Source: Verrucomicrobiota bacterium
GTDB taxonomy: Bacteria > Verrucomicrobiota > Verrucomicrobiia > Opitutales > JABDGR01
Direction: 5' to 3'
DNA length: 42,608 nucleotides
Assembly (NCBI GenBank): GCA_013285985.1
Contig: JABDGR010000006.1
Location: 1 to 42,608, forward strand
The notes under the pieces are model-generated. The model did not search any database. It saw only the letters and a program-made list of their open reading frames with translations, and was not told the DNA's origin. Position 1 is the first letter of the stretch, and each line of letters opens with the position of its first letter. The translations under genes and the position numbers were made by a program. This document shows positions 1 to 42,608 of this stretch, piece by piece.

Positions 1-2
1 TG

Positions 3-905
3 TATTTTTTGGTCATCGCACTATGCCTGGCCCTGGGGGTTGTGCTCCTGCCGCTGATCATGAGCCAGATTATCGAACTGGCGCATGCCATGCCGGATTT
101 TATCCGACGCGTCTTCCATCATACGCGAAACATCCTCAGCCAGTATCCCGATGTTTATCAGGCGGTGAAAGATTACCTCAATGAAAAGAGCTGGGCCAAC
201 CAATCAGCCAACGCCTCCCAGCACATTTTCGACTTGTTGAAGTCCGCACCTTCGACGATGCGTAAAATTTTTGAGTTGTCCGCCGCCGTCGCCGTCATCC
301 CGATTTACCTGTTCTTCCTGCTGGAGACCAACCGCGATTTGACCCGCGATTTCCGCGCCCAACTCAGCTTTCTGCCGGCCCCGCTGCGTGACGACGTGGT
401 GTTCCTGACCAACGAATTCGCCAACATCATGGTGTCGTTCTTCCACGGCAAACTGCTGATTGGGCTGATCATGGGGGTGATGAAGGCCATCGGATTCATG
501 TTCATCGGCATCCAGGGCGGCTTTGTACTCGGAATGTTTTTTGGCCTGGTCAACATTGTGCCTTATCTCGGCAGCATCCTCGGCCTGGCCCTCGTGCTGC
601 CCATCGCGTATTTCCAGCCAAACGGCGGCCTGCCATTGGCGCTGGAGGCTGCGGGAGTTTTCGCCGTGGTGCAATTGCTGGAAGCTTATTATCTCACGCC
701 GAAAATCATGGGCCACCATACCGGCCTGCATCCGCTGGTCATTCTGCTGTCCATCTTTTTCTGGGGCGAGGCCTTGCACGGCATTCTCGGCATGATCCTG
801 GCCGTGCCACTGACGGCCTTTCTCGTAGTCGCCTGGCGATTGCTTAAAACAAAATACCTGCCCCGCCACAGTGGCCAGACGCAGCCGGCCTGGCGTAGCA
901 GTTAA
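3..905 (+). CDS. AI-2E family transporter, 5'-truncated
   Basis: Polytopic inner-membrane protein of the AI-2E/YdiK/PerM family (PF01594). Some members export autoinducer-2 and others are Na+/H+ antiporters; the substrate here cannot be told. The reading frame is open to the left edge, so the first visible TTG at base 9 is unlikely to be the true start. About 300 residues are present against a usual 340-370, so the first one or two membrane helices are missing. What remains shows the family layout: a soluble helical stretch, a helix around residues 88-105, then paired hydrophobic helices containing G-L-V-N-I-V-P-Y-L-G-S (about residues 180-190), the most recognisable family motif, and a final helix G-I-L-G-M-I-L-A-V-P-L-T-A-F. 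It ends 20 bp before the convergent yqeY gene. Family assignment is secure; function is not. Confidence 0.85.
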   Translation, partial: YFLVIALCLALGVVLLPLIMSQIIELAHAMPDFIRRVFHHTRNILSQYPDVYQAVKDYLNEKSWANQSANASQHIFDLLKSAPSTMRKIFELSAAVAVIPIYLFFLLETNRDLTRDFRAQLSFLPAPLRDDVVFLTNEFANIMVSFFHGKLLIGLIMGVMKAIGFMFIGIQGGFVLGMFFGLVNIVPYLGSILGLALVLPIAYFQPNGGLPLALEAAGVFAVVQLLEAYYLTPKIMGHHTGLHPLVILLSIFFWGEALHGILGMILAVPLTAFLVVAWRLLKTKYLPRHSGQTQPAWRSS

Positions 906-925
906 ATCGTCATCGCAACCATCGT

Positions 926-1375
926 TTACGGCAGCTTGGACTGGACGAGCTTGCTGACCACGCTGAAGTCAAGGAGCGCGGCTTCGGGACGCTGCTTGAG
1001 CGCTCCAATGACTTTGCCCATCTCCTTCTTGGATTGCGCGCCGGTGGCGGCAATCGCCTCGTTGACCAGCGCCTCTACCTTGGCCAGGTCGAGCCCCTTT
1101 GGCAGATATTTTTCCAAAAGAGCGATTTCTGTGGTGTTCGCTGCCACGAGATCAGCTCGGCCGCCTTTTTCAAACTCCGCGCGGGCATCGGCGAGGGCTT
1201 TTACAGATTTCCGCAGCACCGTAACGACCATGGAATCGTCAATCGGCTTGTTGGCGTCCATCGCCGCCCGCTGGATGGCAGCATCGGCCGTGCGCAGACT
1301 CAATGTCGTCGTGGCGTCACGAGCCTTCATGGCTGTGACAATATCCGCGCGGAGGGCTTCGTAGAGGGTCGGCAT
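926..1375 (-). CDS. yqeY: GatB/YqeY domain-containing protein
   Basis: Stand-alone YqeY-domain protein of 149 residues, the normal family length (about 148). It is related to the C-terminal tail domain of GatB, the tRNA-dependent amidotransferase subunit, and may bind tRNA; its cellular role is not established. Visible hallmarks are the N-terminal helix with A-M-K-A-R-D-A, the central V-L-R-K-S-V-K, the L-L-E-K-Y-L-P-K stretch, and the C-terminal K-K-E-M-G-K-V-I-G-A-L-K-Q-R motif (about residues 115-128). The start ATG at 1375 gives the expected N-terminus. The upstream sequence reads pyrimidine-rich with no Shine-Dalgarno. It is transcribed alone, convergent with the AI-2E-family gene. In many genomes yqeY lies near rpsU or dnaG; neither is here. 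Confidence 0.93.
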   Translation of the reverse strand: MPTLYEALRADIVTAMKARDATTTLSLRTADAAIQRAAMDANKPIDDSMVVTVLRKSVKALADARAEFEKGGRADLVAANTTEIALLEKYLPKGLDLAKVEALVNEAIAATGAQSKKEMGKVIGALKQRPEAALLDFSVVSKLVQSKLP

Positions 1376-1552
1376 GGGGAAGGGATTGAATTTTATTTAA
1401 GTATTTTATTATCAATGACTTGATTAGAAGCCTAAGCGCGCCAGATTTCACTCGGCCCAGCCCAATGTCGAACTGTCATTGGGGGGAAGTTATGATGATA
1501 AAAAAATTCAACTCGTTGGAACTTTTAGCTCGAACGTGTGTTTAATTTCATA

Positions 1553-1682
1553 TCAGGGCGCAAGCCCTGACCAAGGAATACGGCATAGTAGCATAGCAAC
1601 CAAGCAGCTAGGCAGTGACCCTTGAGCAAGGCCTGCCGTTTACAAGGCCGGTCGCCGGGGATAACCCGGGACCGGCCTCTTG
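1553..1682 (+). ncRNA. Candidate structured RNA bounded by two hairpins
   Basis: Two hairpins are visible. At 1553-1570 a perfect 7-bp stem TCAGGGC/GCCCTGA closes a GCAA tetraloop, which is a GNRA loop in plus-strand RNA. At 1645-1678 an 8-bp stem AGGCCGGT/ACCGGCCT continues inward with further G-C pairs around an ATAA loop and is followed by CTCTTGT, a weak terminator-like tail. A possible promoter precedes them: TTGGAA at 1516, then TGTTTAAT after 17 nt. I recognise no known RNA family. Alternatives are an attenuated read-through terminator for the XRE regulator on the minus strand, or a dispersed intergenic repeat. Strand and existence of a transcript are inference. Confidence 0.25.
1645..1678 (-). 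terminator. GC-rich hairpin downstream of the DUF2975-XRE operon
   Basis: Perfect 8-bp arms AGGCCGGT (1645-1652) and ACCGGCCT (1671-1678), plus inner pairs GGG/CCC around ATAA. It lies 47 bp beyond the stop codon of the XRE gene on its reading strand. The minus-strand sequence after the stem (TGTAAAC) is not T-rich, so intrinsic termination would be weak. It could equally be the 3' end of a plus-strand RNA. Confidence 0.35.
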
Positions 1683-1724
1683 TATGTCAAAATTCCGCGT
1701 CCGGGGCAAGCCTGCGTTCCCCAT

Positions 1725-2000
1725 TTAATCCGTTTCGGCCGTGGCCTCTGCCGAGTCGACGTCGTCTTCCAGCACACTGCCGGCCTCCGCGGGCAGCGTG
1801 TCTTGAAACTCCAGAATATCGGCCGGCTGGCATTCTAAAAACTTGCAGATGGCCTCCAGCGTGGAAAACCGGATGGCGCGCGCCTTGCCCGTTTTAAGGA
1901 TCGAGAGGTTTTGCGCGGAAATGCCGACGGCTTCCGACAAGTCCTTCAGCCGGCGCTTGCGCCGCGCCAGCATGATGTCGAGATTGACGACGATGGGCAT
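1725..2000 (-). CDS. XRE/Cro-type HTH regulator, partner of the DUF2975 protein
   Basis: 91-residue DNA-binding protein of the small YozG-like Cro/C1 class. The helix-turn-helix runs from about residue 8 to 62: R-R-L-K-D-L-S-E-A-V-G-I-S (helix 2), Q-N-L-S-I-L-K-T-G-K-A (recognition helix), then F-S-T-L-E-A-I-C-K-F-L-E-C-Q-P-A-D-I-L, the hallmark ending of this class. The acidic tail (residues 70-91) has no known role. The ATG at 2000 lies one base after the TAA of the DUF2975 gene (2004-2002), so the pair is almost certainly co-translated. In Bacillus (YoaS-YozG) and Bacteroidota the same membrane protein/XRE pairing is common and not understood. The palindrome at the operon promoter is a natural candidate for its own operator. 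Confidence 0.9.
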   Translation of the reverse strand: MPIVVNLDIMLARRKRRLKDLSEAVGISAQNLSILKTGKARAIRFSTLEAICKFLECQPADILEFQDTLPAEAGSVLEDDVDSAEATAETD

Positions 2001-2001
2001 G

Positions 2002-2484
2002 TTAAACGGTCAAGCCGCTGACGAATCTGAAAACTCCCAATACAATAATGACGTTCAATCTCAGGTCATGATGGATGGGTTGGGGAGTAGGAAAGGGAAC
2101 TGGAAATGCATAAATCGAAATTTGCAACACCAACTCGGCCACCCAAGAGACAATATACCACTTGCCAACCGCCAAAAGCCGATTCGCGGCTTCCGCATCG
2201 AAAAGAAAACCTTCGGTCAGACGGCCAAAAAAATAAGTGAGGTTTTTAAAAAAGAAAACTTCCGCTATGAGATAAGGTATGTACAACCCCGCTTTCCAGA
2301 GCATTGAGACAGCAACAGGATGCTGGGCCAGTTTACCGAAGAGATAGAGAGCGCCCATTCCCAGCACAGATATGCTGACACAGCCCAAGCCAACCAAACA
2401 TAGCCAAGTCTGCGCACGATAAACAAACCAGATGCACCTGCTGTATTTTTGAATTCTCGTTTTGTAATCGCTCTTGCTTTGCAT
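2002..2484 (-). CDS. DUF2975 family membrane protein
   Basis: Small inner-membrane protein with four predicted helices: around residues 22-45 (W-L-C-L-V-G-L-G-C-V-S), 58-83, 103-125 (W-Y-I-V-S-W-V-A-E-L-V-L) and 140-158, ending R-F-V-S-G-L-T-V. Size, four-helix layout and the adjacent XRE gene match DUF2975 (PF11188); no biochemical function is known. An in-frame ATG at 2505 would add seven residues, but it sits inside a perfect palindrome and upstream of the transcription start expected from the best promoter (-10 at 2513-2508). I therefore prefer the ATG at 2484, giving 160 residues and a leader of about 17 nt. Expression is probably autoregulated by the downstream XRE protein (inference). 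Confidence 0.8.
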   Translation of the reverse strand: MQSKSDYKTRIQKYSRCIWFVYRAQTWLCLVGLGCVSISVLGMGALYLFGKLAQHPVAVSMLWKAGLYIPYLIAEVFFFKNLTYFFGRLTEGFLFDAEAANRLLAVGKWYIVSWVAELVLQISIYAFPVPFPTPQPIHHDLRLNVIIVLGVFRFVSGLTV

Positions 2485-2486
2485 TG

Positions 2487-2535
2487 TATATTTAATGTTT
2501 ATCATTAAATATATATCGAATTAAAATAAATTCAA
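2487..2535 (-). promoter_or_regulatory. Promoter with overlapping 11-bp palindromic operator
   Basis: On the minus strand, -35 TTGAAT (2535-2530), a 16-nt spacer and -10 TATATT (2513-2508). A perfect inverted repeat, TATATTTAATG (2487-2497) and CATTAAATATA (2503-2513) separated by TTTAT, covers the whole -10 element and the expected start site. It ends 3 bp upstream of the preferred DUF2975 start. A repressor bound there would block RNA polymerase directly. The adjacent XRE regulator is the likeliest ligand, which is inference. Confidence 0.6.
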
Positions 2536-2615
2536 GTAGGTTTGATTTCGAGGAGAGCAAGTTCTTAACCAGCAATGACTAATCGCTGATTTTTGTTTTC
2601 CAAAACCAGCCAATT

Positions 2616-3089
2616 TCAACTTTTTTCGGCGAGTGCAGCGCCCGTTGCGACCCAGGACTCATATTTTGCGCGGAACTCGACACTCCACCCTGTCGGCTCA
2701 TTGGTCTGTAGGCTCAGCTTGCACACGGTTCGCTCACCACGCGCATGCAAAATCGCGCCGTCTTCGCTGCGAAATTCAAAACCGACCGTCAGCCCTGCCT
2801 CGCGGAGCTTTATACCCCGCAGTGTGACAAGAAACGGCGCCACGCCGCGCAGGGGCACCAGGTAATCAATCTCCATGCGCTTCACGACCACATACACGTC
2901 CGGGTACTTTTCGGGGGAAAACTCCTTGGCACCCATCAATTCATCAAACAAGGCCTGTTGCGCGCGTTCCACGAATTGAAGGTAACGCGAATGGTGCAGC
3001 ACCCATAACGCGTCGATTTCGTAAAAATGCGCGCGCGTCCGGTAAACGAACAACCCCGGCGGAGGAGAGTTATAATCGGGGGCGGACAT
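2616..3089 (-). CDS. Acyl-CoA thioesterase, YbgC/4HBT hotdog fold
   Basis: 157-residue single-hotdog thioesterase of the 4-hydroxybenzoyl-CoA thioesterase superfamily. Such enzymes hydrolyse acyl-CoA thioesters in the cytoplasm as tetramers. The diagnostic segment is F-Y-E-I-D-A-L-W-V-L-H-H-S-R-Y-L-Q-F-V-E-R (about residues 22-42), which matches the family pattern D-x-x-G-V-V-x-H-x-x-Y with the catalytic Asp present; the usual Gly after it is Leu-Trp here. The rest follows the fold: R-M-E-I-D-Y-L-V-P-L-R, then alternating strands to residue 130. E. coli YbgC sits with tol-pal genes, but none are seen here, so the physiological substrate is open. It is divergent from the NYN-domain gene. Confidence 0.85.
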   Translation of the reverse strand: MSAPDYNSPPPGLFVYRTRAHFYEIDALWVLHHSRYLQFVERAQQALFDELMGAKEFSPEKYPDVYVVVKRMEIDYLVPLRGVAPFLVTLRGIKLREAGLTVGFEFRSEDGAILHARGERTVCKLSLQTNEPTGWSVEFRAKYESWVATGAALAEKS

Positions 3090-3204
3090 GAGAAAAGGGA
3101 CTCACGATGCCCAAATTTCCTGCCTGAGGCAAACCCATTAGGTGGCGTGGAATTTCATTTCGCGTCGCCTTAAACGGCGCTAAAGTTTCCCCATTGAGCT
3201 GCTC

Positions 3205-3759
3205 ATGCCTCCCGATCGCCACCTCCTTGTTGATGCCTTCAATGTCATCCACGCCTGGCCCAACTTGCGGGCGGTACTGGTGACGCATGGCCCGGACGCC
3301 GCCCGCACCCAACTGGCCGACACGTTGCGGCCTATCCACGACGCCGAAGGCTGGCGTGTAACCCTGGTTTTTGACGGCTCCGGTGACGAAATCCGCGTCG
3401 AGCGGCCGGGCCAGGAAACGACATTCTCCTACATCTTTGGTCCGAAGGGCTTGAGCGCCGACGCGGTCATCGAACAACTCGTCGTCAATGCCACGCTGCC
3501 CGCCGCGGAAGACCGCCGCCCGCGCAAGAAAAAAGGCCCGGCCCAGGAAATCGTCGTCGCCACCCGCGACAATCTGCTCAGCGCCGCCGCGTCCGCCGCC
3601 GGCGCGCGCTTGATGACGCCGGAGTTTTTGCGCGATTGGGCCGATAACGCCGCCGCCCGGCAAACCCGCGACGTGGTTATGCGCCAGCGAAAAGCGGCCG
3701 GCCAATGGCAGGCGGAAATTTCTCCGTGGGAAAAACTACCGAAGCCGCCGAAAAGCTGA
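3205..3759 (+). CDS. NYN domain protein, YacP/Rae1-like endoribonuclease
   Basis: 184 residues; PIN-like NYN domain of the YacP family (PF05991). Bacillus Rae1/YacP cleaves mRNA on the ribosome, so an RNase role is plausible but unproven here. Acidic active-site residues are visible: L-L-V-D-A-F-N-V-I (Asp10) near the N-terminus, V-F-D-G-S-G-D-E (Asp56-Asp61), L-S-A-D-A-V-I-E, and V-V-A-T-R-D-N (about residue 118). The C-terminus A-G-Q-W-Q-A-E-I-S-P-W-E-K-L-P is basic and probably flexible. The ATG at 3205 places the first beta strand at residue 6, as expected. It converges on the aldolase gene with a 17-bp gap. Confidence 0.85.
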   Translation: MPPDRHLLVDAFNVIHAWPNLRAVLVTHGPDAARTQLADTLRPIHDAEGWRVTLVFDGSGDEIRVERPGQETTFSYIFGPKGLSADAVIEQLVVNATLPAAEDRRPRKKKGPAQEIVVATRDNLLSAAASAAGARLMTPEFLRDWADNAAARQTRDVVMRQRKAAGQWQAEISPWEKLPKPPKS

Positions 3760-3776
3760 ACCCGGAAGATGCGTTG

Positions 3777-5969
3777 CTACCGCAAAAACGCCTCATGCAA
3801 GCCGCCGTCCACGGCGAGCACCTGGCCGGTCGTTTTGCTCAAGCGGTCGCTGATAAGCAGAAAGTATCCTTCGGCCTGGTCGGCGGGTGTGATGGGCGTT
3901 TTTGTCAGCGTGCGGTCGGCGTAAAACTGCGCGAGTTTTTTCACCAGCGAGTCGGTGGTCTCGCCCTCGGAAAACGGGATGCTGTATTTTGCCAGCGAGC
4001 CAATGACGCGTTCGCGCGGAAACATCGCGCTGCCCTGCACCACCGTGGCCGGGGCGACGGCGTTGACCCGCACCAGTGGCGCCAGCTCAATGGCCAGTTC
4101 GCCGACGAGGTGGTTCGCCGCAGCCTTCGAAGCGTCATAGGCAATGGAGCCTTTTTTCGACACGGCGGCATTGGCGCTTGTCGTCAGCACGAGGCTGCCG
4201 CGCAGTCCCTGCTCACGCCAGGTTTTCGCGGCCTCGTCGCCCACGAGATAACTGCCAGTGACGTTGATGGCAAAAGTCAGCGCCCATTTGTCGTCAGGGA
4301 TGTGACCGGTGGTGTCGCTCGGAACAAAAATGCCGGCGGTGACGCAAATCGAGTCGAACCCGCCATAAGCTATGGCCACGTCATCGAGCATCCGGCGGAT
4401 GCTCTCGCGTTTGGTGATATCCACGCCCAGCCCGAGCGCCGGGCCACAATTGGAGAGGCCCGTGCCCGCGACACCGATGCCCGTGCCGAGGCGATCGGTA
4501 ATTTCCTTGGCCGTGGCCTGCGCAGCGGGTTCATTCAAGTCCGCGCACACGACATGCGCGCCTTCATTGACCAGCCGGTGCGCCGTCTCCTTGCCAATGC
4601 CCGAGCCGGCCCCAATGACGATGGCGATGCGCCGCGCGAGTTCCTTTTCCGGCGGCATGCGCTTGAGCTTTGCCTCTTCCAGCAGCCAGTATTCGATGTC
4701 GAAGGCTTCCTGCTGGGGCAAAGAAACATAGCGATCAATCGCCTCGGCGCCGCGCATGACTTCGACGGCGCAATTGTAAAACTCGGCGGTGACGCGCGAC
4801 TCGCTCTTGTCCTTGCCCCACGCGACCATGCCCAGGCCGGGGATGAGCACGACCGTGGGGTTGGGGTCGCGCATGGCCGGCGAATTCGCCCGTTTGCACT
4901 TCTGGTAATAGGCGGCGTAGTCGGCGCGATATTGAACCAATCCGTCAGCCAATTTCTTTTTCAACGCGGCGGCGTCCTCGCTCTGCGGATTCCAGTCGAC
5001 ATACAGCGGTTTGATTTTCGTGCGTAAAAAATGGTCGGGGCAGGATGTGCCCAGCCCGGCGAGGCGCGGGGCGTCGTGGCTGTTGACGAAGCGGAGGATT
5101 TTTTCGTCATCCTGCACGGTGCCGATGAAACGCTGGTGCGAGGAAACCTGGCCGCGCAGCCACGGCAGGATGGCGGTGAGAACCACGCGGCGTTTCTCCG
5201 GCGGCAAGGCTTGGTATTTTGCGCCGCCAAAAGCCGCGGCGTCGCCGCCTTTTTTGGCGTATTTTCCCTCGATAAACACCGCGGCCTGTTCGATAAAATC
5301 CAGCGTGTGCGTGTAACATTCGCGGTCGTCGTCCGCCCAGGAGATAAAGCCGTGCTGGCCCATCATGATGGCGCGGACGCTCGGCTGCCGGTGCGCAATC
5401 TCCTGCATCGCCAGGCCGAGTTCGAAACCGGGCCGCATCCAGGGCACATAGGCCATTTTACCGCCAAAAATTTCCTGCGTGAGTTTTTCACTGTTGGCCG
5501 AGGCGGCGATGGCAATAATGGCGTTCGGGTGCATGTGGTCGACATGCGTGCCGGACAAAAAGGCGTGCAAGGGAGTGTCAATCGAGGAAGCGCGCGGGTT
5601 GAGGTTAAATGTGCAATGGGCATACAGCCCGACCATGTCGTCCTCGGCGGAGGATTTGACGCCCTTGTCCTTGCGCGCGGCGTAGACCTGTTGCAGCGCG
5701 AACAGTTTATCCAGATACAGCGAAGAAAAGAATGCGCGCGTGCTCGTGCGCAAATCGCCGCCCGAGCCCTTGACCCACAAAATTTTCCCGGCGTGGTTGG
5801 TCAACGGGTCGGGCTCCGCGATTTTCGACGAAGTGTTGCCGCCGCCCGTGTTGGTGATGCGCTGGTCGCTGCCCAGTAAATTCGAGCGATAGACGAGCCG
5901 GCCAACCGGGTCGAGCGCGGCGGCTTTCGCGTCATCCCAGAGGTAATTGACGTGCAGGTAGGATTTCAT
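3777..5969 (-). CDS. Bifunctional rhamnulose-1-phosphate aldolase/lactaldehyde dehydrogenase (RhaE/YuxG type)
   Basis: 730-residue fusion. Residues 1-440 are a class II (zinc) aldolase: N-T-G-G-G-N-T-S (40-47) would bind the phosphate, and T-H-V-D-H-M-H-P (141-148) with H206 in M-M-G-Q-H-G are the zinc-ligand region. Residues 447-730 are a short-chain dehydrogenase with the NAD motif G-A-G-S-G-I-G (453-459) and the catalytic Y-D-A-S-K (Y611, K615). Known homologues split L-rhamnulose 1-phosphate into dihydroxyacetone phosphate and L-lactaldehyde and oxidise the latter to lactate. This fits rhamnogalacturonan degradation elsewhere in the window, though no rhamnose isomerase or kinase is here. 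It is slightly longer than the usual 690-710 residues. It is preceded by the phosphoesterase gene on the same strand with a 69-bp gap. Confidence 0.9.
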   Translation of the reverse strand: MKSYLHVNYLWDDAKAAALDPVGRLVYRSNLLGSDQRITNTGGGNTSSKIAEPDPLTNHAGKILWVKGSGGDLRTSTRAFFSSLYLDKLFALQQVYAARKDKGVKSSAEDDMVGLYAHCTFNLNPRASSIDTPLHAFLSGTHVDHMHPNAIIAIAASANSEKLTQEIFGGKMAYVPWMRPGFELGLAMQEIAHRQPSVRAIMMGQHGFISWADDDRECYTHTLDFIEQAAVFIEGKYAKKGGDAAAFGGAKYQALPPEKRRVVLTAILPWLRGQVSSHQRFIGTVQDDEKILRFVNSHDAPRLAGLGTSCPDHFLRTKIKPLYVDWNPQSEDAAALKKKLADGLVQYRADYAAYYQKCKRANSPAMRDPNPTVVLIPGLGMVAWGKDKSESRVTAEFYNCAVEVMRGAEAIDRYVSLPQQEAFDIEYWLLEEAKLKRMPPEKELARRIAIVIGAGSGIGKETAHRLVNEGAHVVCADLNEPAAQATAKEITDRLGTGIGVAGTGLSNCGPALGLGVDITKRESIRRMLDDVAIAYGGFDSICVTAGIFVPSDTTGHIPDDKWALTFAINVTGSYLVGDEAAKTWREQGLRGSLVLTTSANAAVSKKGSIAYDASKAAANHLVGELAIELAPLVRVNAVAPATVVQGSAMFPRERVIGSLAKYSIPFSEGETTDSLVKKLAQFYADRTLTKTPITPADQAEGYFLLISDRLSKTTGQVLAVDGGLHEAFLR

Positions 5970-6038
5970 GGAGTCAGCAAATTGTGTTTGGGGTCAAAAA
6001 GCGAAGCAAGGAACAAAGCGGGCGGGGAACTTAGGCGG

Positions 6039-7001
6039 TTACTCCAACGTATGCCGGGTGACTTCCGGCTGGCAGAAAAACCTCGCCGGCACCCGGCAGG
6101 CGCCCGCGCCGACGCTGGTGTAGCCGGACATGCCTTGAAATTCCCACGGCCCGCGCAGAGTCCACCGGGGCGCGCGGGCGTTATTCAACAAGGCGAAACC
6201 GCCGGGAAGGCATATTTGCCCGCCATGTGTATGCCCACAGAGAAAACCGGCAAACCCGGCCGAAGCGGCATCGGCGTAAATCGAAGGCGTGTGCGAAAGC
6301 AGCACCGCGCAAGCACCCGCCGGAACCGCGGAGCGCGCGCGGGCGACGTCGGCGGTGCCATAAGTATGGTCGTCGTCCACGCCGGCCAACCATAATTCCG
6401 CGCCGCCACGTCTCCACGGCAATGCTTCGTTCAAAAGCACCCGCCAACCGAGTGCTTCGAGGCCCGGTACCATTTCCAGTGGGTCATGGTTGCCTAACAC
6501 CGCGAATGCGGGCACTCCAGGGCGCAAGGCCCGCGCGACTTCGCCACACAACGCCAGCGCCGTGGCCCATTCATGGCGGGTGTGGGCGCGATAATCGCCG
6601 GTCAGCACAATGGCATCATATTCCCAGCCGGTGATGGCGCGAATAACCGCCGGCACCGTGCCAGGGTCCATATCGGCGTGCAAATCGCTCAAATGCAGCA
6701 GGTGCGCACCCCGAAACGCCGCCGGCAGGCCGCGCAGCCGCAAAATATTTTCCCGGCGGCAGACGTCCCGCATATTGCGCCGGCCCCACCCGGCCAGCCC
6801 GGTGGCGTGCAAGATGCCGGCGAGGACGCGCATCTTCTGCACCATCCGCTGAACGTTGATGGGGCCGGCCTCATCGGATTCCGGGTCGGTTTCCAACTGA
6901 TGCTGCACCTGCAACCGGCGTTCAAACGCCGGCTGGCCCAGCCGGGCGGCGAGCGCGGCGAGTTCGGCCGGGGAAATTTCCGGCGAGGGTTGGTCGGCCA
7001 T
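6039..7001 (-). CDS. Metallophosphoesterase, YkuE type
   Basis: Calcineurin-like two-metal phosphoesterase. Motifs in order, numbered from the preferred start: L-H-L-S-D-L-H-A-D (about 98-106), I-V-L-T-G-D-Y-R (136-143), V-L-G-N-H-D-P (170-176), L-L-S-H-T-P, and L-C-G-H-T-H-G-G-Q-I-C-L-P near residue 270, the H-x-H-G-G-Q signature of the YkuE/LpxH-like class III enzymes. The reading frame extends upstream to 7088, but the stretch before M-A-D-Q-P-S-P-E-I is unlike a protein start and would overlap the divergent mscS gene, so 7001 is chosen; the ATG at 7040 is a second option. There is no signal peptide and only a helical N-terminal extension. Substrate unknown; family members hydrolyse phosphodiesters or UDP-diacylglucosamine. 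Confidence 0.85.
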   Translation of the reverse strand: MADQPSPEISPAELAALAARLGQPAFERRLQVQHQLETDPESDEAGPINVQRMVQKMRVLAGILHATGLAGWGRRNMRDVCRRENILRLRGLPAAFRGAHLLHLSDLHADMDPGTVPAVIRAITGWEYDAIVLTGDYRAHTRHEWATALALCGEVARALRPGVPAFAVLGNHDPLEMVPGLEALGWRVLLNEALPWRRGGAELWLAGVDDDHTYGTADVARARSAVPAGACAVLLSHTPSIYADAASAGFAGFLCGHTHGGQICLPGGFALLNNARAPRWTLRGPWEFQGMSGYTSVGAGACRVPARFFCQPEVTRHTLE

Positions 7002-7111
7002 GTTTGGCGTCAAGGCAGGCCCAAAGTGCCAGTCTGCCATGATTTTGCCAAGGCAAACCGCGCATTTTCCCCTTGCGGTGGGATTCAATTTTGCCGCTAA
7101 TTTTTGCCACC

Positions 7112-8113
7112 ATGTGGTTACTGGTTCTCGCCCTGCTCACCCAAGCTCCCGCACCGTCGGCTGGGCCGGCCACATCTGCGCCTGCGGCCACGGCGACCGC
7201 CCCGACTACTTCGTCTTCGCCCGCCGCCGCAACCGTCGTTGCTTCACCGCCAACCGGGACCGTGCGGGAAGCCGTCGTCGAGGTCAAAGGCTGGTATGAA
7301 CGGTTCATGGATTATCTGCCGCGTCTGTATGAGAAGCTCATTGATTATGTGCCGCATCTGGGCAGCGCCCTGTTCATCCTGCTCGTGGGCTGGTGGCTGG
7401 CGGGCTGGATCAAGCGGATGCTGCAACGCCTGCTGACCGCGCGCCATGTGGAAATCACGCTCGCCTCCTTTCTTTCCCAGCTTTGCTACTGGCTCATCAT
7501 CACCGTGGTGGTGCTCGTCGCGATGCAAAATGCGCAGATGGAGACGACGCCGTTTTCCGCCGTCCTCGGCGCCGGCGCCCTCGCGGTGGGCTTGGCGCTG
7601 CAAAACTCGCTCTCTAATTTCGCCGCCGGGGTGATCATCATCCTCTTTCGGCATTTCCGCGTGGGCGATGAAATCGAAACCGGCAGCGTGAAAGGCCTGG
7701 TCGAAGAAATCAGCATCTTCAACACCAACCTGCGCACGGGGGACAACCGGGTCATCATCATTCCCAACGGCAGCATCCTGAACTCCCCGCTCACCAATAA
7801 CAGCGCCAAATTCACCCGCCGCCTCGACCTGGTTTTCAACATCAGCTACGGCTCCGATTTGCGCCGGGCGCGACAGGTCATTCTCGAGGTTCTCAAGGCT
7901 GACCAGCGGGTGCTGCCGGAACCGGCGCCCGACGTCATCGTCACCAACCTCGGCGAAAGCTCGGTGGATTTGACGATGCGCGCCTGGGTGAACACCAGCC
8001 ATTATGCCAACGTGCGCGCCGCGATGCTCGAAGCCGTCAAACTGCGCTTCGATGAAACCGGCATAGACATCCCCTTCCCGCAGCACGAAGTCCACGTGCG
8101 CCAGGTTCCCTGA
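7112..8113 (+). CDS. MscS-family mechanosensitive ion channel
   Basis: Small-conductance mechanosensitive channel, opened by membrane tension during hypo-osmotic shock. The chosen ATG at 7112 gives a short hydrophobic leader followed by an Ala/Pro/Thr-rich stretch (residues 12-45), likely a signal peptide plus linker; a TTG at 7073 is the longer alternative. Three membrane helices follow: about 78-95, 118-137 and the pore helix at 144-175 with A-V-G-L-A-L-Q-N-S-L-S-N-F-A-A-G, the classic TM3 signature. The beta domain begins F-R-V-G-D-E-I-E-T and contains I-I-I-P-N-G-S-I-L-N, a family hallmark; the C-terminal alpha/beta domain ends at P-F-P-Q-H-E-V-H-V. Length (333) is somewhat above E. coli MscS (286). 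Confidence 0.93.
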   Translation: MWLLVLALLTQAPAPSAGPATSAPAATATAPTTSSSPAAATVVASPPTGTVREAVVEVKGWYERFMDYLPRLYEKLIDYVPHLGSALFILLVGWWLAGWIKRMLQRLLTARHVEITLASFLSQLCYWLIITVVVLVAMQNAQMETTPFSAVLGAGALAVGLALQNSLSNFAAGVIIILFRHFRVGDEIETGSVKGLVEEISIFNTNLRTGDNRVIIIPNGSILNSPLTNNSAKFTRRLDLVFNISYGSDLRRARQVILEVLKADQRVLPEPAPDVIVTNLGESSVDLTMRAWVNTSHYANVRAAMLEAVKLRFDETGIDIPFPQHEVHVRQVP

Positions 8114-8131
8114 AAGCGCAGAGTTGGCCGT

Positions 8132-9802
8132 TCATGGAGCGTAAGTCCCAACTTCCACATATATTTCATTCAGGGCGGAGACCAGGTCAGCCTGGCCATG
8201 CCGAAGATCCACCCGCAGTGCTTCGCGTTCGCCTGGGCCGGCATTAGCCATGTCTTTTCGAATAAGATCGTCTCGTCGGATGATTTTCATGAGGTTGCTC
8301 CACACATTTTGCGCCATCTTGGCCTTGGCCTGTTTGGGCGTAGGATTTAAGAGCGGATCGATTTGCTTGCAAAAGGCTTCAATCTGATCTCGATTCTGGT
8401 CCAAACTCGGCTGTTGCGATGTACCCTGACCGATGGCTTGTTGCGTGGTTCGGTCAAGTTCCAAGGCCGCGGCTAATTGGCCCCGCAGAGCTTCAATTTG
8501 GTAGGCCTGGTCGCTTTGTGGAATGCTGGCATCAACCAAGTTTGCGGGGAGCAGTCTTAAGAACGCCTGGCTTTCAGCCGAAAGTTTGTTTAAATCGTAG
8601 GTATAGGTCTTTTTGTCGGCCAATTGGAATTTCACCGAGTCGGCGTCCCGACCCAGGATGTGCGCTTCCAAGGACTGGCCGGACGCGGAGGTCAAGGTGT
8701 CATCAATCGGATAATCGAGCCGCAATCCAGCGGGGAGCAAAGCCAGGAATTTCTGGCTGTCGAGGGAAAATTCGGTCATGGGCCAATAATATTCGCGCCC
8801 GGTTTCCAGCAGAGTGAATTTCACAATGTTCGAACTGCGGGCCTTAAGCCGCACACGCAGGGATCGTCCCTGGGCATCGCTGAGGTCGTAATCAAACGGC
8901 AGGGTAAACTGCAGGCTCGATGGAAATGAGCGAAAAACCTGCCGGTCGATGATGGAAAAATCGTCCACCGGCCGGTAATAAGTCAGACCATCACTCAGGA
9001 GGATATATTTGATCGTGTTGGCGGAACGGCCTTCGAGGCGGACATTCAGCCTTTTATTGTTATTATCCGTCAGGGTGCATTCAAAGGGAAAAATGAGCGA
9101 GGCATAATTGGGCAGGAGTTGAACCAATTTCTGATCCACATCGGAAAGTTCGTGAATCGGGTAATATAAAATGGTTCCGTCTCGCGAGGACAACTTCACC
9201 AGTTCGGACGAACGCGCCTCGATGCGTTCCGCCAGCACATGGCCGGCCCGGTCGGTCAAAGCCAATTCTACCGGCGTATCCAGGGTCAATTTCGAAGGGA
9301 GCTGCGTCAGGATAGTCTGGTCGCCACTCGAAAATGACCCGAGCGGCACATAATGCGTCGAACGGTCGGACAACAGGGTGTAGCGAACCCAGTCAGTGCT
9401 GCGCCCCTCGACGCGGATCGCCGCCGGCTTGGCATCCATTTCTCGCATAAAACATTCGAAGGGATACTGAAACTCCAGGGCCGGTGAGTTTAGCTGTTTG
9501 ATGAATTCCTGATCCTGGCCCGACAGCGCGGAAATGGCCGCATAGCGGGTGGAGTTGTCCGCCAATAAAGTGTATTTTACCACCTCGTCATTATGCGCCT
9601 CGAGGCGGGCCGGGGTCGCCTGGCCTTGCGCGCTGGTCAGCGTGTATTCCTGGGGCATCCGGCGCTGCCAGATAAAATGGTGCCAAACCCCGCCCGCCAG
9701 GCCCAGACACAGCAGAATCGCGAGCAAAGTCCCCCAGGGCACCCTCGACGCCAAGGATGGCGGAGCAATGGGTTGCGGCCGCAAATTAATTACCGGAATC
9801 AT
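8132..9802 (-). CDS. Membrane-anchored protein of six tandem SHD1-like repeats
   Basis: 556 residues; I recognise no named family for the whole protein. It has a short N-terminus, one membrane helix (about residues 22-44, L-L-A-I-L-L-C-L-G-L-A-G-G-V), then six repeats of roughly 63 residues between about 52 and 430. Each repeat has the same order: strand L-T-D-x-x-G-x-x-L, strand x-x-R-L-E-A-R-S, x-x-V-K-Y-T-L-L, a Tyr-rich strand such as T-H-Y-V-P-L, then L-S-x-x-D-Q-x-F-L-x-x-L-P. This matches the SHD1 (Sla1 homology domain 1) pattern known from bacterial and fungal proteins, best in the last repeat. The C-terminal 125 residues are Gln/Lys-rich helical. The following gene upstream on the same strand is a paralogue, 189 bp away. 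A periplasmic ligand-binding or scaffold role is only a guess. Confidence 0.7.
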   Translation of the reverse strand: MIPVINLRPQPIAPPSLASRVPWGTLLAILLCLGLAGGVWHHFIWQRRMPQEYTLTSAQGQATPARLEAHNDEVVKYTLLADNSTRYAAISALSGQDQEFIKQLNSPALEFQYPFECFMREMDAKPAAIRVEGRSTDWVRYTLLSDRSTHYVPLGSFSSGDQTILTQLPSKLTLDTPVELALTDRAGHVLAERIEARSSELVKLSSRDGTILYYPIHELSDVDQKLVQLLPNYASLIFPFECTLTDNNNKRLNVRLEGRSANTIKYILLSDGLTYYRPVDDFSIIDRQVFRSFPSSLQFTLPFDYDLSDAQGRSLRVRLKARSSNIVKFTLLETGREYYWPMTEFSLDSQKFLALLPAGLRLDYPIDDTLTSASGQSLEAHILGRDADSVKFQLADKKTYTYDLNKLSAESQAFLRLLPANLVDASIPQSDQAYQIEALRGQLAAALELDRTTQQAIGQGTSQQPSLDQNRDQIEAFCKQIDPLLNPTPKQAKAKMAQNVWSNLMKIIRRDDLIRKDMANAGPGEREALRVDLRHGQADLVSALNEIYVEVGTYAP

Positions 9803-9991
9803 GCCTTTGCGGAGCGGAGGTTAAAGCGGCGTGGCTGGGACAAGCAATCCCGGCGTATTTCCGAAGACGATGAGTGGATAGCAAGGCATCCGCGGGATTG
9901 TCAAGCCCACCCCTAACGTCCGGCCCCTTCATTACTTCTCCCGGCCAGCCCATTTCACCCGCGCGCGTTTTCGACCGTCGGTGGTGAGGGG

Positions 9992-11272
9992 CTATGGATT
10001 GAGCGCCTGGATTTTATAATTATCTGCCGAGATTTGATGTACGTCCCGGTCCAAGATTGCCTGGTCAATACTTCGGTCGCCCGGCTGGGTGTGGGGATCG
10101 GTGATCTCCGCTTGCAGGAGCAAATCGTTCTTTCTCAATTGGCTGATTTCGTCGCGCAGTTTTTTGACTTCCGGCGATTCGGTTTTCTTCGAATTGTTTG
10201 GGAGAGAGCGCAAAAATTGCTGATTTTCCGCGGAAAGTTGCTCCAACGGATAGGTCGTCACCGTGCCATTCGCCAGACGGAACCTCACGTCGGTATCCGA
10301 ACGCCCGAGAATTTTCACCGGCAACGCGCGTTTTGATTGGTCGGTCAAGGTAAAATCAAATGAGTACGAGGGAAAATTGTTTGACTTCAATGATTTAAAA
10401 ATTTTTTGGTCTTCGTCCGAAAAATCCGTCAGCAAGCGATAATTGGTCGAGCTATCCAGTGGGTCAGTCAGGACGACAAAATCTGAAACCCGGCCGGTCG
10501 CATAAATTTTGACTGGGGCGCCGGCTTTGTCATAGGCGGTGTAGTCAAGCGGCCAGTCCAGATCGTCTCCGGCAGGAAGTGCTTTCGCAAAGCTTTGATC
10601 GGTGGGTGAAAGATCCGCCACGAGATAATACCGGGTGGCATCGTCCGGAGGCGTAGTGAAGGCCACCGTATCCTTGGAGTGGCCCGTAATTTTCACCTGG
10701 AGGCCCGCCTGCGGAGGACCGCTAAACGTGTAGATTATGGGATAACTAAAATCGGTGACAGACATGAGCTGCACCACTGCCTGGTCGGTCTCTGACAACG
10801 AACCCACCGGAAGGTAGTTGGTGCTGTTACTTGCCGGGAGCGTGACTTGCACCCAATCCCGATTGCGGCTTTCCAGGAGAACCGGGATCTTTTTTCCTTC
10901 GGCGTCGGTCAATTCATAGTTGAGCGGAAAGCGAACAGTCAACCCCATCGCCAGGTTTCGGATAAAACCCTGGTCGGCTGTGGACAAACTATCGATGAGC
11001 AAAAAGCTGGGTTTCCCACTCGCGGGATCGGTATATTTAAGCAGCCGGTCATCACGAGCCTCCAGACGTGCCTGCAAAACTTTTCCATTCTGCAAAACGA
11101 GGTCACGCTCCTGCGGCAGCCGGTAGCGCCAGGACTGGTACCCAAACCAGCCCAACACGCCAACCGCGGCGAGAAAAATCACTATTTGCATCCACGGCAG
11201 CGGCGGCTTGGACCGCGACTGCAGAATATTTTCCATCCGCTTTTCGAACGTCTCTGGATTTGGTCCGGACAT
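9992..11272 (-). CDS. Membrane-anchored protein of five tandem SHD1-like repeats
   Basis: 426-residue paralogue of the neighbouring repeat protein. Residues 1-26 are cytoplasmic and basic, 27-45 form one helix (M-Q-I-V-I-F-L-A-A-V-G-V-L), and the helix is followed in both proteins by W-R-x-R-x-P-Q-E-like residues and the first repeat. Five SHD1-like repeats follow to about residue 355; the last, V-R-F-R-L-A-N-G-T-V-T-T-Y-P-L, then L-S-A-E-N-Q-Q-F-L-R-S-L-P, fits the family best. The tail (residues 360-426) contains a predicted coiled coil V-K-K-L-R-D-E-I-S-Q-L-R-K. The middle repeats are divergent, suggesting old duplication. The same strand, spacing and topology suggest an operon with the six-repeat gene. 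Function unknown. Confidence 0.7.
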   Translation of the reverse strand: MSGPNPETFEKRMENILQSRSKPPLPWMQIVIFLAAVGVLGWFGYQSWRYRLPQERDLVLQNGKVLQARLEARDDRLLKYTDPASGKPSFLLIDSLSTADQGFIRNLAMGLTVRFPLNYELTDAEGKKIPVLLESRNRDWVQVTLPASNSTNYLPVGSLSETDQAVVQLMSVTDFSYPIIYTFSGPPQAGLQVKITGHSKDTVAFTTPPDDATRYYLVADLSPTDQSFAKALPAGDDLDWPLDYTAYDKAGAPVKIYATGRVSDFVVLTDPLDSSTNYRLLTDFSDEDQKIFKSLKSNNFPSYSFDFTLTDQSKRALPVKILGRSDTDVRFRLANGTVTTYPLEQLSAENQQFLRSLPNNSKKTESPEVKKLRDEISQLRKNDLLLQAEITDPHTQPGDRSIDQAILDRDVHQISADNYKIQALNP

Positions 11273-11391
11273 AGGGGGTAATGATTGATTGTTGCAACGG
11301 CTTTTCGGTTAATATCCGTTTGGCGAACCCTTTGCATCCGGTATTCCAAACTGCCGGATAAGTGTCAAGCCCAGGCCAACCGGGGCAGACA

Positions 11392-12153
11392 TTACCCGGC
11401 CAAGTCTGCCCGGCCCGCCGCCCATACGTTGAAGGCCAGGGGCTTGCCCACCACCGGCTCAACCCGGACAAAGCCGCCCGCGCTTTCGACCAATGCCAGC
11501 CCGGCCGCAATGTCCCACAATTTGATGGATTCCTCAAAATAAGCATCGACCCGCCCGCCCGCCACATAAGCCAGCGCCAGCGCCGCCGTGCCAATCATCC
11601 GGATTTTTTTGAATTTTTCGACCCGGGCGACAAACCCGCGCACCGCCTCTCCGCCCCGGTCCGTGGTGGAGGGGAACCCCGTGCACAGGACGGCGCGGGG
11701 TATGTCCGGCGCCCAACGGGGTTTGAGCGCGCGACCATTCATGGTTAACCCCAATCCCGTGCCACCCGCATAAAGTTCGTCCCGCCAGAAATCGAACACC
11801 ACGCCCAGGACCGGCCGCCGCCCGCGCCACAACCCAATGCTTACACACGCACCCGGAATACCGCGCAAATAATTATAAGTCCCATCCAGCGGGTCGACCG
11901 CCCAATACGGCTCGTCGTGATCGAGCAGGCCGGCATCGCCGCCGATTTCCTCGCCGATGACTGGCAGTTTTGTGCGCGCCAGGCGTTCGCGGATGAGCGT
12001 TTCGCTGTCCACGTCCGCCTGGAGTTTGATGTCATGGTCGGACTCGGAATTGACGGTGCGGTCGGAGCGTTTGGCCAGGGCCGCACCCGCGGCGCGCGCG
12101 GTGGCCACGGCGAGGGTGAGGAGTTCGTCAGCGGGGATGGAAGGAGCGGCCAC
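11392..12153 (-). CDS. Inositol monophosphatase family protein
   Basis: 253-residue Mg2+-dependent sugar/inositol phosphatase (IMPase fold). Metal and catalytic motifs are intact: V-I-G-E-E-I (Glu68/69), W-A-V-D-P-L-D-G-T-Y-N-Y (Asp87, Asp90 within the family's D-P-L-D-G-T), and K-L-W-D-I-A-A-G (Asp214). Members include SuhB, histidinol-phosphatase HisN and 3'-phosphoadenosine-5'-phosphatase CysQ, and the motifs alone do not separate them. No histidine or sulfur genes are nearby. The ATG at 12153 gives the usual N-terminal helix L-L-T-L-A-V-A-T-A-R-A-A-G. It is divergent from the ATP-grasp gene with a 113-bp gap. Confidence 0.88.
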   Translation of the reverse strand: MAAPSIPADELLTLAVATARAAGAALAKRSDRTVNSESDHDIKLQADVDSETLIRERLARTKLPVIGEEIGGDAGLLDHDEPYWAVDPLDGTYNYLRGIPGACVSIGLWRGRRPVLGVVFDFWRDELYAGGTGLGLTMNGRALKPRWAPDIPRAVLCTGFPSTTDRGGEAVRGFVARVEKFKKIRMIGTAALALAYVAGGRVDAYFEESIKLWDIAAGLALVESAGGFVRVEPVVGKPLAFNVWAAGRADLAG

Positions 12154-12266
12154 GGTAAGGCGGGCATTTTGCCGCTTGCGCCGGGCGGGCGCAAGCTTGG
12201 CGTGGACCGGTCAATCGGCATGAGGCTTGCTCAGCTTGGGCCGGCAACGCTATTTTCGCCCCGCCC

Positions 12267-13706
12267 ATGTTTGATAAATACCAGCCCGAAGACTTCTATG
12301 ATGAGATGTTTGCGGGGCCACCCCCCCGGGGGGTCCGCCCGCATTACCGCAAATTTCTCGACCGCTTCTCGACGATTGACCGCGATGAGTTCGAGCAAAA
12401 GTGCCAGAGCACCGACCTGTCCTTCCTGCGCCAGGGCATCACCTTCACCGTGTATAATGACAACGAAGGCACCGAGCGCATCTTTCCCTTCGACCTGATC
12501 CCCCGCATCATTCCGGCCAGCGATTGGGCACAGCTTGAACGGGGCCTCAAGCAGCGCATCACCGCCCTCAACCTTTTCCTCAAGGACATCTACACCAATC
12601 AGAAAATTCTCGCCGACAAGGTCATCCCCGAGCACTACGTCCTCTCCGCCAAACATTACCGCCCGGAATTTCGTGGCGCCAAAGTCCCGCGCGACATCTA
12701 TATCCACATCTGCGGCACGGACCTCATCCGCGGGCGCGATGGCCAATACCTCGTCCTGGAGGACAATGGCCGCTGCCCCTCCGGTGTTTCCTACATGCTG
12801 GAAAACCGCGCCGCGATGAAGCGCGCTTTCCCCGGTTTCTTTGCCCGCGGCAACATCCGCCCGATTGACCAATACGCCGACGAACTGCTGCAGGTGCTGC
12901 GCTACATTTCCCCCAAGCGCCGGGATCCCACCGTCGCGCTCCTCACACCCGGCGTTTACAACAGCGCGTACTTCGAGCATTGCTTTCTCGCGCGGCAGAT
13001 GGGCGTGGAAATCGTCGAGGGCCGCGACTTGGTCGTGCGTGAGGAGCGCGTGTTCATGCGCACCACCAAGGGCCTCCAGCCCGTGGATGTCATTTATCGG
13101 CGCGTGGACGACGATTTTCTCGACCCGACCGTGTTCCGAAAGGACTCGATGCTCGGCGTGCCCGGCCTCATTTCCGCCTACCGCGCCGGCAACGTGGCGC
13201 TGGCCAACTCGATCGGCACCGGCGTGGCCGACGACAAGGTGATGTATTACTTTGTGCCGCGGATGATAAAATACTACCTCGACCAGGACCCGATCCTGCC
13301 GAACGTCGAAACCTACCTCGCTTCGGAGAAAAAGGATTACGATTACATTTTGGACAACCTGGCCAAGCTCGTGGTGAAGAGCGCGAACGAAGCCGGGGGC
13401 TACGGCATGTTGATGGGGCCGTGGGCCGCGAAGGACGAAATTGAAAAATTCCGCCAGCAAATCAAGGCGAACCCGCGCAACTTCATCGCCCAGCCGCCCA
13501 TTTCCCTTTCGCGCCACCCGACTTATTGCGACGGCAAATTCGAAGGCCGCCACATTGACCTGCGCCCCTACATACTTTACGGCGAAAAAATTGTCATCAT
13601 GCCCGGCGGCCTTACCCGCGTGGCGTTGAAAAAAGGCTCGCTCGTCGTCAACTCCTCGCAAGGCGGCGGCTCGAAAGACACCTGGGTTTTGAGCGGGGAC
13701 GAGTAA
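12267..13706 (+). CDS. Circularly permuted ATP-grasp protein (DUF404/DUF407)
   Basis: 479-residue member of the circularly permuted type 2 ATP-grasp family (PF04174 and relatives), predicted to make a peptide-like amide bond using ATP. Landmarks: the opening [20 protein letters not shown], then [33 protein letters not shown], the metal-site segment [15 protein letters not shown] (about 165-179), and a C-terminal [14 protein letters not shown]. In most genomes it is followed by an alpha-E domain protein (PF04168) and a transglutaminase-like protease; neither is present, so it is a solitary copy. The natural substrate is unknown in the family. Codons 18-22 lie in a C7G6 tract. Confidence 0.88.
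12320..12334. repeat. C7G6 perfect palindrome in the ATP-grasp gene
   Basis: ACCCCCC and GGGGGGT flank one central C, 53 bp after the start codon and encoding P-P-P-R-G. It can form a hairpin and is a likely slippage site in replication, sequencing or translation. The frame continues normally through it. Confidence 0.6.
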
Positions 13707-13825
13707 ACTGATAAGGACTGTCGCCAAGAGCCGGCGAGTGCAAAAAATAGGGGCTAACCGTTAGCATTTGGCCTTGAGGCAGGGTGGATTATCCCTTTGC
13801 TTTGACCATCGTTACCGAAGCGCTC

Positions 13826-15601
13826 ATGCATCACCCGTTTGAAACAGGTATCCGTTGGCGGTGGGCACTTGCTTTGCTGGCGGCCGGACTGTCCGGCTGC
13901 TCCACCATGCATGTGATCAATCGCGTCGATTTTCCCGACGCCACGCTTAACGGACACCCCGTCAATTTCACCCTGGACACCGGCGCGTCCATGACCCTCA
14001 TTACTTCCGCTGAAGCGGATGCTCTGGGACTGGAAACGGTGTACACGATGCCGGGTTCCGTGACTTCGAAAGGCCATATGGGGTTTTCCCTCTCGGAACC
14101 CGCGCACCTCACTATCGGCCAAAACTCCTTCACCACCGAGTTGGTGGTGGGCAACACTCCCAAAAATGTCGCCCTCGATAGCGGACTGGGCGAGCGAGTC
14201 GATGGCGTGGTCGGCTGGCCGGAGATTTGGAGCAACATCCTCGTGTTTGAAGGCGACCACCGCAAAATCACCGCCGTAACCACCCTGCCCCCGGAAACTG
14301 CCGGCTGGTTGAAACTAAAACTTCACCCCTTTGTGCAATTGGGGATCGAAACGCCTCTGCCCAATGGCGACACCGGCGTGCTGTTGGTGGACACCGGCTC
14401 TTATTTCGGGGTGAGTTTGCCACCCGAACAATGGAAAACCTGGTACGCCGCCCACCCGAACGCCCCGACCGCGGCCATGATGTATTACACGCCGGGCGTC
14501 GGCCAGGTTCTCACCACCGAAGCCTGGGCGGACGAAATCAAACTGGGCGCATTCACCCTGACGGATGTTCCAGTGCATGAAGCCAACACCGCGGAAATGA
14601 AAATCGATGCGAAACATTATGCCGGCACTTTGGGGCTCTACGCGCTTTCCCGCCTGCACATGGTGGTGGATGGACGGAGGGGCAATGTTTATTTGAGCCC
14701 CCTGCCACCGCCGGGCCCGTATTATTCCGCCTTCCACCGCGCAGGCATTAAAGACGACACCGAAGACAACCCCCGGCGGGGTGATTGGACCATCGAAGGC
14801 CCGGTGAAACTGGATCTCGACAACCTCTATATGTATTCCAGCAGTATGATGGAGGACGCTGGGAATAAAAAAATCAGCAATGGCGACAACAAGGGAGCCC
14901 TGGCCGATTTGTCCAAGGCCATCGAGATTTTCCCCAAAAACGCCGGGGCCATCGTCCGGCGCGCGATGGTTTATGAATCTGAAAACGATTTTACGGCGGC
15001 CATGGCCGATTATACCCTCGCCATTGCGACCCTGCCCCCGCGCGAAGGCGCCTACCAACGTCTGATCATGCAGGCCCGAATCAGTGAGCTCAAGGACGAC
15101 ATGAACGGAGCCATCACTCTTTACACCACCGCGATAAATTTGGATCCCAAAAATTTCGAGGCCTACTTTTTGCGCGGAGTAGACCGGCAGGTCATGGGCA
15201 CCCTCGCCGAAGCTCTCGCGGACTATGACCAAGCCGCCACGCTGCAGACCGACAACGTCGCCCTTCCCCTGCTTTATCACGAAGTGCTGCGGCGATGGAT
15301 GAGCGGCCTGAAAAATGACCTGGCCAAGGACATCGCCACCTGGGACGACCCCTGGAGCAAAAACGCCGGCAACTATTTGAACGGCACCATGAGCGAAGCC
15401 GCCTTCCTGGCCGCGGCGGACAAGAGCAGCCCGGCCCGCGTCTTCGACTGTAAAACGTATTACCTGGTGGGCATCAACCACCTGCTCAACCGGGACGTAC
15501 CCGGGGCGCGCGATTTTTGGAAAAAATGCCTGTCCACCAATGCGAAAAGTATCGCCGAATATCGCTTTGCGAAAGCCGCACTGACCCAATTTGGCCTTTA
15601 A
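13826..15601 (+). CDS. Lipoprotein with two DTG protease-like segments and TPR repeats
   Basis: 592 residues. The ATG at 13826 yields a clean lipoprotein signal, W-R-W-A-L-A-L-L-A-A-G-L-S-G-C with Cys25 as lipid site; the GTG at 13784 would bury it. Residues 30-330 hold a retropepsin-like aspartic protease unit: L-D-T-G-A-S (Asp51) followed by the hydrophobic flap and G-W-P-E, then a second L-V-D-T-G-S (Asp189). Two active-site loops in one chain would allow an intramolecular two-lobe protease, unlike single-lobe bacterial homologues that dimerise. From about residue 340 there are four or more TPR units, e.g. N-G-D-N-K-G-A-L-A-D-L-S-K-A-I-E and the later D-P-K-N-F-E-A-Y-F-L-R-G. Substrate and partner are unknown. 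It is likely anchored in the outer or inner membrane, facing the periplasm. Confidence 0.78.
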   Translation: MHHPFETGIRWRWALALLAAGLSGCSTMHVINRVDFPDATLNGHPVNFTLDTGASMTLITSAEADALGLETVYTMPGSVTSKGHMGFSLSEPAHLTIGQNSFTTELVVGNTPKNVALDSGLGERVDGVVGWPEIWSNILVFEGDHRKITAVTTLPPETAGWLKLKLHPFVQLGIETPLPNGDTGVLLVDTGSYFGVSLPPEQWKTWYAAHPNAPTAAMMYYTPGVGQVLTTEAWADEIKLGAFTLTDVPVHEANTAEMKIDAKHYAGTLGLYALSRLHMVVDGRRGNVYLSPLPPPGPYYSAFHRAGIKDDTEDNPRRGDWTIEGPVKLDLDNLYMYSSSMMEDAGNKKISNGDNKGALADLSKAIEIFPKNAGAIVRRAMVYESENDFTAAMADYTLAIATLPPREGAYQRLIMQARISELKDDMNGAITLYTTAINLDPKNFEAYFLRGVDRQVMGTLAEALADYDQAATLQTDNVALPLLYHEVLRRWMSGLKNDLAKDIATWDDPWSKNAGNYLNGTMSEAAFLAAADKSSPARVFDCKTYYLVGINHLLNRDVPGARDFWKKCLSTNAKSIAEYRFAKAALTQFGL

Positions 15602-15717
15602 AGCGTAGATAGGGCAAAGAGCCCGCACCCGCCAGGTGATGCGATGGGGATCGGAAGGAATTTTGGCTCGCCAGTGGACGGCGCGGGAATAAAGCTGGCG
15701 CAACCCCACCCCCGCCC

Positions 15718-17058
15718 ATGAAACGTCGCACGTTCATTCAGAACACTTTTATCACCGTCGCCGGAGCTTCCCTCCCCAGCCGCATTCTGACCGCCGCTGA
15801 TGCCGCTGCTTCCACGGCTGTCACTCCAGCTCTTCCCACCGCTACCAGCCCCGTGACTCCGACTGCGCTCGAACTCGCCACCAAGTTCCTCTATCAAATC
15901 GGCCGGCGCAACGTTGCCATCCACGACCCGTCCACTATCGTCAAGTGCAAGGACGAATACTGGGTATTCTATACCGGCAACCGCGTCCCGTGCTATCGCT
16001 CCAAAGACCTCGTCAACTGGACGCCCGGCCCGCCCGCTTTGCCCGGCCCGGCGACGTGGTTTACCGATGCCGTGCCTGGGTTTTTCGGCACGAATTGCTG
16101 GGCGCCGGATTGCATGAAGGTCGGCGACCGCTACTTCCTTTACTACGCCATTTCCGCCTTTGGCAAAAACACTTCGGCCATCGGCCTGGCCACCAACCCC
16201 ACGCTCGACCCGGCCGACCCGGACTATCTCTGGACCGACCAGGGCATGGTCATCAAATCCGTCAAAGAGGATAATTTTAACACCATCGACCCCGCCATCG
16301 TGCTCGATTTAGACGGCAAACTCTGGCTGTCGTTTGGCTCGTTCTGGACCGGCATCAAACTCATCGCGCTCGATAAAAAAACGGGCCAGCGCATTCCCGA
16401 CAGCCCGCTGTATTCCATCGCGGCCAATCCCGGCCACGCCACCGCGACCACCGAAGGCCGCCTCGAAGAACCGATCAACAAATCCCAAATCGAAGCTTCG
16501 TACATCTACCCGCACGACAAATATTACTACCTCTTTGTGGATTGGGGCCTGTGCTGCCACGGACTCTCGAGCACTTACAACATCCGCGTGGGCCGCAGCG
16601 AAAAAATCACCGGCCCGTATCTCGACAAGGACGGCAAAGACCTGCTGCACGACGGCGGCACGCTTTTTCTGGGCGATGAAGGCCCGATGATGGACACCTC
16701 CCAATATCCGGCCCCGCGTGGCCGCGGCGGTCGCCCGCCCGCGCAAGTGCACGCTTTCATCGGCCCCGGCCACGCGGGGATTATTTCCGAAGGCGACAAG
16801 TTTTGGTTCAGCTGCCATTATTACGACGGCACCACGCCCAACGGCGCGTCCATTCTCGACGTTCGGCCGCTCACGTGGGACAAAACCGGCTGGCCGGTGG
16901 TCGGCGAGTATCCCGACCCCGCGCCCATGCCCACCGTGCCGATGCCGCAACCCTTTGGCCGCCGCGGTCGAGGGGGGAATTCTGCGCCGACCGCAGCTAC
17001 TACAACACCGGCTCCGGCGATATCGACAAATGCGGCTCCTTCGACTACGGCAAATTAA
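15718..17058 (+). CDS. Tat-exported GH43 arabinanase-like glycoside hydrolase
   Basis: 446-residue five-bladed beta-propeller enzyme of family GH43, most like endo-1,5-alpha-L-arabinanase acting on pectic arabinan. The N-terminus K-R-R-T-F-I-Q-N-T begins a twin-arginine signal ending near A-A-D-A. Catalytic landmarks: I-H-D-P-S-T-I (base Asp near residue 67), F-N-T-I-D-P-A-I-V (pKa Asp near 184), W-L-S-F-G-S-F-W-T-G, and E-A-S-Y-I-Y (acid Glu near 260), then G-P-G-H-A-G. An Arg/Gly-rich insertion P-R-G-R-G-G-R-P-P sits around residues 331-340, and the tail (412-446) is Arg/Gly then Ala/Thr/Pro-rich. Exo-arabinofuranosidase or xylosidase activity cannot be excluded. It lies 218 bp upstream of the GH28 gene. 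Confidence 0.88.
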   Translation: MKRRTFIQNTFITVAGASLPSRILTAADAAASTAVTPALPTATSPVTPTALELATKFLYQIGRRNVAIHDPSTIVKCKDEYWVFYTGNRVPCYRSKDLVNWTPGPPALPGPATWFTDAVPGFFGTNCWAPDCMKVGDRYFLYYAISAFGKNTSAIGLATNPTLDPADPDYLWTDQGMVIKSVKEDNFNTIDPAIVLDLDGKLWLSFGSFWTGIKLIALDKKTGQRIPDSPLYSIAANPGHATATTEGRLEEPINKSQIEASYIYPHDKYYYLFVDWGLCCHGLSSTYNIRVGRSEKITGPYLDKDGKDLLHDGGTLFLGDEGPMMDTSQYPAPRGRGGRPPAQVHAFIGPGHAGIISEGDKFWFSCHYYDGTTPNGASILDVRPLTWDKTGWPVVGEYPDPAPMPTVPMPQPFGRRGRGGNSAPTAATTTPAPAISTNAAPSTTAN

Positions 17059-17246
17059 GCGTCCGATGGATCGTTAATTTGTTTTAAAAATTCGAGGAGT
17101 GACTGGTTAAGGACAGTTACCCGACCAGATCGATGCAGTACAAATACAAGGGCGAGCGCTGTCATGCGCCTGAAAGTGGGGTGTTTGCGACAGACATTAA
17201 AGAATGTTAAAAAGGTGACTATTCGGAGGGAATAAGGTATAGAGAA

Positions 17247-17280
17247 TCATGGTCTTAAAAGATAGGGCTCAAGACCATGA
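17247..17280 (+). promoter_or_regulatory. Hairpin capturing the GH28 start codon
   Basis: Perfect 10-bp inverted repeat TCATGGTCTT (17247-17256) and AAGACCATGA (17271-17280) around a 14-nt loop. The right arm contains the ATG at 17277-17279 and the loop carries AGGG, the nearest Shine-Dalgarno-like sequence. In mRNA this would hide the first start codon. As DNA it could be an operator just downstream of a promoter. A second in-frame ATG at 17283 lies outside the stem. Confidence 0.5.
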
Positions 17281-20200
17281 CGATGGCAAGAATACCTCTG
17301 GTTTTCATGCTGGTTTTTGCGCTGCCGCATTTTGCGGCGGCGGCACCGATTGTTGTCGTCACTGACACGTTTGCGGATGGCGAACATGCCACCTTAAATC
17401 CACCTTCGTCGGCGCAATGGGCGGATTCGAATGGCAGCGACACCTTGTCGGATGGCGCGGTGACGTCGGGTCAAGGCTCATTTACCATAACTCCCACAAC
17501 GGGGAATTCTTCTACCATCACAGCCTATTACACCACTTCGGGCCAACCGCTGACGTTGGGCGTTGGCGACACGATGGTAGTCAAGCTTCGGTTATCGTTC
17601 ACTGGCCTCAATAGTAATACTTCAGTCGCGCAGATGCGCGGAGGCATTTTTGACTCAAACGGCAATCGCACGTCTTTTGTGAACGATTCCGGATATGGCT
17701 TTTTCTTCAGTTGGATGACTTCCGGAGGTTCGAGCAATCCATTCGCCATCAACCGGCGCACGACGCTTACCAGTACCAACCTTTTTTCTGCCAGTACGGA
17801 TTTCACACAGATTGGAAGCACCGGAGGCGGAACCTATCAGAATCTCGCCAACAGCACGGACTACACGTTTACCTACACCGTTTTTCGTCAGTCAAGCACC
17901 TCGACGGTGCTTACTAATTCACTCAGTGGCGGAAGCATTTCCGGCAATTACAGCAATTCCGCCACTGAAAGCAGTTCAACCCCAAACACCGCTTTCGATT
18001 TTCTGGCCTTTCGGTGGGCGAAAATGGCCTTTGCCACAACGATCACCGTCAAAAGCCTGGAAGTAGATTACACCCCCGCGATCCCGGTGATTTCCGCACA
18101 GCCGACATTTCCTTCCGGCGGTACGTCATTGACATTGGCCACTGGGAGCCAGACCAACATCACGATGACGGCCACGGGCAACGGAACGACCTACCAATGG
18201 TTTCTCAATGGCACGACCCAGCTGGCCGACGGCACCTTGCCCGATGGCACGGTCATCTCTGGCTCGGCCACAGCCACCCTCTCGCTCAGCAATTTGCAAA
18301 CAGGTGAAAGCGGCAATTACACAGTCGTCGTCACTAACGCCGGCGGCAATGTCACGAGCAACGCGGTCACGCTCACCGTGACCACCGGCACGCCCGATCC
18401 CCCGCCCGTCATCCAAAACCAGCCGGCCAGCGAGATTGTGGGCAGCGGTGACAACGCAACCTTTAGCGTGAATGCCACCGGCTCGAATCTTACCTACCAG
18501 TGGTATCTGAACACCACCACCGCCCTCAGTGGGCAGACCGGCACGACGCTGACCCTCACCGGCGTGCAGGCGAGCAATGTCGGCAACTATACAGTCGTCG
18601 TCACCAACGACGGCGGCAACATCACGAGCAACATTGCCACGTTGTCGGTGCTCAACCTGCCCCCGACGCAAACGGCCCTGGCCGGGACCAACACCTATTT
18701 TGTCGTGCAAGCTGCCGGCACGGGGCTGAGTTATGTCTGGATGAAGGGGAACCAAGTCGTTGGCACTAACTCGAACATCCTCCAACTCAGCAACGTCCAG
18801 GCCTCGGACGCGGGAAGTTACACTATCACCGTCACCGATTCGTTCAACGCAACTGCCACCAGCAACGCCGCGGTGCTCACGGTGCAGCAGCCTGCCGCCA
18901 CGCTGCCGCCGCAGCCAGTCATCCCGCAAACCATTTTTAACGTGACCACCTTTGGCGCAAAGGGCGACGGGACATCGGACAACGCCAGCGCCATCCAAAG
19001 CGCCATTGCCGCCGCCAATAGCGCCGGCGGAGGCATCGTGGAAATCCCCGCGGCCACCCAGCCGTATATGTGCGGCCCCATCACTATCGGGAGCAATACC
19101 AACCTCCAGGTTGACTACGGCGCGACGTTGCAGGCTTTGCCTTTTGGGACATATCCGGACAGCAGCAACAATCCCTCGAATTTGGTCTTGGTCAGCTCGA
19201 GCTCCACCAATGTTGAAATCAGCGGCCAGGGTACCATTGACGGCAACGGCGCGGCGTGGTGGGCGGCCTTCAATAGCAATGGCAGCCTCAACCGTCCGCG
19301 TCTCATTGAAATTAACAGTAACACCAACAAACTGCTGATTACGGGCGTGAACCTGACCAACCCAGCGATGTTCCATATCGCCTTTAGCAACACCAGTAAC
19401 GTCACGCTTTACGGCATTACCATCAACACTTCCTCGACGTCGCCCAACACGGACGGCATCGACCCCGCCGGCAGCCACTACCTTATTCAAGGCTGCAATA
19501 TCTCCACCGGTGACGACAACATCGCGGTCAAGCCGCAGAGCACGCTTTGCACCGACCTCACCATCGCCAACTGCACCTTCGGCACCGGCCACGGGCTTTC
19601 CATCGGCGGGCAGACCAATACCGGCCTCGACGGCATGACCGTGATGAATTGCACCTTTAACGGCACGCTAGTTGGAATCAAAATGAAGGCGGACGCCACC
19701 CAGGGTGGCCCGGTGGCAAATGTCACGTATTCGAACCTGACGATGACGAACGTGCCCAGCCCGATTGTGTTTTACAGTTACTATAACCAGAACGGCACAC
19801 CGGGTTCTACCGGCGTCTCGAATGCGGTCACGACGACCACGGCCAGCAATGACAACAGCAACCCGCCGAATTCACTGAGCTCCTCGACCCTGCCCTCGTG
19901 GAAGAATATCACCATCAGCAACCTCACGGCGACTAACGCGAGCGCCTACAGCATCATCTGGGGCTTGCCGCTGGCCAACAATCTTATCTCGAATATCACG
20001 CTCAACAACGTCGTCATCTCTGGTGGCGCGGGCTTTAAAATTTATGACGCCAGCAATGTCCAGATCACCGGCAACACCAGCGTCGGCAGCTACACGACGT
20101 ACAACTCCCTCTCTATCAGCAGCCAGCCGCAAAGCCTGACCGCCAACGCCGGCGCCAACACCACTTTCACCGCCAGCACCATCGGCGCCAGCGGCGTAAA

Positions 20201-20858
20201 TAACACCGCCCCAACCTATCGCTGGAATTTAAATGGCACTTCGCTCAATGACGGGACACTGCCCGATGGCACGGTTGTCTCGGGCTCAGCCACCACCACG
20301 CTTCAGCTTAGCAACATCCAGGTCGCGGAAGCAGGTTCCTACACGATGACGGCTTCCAACTCCCTCGACGGATACAATACGGGCAACAACACACTCGTGC
20401 CCGGCAATCTCACCGTTTCAGCCACGACCAGCGCCGCGACGCTCACCGTCATTCCGCCGTATGCTGTTTGGGCAAACAGCTTCGGCCTCAATATCGCCAC
20501 CACCGGCGCGCAGAGTGCCAACCCCTCCGGCGACGGTATTCCGAACCTCATTAAATATGCCCTTGGAGGCAACCCACTCTTCGCCGACCGAATCATCCTG
20601 CCCACGACGACTTTCACGACTATCAACAACACCCTCGCGCTTGTTTTCCAATTCAACCGCAACACCGCAGCCGCAACCGCCTTGACTTCCGAGACCGTCG
20701 AATCCTCACCCGACATGCTCAATTGGACGACGGCCGTGGATGGGCAAAGCGGCGTGAGCATTACGATTACGCCGGTGGACTCGAGCACCCAGCAAGTGAC
20801 CGTGACGATCCCGTTCGTCGGCAACATTATATTCGCCCGTCTGCGGGTCACGCCCTAG
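17277..20858 (+). CDS. Multidomain exported GH28 polygalacturonase with Ig-like modules
   Basis: 1193 residues. A signal peptide (1-22, ending F-A-A-A-A) is followed by a beta-rich domain (25-265) and three Ig-like modules (about 270-370, 378-455, 461-540). The catalytic GH28 beta-helix spans about 555-940, then a fourth Ig module (945-1060) and a C-terminal module containing D-G-I-P-N-L-I-K-Y-A-L-G-G-N-P (about 1085), typical of large Verrucomicrobiota exoproteins. GH28 signatures are present: N-T-D-G-I-D (725-730), G-D-D-N-I-A-V-K (746-753), G-H-G-L-S-I-G-G (770-777) and G-I-K-M-K, the usual R-I-K-T reading M-K. It should hydrolyse polygalacturonan or rhamnogalacturonan outside the cell. 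ATG 17277 is used here; ATG 17283 is equally possible because of the hairpin. Its neighbours are all pectin-related. Confidence 0.88.
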   Translation: MTMARIPLVFMLVFALPHFAAAAPIVVVTDTFADGEHATLNPPSSAQWADSNGSDTLSDGAVTSGQGSFTITPTTGNSSTITAYYTTSGQPLTLGVGDTMVVKLRLSFTGLNSNTSVAQMRGGIFDSNGNRTSFVNDSGYGFFFSWMTSGGSSNPFAINRRTTLTSTNLFSASTDFTQIGSTGGGTYQNLANSTDYTFTYTVFRQSSTSTVLTNSLSGGSISGNYSNSATESSSTPNTAFDFLAFRWAKMAFATTITVKSLEVDYTPAIPVISAQPTFPSGGTSLTLATGSQTNITMTATGNGTTYQWFLNGTTQLADGTLPDGTVISGSATATLSLSNLQTGESGNYTVVVTNAGGNVTSNAVTLTVTTGTPDPPPVIQNQPASEIVGSGDNATFSVNATGSNLTYQWYLNTTTALSGQTGTTLTLTGVQASNVGNYTVVVTNDGGNITSNIATLSVLNLPPTQTALAGTNTYFVVQAAGTGLSYVWMKGNQVVGTNSNILQLSNVQASDAGSYTITVTDSFNATATSNAAVLTVQQPAATLPPQPVIPQTIFNVTTFGAKGDGTSDNASAIQSAIAAANSAGGGIVEIPAATQPYMCGPITIGSNTNLQVDYGATLQALPFGTYPDSSNNPSNLVLVSSSSTNVEISGQGTIDGNGAAWWAAFNSNGSLNRPRLIEINSNTNKLLITGVNLTNPAMFHIAFSNTSNVTLYGITINTSSTSPNTDGIDPAGSHYLIQGCNISTGDDNIAVKPQSTLCTDLTIANCTFGTGHGLSIGGQTNTGLDGMTVMNCTFNGTLVGIKMKADATQGGPVANVTYSNLTMTNVPSPIVFYSYYNQNGTPGSTGVSNAVTTTTASNDNSNPPNSLSSSTLPSWKNITISNLTATNASAYSIIWGLPLANNLISNITLNNVVISGGAGFKIYDASNVQITGNTSVGSYTTYNSLSISSQPQSLTANAGANTTFTASTIGASGVNNTAPTYRWNLNGTSLNDGTLPDGTVVSGSATTTLQLSNIQVAEAGSYTMTASNSLDGYNTGNNTLVPGNLTVSATTSAATLTVIPPYAVWANSFGLNIATTGAQSANPSGDGIPNLIKYALGGNPLFADRIILPTTTFTTINNTLALVFQFNRNTAAATALTSETVESSPDMLNWTTAVDGQSGVSITITPVDSSTQQVTVTIPFVGNIIFARLRVTP

Positions 20859-20978
20859 TTGCGGTAAAAATTGCCGCCCCGGATTTCAATTGGCAACACC
20901 GGGAAAAAATTGACTGGGGGCAGGTTCTTCCTCTGTATGAAGGTACCCCGTGTCCGCATACCCACCCCGCCCCAACTC

Positions 20979-20983
20979 AGGAG
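20979..20983 (+). promoter_or_regulatory. Shine-Dalgarno AGGAG deciding the lipoprotein start
   Basis: AGGAG ends 8 nt before the ATG at 20992, one of the few good ribosome-binding sites in this window. It supports that ATG over the GTG at 20950. Confidence 0.75.
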
Positions 20984-20991
20984 TCAGTATT

Positions 20992-22872
20992 ATGAAAATT
21001 ATTCGCGCCGTGTTCGTTCCTTCAATTTGTCTGGCCGCGCTCTTGGCGGCGTGCACCAGCGTCGATACCGGAGGTGAAAAAGCACCAGCCAAACCCAGGC
21101 CGGATGCCACGACCATCACGCTGGACACGCCCATGGCCGCGCCCGAATGGGCCACCATGGAGCGCCAGTTTATTAGCGAAATGTCGGCGTTGTGCATGGA
21201 GTTTTACCACAAGTTTTATGACGACCAGGGCAACCTGCAGGCGGTGCTGCGCTGGGGCGCGGACGACGGCCCGGACGACGCCTTTGAAAACTTCACCGGG
21301 TGGCCGGAGTTGCACGCCATGGGCGGGCCGGACGAACTCTTGCACACCTACCTCAAGTCCAACGACGCGATGATCGTACAGTATACCAACGCCAGGACCA
21401 CGGTGGCGCCGGTGCCGAGTGGCGGCATGTTCTACAAGGAGTTCGAGTGCCAGGTGGATGGGATGCACCTTGGAGAATGGTCGAAAATACACAATCGCGA
21501 GGGCCTCTCGGTGCCGACCGACCCGAAACTGATTGAGCGCGCCCGGCGCTACGCGGGCTTTTACATGGACGAAGACCCCGAAGCGAAAAACTACGATCCG
21601 AAGCTCAAGATCATCCGCTCCGTGCTCAATGGCAGCCGCGGCCCGATGCTGCGCAAGGCCAATCCGGTGGACTGGGTCGGCGACCCCGTAGACATTTCCA
21701 AATTCCCCGCCGTGCACGGCGAAGCAAATTACGATGACATGCTCGCGCACTACAAGGAATACGGCGATGTCGCGGGCGACTCGTTCCTCAACCTCTGCGT
21801 CACCAACATCGTCACCACCGCGTATATGCTCACCCACGACGAGAAATACAAAAAGTGGGTGCTGGATTATATGGACGCCTGGCTCGACCGTATGAAACAA
21901 AATAACTGGGTCATCGCCAGCTATGTCGCGCTTGATGGAAAAATCGGCGGGCCCGAGGGCAAATGGTGGAACAACGCCTACGGCTGGGGCTTCAGCCCGA
22001 TCAGCACGGCGCAGGGATCGAGTTATGGCCGGCCGGCCGACCGCAACCGCATCCCACGCGCGCTGGTTGGGTTCATCAACGCTTTGTGGCTCTCCCGGGG
22101 AGATCAAAAATATGTGGATGCCTGGCGCAACCAGATCAACTCCGTCAATTCCAACGCCGTCACCCTCAACGGAGTCACCCAATATCCGACCATGTATGGC
22201 GCGAATGGCTGGTACAGTTTCAGGCCGCAGCCGTGGAGCGTGGGCGCGCTGGAAGTCTGGTATTGGTCGATGAAGCCCGAAGATTTGGCCCGCGTCTCCC
22301 AAAACGACTGGGTCGCCTACCTGCAGGGGCAATATCCGGAATATCCGCTGGACGCACTGCGACGCGATTACCAAACCATGCAACGTCATGCACAAAATTT
22401 TCGCGCCGACCAAACGACCCCACAGACGCGCCTGGCGGACAACCAACTCGACAACGATCCGGCGAATGGCCCCATCGATGCGTTGATGCAATTGATGATG
22501 GGTTGCGTGCCCCGGCCCGACGGCGGGCGCGATGGCGGGCTAATCAATGCGCGGCTGCGTTACTTCAACCCCACCCTCAAACGGGCCGGCCTGCCGGAAG
22601 ATGTGGGGGCACTGGTTTCCGGGCTGACGGACACCACCACCACGGTGACCTTCGCCAATCTGAATAAAGCCCAGCCACGGACATTCGTGGTGCAAGGCGG
22701 GGCTTATGCAGAGCACTGGATTGAGTCGGTGACGTGGAATGGGAAAACCGTGCCGGTGAACTCAACGAGCTTCACCGTCACCCTCGCGCCGGGCGCGGGC
22801 GACACCCTGACCCTCAAGATGAAACGCTACGCGGGAGACCCGACAGAGCTTTTCCCGTGGGATCAGAAATGA
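20992..22872 (+). CDS. Unrecognised exported lipoprotein of the pectin locus
   Basis: 626 residues from the ATG at 20992, which has a good Shine-Dalgarno and gives a lipoprotein signal V-P-S-I-C-L-A-A-L-L-A-A-C-T-S with lipid Cys near residue 21. I do not recognise the family. Residues 45-500 are mainly helical with many aromatic and acidic residues (W-P-E-L-H-A-M-G-G-P-D-E-L, Y-M-D-A-W-L-D-R-M, G-K-W-W-N-N-A-Y-G-W-G-F), resembling the alpha/alpha-barrel folds of polysaccharide lyases and several glycoside hydrolases. The last 100 residues are beta-rich and look like a C-terminal sandwich domain. Placed between GH28 and rhamnogalacturonan acetylesterase genes, it is probably a carbohydrate-active enzyme on pectin side chains, which is inference. 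It converges with the esterase gene with 23 bp between stops. Confidence 0.7.
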   Translation: MKIIRAVFVPSICLAALLAACTSVDTGGEKAPAKPRPDATTITLDTPMAAPEWATMERQFISEMSALCMEFYHKFYDDQGNLQAVLRWGADDGPDDAFENFTGWPELHAMGGPDELLHTYLKSNDAMIVQYTNARTTVAPVPSGGMFYKEFECQVDGMHLGEWSKIHNREGLSVPTDPKLIERARRYAGFYMDEDPEAKNYDPKLKIIRSVLNGSRGPMLRKANPVDWVGDPVDISKFPAVHGEANYDDMLAHYKEYGDVAGDSFLNLCVTNIVTTAYMLTHDEKYKKWVLDYMDAWLDRMKQNNWVIASYVALDGKIGGPEGKWWNNAYGWGFSPISTAQGSSYGRPADRNRIPRALVGFINALWLSRGDQKYVDAWRNQINSVNSNAVTLNGVTQYPTMYGANGWYSFRPQPWSVGALEVWYWSMKPEDLARVSQNDWVAYLQGQYPEYPLDALRRDYQTMQRHAQNFRADQTTPQTRLADNQLDNDPANGPIDALMQLMMGCVPRPDGGRDGGLINARLRYFNPTLKRAGLPEDVGALVSGLTDTTTTVTFANLNKAQPRTFVVQGGAYAEHWIESVTWNGKTVPVNSTSFTVTLAPGAGDTLTLKMKRYAGDPTELFPWDQK

Positions 22873-22895
22873 GATTTGGCGGCGCGAAAAACAAC

Positions 22896-23813
22896 CTACG
22901 GTTTCGCGGGTGCGGCGGAGGCTGAGGCCGCCGCGGGCGCATCCGGGAGAAGGTCTTGGGCAAGCGGCATATCCTTCAATTGCCTGAGGCCTTCAATGAC
23001 CGAATGGGCATTAAGTATGGCGCCGGCTTTGGTCGGGTGCTGGGTGTCGGCGAAATAATCGTAAGTGACGTCCTGGCCGAGCGCATCGTATTTGTTGGCG
23101 GTGATGGTGTTCAAATCAAGGAAGGGCGCGCCACTGGCCTTGGCCGCATCGGCGGCCCACTGCGCGTAACCGTCGAAGCCGCGCTTCACTTTGCCATCGA
23201 CCCATTGGTTGCGGGGGACGGGCGAGCAAACAATCAAGGTCACGCCCTTGGCCTTGGCATCATTAACGTATTGGCGCAAATACCAGCCGTAGGTGTGAAC
23301 GGTTTCCTTGGTGCCCGGCTTCACCGGTGAATCGATTTCCTTGGCATTGTCGCCGCTGCCCTGGACAGTGGTGCGGTCGGGATAATTCGCCGAGTTGGCG
23401 GCGTCGTTATGGCCGAACATCATGATGGCGTAGTCGCCGGGCTGCATCCGCGCCAACACCTTGGCCCAGAGGCCTTCTTCGATGTAGCCGCGGCTGCTGC
23501 GGCCGCCCGCGCCTTCATTATAGACATGGATTTTTTTTGCGTCAAAAAGGGGAATGATTTCATAGCCCATGCCGTACGGGCCGAAGTTGCCGGGCGGCGT
23601 GCCGGTCTTCATGATGGAATCGCCGACGAGAAAAAGCGCCGGGTGCAGCGTTTCGGGAATTGCCGCAGCAGTTGAGGTGGCTGACGATGCGGCGGGCGCG
23701 GGAGTGGTGGCACTCGACGCGCTGGCCGCAGGGGCCGCGGCCTGGAGAGAGCCGTGGCCCAGAAAGAGAAGCGCACTTAAGAATGCGGCCGGGGTATTGA
23801 AGACATTTTTCAT
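22896..23813 (-). CDS. Rhamnogalacturonan acetylesterase-like SGNH hydrolase
   Basis: 305-residue secreted esterase that should remove acetyl groups from rhamnogalacturonan I. From the preferred ATG at 23813 there is a signal peptide (1-25, L-L-F-L-G-H-G-S-L-Q-A), then an Ala/Ser/Thr/Pro linker (26-52). SGNH residues: G-D-S-I (Ser66), E-G-A-G-G-R-S-S-R (Gly in block II), G-H-N-D (Asn136) and D-T-Q-H-P (Asp256, His259). The ATG at 23843 would add ten residues and is less signal-like. The tail D-A-P-A-A-A-S-A-S-A-A-P-A-K-P is low complexity. It is 68 bp downstream of the epimerase gene on the same strand and probably co-transcribed with it. Confidence 0.9.
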   Translation of the reverse strand: MKNVFNTPAAFLSALLFLGHGSLQAAAPAASASSATTPAPAASSATSTAAAIPETLHPALFLVGDSIMKTGTPPGNFGPYGMGYEIIPLFDAKKIHVYNEGAGGRSSRGYIEEGLWAKVLARMQPGDYAIMMFGHNDAANSANYPDRTTVQGSGDNAKEIDSPVKPGTKETVHTYGWYLRQYVNDAKAKGVTLIVCSPVPRNQWVDGKVKRGFDGYAQWAADAAKASGAPFLDLNTITANKYDALGQDVTYDYFADTQHPTKAGAILNAHSVIEGLRQLKDMPLAQDLLPDAPAAASASAAPAKP

Positions 23814-23881
23814 GGTTGGGGGATTGGGGAATAGTGCGGGCATTCTGCAAAAAGCGCCGGCCGAGGCAATGGCGGAATGAA

Positions 23882-25090
23882 TTACTTCGCGGAGGCGGGT
23901 GGCGCTTTGTCCGAGCTCGCCGTGAAGCGATATTCCGTTTTGCTCGTGAACGTCTCACCTGGGCGGAGGATAATAGAGGGGAAATTGTCGTGGTGGACGG
24001 CGTCGGGAAAATGCTGAGTTTCAAGGACGATGAAGCCGGCACCGCGACCACCCCGGCCCGGGCGGCCAGCCGATGCATTCGCGCCCAACTGGCTCGTGTA
24101 AAGCTGCAGCCCCGGCTGGTTGGTCCATACTTCCATGACACGGCCGGTGGTCGGCTCAGTGACGCGCGCGGCAAAAGTCAGCGACTGGCCGGCATCCTTT
24201 TCGCGGTTCAAAACAAAACTGTGGTCGTAATGGCGACCCGGAAGGTCCGCGGCGCGCGCGCCGAGGGCGGCGGGCTGCGTGAAATCCAACGGGGTGTCTT
24301 TCACGCTCACGATTTCGCCAGTGGGGATAAGAGTCGCGTCGGCGACGGTGTAGCGATCGGCGTTGATCAGGAGTTCGTAGGCATTACTGTCGCCCGTGCC
24401 GCCGGCGAGGTTAAAGAAAGCGTGGTTGGTCAGATTGACGGGTGTGGGTTGGTCCGTCGTGGCGGAATATTCCAGGCGCAGGATGTTTTGGTCGGTCAGG
24501 GTGTAGGTGACGCTGGTTGTGAGAGTGCCGGGGTAGCCTTCCTCGCCGTCTTTGCTGACGTAAGTAAGTTTCACAGCCTGGCCGGCGTCCTTGGCCAGCG
24601 TGGGAATTTCGGCTTTCCAGATGACTTTGCTGAAGCCGATTCTTCCCCCGTGGAGGGTATTGACGCCATCGTTGGCGTTCAGGGTGTAATCGTGCCCATC
24701 GAGGGTGAAGCGCGCACCGGCGATGCGGTTGGCGACCCGGCCCATGACGGAGGCCGACAGCGGAAAACGCAGATAATTTGCGAGCGAATCCGTGGACAGG
24801 ACTACGTTGGCAAGTTTCCCGGCGCGGTCGGGCATGTCCAGCCCGACGATGGTCGCGCCGTAGGTGATGATTTTGGCGACGGCGCCGTTTTTGTTCGTCA
24901 GCGTGTAAAGCTCGACGTCCGTGCCATCGGGCAGCTGGCCGAAAACGGATTTTTGGGTTCCAGCGACGATGGCGGGCTTGGGTGTTTCAGCGGCTGTAGT
25001 TGCCGCAGGCTCCGCGGCGGGCGCGTTCAGGAGAAACAGGCCACTCGCAGCGAAGAAACAAAATATTTTAGCGCAAAGGCGAGCAGGCAT
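23882..25090 (-). CDS. galM: Exported aldose 1-epimerase (galactose mutarotase)
   Basis: 402-residue mutarotase interconverting alpha and beta anomers of galactose-like sugars. A signal peptide (about 1-25, F-F-A-A-S-G-L-F-L-L-N-A-P-A-A) and Ala/Thr linker place it in the periplasm, unlike cytosolic GalM. Family residues: G-R-V-A-N-R-I-A-G-A-R-F, N-L-T-N-H-A-F-F-N-L (catalytic His), H-Y-D-H-S-F (Asp), and the base Glu in V-L-E-T-Q-H-F-P-D-A. The loop before that Glu is Arg/Gly-rich (R-P-G-R-G-G-R-G-A-G). Periplasmic placement next to the acetylesterase suggests it handles sugars from pectin side chains before uptake. Four 10-bp repeats lie 115-154 bp upstream. Confidence 0.92.
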   Translation of the reverse strand: MPARLCAKIFCFFAASGLFLLNAPAAEPAATTAAETPKPAIVAGTQKSVFGQLPDGTDVELYTLTNKNGAVAKIITYGATIVGLDMPDRAGKLANVVLSTDSLANYLRFPLSASVMGRVANRIAGARFTLDGHDYTLNANDGVNTLHGGRIGFSKVIWKAEIPTLAKDAGQAVKLTYVSKDGEEGYPGTLTTSVTYTLTDQNILRLEYSATTDQPTPVNLTNHAFFNLAGGTGDSNAYELLINADRYTVADATLIPTGEIVSVKDTPLDFTQPAALGARAADLPGRHYDHSFVLNREKDAGQSLTFAARVTEPTTGRVMEVWTNQPGLQLYTSQLGANASAGRPGRGGRGAGFIVLETQHFPDAVHHDNFPSIILRPGETFTSKTEYRFTASSDKAPPASAK

Positions 25091-25204
25091 GATTGGAGTT
25101 GGCTTGGGGTAAAACCGTCAGGTGATTTTCCACGGGTGCGTGACAAGATCGCAAGTCAATTTCCTGGCTGTCATAACCCGCCCCCCCCCTGAGAAATTTG
25201 CGGC

Positions 25205-25244
25205 TTGATTTGGTTTGATTTACCTTGAATTGGCTTGAATTGGT
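25205..25244. repeat. Four tandem 10-bp repeats upstream of galM
   Basis: TTGATTTGGT, TTGATTTACC, TTGAATTGGC and TTGAATTGGT run without gaps. On the galM strand the consensus is close to RCCAATTCAA. A 10-bp period puts each copy on the same DNA face, as in arrays of regulator half-sites. Confidence 0.6.
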
Positions 25245-25352
25245 GGAGAATCAAAGAGGATGCGGTTGCGGGTTTTGGGTTTCACGCTTACACAGGGCGT
25301 GAAGATTCATACGGGCAGATTAACCGAAAATTGAAAACAGGGCCACGGATGC

Positions 25353-25397
25353 GTTGGCTGCGTTGGGTAGGTTGGCTGGGTTTGATGGGTTGGGTTC
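25353..25397. repeat. Five tandem 9-bp GTTGG-type repeats
   Basis: Units GTTGGCTGC, GTTGGGTAG, GTTGGCTGG, GTTTGATGG and GTTGGGTTC follow one another just after the stop codon of the TPR membrane protein gene. No hairpin is formed. It may be a slipped-strand expansion. Confidence 0.55.
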
Positions 25398-25405
25398 CAT
25401 CAAGG

Positions 25406-27499
25406 CTACTGGCGGCCCTCCGCGATTTGCTGCCGGGCGGCGGCAAGGTTTGCGGCGCACTCCGGGAAATCCGGCTGAAGCATGAGCGCCTGTTCGTATT
25501 CCGCAACCGCCTCCGCATAGCGGCCCAATTTTGACAAAACGAACCCGCGGAGATTGTGAGCCGGGGCGCTGTTCGATTTCGCAGGGGCAAGCTGGATGAA
25601 CGCCGCGAATTCCCTGGCCGCTTCCGCATTTTTGTTGAGATTCGCGTAGAGGATGCCGAGGTGGGCGTGGGCCTCGGCGAAATTCGGGTCCTGCTGGATG
25701 GCGCGCAAGTAATGTTGCTCGGCCAAGTCGAGCTGATTCAGCTGGACGTAGACGTTGCCGAGGGTTGATTCACATTCGGGATAGACCGGCTGAAAATGCA
25801 GCGCCTGCAAAAAACAAGCGACCGCTTGAGCGTTGTTTTGCAACTGATTGTAAATGTAACCCATGTTGTAATAGGCCTGGCTGTTGTGGCCCACGCCGCC
25901 GGCGTAGTTGTAGGCTTTCAGGGCGTCATCATACCGGCGCAAGGCGAGCAGCGCGTTGCCGAGGTTGTAGCTGGCGGTGGCCTGGTCGCTTTGGCTCAGC
26001 AGCTTGGGGAGGGCGCGAACGTAATATTTCGCGGCTTCCTCGTTCTGGCCCAGCGCGCTGAGGGAGTTGCCGAGGTTGACATCGCACTCCGGGTAGTTGG
26101 GCTTGAGGCGTTCGGCAGCCAGGTATTCAGCGACACTTTCGAGTATACGGCCGCTTTCATTAAGCATGATACCGTAATTTGCATGCGTGCGGGCTATGTC
26201 CGGGTTTTTGGTGACGGCATCCAGTGACAGTGTGAAACTGTTGCGGTAATCATTATTGCGTGTGTAAGTCAATGCGCCGAGGGCAACTGCGACCGCGAGG
26301 GCTGCGGGCAACGCGCGCCATTTCCACAGCGTCCACAGGCCAAGGGCCGAAAAGACCGTCATCGAAACCAGTGGCAAGTACATCCGGTGTTCGGCCACCT
26401 GCTCCGTCACGATGGGCAGAATGCTCGAACTTGGAGCGAGAATCACAAAGAACCATGCGCCCAGAAAGCCGAGTTTCGGCTTGCGCCAGAGTAGATATGC
26501 CGTGCCAGCCACGAGCATCATCACGGCAAACATCGCCAGACAATCGCTGTTGGTGAGCGGAAGATCACCCAAGTTGTCGTTGTTGCGGTAATCAATTATC
26601 AAGGGATGCGGCCAGAAGGCTTGCTTCAGATAATTCATAATGGCGGGGAATTGTACCGCCGCATAGTCATACCACTTCAGGTTCACGTTAAAGCCGGCGG
26701 TGTTCCCGCGGTTGCCGGCATGATGGATCAGGAAAGCCATGGGCAGCAGGGCCAGCAGTAAGCTGATATATATCGGCCAGCGCCTTACAAACGGCTCGGC
26801 GAATTTCTCCGACACAAAAATCCAGTCATACAGCAAAATCATCAGTGGCAAGGTGGCGGTGACTTCCTTGGAGAGACCGGCCAGAGCGCAGGCCAGAGTC
26901 GCGAGTATATACCAAAGCCGGGGCTGCGATTGCGTCCCGCGAATAAAACAGTAAAACGTCAGAAGATAGAAAAAGCCCATGAGTGATTCGGCCCGCTGCG
27001 CGAGGTAGGTGACGGACTCGGTTTGCAACGGGTGCACCGTCCACCAGAGCGCGGCCATAAACGCCACAGGCAGTGCGGCAGTACTGAGTTGTGCATGGAG
27101 CTTGGGCAGTTCCAGCGTGCGGCGCACCAAGCCAAAAAACGTCAAACCAGCCAACAAGTGTATGGCGAGGTTGACAAAATGGTAGCCTTCAGGGGCAAAG
27201 GCGTCCGTTTGATGGGATTTCGCCCACTCATAATTGAGGGCGAACGATGCATTGACAAGCGGGCGCCCCATCACGGGTTGCCCTTCATTGGGCGGCTGCA
27301 AAGGAGCGGGAAGGCCCTGGTAAATTCTTTCGAGAACTCCCGAAGACTGGCTGGTCGACGAAGACGGCGCAGCCCAACCATTTTGGATGGTGGTATTTTC
27401 CTTGATGGCAGGCAAATCGTCGAGAACGAAGCCGCCGTGAAAGCTGTTGGCATAAGCGGCGAGGCCGGCGAGGACAATCACCAGCGCGGCGAGAAACAC
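25406..27499 (-). CDS. TMTC-like polytopic membrane protein with C-terminal TPRs
   Basis: 697 residues starting at GTG (27499), which places the first helix at residues 2-16. About ten membrane helices fill residues 1-425. The luminal-type motif F-H-G-G-F-V-L-D-D-L-P-A-I with its acidic pair, R-P-L-V-N-A-S-F-A-L-N-Y and H-P-L-Q-T-E-S-V-T-Y-L-A-Q-R-A-E match the TMTC/PMT-like GT-C glycosyltransferase-like family, in which eukaryotic TMTCs are O-mannosyltransferases. Residues 433-690 form about seven TPRs with recurring Y-P-E-C or F-P-E-C joints. Such proteins are frequent in Verrucomicrobiota and Planctomycetota; their substrates are not known. It is divergent from the spermidine-synthase-like gene. 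Confidence 0.82.
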   Translation of the reverse strand: MFLAALVIVLAGLAAYANSFHGGFVLDDLPAIKENTTIQNGWAAPSSSTSQSSGVLERIYQGLPAPLQPPNEGQPVMGRPLVNASFALNYEWAKSHQTDAFAPEGYHFVNLAIHLLAGLTFFGLVRRTLELPKLHAQLSTAALPVAFMAALWWTVHPLQTESVTYLAQRAESLMGFFYLLTFYCFIRGTQSQPRLWYILATLACALAGLSKEVTATLPLMILLYDWIFVSEKFAEPFVRRWPIYISLLLALLPMAFLIHHAGNRGNTAGFNVNLKWYDYAAVQFPAIMNYLKQAFWPHPLIIDYRNNDNLGDLPLTNSDCLAMFAVMMLVAGTAYLLWRKPKLGFLGAWFFVILAPSSSILPIVTEQVAEHRMYLPLVSMTVFSALGLWTLWKWRALPAALAVAVALGALTYTRNNDYRNSFTLSLDAVTKNPDIARTHANYGIMLNESGRILESVAEYLAAERLKPNYPECDVNLGNSLSALGQNEEAAKYYVRALPKLLSQSDQATASYNLGNALLALRRYDDALKAYNYAGGVGHNSQAYYNMGYIYNQLQNNAQAVACFLQALHFQPVYPECESTLGNVYVQLNQLDLAEQHYLRAIQQDPNFAEAHAHLGILYANLNKNAEAAREFAAFIQLAPAKSNSAPAHNLRGFVLSKLGRYAEAVAEYEQALMLQPDFPECAANLAAARQQIAEGRQ

Positions 27500-27628
27500 A
27501 TGCCTAATCGTGGTATTGGGTGCGGGCGGAATCGGAGGCTCCGTTGGTTGACAACACCTGTTTGCTTAAGCCCCGCGCCTTCACCCCGCAACCCAGAAAA
27601 AGCTATTCCACATTCATGCTTCCGCCTG

Positions 27629-27682
27629 AACCTCCTTGCGGCCAAGGGTTTAATAATTGTCGCTACCTTTTGGCCGGAGGTT
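27629..27682. promoter_or_regulatory. Imperfect inverted repeat in a divergent promoter region
   Basis: AACCTCC (27629-27635) pairs with GGAGGTT (27676-27682), and GGCCAA (27640-27645) with TTGGCC (27670-27675), with a 4-nt bulge on the left arm. The loop contains TTTAATAATTGT, which could be a -10 region. It lies between two divergent genes, so it may serve either. Confidence 0.35.
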
Positions 27683-27764
27683 GGTTGATAGAGGGGTCAA
27701 GATAGGCGCCTTTGCTTTTGTTTTGAGTGATGGGGCCAATTGCGATTCATTCAACCTTTACCCC

Positions 27765-30410
27765 ATGTCCGAAACCCCTTCGACCCACTCCGCGGCATCA
27801 ACGCGTGCGAGCCGTTTTCTGCCCCTGATGCTGCTTTTGTTTGTTGGCAGCGGTTGCGCGGCACTGATTTACGAAATTGTGTGGTATCAGATGCTGCAGC
27901 TTGTCATCGGGCTGACGACGATATCGTTGGGGCTGCTCCTGGGGAGCTTCATGGGCGGAATGTGTATTGGGAGCCTGGCGCTGTCGCGACTCGTGACGCG
28001 CGGCAAACATCCCCTGCGCGTTTATGCGTACCTGGAACTGGGCATCGGGTTGATTGGCGTGCTGGAGCTGTGGCTGGTTCCGGCGGTCGGTGAATTTTAT
28101 ACGGTGCATGCGGGTGGCCACGATTATTGGAACATCATCGCGCGCGGGCTGGTGGGGGCGGTGTGCCTGGTGCCGCCAACGGTGCTGATGGGTGCGACGC
28201 TGCCGGCCATCGCCCGCTATGTGGAGATGACGCCGACGGGAGTTTCCTGGCTGGGGTTTTTCTACGGCGGGAACATTGTGGGCGCGGTGGGCGGCTGTCT
28301 GCTGGCGGGTTTCTATCTTTTGCGCGTGCACGACATGGCTTTTGCGACTTATGTCGCCGCCGCCATCAACGTCACCATCGCCCTGCTGGCCCTGGCGCTG
28401 GCGGAGGCCAGCCCCGCGAGCGCCGGGAAGGAAAAGCCCGCTGAACGCGCGGCAAAAGTGCCCGGGGCGTGGGCGGTGTATGCGAGCATCGGCCTTTCGG
28501 GCCTGACGGCGTTGGGCGCAGAAGTGATTTGGACGCGGCTGGTTTCGCTGCTGCTCGGTGGCACGGTTTATACTTTCTCGATTATTCTCGCGGTGTTTTT
28601 ATTCGGCCTGGGGATTGGCAGCAGCCTCGGCTCGTTTGCGACGCGGGCAAAGTTCTCGCCGCGCGTGGCGCTGGGCATTTGCCAGATGCTGTTGATTGGC
28701 GCGGTGGCATGGACGGCGTTCAATATCTCGCGCTCGATCCCCTACTGGCCCATCAACCCCGATCTGATTGGCGATGTCAAAAACGGTTCCTGGTATGTTT
28801 TCCAACTTGATCTGGCGGTGACGGTGTGGGCGATTCTGCCGGCGGCAATTTTATGGGGTGCGAGTTTTCCGTTGGCGCTGTCGGCAGTGTCCGCACCCAA
28901 CCAGGATCCAGGCAAGCTGGTGGGTGGCGTGTATGCGGCAAACACCGTCGGCGCAATTATTGGCGCGGTTTTCTTCAGCATTGTCTCGGTACCGCTGTGG
29001 GGCACGCAGATTTCGCAGCGTATCCTGATCGGGCTGGCGGCGGTCTCAACTTTTCTGGCACTGGCGCCGCTGTTGTTTGGCAACTTCACCCGCGACGCGA
29101 AAGAGAAGTCTCCGGGCGCGGCGCACGGCTTTGGGATTGCGGGGTTGCTGGTGCTCACGCTGATAGGCGCGCCCATCCTGGGCACGACGGTGATTCCCGG
29201 TTATTGGGGAGCGATTGCCTATGGCCGCCATGTGGCGACGTACAACAACGTGCTGGTGGCAGAACTCACCACGGAAAGCGAAGTACCTCAAGACAGCACC
29301 TCCGGCTTGATCTATTGCCTGTATGCCGGCGAGGGACTGAACGGCACCGTTGCGGTGACGAAGACGGCCGCGGGCGTGCGCAGTTTCCATTCCGCCGGCA
29401 AGGTGCAGGCGTCGAACGACCCGCATGACATGCGGCTGCAACGGATGCTGGGCCATATCTCGGCGCTGACGACGGCGAAGGAGCCGGAGAGCGTGCTGGT
29501 GGTGGCGTGCGGCGCGGGGGTGACCGCCGGTTCGTTCCTGATGCACCCGAGCGTGAAGAAAATCACCATCTGCGACATCGAACCGCTCGTGCCCAAATAC
29601 GTCACGCCGATGTTCTCGAAGGAAAATTACGGCATCACCGACGACATTTTGAACCACAACCCCTCCATCGTCCACACGCCCACGGGTGACAAGATTGTTG
29701 AGGTGATTTACGACGACGGGCGACATTTTATTCGCACGACGAAGGAAAAATTCGACGTCATCACTTCGGATCCAATTGACCCGTGGGTGAAAGGCTGCGC
29801 GGCGCTTAACACTGTAGAGTACTACCAGATGTGCAAGGACCACCTGAACCCCGGCGGGGTGATGAGCCTGTGGATACCTTTCTACGAGAGCAACAACGAG
29901 ACGGCCAAAAGCGTGCTCGGTACGTTCTTCAAGGTGTACCCGAACGGCATTTTGTGGAGCAATGATTACACGGGCGACGGCTACGACGCCGTGCTTTACG
30001 GGCAAGTCGAGCCGACGAAAATTGACCTGGATAAACTGCAGACCCGGCTCGACAGCCCATCGTATGCTGCGGTCAAAGAATCACTGGCGGATGCGGGCTT
30101 TCCGAACATGGCGGATTTGTTTGGCACTTATGCGGGCCGCGCCACCGACTTGCAGAAGTGGCTGGCCGGAGCGGCCATCAATGAAGACCGCAATCTGCGC
30201 CTGCAATATATTGCTGGACTGGCGGTGAACACCTACCACGGCGAAACCATTCTGCGCGGGATTCTCAATTACTATAAATACCCCGAAGATCTGTTCACCG
30301 GGTCGGCGGATAACAAGCTCGCCGTCCGCCAGGCGATTGAGGTGCCGCGGCGTTTGACGGGTAGTGCTTCTAATCTGGCGCCTACGCCGGTGGCGGCGGA
30401 TAATCGCTAA
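27765..30410 (+). CDS. Fused MFS-like membrane protein/spermidine synthase-like protein
   Basis: 881 residues from the ATG at 27765 (M-S-E-T-P-S-T-H-S); an in-frame extension to 27657 is not protein-like. The first 500 residues are hydrophobic with about twelve helices, starting L-L-L-F-V-G-S-G-C-A-A-L-I-Y-E-I-V-W-Y, the usual opening of this fused family. Residues 555-790 form a spermidine-synthase-like Rossmann domain: V-V-A-C-G-A-G-V-T-A-G (S-adenosyl ligand loop), I-C-D-I-E-P, Y-D-D-G-R-H-F-I-R and V-I-T-S-D-P-I-D-P-W. Family members are annotated as spermidine synthases, but true aminopropyl transfer is rarely shown; a methyltransferase-like or transport role is possible. The C-terminal 100 residues are helical, ending in a Pro/Ala tail. 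Confidence 0.85.
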   Translation: MSETPSTHSAASTRASRFLPLMLLLFVGSGCAALIYEIVWYQMLQLVIGLTTISLGLLLGSFMGGMCIGSLALSRLVTRGKHPLRVYAYLELGIGLIGVLELWLVPAVGEFYTVHAGGHDYWNIIARGLVGAVCLVPPTVLMGATLPAIARYVEMTPTGVSWLGFFYGGNIVGAVGGCLLAGFYLLRVHDMAFATYVAAAINVTIALLALALAEASPASAGKEKPAERAAKVPGAWAVYASIGLSGLTALGAEVIWTRLVSLLLGGTVYTFSIILAVFLFGLGIGSSLGSFATRAKFSPRVALGICQMLLIGAVAWTAFNISRSIPYWPINPDLIGDVKNGSWYVFQLDLAVTVWAILPAAILWGASFPLALSAVSAPNQDPGKLVGGVYAANTVGAIIGAVFFSIVSVPLWGTQISQRILIGLAAVSTFLALAPLLFGNFTRDAKEKSPGAAHGFGIAGLLVLTLIGAPILGTTVIPGYWGAIAYGRHVATYNNVLVAELTTESEVPQDSTSGLIYCLYAGEGLNGTVAVTKTAAGVRSFHSAGKVQASNDPHDMRLQRMLGHISALTTAKEPESVLVVACGAGVTAGSFLMHPSVKKITICDIEPLVPKYVTPMFSKENYGITDDILNHNPSIVHTPTGDKIVEVIYDDGRHFIRTTKEKFDVITSDPIDPWVKGCAALNTVEYYQMCKDHLNPGGVMSLWIPFYESNNETAKSVLGTFFKVYPNGILWSNDYTGDGYDAVLYGQVEPTKIDLDKLQTRLDSPSYAAVKESLADAGFPNMADLFGTYAGRATDLQKWLAGAAINEDRNLRLQYIAGLAVNTYHGETILRGILNYYKYPEDLFTGSADNKLAVRQAIEVPRRLTGSASNLAPTPVAADNR

Positions 30411-30654
30411 GCGCTTCTTAATACGGTGGTTTCAGGGTTGGTTCCGAGTAGGATCTCCCTAATTGGTGTTAAAAAGACAAAAACGATTCATTTTCCCACT
30501 GAAGAAGCCAATGGCTAGCTTTCTACTTAAGCGTCTCTAATTCAGTTTCTTAAAGATGATTATTTTGCCCCGAATTGTCCGTGGGTAATGGAATGGGAAT
30601 TGCTTTTGGTAAGGCGTTTAAGTAATTTGTCTTTTCCTATTTTCACAAAGATTC

Positions 30655-30667
30655 GGGCGAAACGCCC
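30655..30667 (+). promoter_or_regulatory. Hairpin just upstream of a start codon
   Basis: GGGCG (30655-30659), AAA loop, CGCCC (30663-30667), ending 4 nt before the ATG at 30672. It occupies the place of a Shine-Dalgarno and could tune translation. Confidence 0.35.
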
Positions 30668-30671
30668 TGCA

Positions 30672-31445
30672 ATGAAAACTCCCGTAAAACTCACCCGCCG
30701 CCAATTTTTGGGTCTGTCCGCCGGCGCGGCCACATTACTCGTTGGGGATTCGGTCTTGATTGAGCCTTCGTCGATCAAGACCCGCTACGTAAAACTCGGC
30801 CAAGGCGAGACGACGCACCGCCTCGTCCAGTTCAGCGACGTCCACCACAAGGGGGACCGAGCACATCTGGAAGACGCCGTGAAGCAAATCAACGCGCTGT
30901 CGCCGGATTTTGTGTGTTTCACGGGTGACCTGGTCGAGCAGGCTGAACACGTGGACGAGGCGCTGACGGTGCTGAAGGGCATCAAGTCGCCACTCTATGG
31001 GGTGCCCGGCAACCACGATTATATTTCCAAGGCCGACTTCAAGATCATCAACGAAGCTTTTGCCGCCACAGGCGGACGCTGGCTATTGAATGAAAACATG
31101 GCGCTCGACCACGGCCAGATCAACCTGATTGGCGCGGTGTGCGACCAGGAACAAATCGTGCAGCCGGTGCCCGGGGCCAAGAACATCGTGCTGATGCACT
31201 ACCCGGTGTTTGTTTCGCACCTCGAAGGGCGGACGTTTGACTTGATGCTCGCCGGGCACTCGCACGGCGGCCAGGTGCGATTGCCGTTCTATGGCGCCAT
31301 CGTATTGCCGGCCGGGGTGGGCCAGTACGAACTCGGCCTGTATGAAACCGCCTCCGGGCCGCTCTACGTCAACCCCGGCCTGGGCTGCCTTTACTTTGAC
31401 ATCCGCTTCAACTGCCGCCCGGAAATCACGGTGTTTGAAGTGTGA
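30672..31445 (+). CDS. Tat-exported metallophosphoesterase
   Basis: 257-residue calcineurin-like phosphoesterase. From the ATG at 30672 the N-terminus is L-T-R-R-Q-F-L-G-L-S-A-G-A-A-T-L-L-V-G, a textbook twin-arginine signal, so the enzyme folds in the cytoplasm with its metals and then crosses the membrane. Metal-site motifs: L-V-Q-F-S-D-V-H-H, V-C-F-T-G-D-L-V-E, V-P-G-N-H-D-Y, V-L-M-H-Y-P and L-A-G-H-S-H-G-G-Q-V-R-L-P, the YkuE-like signature also seen in the cytosolic homologue at 6039-7001. An in-frame upstream ATG at 30588 would hide the signal. Substrate unknown. It is followed by the FecR-domain gene after 66 bp on the same strand. Confidence 0.88.
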   Translation: MKTPVKLTRRQFLGLSAGAATLLVGDSVLIEPSSIKTRYVKLGQGETTHRLVQFSDVHHKGDRAHLEDAVKQINALSPDFVCFTGDLVEQAEHVDEALTVLKGIKSPLYGVPGNHDYISKADFKIINEAFAATGGRWLLNENMALDHGQINLIGAVCDQEQIVQPVPGAKNIVLMHYPVFVSHLEGRTFDLMLAGHSHGGQVRLPFYGAIVLPAGVGQYELGLYETASGPLYVNPGLGCLYFDIRFNCRPEITVFEV

Positions 31446-31492
31446 TTTTTACAGTTTTTTTATCTCGCGGCTTATTCACCCTGAATCCATAA

Positions 31493-31509
31493 TCGCCCGC
31501 AGGGGGCGA
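31493..31509 (+). promoter_or_regulatory. Hairpin covering the FecR-domain gene RBS
   Basis: TCGCCC (31493-31498) pairs with GGGCGA (31504-31509) around GCAGG. It ends 2 nt before the ATG at 31512 and includes the only purine-rich ribosome-binding candidate (AGGGGG), so initiation would need it to open. Confidence 0.4.
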
Positions 31510-31511
31510 CT

Positions 31512-32246
31512 ATGAAATCATGGCGATATATTTCTGTGCTGATTTTGTTTTTGGGGGTTTGTTCTCCAAGTCTTTTTTCGTCCATTACCGAGGTTCCGGC
31601 CAAGACGCCCGCTGCGACATATGCCCAGGGAAAAATTCAAGCGCTTATTGTAGTCGGCGATGTCAGTCTGATTGACAGTACGGGGATCAAGACTTCCCTG
31701 CAAAAGGGCCAGGTTTTCACCGAGGGTGCCACCATTGTCGCCGGCCCCAGTTCGGGCACAACCTTGGTTTTTTCCAATGGCGCGACCATCCGGGTGAAGG
31801 AAAACAATCAAGTCAAAGTGGTCAAGTTCGTCCAAGCCCCGTTCGATGAAAACAATGAAGGAACGTTTCTGCGCCTGAATCGTGACCCGAGCCATTCGGA
31901 AACCGTGCTCGAGGTGCAAAATGGCGCCCTGAAAGGTGAAGTGAAACCATTGAATAAAGCCGCCGGCTCGACCTTCCAAATCGTCACCAAAGACCGGGGG
32001 GCCATGGATGCCGAAGAATATTTCAAGTCATTAGAACCCCCCATCGCGATTTCGCTGACGGCCAATGCCAGCGGGCAGATTACGGGAGCAACCGTCACAG
32101 GCACCGGCGCAAATTCCCCCCAGGCGCAAGCGGCCCTCACGGATTTGTTCAAGGCCATCAATAGCATGCGGGCAGCGCAAAACCTGGCGCCGATCAATCC
32201 CGTGCCGGCCTCGACTAATCCTCTTCCTTCAACTCCCGCCCCATAA
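31512..32246 (+). CDS. FecR-domain exported protein
   Basis: 244 residues. A signal peptide (about 1-24, V-L-I-L-F-L-G-V-C-S-P-S-L-F-S) is followed by a FecR/DUF-type beta domain (35-165): V-V-G-D-V-S-L-I-D, L-Q-K-G-Q-V-F-T-E-G-A-T-I-V-A-G, T-T-L-V-F-S-N-G-A-T-I-R-V-K-E-N and V-Q-N-G-A-L-K-G-E-V. Here it is an isolated periplasmic or surface domain rather than a sigma-factor-coupled sensor: it has no membrane anchor and no sigma factor is nearby. After residue 165 the sequence is less structured, ending in N-P-V-P-A-S-T-N-P-L-P-S-T-P-A-P. Its last 32 bp overlap the end of the convergent gpsA gene. Confidence 0.8.
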   Translation: MKSWRYISVLILFLGVCSPSLFSSITEVPAKTPAATYAQGKIQALIVVGDVSLIDSTGIKTSLQKGQVFTEGATIVAGPSSGTTLVFSNGATIRVKENNQVKVVKFVQAPFDENNEGTFLRLNRDPSHSETVLEVQNGALKGEVKPLNKAAGSTFQIVTKDRGAMDAEEYFKSLEPPIAISLTANASGQITGATVTGTGANSPQAQAALTDLFKAINSMRAAQNLAPINPVPASTNPLPSTPAP

Positions 32247-33216
32247 GGCGCTGGATGGCCTGGCGGGGATCGCGGCCGGCGTAGAGGAGGGCGTGAATTT
32301 CGGAAAGAATGGGCGCCTCGATTTTTTCGCGCCGGCAAAGGGCGGCGAATGCGGCCGTGGCGGCGTGGCCCTCGACCACGGTGTGCCGGTTACTGAGTAA
32401 TTTTTCGGGCGAATTACCCTTGGCAATATCCTCGCCGAAGGTGCGGTTGCGGCTCCACTGGCCGTTGCAGGTGGCCACGAAATCGCCAAAACCGCCGAGG
32501 CCATAAAACGTGGCCGTTTGCCCGCCGAGACGCACGCCGAGCGCGGCCATCTCATGCAGGGCGCGCGTGAGGTAGGCGGCTTTCGCGTTGTCGCCAAGCT
32601 TCATCCCGTCGCACAAACCCGCGCCAATGGCATAGACGTTTTTTAGTGCAGCGGCGGCCTCGACGCCGATGACATCCCGCGAGCGATAGACCCGCAGGGT
32701 CGGGCCGCTCAGCGCCGCCTGCACGCGGCGGGCGCGTTCGTCGCCAGCCTGCGTGGCGAGGACGACCGCGGTGGGCTGCCCGGCGGCGACTTCGGCCGCA
32801 TGCGACGGTCCGGAGAGCACCGCGGTCTCCGCGCCGGGCAGTACTTCGGCGACGACGGCGCAAGGCAGTTTGAAAGTGTCCATTTCCAACCCCTTGCAGA
32901 GGGTGATGAACATGGGCCGGGCCCACGCGGCGTCCATCTGCTTCCGGACAGTCTGGGCCAACTCACGCAAGCCCCGCATCGGGCAGGCGAGCAAAACCAG
33001 GTCGGCCTCCATCAGCACGGGACGAACCTCGAGGCCGATTTGTAAATCAGCCGGCAGCGCAAAGCCCGGGAGGTATTCGCGGTTTTCCCGGAAGGCGGCC
33101 AGCGCCAGCGCGTGGTCGAGCCGCCGGGGCGCCAGAGTGACGACATGGCCCGCGCGATGGCAATGCAAGGCGAGCGCCGTGCCCCACGCACCGGCTCCGA
33201 GAATGGCGACATTCAT
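32215..33216 (-). CDS. gpsA: NAD(P)-dependent glycerol-3-phosphate dehydrogenase
   Basis: 333 residues, normal for GpsA (330-340). It reduces dihydroxyacetone phosphate to sn-glycerol 3-phosphate for phospholipid synthesis in the cytoplasm. The ATG at 33216 puts the Rossmann motif G-A-G-A-W-G-T-A at residues 7-14 as in the family; an upstream frame start at 33252 is rejected. Other landmarks: R-E-N-R-E-Y-L-P-G, C-K-G-L-E, L-S-G-P-S-H-A-A-E-V, catalytic Lys in A-A-L-K-N-V-Y-A-I-G-A-G, Y-G-L-G-G-F-G-D and S-R-N-R-T-F-G. It converges on and overlaps the FecR-domain gene by 32 bp. It is divergent from the GH27 gene. Confidence 0.95.
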   Translation of the reverse strand: MNVAILGAGAWGTALALHCHRAGHVVTLAPRRLDHALALAAFRENREYLPGFALPADLQIGLEVRPVLMEADLVLLACPMRGLRELAQTVRKQMDAAWARPMFITLCKGLEMDTFKLPCAVVAEVLPGAETAVLSGPSHAAEVAAGQPTAVVLATQAGDERARRVQAALSGPTLRVYRSRDVIGVEAAAALKNVYAIGAGLCDGMKLGDNAKAAYLTRALHEMAALGVRLGGQTATFYGLGGFGDFVATCNGQWSRNRTFGEDIAKGNSPEKLLSNRHTVVEGHAATAAFAALCRREKIEAPILSEIHALLYAGRDPRQAIQRLMGRELKEED

Positions 33217-33330
33217 TCGCGCCAGTAAACGCATCCCGCCCCGCCCCGCCAAGCCGTAAACTTGCGCTCCGGGGACGGATGATTTTTATTCCCATTACGG
33301 ATAAAATTCGCGAAACTGAAACCGTTAGCC

Positions 33331-35112
33331 ATGAGAACCCTACCCCGAAAAATCCAGCTGGCGGCCTGGGCGCTGGTTTTTTCGACCAAACTCGCCGCGC
33401 AGCCGGTATCCACGGCCGGCGCCGCCACCGTTCCCAGCCGCGACGCCAGTAATTACATTCTCACCCCGCCGGCGCCGCACACCCCACGCATCAATGGGCC
33501 GAGCATCTATGGGGAACGCCCGGGCCGCCCGTTCCTTTACTCCATCCCGGCCACGGGCGACCGGCCAATGACTTTTTCCGCCGACGGGCTGCCCAACGGG
33601 CTGCAACTTAATCGCGACACCGGCCAGATAACGGGCGTCGCGGCCGGGGAAGGAAACTACACAGCCAAACTGACCGCGGAAAACGCCCTCGGCAAAGCCA
33701 CCCGCACCTTCCGCATTGTCATTGGAGATAAAATCTCCCTGACGCCGGCGATGGGCTGGAACAGCTGGAATTCCTGGGCAACCCATGTAGATCAGGAAAA
33801 AGTCCTCCACGCCGCCAAGGCGCTGGTGGACAAAGGCCTCGTGAACCATGGCTGGACCTATGTGAACATCGACGACACCTGGCAGGGCAACCGCACCGAC
33901 GATGACCATGCGCTGCAAGCAAATGAAAAATTTCCCAACATGAAGGGGCTGTGCGATACCTTGCATGAGATGGGACTCAAGGCCGGAATTTATTCCACCC
34001 CCTGGATAACCTCCTACGCGAGCTATCCGGGTGGCTCGAGCGAGACCGCCGATGGCGTCTGGGACAAGGCCACCATGGGCAATGGGGCACACCACCGCTT
34101 TGGCAGCGTTTCCTTTGATATTGTCGACGCGAAACAATGGGCGGCGTGGGGCTTTGACTACCTCAAATACGATTGGAACCCGAACGACGTCGAGCACGTC
34201 GAATCCATGAGCAACGCCCTGCGCGGAAGCGGGCGCGACTTTATCTTCAGCCTCTCGAACGCCGCGCCACTCAAAAATGCCGAGGACTGGGCGCGCCTGG
34301 CCAATAGCTGGCGAACCACTGGCGACATCACCGACACCTGGAGCCGTGTCGGTGGGCTCGGCTTCCTACAGGACAACTGGGCGCCGTACGCCGCCCCCGG
34401 CCATTGGAACGACCCGGACATGCTCGTCGTCGGCGTTGTCAGCGTCGGCTCGGCGCTGCATCCGACACGGCTGACCCCGGACGAGCAATACACCCACCTC
34501 AGCATGTGGTGCCTGCTCTCCGCACCGCTGCTCATCGGTTGCGACATGGACAAGCTCGACGATTTCACGCTCAACTTGCTGACCAACGATGAAGTGCTGG
34601 CGGTGGACCAGGATGCTCTCGGCATCTCGGCCCGCGAAGTGTCCGGCCCGGTTTTTCAGGTGCCGCCCGCCCCACCCCGCGGACCCGGTGGTCGTGGCGC
34701 CCCAGCAACCCCCGCAGCGCAGCCCGCTGACGCGCCGCTGACACAGCAGGAAGCCAACCTCGTGGACAACGCGCTGAAAAAGCTGCTGGTGGACGATCCC
34801 GACAGCAAAGGCATCCTCGACAAATACCCGAATTACAACCTGCTGACGCGCAACCAGGGCGGCAACAACCGGGGCGGCAATGGCCTCGTGTTTGCCAAAC
34901 CGCTTGAAGACGGCTCGCTGGCGGTGGGCTTGTTCAATGTCGGACCCGGTCCGGAGAAAGTCACCGCCAATTGGAAAGACTTGGGAGTCGACGGCAAGCG
35001 GGCGGTGCGCGATTTGTGGCGCCAGCAGGACCTTGGCACCTATGAGAACCAGTTTTCGGCAACGGTTCCATCGCATGGCGTCGTGCTCGTTCGGATCAAG
35101 CCCGCGCCGTAA
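33331..35112 (+). CDS. GH27 family exported alpha-galactosidase-like enzyme
   Basis: 593 residues. A signal peptide (about 1-23, L-A-A-W-A-L-V-F-S-T-K-L-A-A-Q) leads to an Ig-like putative He_PIG domain (60-135) and the GH27 barrel from M-G-W-N-S-W (140-145). The likely nucleophile is Asp281 in D-Y-L-K-Y-D-W, the acid/base Asp332 in W-R-T-T-G-D-I, and W-N-D-P-D-M-L is also intact. GH27 includes alpha-galactosidases and beta-L-arabinopyranosidases, so the terminal sugar removed is uncertain. Residues 444-515 are an unusual Pro/Arg/Gly-rich insertion (P-P-R-G-P-G-G-R-G-A-P, then N-Q-G-G-N-N-R-G-G-N-G) with a helical stretch between, set in the C-terminal beta domain. It is transcribed rightward; gpsA lies divergently 114 bp away. 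Confidence 0.9.
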   Translation: MRTLPRKIQLAAWALVFSTKLAAQPVSTAGAATVPSRDASNYILTPPAPHTPRINGPSIYGERPGRPFLYSIPATGDRPMTFSADGLPNGLQLNRDTGQITGVAAGEGNYTAKLTAENALGKATRTFRIVIGDKISLTPAMGWNSWNSWATHVDQEKVLHAAKALVDKGLVNHGWTYVNIDDTWQGNRTDDDHALQANEKFPNMKGLCDTLHEMGLKAGIYSTPWITSYASYPGGSSETADGVWDKATMGNGAHHRFGSVSFDIVDAKQWAAWGFDYLKYDWNPNDVEHVESMSNALRGSGRDFIFSLSNAAPLKNAEDWARLANSWRTTGDITDTWSRVGGLGFLQDNWAPYAAPGHWNDPDMLVVGVVSVGSALHPTRLTPDEQYTHLSMWCLLSAPLLIGCDMDKLDDFTLNLLTNDEVLAVDQDALGISAREVSGPVFQVPPAPPRGPGGRGAPATPAAQPADAPLTQQEANLVDNALKKLLVDDPDSKGILDKYPNYNLLTRNQGGNNRGGNGLVFAKPLEDGSLAVGLFNVGPGPEKVTANWKDLGVDGKRAVRDLWRQQDLGTYENQFSATVPSHGVVLVRIKPAP

Positions 35113-35213
35113 TTGCAAATTCCGTGCAAAGAATAGCCACTTGGCGTCGGGCCACACCTGACTTTTAGCCCGGCACAATCCCCGCGGCATTTCCAATAAA
35201 AACAAAAAGCCCT

Positions 35214-35984
35214 ATGTGTACAATAACCTGGTGGTTGGATCCGGATGGCGCGGGTTACGAAGTTTTCTTCAACCGAGACGAACGCCGCAGCCGCCAGCCG
35301 GCCCTGCCCCCGAACGCCGCCCGCCGCCTGGAAGTAAATTACCTCGCACCCACCGATGCCGACTTTCGCGGCACCTGGATCCTGGTAAACGCACATGGAC
35401 TCACTGTGGCCATGATCAACCATTACCCGGCGGATCCGAAGACACCGCAAAAACCCGCGCGCAGCCGGGGCATGCTGACCCGCGATTTGGCGGACTCGGC
35501 CAGCATCGCCGAAGTTCGCGAACGGCTGGCCAAGGCGAAGCTCCAGCACTATGGCGCCTTTAATCTATTCGTATTCGAGCCAGGCGAGAAACCGGTGAAA
35601 TGGACCTGGGATACCCGCGCCTTGCTGGAAGATCCCGCGGCCGAGCCGCTGCCGTTTTTCACTTCCTCGTCGTTCCGCAGCGAGGACATCCGGCGCCAAC
35701 GCCGCGAACTGTTTGCGAAAAATTGGGCGGCAAAAAATCAACTCACCCCTGCCGGCCTCGCGCAATTTCACCTGCACCGCGAACCGGAGCGCCCGGCGTT
35801 TGGTGTTTTAATGGATCGGTCTGAGGCGCGCACGGTCAGCGTCAGCCACATCACCGTCAGCCCCGGCGGAGAGGCGGTTTTTTCTTATCAAGTGCGTGTC
35901 GAGGGCGACGGAGCCCTCCTGGAAGAACCCGTCGTCCTGCATCTGGCTTTAGCGCCGCACCCACCGGGCAACTCCCCGCCATGA
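35214..35984 (+). CDS. NRDE (TANGO2-like) family protein
   Basis: 256-residue protein of the NRDE/TANGO2 family (PF05742). It begins M-C-T-I-T-W-W, so processing would expose Cys2, as in N-terminal nucleophile hydrolases; the namesake motif F-F-N-R-D-E-R-R-S-R-Q-P-A follows at residues 18-30. G-T-W-I-L-V-N-A-H-G-L and N-H-Y-P also fit the family. Eukaryotic TANGO2 is linked to haem and lipid homeostasis, but the bacterial role is unknown. No signal peptide is present. It lies in a row of sugar genes, but has no evident pathway link with them. Confidence 0.85.
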   Translation: MCTITWWLDPDGAGYEVFFNRDERRSRQPALPPNAARRLEVNYLAPTDADFRGTWILVNAHGLTVAMINHYPADPKTPQKPARSRGMLTRDLADSASIAEVRERLAKAKLQHYGAFNLFVFEPGEKPVKWTWDTRALLEDPAAEPLPFFTSSSFRSEDIRRQRRELFAKNWAAKNQLTPAGLAQFHLHREPERPAFGVLMDRSEARTVSVSHITVSPGGEAVFSYQVRVEGDGALLEEPVVLHLALAPHPPGNSPP

Positions 35985-36086
35985 CGAGGACGTTGTTCGC
36001 AGCGCCGCGCCCTGAATCCGTTTCAGCTTGATAAAAAACGCCGCCGCCCTCATGCAGATTCGCACGCTCCGCGCGTCATTTGCCTC

Positions 36087-37022
36087 ATGCAATACCGGAT
36101 TCTCGGCCAAACGGGACTGAAAGTTTCCGCCCTCGCCTTTGGCGGTTCCTCGCTGGGATCGGCGTTCCGCCCCATTGACGAAGGCAAGGGCATTCGCGCG
36201 GTTCACGTGGCCATTGAGGAAGGCATCAACCTGATAGACACCGCGCCTTACTATGGCGCGACCACCGCCGAGACCATCCTCGGCAAGGCGCTCAAGAGTG
36301 TGCCGCGCCACAAATATTACCTGGCGACCAAAGTGGCGCGCTATGGGCCGGAAATCGAGGATTTCGATTTTTCGGCGAAACGCGTCACTGCGAGCGTGGA
36401 GGAAAGTTTGACCCGGTTGGGGGTGGATTACGTGGACTTCATCCAGGTACACGACATGGAATTTGGCGACCTGGAACAAATCGTGAATGAAACAATTCCC
36501 GCGCTGCATAAAGTGAAAGCGGCGGGCAAGGCGCGCTTCGTCGGCATTTCCTGTCTGCCGGTGAAACTCTTTCGCCATGTGCTCGACCGCGTTCAAGTGG
36601 ATCAAATTCAATCGTATTGCCATTATTGCCTGAACGACACGGCACTGGCGGACTTGCTGCCCTATTTGAAGCAAAAAGGAGTGGCCATCTTCAACTCCGC
36701 ACCACTGGCGATGCGCCTGCTCAGCAATGATGGACCTCCCGACTGGCACCCGGCACCCGCGGCTTTGCACGAAAAATGCGCTGAGGCCGCAGCGCATTGC
36801 CGCGTACGAGGCTCGGACATCGGCAAGCTCGCCCTGCAATTTTCGCTCGCCAACCCCGATATTCACACGAACATCGTGGGCACCGCCGACCCCGCGCGCG
36901 TACTAAAGAATATACACGATAGCGCGGAACCGTTGGATAAAATCCTGCTGGCTGAGGTGCAAAAAATCCTCAAGCCCGCGCACAACCTCACCTGGCCGTC
37001 CGGCCGAAAGGAAAACAATTGA
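36087..37022 (+). CDS. Aldo/keto reductase, L-galactose/L-fucose dehydrogenase-like
   Basis: 311-residue TIM-barrel NAD(P)-dependent oxidoreductase. The AKR catalytic tetrad is intact: Asp51 and Tyr56 in D-T-A-P-Y-Y-G, Lys82 in A-T-K-V-A-R-Y-G, His122 in Q-V-H-D-M-E-F. The sequence style (G-Q-T-G-L-K-V-S-A-L-A-F-G-G-S-S-L-G, S-L-T-R-L-G-V-D-Y-V-D) matches plant L-galactose dehydrogenase and bacterial L-fucose dehydrogenases, which oxidise the anomeric carbon to a lactone. Its stop overlaps the TTG start of the zinc dehydrogenase gene by 3 bp (TTGA), and the lactonase gene follows, so the three form one operon. Fucose, galactose or another 6-carbon L-sugar cannot be separated by sequence alone. 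Confidence 0.88.
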   Translation: MQYRILGQTGLKVSALAFGGSSLGSAFRPIDEGKGIRAVHVAIEEGINLIDTAPYYGATTAETILGKALKSVPRHKYYLATKVARYGPEIEDFDFSAKRVTASVEESLTRLGVDYVDFIQVHDMEFGDLEQIVNETIPALHKVKAAGKARFVGISCLPVKLFRHVLDRVQVDQIQSYCHYCLNDTALADLLPYLKQKGVAIFNSAPLAMRLLSNDGPPDWHPAPAALHEKCAEAAAHCRVRGSDIGKLALQFSLANPDIHTNIVGTADPARVLKNIHDSAEPLDKILLAEVQKILKPAHNLTWPSGRKENN

Positions 37023-38038
37023 AAACCCTCGTCATTGACGCGCCGGGAAAATTTTCCTACGGCGAAAAGGCCCAGCCTTCACCCAAGGACGGCGAGGTGC
37101 TCCTGCACGTGCGCCGGCTGGGTTTTTGCGGCACGGACTTGAGCACTTTTCGCGGCGCGAACCCGCTGGTCACCTACCCACGCGTGCCGGGACACGAAAT
37201 CGCGGCAACGATTGAGGCTGTGACCAGCGGCGTACCGGCCAATTTGAAAATCGGCCAGGAAGTAACCGTCATGCCCTACACCGCGTGCGGAAAATGCACT
37301 TCGTGCCGCAGTGGACGCGTGAACGCCTGCCGCCACAACCAGACGCTCGGGGTGCAACAGGAAGGCGCGTTTACGGATTACATTGCCGTGCCGTGGCAAA
37401 AAATTGTCGTGGCAAAACGGGGTTTGCGCGAGCTGGCGCTGGTCGAGCCGCTGGCGGTGGGTTTTCATGCGACGGCGCGGGGAAGAGTGACGAAGCAGGA
37501 CACCGTGCTCGTATTTGGCTGCGGGATGATTGGCCTGGGCACGATTGCCGCCGCGGGGCTGCACCGGGGCGCCAACGTCATCGCGGTGGACATCGAGGAC
37601 GGCAAACTCGCACTGGCGAAAAAGGCCGGTGCCGCGCACGTCATCAATTCTAAATCCGAACCACTGGCCGAACGCATTCAAGCGCTGACGAACGGCGACG
37701 GCGCGAATGTGGTCATTGAAGCCGTCGGCGCGCCGGCGACATTTCAGGCCGCCATCGAGCAGGTGTGCTTCGCCGGACGAGTCGTTTATATCGGCTACGC
37801 CAAGGCGCCGGTTTCCTATGAAACAAAGTTTTTCGTCATGAAGGAACTCGACATCCTTGGCTCGCGCAATTCGACGATCGAGGATTTCCGCAATGTCATC
37901 GAGATGCTCGAAAGCGGACGTTATCCCGTGAAAGAGACCATCACGCGCACGGTGCCGTTCGCCGAAGCCGGCGCGGCGCTCGCCGCGTGGTCGGAGAATC
38001 CCGACGCCATCACCAAAATCCACGTCGAAGTGGGCTGA
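37019..38038 (+). CDS. Zinc-dependent alcohol dehydrogenase, LgoD/YjjN-like
   Basis: 339-residue medium-chain dehydrogenase. Catalytic zinc ligands C37 and H59-E60 (F-C-G-T-D, P-G-H-E), structural zinc cysteines C90, C93, C96 and C104, and nucleotide fold V-F-G-C-G-M-I-G-L-G are present. The N-terminal part (R-L-G-F-C-G-T-D-L-S-T-F-R-G-A-N-P-L-V-T-Y with P-R-V-P-G-H-E following) is close in style to E. coli L-galactonate 5-dehydrogenase, so oxidation of an aldonate such as L-galactonate or L-fuconate is likely. It starts at TTG overlapping the previous stop, with AAAGGA as ribosome site nearby. It is followed by the lactonase after 6 bp. Polyol or other sugar dehydrogenase activity is the alternative. 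Confidence 0.87.
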   Translation: MKTLVIDAPGKFSYGEKAQPSPKDGEVLLHVRRLGFCGTDLSTFRGANPLVTYPRVPGHEIAATIEAVTSGVPANLKIGQEVTVMPYTACGKCTSCRSGRVNACRHNQTLGVQQEGAFTDYIAVPWQKIVVAKRGLRELALVEPLAVGFHATARGRVTKQDTVLVFGCGMIGLGTIAAAGLHRGANVIAVDIEDGKLALAKKAGAAHVINSKSEPLAERIQALTNGDGANVVIEAVGAPATFQAAIEQVCFAGRVVYIGYAKAPVSYETKFFVMKELDILGSRNSTIEDFRNVIEMLESGRYPVKETITRTVPFAEAGAALAAWSENPDAITKIHVEVG

Positions 38039-38044
38039 GCCGCC

Positions 38045-38875
38045 ATGCCGGTCATTGACGCCCACCACCACTTCTGGCGCTACCATGCGAAGGACTTCGG
38101 CTGGGTCAACAACGCCATGCGCGTCATCCGCCGAGATTTTCTTCCCGCGGATTTAGAGCGAGAAATACATGCGGCAGGCGTGGACGGTGTGGTAACCGTG
38201 CAGGCGCGGCAAAGTTTGGATGAAACACGCTGGCTGCTCGAACTGGCGGCGGCTCATTCATTCATCCGCGGAGTGGTGGGCTGGGTGCCGTTGGTTGACC
38301 CCAAGGCTTCCGCAATTTTGGAAAAGCTGGCCGCGGACAAAAAGCTGCGCTCGGTGCGCCACGTTTTACAAGGCGAGGCGGATGAGCGTTATATGCTGCG
38401 CGAGGATTTTAACCGCGGTATTGCGGAACTGCGCCGATTCAAACTGGCCTACGACATCCTGATTTTTGAGCATCACCTGCCGCAGACGATGGAGTTGGTG
38501 GACCGCCACCCGCAGCAGGTTTTCGTGCTCGACCACATTGCCAAGCCGCGCATCAAGGACAATTTACTTGAACCTTGGCGAAAAAACATTCGTGAACTCG
38601 CGAAGCGGCCAAACCTGTATTGCAAAATTTCCGGGATGGTCACGGAGGCGGACTTCACGAGCTGGACCGAGGCACAGCTCCTGCCTTATGTTGAAACGGT
38701 GATCGAAGCCTTTGGGGCAAAGCGGCTGATGTTCGGCAGCGACTGGCCGGTGGGCCTCATCGCGTGCGAGTATGCGCGCTGGCTCAGCCTGGTGCGCGGC
38801 TGGATTGCCAAACTTTCGTCGGCAGAACAAAAGCACATCCTCGGCGATACCGCGGTTGAAGCTTACCGGCTTTGA
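38045..38875 (+). CDS. Amidohydrolase-family sugar lactonase (L-fuconolactonase-like)
   Basis: 276-residue metal-dependent TIM-barrel hydrolase of the PDC-hydrolase/fuconolactonase group (PF04909). Signatures: V-I-D-A-H-H-H-F-W (5-11), R-H-V-L-Q, V-L-D-H-I-A-K-P, L-Y-C-K-I-S-G-M and M-F-G-S-D-W-P-V near residue 237, whose Asp is the general base. Characterised members open L-fucono-, L-galactono- and L-rhamnono-lactones. It would act between the aldo/keto reductase (lactone former) and the zinc dehydrogenase (aldonate oxidiser), and is in the same transcription unit 6 bp after the latter. No signal peptide is present, so it is cytoplasmic. Confidence 0.9.
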   Translation: MPVIDAHHHFWRYHAKDFGWVNNAMRVIRRDFLPADLEREIHAAGVDGVVTVQARQSLDETRWLLELAAAHSFIRGVVGWVPLVDPKASAILEKLAADKKLRSVRHVLQGEADERYMLREDFNRGIAELRRFKLAYDILIFEHHLPQTMELVDRHPQQVFVLDHIAKPRIKDNLLEPWRKNIRELAKRPNLYCKISGMVTEADFTSWTEAQLLPYVETVIEAFGAKRLMFGSDWPVGLIACEYARWLSLVRGWIAKLSSAEQKHILGDTAVEAYRL

Positions 38876-38936
38876 CATTTCCCGGTCTTGTCCAATCGCG
38901 CGGGGAGTGTATTCTTCGCTTCCCCACCCCTGCGCC

Positions 38937-40457
38937 ATGACTTATCCACGAATCACGTTTGCGGCACTTTTCGCTGTCGCGCTTACTTTGGCGGTTTTTC
39001 CAAATTATGCCGCAGCACAGACGGATGCGCCAGCCCCTGCCCCCGGCAAGGTTGACCTGAAGTTTTCTTTCGGCCCGCAGCCGGTACCGGGTTACACGCA
39101 GGTGAAGCCGGAGGATAATTACACCATGGAGCGCGGCTACGGCTTCGACCTCAGCTCAACCGTCACGAGGGTGGACAATGGCGGCAGCGACCCGCAGAAG
39201 GCGGGCTACGTCACAGGAGCGAAAGGGAAGCCGTTTTTCTTTTCCGCGAAATTGGCGCCCGGGGTATACAATGTGAAGGTTACACTCGGTGACGCGAAAG
39301 GTGAATCCACGACGACAGTGAAATCGGAAACGCGGCGGCTGATGCTCGAAGCCGTGCATACCCCGGTCGGCCAGTGGACGACGCGGGAATTTTACACCCA
39401 CCTGCGGGTGCCGCAGATTCCCGGCGGGAGCATCGTGCGGATGAAGCCGCGCGAAAACAAAATTTCCCAGTTGTTTCTCTACTGGGAGGACAACCAGCCC
39501 ATGACGTTCATGGAGCTGGACTGGGATGAGAAATTAACGCTCGAATTTACCGACGCGCACCCGGCGTTGGACACGGTCGAAATCACGAACGCAGAAAAAC
39601 CGCTCACGGTTTACCTCGTGGGCGATTCGACGATGACGGACCAAATGATGGAGCCGTGGGGCGCGTGGGGGATGCAGTTCCCGCGCTGGTTCAAGCCGCC
39701 GGTCGTCATCGCCAACTACGCGGAGTCCGGCGAATCGGCCGCGAGCTTTTTTAGCGAACTGCGCTGGCCCAAACTGATGAGCGAAGTCCACGCGGGCGAT
39801 TACATCCTCATCCAATTTGGCATCAACGACCGGGCCACGCCACTGGACCGCTTCAAGCAATATATCGAGCAATTCGTGAGCGAAGCACGGGCCAAGGGCG
39901 CGATTCCCGTGCTCGTGACCTCGCAAAACCTCCGGAGCGGTTTTTGGGACCCCGATGGCAAGGGGCAACAGACGCTCGGCAGCTACCCCCGCACAATGTG
40001 GGAAGTCGCCAGCGAGCAAAAGACGTGGTACATCGATCTCAATTCGATGAGCACTTCGCTCTACGAAGCCATCGGGCAGGACAAATTGCCGCAGGCGTTT
40101 GTGGACACGACCCACCAGAACGCCTATGGGAGTTACGAGCTGGCGAAGTGCGTTGTCCAGGCGTGCATTGATGCCAAGCTGCCGTTTGCACAATACGTGG
40201 TGGATGACTGGAAGACCTTCGACCCGAAGCATCCAGACTCGATGGAAAATTTCAGATTGCCGCCGGATCCGCAAATGGATCCGACGAAGCTGCCGGGCGG
40301 GCCAAAACTCCCGACGGAAAAAGTGCCCATCGCGGGAAAGCCCGGTGAATTTGCCGACCCGCCGACCGCCGCCGCCACGGCGCCGATGCGCGCCAGCGCG
40401 TCGCGCGGGCCAGCCGCTTCCTCGCCTGCGCCAAGCCCGCCGGCAGTGAACCCGTAG
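38937..40457 (+). CDS. Two-domain exported SGNH esterase, rhamnogalacturonan acetylesterase-like
   Basis: 506 residues from the ATG at 38937; the open frame extends upstream but overlaps the lactonase gene. Signal peptide 1-27 (A-L-F-A-V-A-L-T-L-A-V-F-P-N-Y-A-A-A). Residues 38-215 form a beta-sandwich domain with K-F-S-F-G-P and E-R-G-Y-G-F-D, as in YesT-type acetylesterases; residues 222-440 are the SGNH domain with G-D-S-T (Ser231), E-S-G-E-S-A, G-I-N-D (Asn297) and D-T-T-H (Asp390, His393). It should deacetylate pectic polymers outside the cytoplasm. The last 65 residues are Pro/Ala/Ser-rich with no visible fold. It lies 61 bp after the lactonase gene on the same strand and differs in architecture from the single-domain esterase at 22896-23813. 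Confidence 0.9.
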   Translation: MTYPRITFAALFAVALTLAVFPNYAAAQTDAPAPAPGKVDLKFSFGPQPVPGYTQVKPEDNYTMERGYGFDLSSTVTRVDNGGSDPQKAGYVTGAKGKPFFFSAKLAPGVYNVKVTLGDAKGESTTTVKSETRRLMLEAVHTPVGQWTTREFYTHLRVPQIPGGSIVRMKPRENKISQLFLYWEDNQPMTFMELDWDEKLTLEFTDAHPALDTVEITNAEKPLTVYLVGDSTMTDQMMEPWGAWGMQFPRWFKPPVVIANYAESGESAASFFSELRWPKLMSEVHAGDYILIQFGINDRATPLDRFKQYIEQFVSEARAKGAIPVLVTSQNLRSGFWDPDGKGQQTLGSYPRTMWEVASEQKTWYIDLNSMSTSLYEAIGQDKLPQAFVDTTHQNAYGSYELAKCVVQACIDAKLPFAQYVVDDWKTFDPKHPDSMENFRLPPDPQMDPTKLPGGPKLPTEKVPIAGKPGEFADPPTAAATAPMRASASRGPAASSPAPSPPAVNP

Positions 40458-40488
40458 AATAAACTTGCCGCCCTTTGGGCATCACACC

Positions 40489-40517
40489 TTGATAAATAGA
40501 CTTAGGTAGAGTATACA
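40489..40517 (+). promoter_or_regulatory. Sigma-70-type promoter for the RCC1-repeat gene
   Basis: -35 TTGATA (40489-40494), exact 17-nt spacer, -10 TATACA (40512-40517), 19 bp upstream of the ATG at 40537. It is the best sigma-70-like promoter I see in the window and suggests that the RCC1-mutarotase pair is transcribed separately from the esterase. Confidence 0.6.
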
Positions 40518-40536
40518 TTAAGCGCCACCCTACCCC

Positions 40537-42270
40537 ATGCCGCTCCGTTCGATTCATCAAGGATTGAGGTATTGCCATTTCCGCCGATGGCTCGTGGGCG
40601 CGGCGATGCTCGGCAGCCTTTCCGCTTTGATCGGCGCGGACGCCGCCCCGGACGAACCCACGAGCGCACCAGCGAAGGCTTCCTCATCCACATCCAAACA
40701 AATGCTGCGGGTGTTGACCGACAGCGATGGGCACGTCTTTACCATTTCTTCCGGTGAGAATCGCGGTTGGATTTATGGGATCATTCACGACCTCACGGAC
40801 AACAATGTGGATTTAATCGTCCTTACATTTTATGCGACAGCGGGCCAGCGCCCGTCGTATTCCATGCCTATCGCCACTTTCAGCAAAGAGGACCAGCAGT
40901 ACATCAAAGACTGGGCGGCCCAGCATTCGGCTAACATACTTGGTTCATTGCCGGCAACGCCACCGGCCGCGCCGACCGGGGTCACTGTCTCCTTTTCGCA
41001 AGAAGTAATCACCCAACCACAGAGGGGTGGCAATCGCGGAGGAGGACGCAGACCAGCCACTGTGACGATTAATTCCCAAGTGGACACCTCCGGCGTGCTG
41101 AAGGGCAAAACCATCACCGCCATCGCCCATGGCGCGAATCATACTTTGGCGCTTTGCTCGGATGGCACGCTGGTTGCCTGGGGTAGTAATGTTTTCGGCC
41201 AATTAGGCGACGGCCAGCATAGCCTGCATAAGGAAAAACCCAATATGGAGGGCTATGCCATCTCGCCAGTGCTGGTACACCGGCCCGGAGCCTTTAAAGA
41301 TAAAAAAATCGCCATGATAGCGGCCGCGGGCACAAACAGCTATGCCCTGTGCACGGATGGCTCGTTGTATGTCTGGGGCGCGGAAGGCCAGAGTCGTGAT
41401 GAAGAAAAGCCGGTGGACGAACCGGCTTTGTTTGACATGGGCGTGATCAAGGACCGGAAAATCGTCGCGATTGCTCCAAATGCCGGTTCAAGACCATCAA
41501 CAGGCATGGATAATTGCCTGGCGTTATGTGACGATGGCACGCTCATCGGCTGGGGCTACAGCTTTCGAACATGGGGTCCGGGGATGCGTACCGCTGATAG
41601 CTATTCGGGCTTTCGTGACCCCTTTGTGGTTAATACACGCGGGGTGCTGGCTGGCAAAACCGTCGTTACCCTGACCACCTGGGGGATGTTGTGCTCCGAC
41701 GGCACGCTGGCGATGTGGCACTACAGCCCTCCCACACCACACGAATTCAAGTTTGCGGAATTACGCCTGATAAAAATGGATGGCTTATTGGAAGGCAAAA
41801 CGATTACGGCTATCGCCGAAAACGAATACCCCATGGTCTTGTGCTCGGATGGCACGCTGGTGGCCTGGGGTGGCTCGGTCGAACCGCCGCATACGTCCTC
41901 GTCCGATGATTTTCCAGACCAAAGCTCAACGCCCAAACCCAAACCCGCTCCGGATGATGTGAACGCCCCTATTTCGTCGGAAGACGTCAAGCTTACCTCC
42001 GGACGCGCCCCTCCGACGTGTTTCGTTAGCGGGGTCGGCGCGCTCAAGGGCAAGAAGGTCACCAGCTTCGCGGGGTCGCTTATTCAATGTTCGGACGGCA
42101 CACAGGCCTATTGGCCAGGCAACGGCCCGCCGGAGCTGGTGGACAAAAGCGGCTGGCTACGAGACAAGACCATCCTCGCGATGAGCGGGCAAAATATAAT
42201 GCTCTTCAAAGAATCCGGCACTCCGGCCCCGGCCGCGGCGAAGTCGCCCGCGCCCACGGCGAGCAATTAA
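40537..42270 (+). CDS. Exported RCC1-repeat protein with an SHD1-like N-terminal domain
   Basis: 577 residues. A signal peptide (about 10-36, W-L-V-G-A-A-M-L-G-S-L-S-A-L-I-G-A-D-A) precedes an SHD1-like domain (56-130: L-T-D-S-D-G-H-V-F-T through F-S-K-E-D-Q-Q-Y-I-K-D-W). An Arg/Gly-rich linker (about 162-172, R-G-G-N-R-G-G-G-R-R) follows. Then come six or seven degenerate RCC1 repeats with cores such as L-C-S-D-G-T-L-V-A-W-G-S-N and G-K-T-I-T-A-I-A-x-G, forming a beta-propeller. Some repeats are irregular, with insertions near 470-515. The tail is Ala/Pro-rich. Exported RCC1 propellers usually mediate binding; the partner is unknown. The mutarotase gene starts 14 bp after its stop. Confidence 0.82.
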   Translation: MPLRSIHQGLRYCHFRRWLVGAAMLGSLSALIGADAAPDEPTSAPAKASSSTSKQMLRVLTDSDGHVFTISSGENRGWIYGIIHDLTDNNVDLIVLTFYATAGQRPSYSMPIATFSKEDQQYIKDWAAQHSANILGSLPATPPAAPTGVTVSFSQEVITQPQRGGNRGGGRRPATVTINSQVDTSGVLKGKTITAIAHGANHTLALCSDGTLVAWGSNVFGQLGDGQHSLHKEKPNMEGYAISPVLVHRPGAFKDKKIAMIAAAGTNSYALCTDGSLYVWGAEGQSRDEEKPVDEPALFDMGVIKDRKIVAIAPNAGSRPSTGMDNCLALCDDGTLIGWGYSFRTWGPGMRTADSYSGFRDPFVVNTRGVLAGKTVVTLTTWGMLCSDGTLAMWHYSPPTPHEFKFAELRLIKMDGLLEGKTITAIAENEYPMVLCSDGTLVAWGGSVEPPHTSSSDDFPDQSSTPKPKPAPDDVNAPISSEDVKLTSGRAPPTCFVSGVGALKGKKVTSFAGSLIQCSDGTQAYWPGNGPPELVDKSGWLRDKTILAMSGQNIMLFKESGTPAPAAAKSPAPTASN

Positions 42271-42283
42271 GGTCGTCTCTTTC

Positions 42284-42608
42284 ATGCTCAAACACGGCAT
42301 TCTGAATCCGAACGTCCTTGAATTGCTGGGGCGATTCCGGCACACGAACACGATAGTCATCGCGGACCGGGGGTTTCCCTCCTGGCCGCAGGTGCTGACG
42401 ATTGATTTAAGTCTCACCGAAGATATTCCCACGGTCGAGCAAGTGCTCGAAGCGTTGCTGCCGGCATGCGTGGTCGGCACAGCCTTCATGGCGCGGGAGT
42501 TCAAGGCGAACAATCCGGCAAAAGTTGTGCGCGCAGCGGAACAACTATTGCGCGCCCACGGCGTGCGTTTGCACTATGAAAAGCATAGTGACTTCAAGAA
42601 ACGCGTCC
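42284..42608 (+). CDS. RbsD/FucU family sugar mutarotase, 3'-truncated
   Basis: The first 108 residues of an RbsD/FucU pyranose mutarotase; the window ends before the stop, and the family is usually 130-145 residues. Family features: M-L-K-H-G-I-L-N-P near the start, G-R-F-R-H-T-N-T-I-V-I-A-D-R-G-F-P with the catalytic His and Asp, and later L-L-P-A-C-V-V-G-T-A and K-A-N-N-P. It is closer to RbsD in its N-terminal His-Gly stretch, while the neighbouring lactone pathway would favour an L-fucose type. It would interconvert anomers of a sugar entering the oxidative module. It lies 14 bp after the RCC1-repeat gene and is probably co-transcribed with it. Confidence 0.88.
   Translation, partial: MLKHGILNPNVLELLGRFRHTNTIVIADRGFPSWPQVLTIDLSLTEDIPTVEQVLEALLPACVVGTAFMAREFKANNPAKVVRAAEQLLRAHGVRLHYEKHSDFKKRV

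Follow-up and report, generated by a model that had tools for sequence, protein, structure and literature searches.

An unnamed lipoprotein family with a predicted (alpha/alpha)6-barrel fold, encoded in a verrucomicrobial pectin-type locus, and its candidate role in processing uronate oligosaccharides

The lipoprotein gene and its surroundings

The window analysed here, a stretch of 42,608 nucleotides on a contig of a Verrucomicrobiota bacterium, contained a lipoprotein gene together with glycosidase, esterase and epimerase genes (Table 1). A sequence-only reading had described a 626-residue lipoprotein with a good ribosome site and a signal, and this description was accurate: the open reading frame was uninterrupted, an AGGAG site directly preceded the start codon (CAGGAGTCAGTATTATG), and a LAAC lipobox was present in the translated N-terminus, MKIIRAVFVPSICLAALLAAC. 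Since relatives were 54–63% identical over nearly the full length, the coding status of positions 20992–22872 was beyond doubt. The gene was also located, as had been described, between GH28 and acetylesterase genes. The GH28 gene was upstream on the same strand, with 133 bases between its stop and the lipoprotein start, and the GDSL esterase gene was downstream on the opposite strand.

Table 1. Coordinates, strand and assignment of features in the window.
Feature	Position	Strand	Remarks
GH43 glycosidase	15718..17058	+	PF04616 (E = 9.8e-37); upstream of the lipoprotein gene
GH28 polygalacturonase-like protein with several Ig domains	17277..20858	+	PF00295 (E = 1.2e-47)
Ribosome-binding site AGGAG	20979..20983	+	Directly 5' of ATG 20992; from the sequence
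Lipoprotein gene	20992..22872	+	626 aa, member of the unnamed family; ORF without internal stops
Lipoprotein signal peptide	20992..21054	+	LAA-C end, Cys21; inferred from the lipobox consensus
Helical barrel domain	21145..22500	+	Residues ~52–503; AlphaFold2 model and conservation
C-terminal beta domain	22555..22824	+	Residues ~522–611; AlphaFold2 model and conservation
GDSL esterase (possible pectin acetylesterase)	22896..23843	-	PF13472 (E = 2.5e-15); downstream of the lipoprotein gene
Aldose 1-epimerase	23882..25090	-	PF01263 (E = 7.1e-82)
GH27-type alpha-galactosidase	33331..35112	+	PF16499/PF17801

The wider window encoded another GDSL protein, which also carried a galactose-binding domain (Pfam), and it is reasonable to regard the window as a pectin-type locus. 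Within the GH28 gene product (17277–20858, plus strand), a single protein of 1193 amino acids, the GH28 domain was embedded among several immunoglobulin-like domains. At some distance, the window contained a class II aldolase fused to a short-chain dehydrogenase (3777–5969, minus strand) and a series of genes for aldo-keto reductase, zinc alcohol dehydrogenase and amidohydrolase (36087–38875, plus strand). These genes resemble those for the breakdown of methylpentoses (rhamnose/fucose), which would fit the use of rhamnogalacturonan. Two neighbouring minus-strand ORFs (8132–9802 and 9992–11272) were similar to each other and matched no Pfam family.

Family assignment, predicted fold and invariant residues

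The window protein matched no Pfam model at E ≤ 10 and no NCBIfam family (best E = 0.12), and no PDB sequence was matched significantly (best E = 0.13). Profiles built from 10, 33 and 35 relatives retrieved nothing significant from the PDB. When 33 relatives were scanned singly against Pfam, none exceeded the cut-off and no convincing family emerged; the sole telling weak match was that of one of the 33 to the GH127 model (E = 0.057). No match to the family was found in phage records, nothing significant was retrieved from a viral structure library, and no description of the family was found in the literature. Every annotated relative was named 'hypothetical protein'. Set apart by comparison with Pfam, NCBIfam and the PDB, the window protein belongs to a real, never-named family. 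The earlier failure to recognise a family motif was borne out by the lack of Pfam, NCBIfam and PDB sequence matches, and no known family, and hence no non-carbohydrate family, was matched confidently.

Membership in specific families was likewise rejected. These were GH127 (PF07944; below the Pfam cut-off, hhalign 2.2% and 0.2%), GH88/GH105 (PF07470; no Pfam match, hhalign 1.4%), DUF2264 (PF10022; no Pfam match, hhalign 0.25% and 0.12%), which we take to be the former GH154 family, and AGE/YihS (PF07221; hhalign 0.8%).

A structure model was computed with AlphaFold2 from 33 sequences (pLDDT 88, pTM 0.88) and used in place of an earlier, mediocre one based on 10 close relatives (pLDDT 72). Helix pairs spanned residues 52–503 and a beta domain spanned residues 522–611, the same layout of helical body and beta C-terminal domain that had been read from the sequence. 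The Foldseek comparison that had been proposed as a check returned 34 PDB chains (E ≤ 1e-3), every one of which was an (alpha/alpha)6 sugar enzyme. The neighbours were GH76, cellobiose 2-epimerase, YihS, mannose isomerase and GH127/146; none was close, with TM-scores to solved folds of about 0.5 or less. The predicted helix hairpins and these neighbours agree with the suspected likeness to alpha/alpha barrels and support the (alpha/alpha)6-barrel sugar-enzyme fold class at superfamily level, with weak TM-scores. Given the low TM-scores, the reaction cannot be read from the fold alone. The same search would probably have brought up any CAZy family for which a structure has been solved. The common fold class and the one relative resembling GH127 could also point to a divergent form of a known (alpha/alpha)6 hydrolase (GH127/146, GH88/105 or GH76) that escapes sequence searches, but the profile–profile probabilities of 0.2–2% against GH127 and 1.4% against GH88, together with the absence of any member over the Pfam cut-off, make this explanation very improbable.

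Across 35 sequences from Bacteria and Archaea, 32 columns were invariant. In the barrel, the residues conserved in all 35 included W53, R58, D95, D96, D156, H159, E162, N200, D263, N267, W325, Y330, W332 and W407; in the beta domain, they included R523, N556, E574 and H575. D95/D96, D156–E162 and D263/N267 were located at the N-termini of helices 94–101, 157–170 and 265–281, respectively, which are alternate helices of the barrel. In (alpha/alpha)6 barrels, this is where the active site is found. Scarcely any weight can be given to a non-catalytic, glycan-binding or structural lipoprotein: such a role would suit the lipid anchor and the richness in aromatic residues, but not the cytoplasmic members described below, nor the polar residues at helix ends, whose invariance in both Bacteria and Archaea is what an active site would lead one to expect.

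The window protein retained all of the listed invariant barrel and beta-domain residues. Alone among the 35 sequences, it carried Gly157 and Trp163, whereas the others had Trp157 (33 of 35) and Gly163 (27 of 35). These exchanges alter an otherwise conserved D-W-x-H-x-G-E-G motif and perhaps reflect a moved aromatic residue and a changed specificity.

Distribution and genomic context of the family

Relatives with 26–63% identity occurred in Verrucomicrobiota, Acidobacteriota, Latescibacterota, Alphaproteobacteria, Actinomycetota and haloarchaea. One genome scan yielded ten loci at 46–63% identity, in Verrucomicrobiota, Acidobacteriota and Latescibacterota. In profile searches, 4 of the 388 Verrucomicrobiota genomes and 12 of the 223 genomes belonging to the same order encoded the family. 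A single Opitutales genome of 2.6 Mb encoded eight copies, among them a tandem pair of family genes with equal scores (locus L048, 8084–11967). Plasmid records contained members from Asticcacaulis and Sphingobium (44–45% identity) and, at 26–28% identity, from twelve haloarchaea, two Streptomyces and one Nonomuraea.

In a family tree, midpoint-rooted for drawing only, two supported halves were resolved. The half with the window protein comprised Opitutae, Acidobacteria, Latescibacterota and Alphaproteobacteria; the second comprised haloarchaea, actinobacteria and other Opitutales copies, with the haloarchaeal clade grouping with an Opitutales paralogue. Members of the first half commonly had signal sequences, and some of those in the second half had them too. 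The haloarchaeal and several Opitutales copies look cytoplasmic, because their sequences start directly at the domain. Two copies are probably decayed, judging from their sequences: that of Natrinema SYSU A 869 (L110, 10001–11865), which was unannotated and aligned in two pieces, and that of locus L020, which had an in-frame TAG.

On the haloarchaeal plasmids, an annotated pectate lyase or GH28 gene lay within 10 kb of the family gene at 7 of the 12 loci. In Halostagnicola, the family gene was 27 bases downstream of a pectate lyase gene; in Halomontanus, two pectate lyase genes and a GH28 gene lay a short way downstream of it. At the other five loci, sugar-acid genes were nearby: uxaC with MR_MLE- and DHDPS-family genes, a mannonate dehydratase gene, GH4 with a lactonase gene, or MR_MLE alone or with DHDPS. 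A tblastn search with the Halostagnicola pectate lyase identified 15 haloarchaeal plasmid records, of which 12 carried the family, these being all 12 family plasmids. The hypergeometric p for this co-occurrence was about 1e-20 against archaeal plasmid records with orc1/cdc6 (N = 409; about 400 in the collection) and 4e-13 against a smaller comparable set (N = 100); both values ignore shared ancestry, plasmids of related archaea being non-independent samples. The two genes were also nearer to each other than under random placement (Fisher combined p 3e-8). Of about 60 control plasmids, chosen for the ordinary pentose gene gfo6, only 9 had the pectate lyase gene. Shared ancestry is ignored in these two comparisons as well. 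One large survey recorded no growth on pectin for haloarchaea that have annotated pectate lyases (PMC9726719), and the label 'pectate lyase' may therefore be wrong in these organisms. In a Pfam scan, several annotated haloarchaeal pectate lyases had no Pfam pectate-lyase domain, while one pectate-lyase neighbour was a clear PF06917 match.

Of the 12 haloarchaeal family plasmids, 8 carried GH88/105 genes, as did both alphaproteobacterial family plasmids, and PL22 genes were likewise often found together with the family. As both so often share its plasmids, the idea that the family simply stands in for GH88/105 or PL22 was not supported. The presence of GH88/105 would also be consistent with an oligosaccharide uronate dehydratase, which, like the former GH154 enzymes and P29_PDnc, would take water off a terminal uronate and leave a 4,5-unsaturated residue for GH105/GH88. 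Such enzymes have recently been found among 'hydrolases' or hypothetical proteins (PMC12269599, PMC8511951). We nevertheless consider a dehydratase rather unlikely, as the family had no profile similarity to DUF2264 proteins (hhalign probability 0.1–0.3%) and 4 of the 12 haloarchaeal family plasmids lacked GH88/105, although a chromosomal copy is possible. That the former GH154 enzymes, once classed as hydrolases, have now been proposed to be dehydratases (PMC12269599) is a reason for caution over naming the window protein a glycosidase.

In Asticcacaulis, the gene order was cupin, kdgD, MFS transporter, family gene, TonB receptor and dgoD, with the family gene abutting the MFS transporter gene. 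In Sphingobium, a TonB receptor gene and DHDPS- and FAA-hydrolase-type genes were near the family gene. Several Opitutales shared a run of genes for a TonB receptor, the family protein, optionally a BNR propeller, TctC/B, TctA, an MR_MLE dehydratase and an RraA aldolase. At five of these loci (L045, L052, L055, L056 and L061) the TonB-dependent receptor was large and a BNR/Vps10 propeller was encoded in most; the enolase-superfamily dehydratase and the RraA-type aldolase were present in the longer loci. From its gene content, this run looks like a complete uptake and catabolic route for some sugar acid. PL10-like lyase and sulfatase genes were adjacent to two Opitutales copies (L049 and L050). 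At L049, the protein directly beside the family member (11082–12422) was tested and matched PF09492 (PL10 pectic acid lyase); its homologue at L050 (11009–12379) was split into two ORFs. Taken together, the gene contents suggest sugar-acid uptake and breakdown as the common thread of the family contexts elsewhere.

Among the top 25 Pfam families listed for the flanks of the closest relatives (L002–L011 and L044), which were often short, no conserved pectin cluster was found; these flanks included one GntP permease gene, one RraA gene and one feruloyl/acetyl esterase-like gene. The expectation that the family would co-occur with pectin genes in other genomes thus held in part: strongly in haloarchaea, and also in Asticcacaulis and two marine Opitutales, but not in these nearest relatives. 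Conserved genomic linkage to pectin/uronate genes was a feature of the haloarchaeal members and was not seen in the listed flanks of the nearest bacterial ones.

The cytoplasmic location of many members, beside monomer-catabolism genes, and the presence of cellobiose 2-epimerase, YihS and mannose isomerase among the better Foldseek matches would be compatible with a sugar or sugar-acid epimerase or isomerase related to the AGE/YihS superfamily and acting on monomers. However, export signals, which are unusual for a monomer isomerase, were found in many members including the window protein, the additional beta domain with its invariant E-H is absent from AGE enzymes, and no profile similarity to PF07221 was detected (hhalign probability 0.8%). 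An epimerase or isomerase is quite unlikely on these grounds.

Proposed function and comparison with known systems

The suggestion that the lipoprotein represents an unrecognised carbohydrate-active family gained support from the fold prediction, the lack of a known-family match and the co-occurrence with pectin/uronate genes, with its function at the level of a candidate. We consider it likely that the window protein represents a new enzyme family: lipid-anchored after export and built as an (alpha/alpha)6 barrel, it is predicted to act on oligosaccharides that contain uronic acids, with pectic oligosaccharides the most likely substrates. We lean, by a smaller degree of confidence, towards regarding it as a candidate founding member of a new bacterial and archaeal CAZyme family that processes galacturonate-rich oligosaccharides with an active-site arrangement of its own. 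This putative arrangement would consist of D-D, D-x-x-H-x-x-E and D-x-x-x-N in the barrel and E-H in the beta domain. Counter to a pectin-specific reading, the sulfatase, Gfo/Idh and RraA genes near distant paralogues would also suit other acidic glycans.

Starting from the observed sequence family, predicted fold, invariant residues, export signal and gene context, we infer the substrate class, an exo action and the catalytic roles as follows. GH28- and GH43-type enzymes would first shorten the polymer, and the lipoprotein would bind the resulting oligosaccharide among the aromatic residues that line the mouth of its barrel. The terminal uronate would be acted on by the invariant D95/D96, D156/E162 and D263 together with H159, and E574–H575 of the beta domain would close the site. 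Our first guess is that the terminal uronate is removed by hydrolysis or elimination, with dehydration and epimerisation as the rivals discussed above. The freed sugar acid would then be imported and degraded by dehydratases and aldolases. Exported forms would be active in the periplasm and supply the acid transporters, and the cytoplasmic members of haloarchaea and actinobacteria would perform the same action after import of the oligosaccharide.

This proposal gives a concrete, testable function to a family that soil bacteria, marine bacteria and haloarchaea have in common. Should the protein prove to act on uronate oligosaccharides, it would be the founder of a CAZy family, help to explain uronate processing by haloarchaeal megaplasmids and improve the annotation of Verrucomicrobiota, including the one genome with eight copies.

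The best Foldseek E-values were those of GH76 alpha-1,6-mannanases (2.5e-5) and AGE/YihS epimerases (8e-5), both of which differed from the window protein in lacking a beta domain and in their low similarity to it (TM-scores of 0.27–0.52, 9–13% identity). The invariant D95–D96 of the family might correspond to the adjacent pair of catalytic Asp residues of GH76 (PF03663). The GH127/GH146 beta-L-arabinofuranosidases have, like the window protein, an (alpha/alpha)6 barrel followed by beta domains and a similar length, and were matched by Foldseek; they differed by a TM-score of about 0.3, the low profile probability given above and the lack of a Pfam match. The GH88/GH105 unsaturated uronyl hydrolases share the (alpha/alpha)6 barrel and the uronate/pectin context with the family, and their catalytic Asp residues lie at helix N-termini; unlike the family, they have no beta domain, and their invariant motifs are different. 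The former GH154 glucuronate dehydratases (DUF2264; BcGDH) operate, as proposed for the family, in uronate oligosaccharide pathways, but had no profile similarity to it. The ulvan oligosaccharide dehydratase P29_PDnc (PMC8511951) resembles the family as a protein of unknown family in a uronate glycan pathway. It is set apart by its reported residues: those said to matter (e.g., D248 and K303) cluster within about 60 residues (PMC8511951), whereas the invariant residues of the family span several helices and include no Lys.
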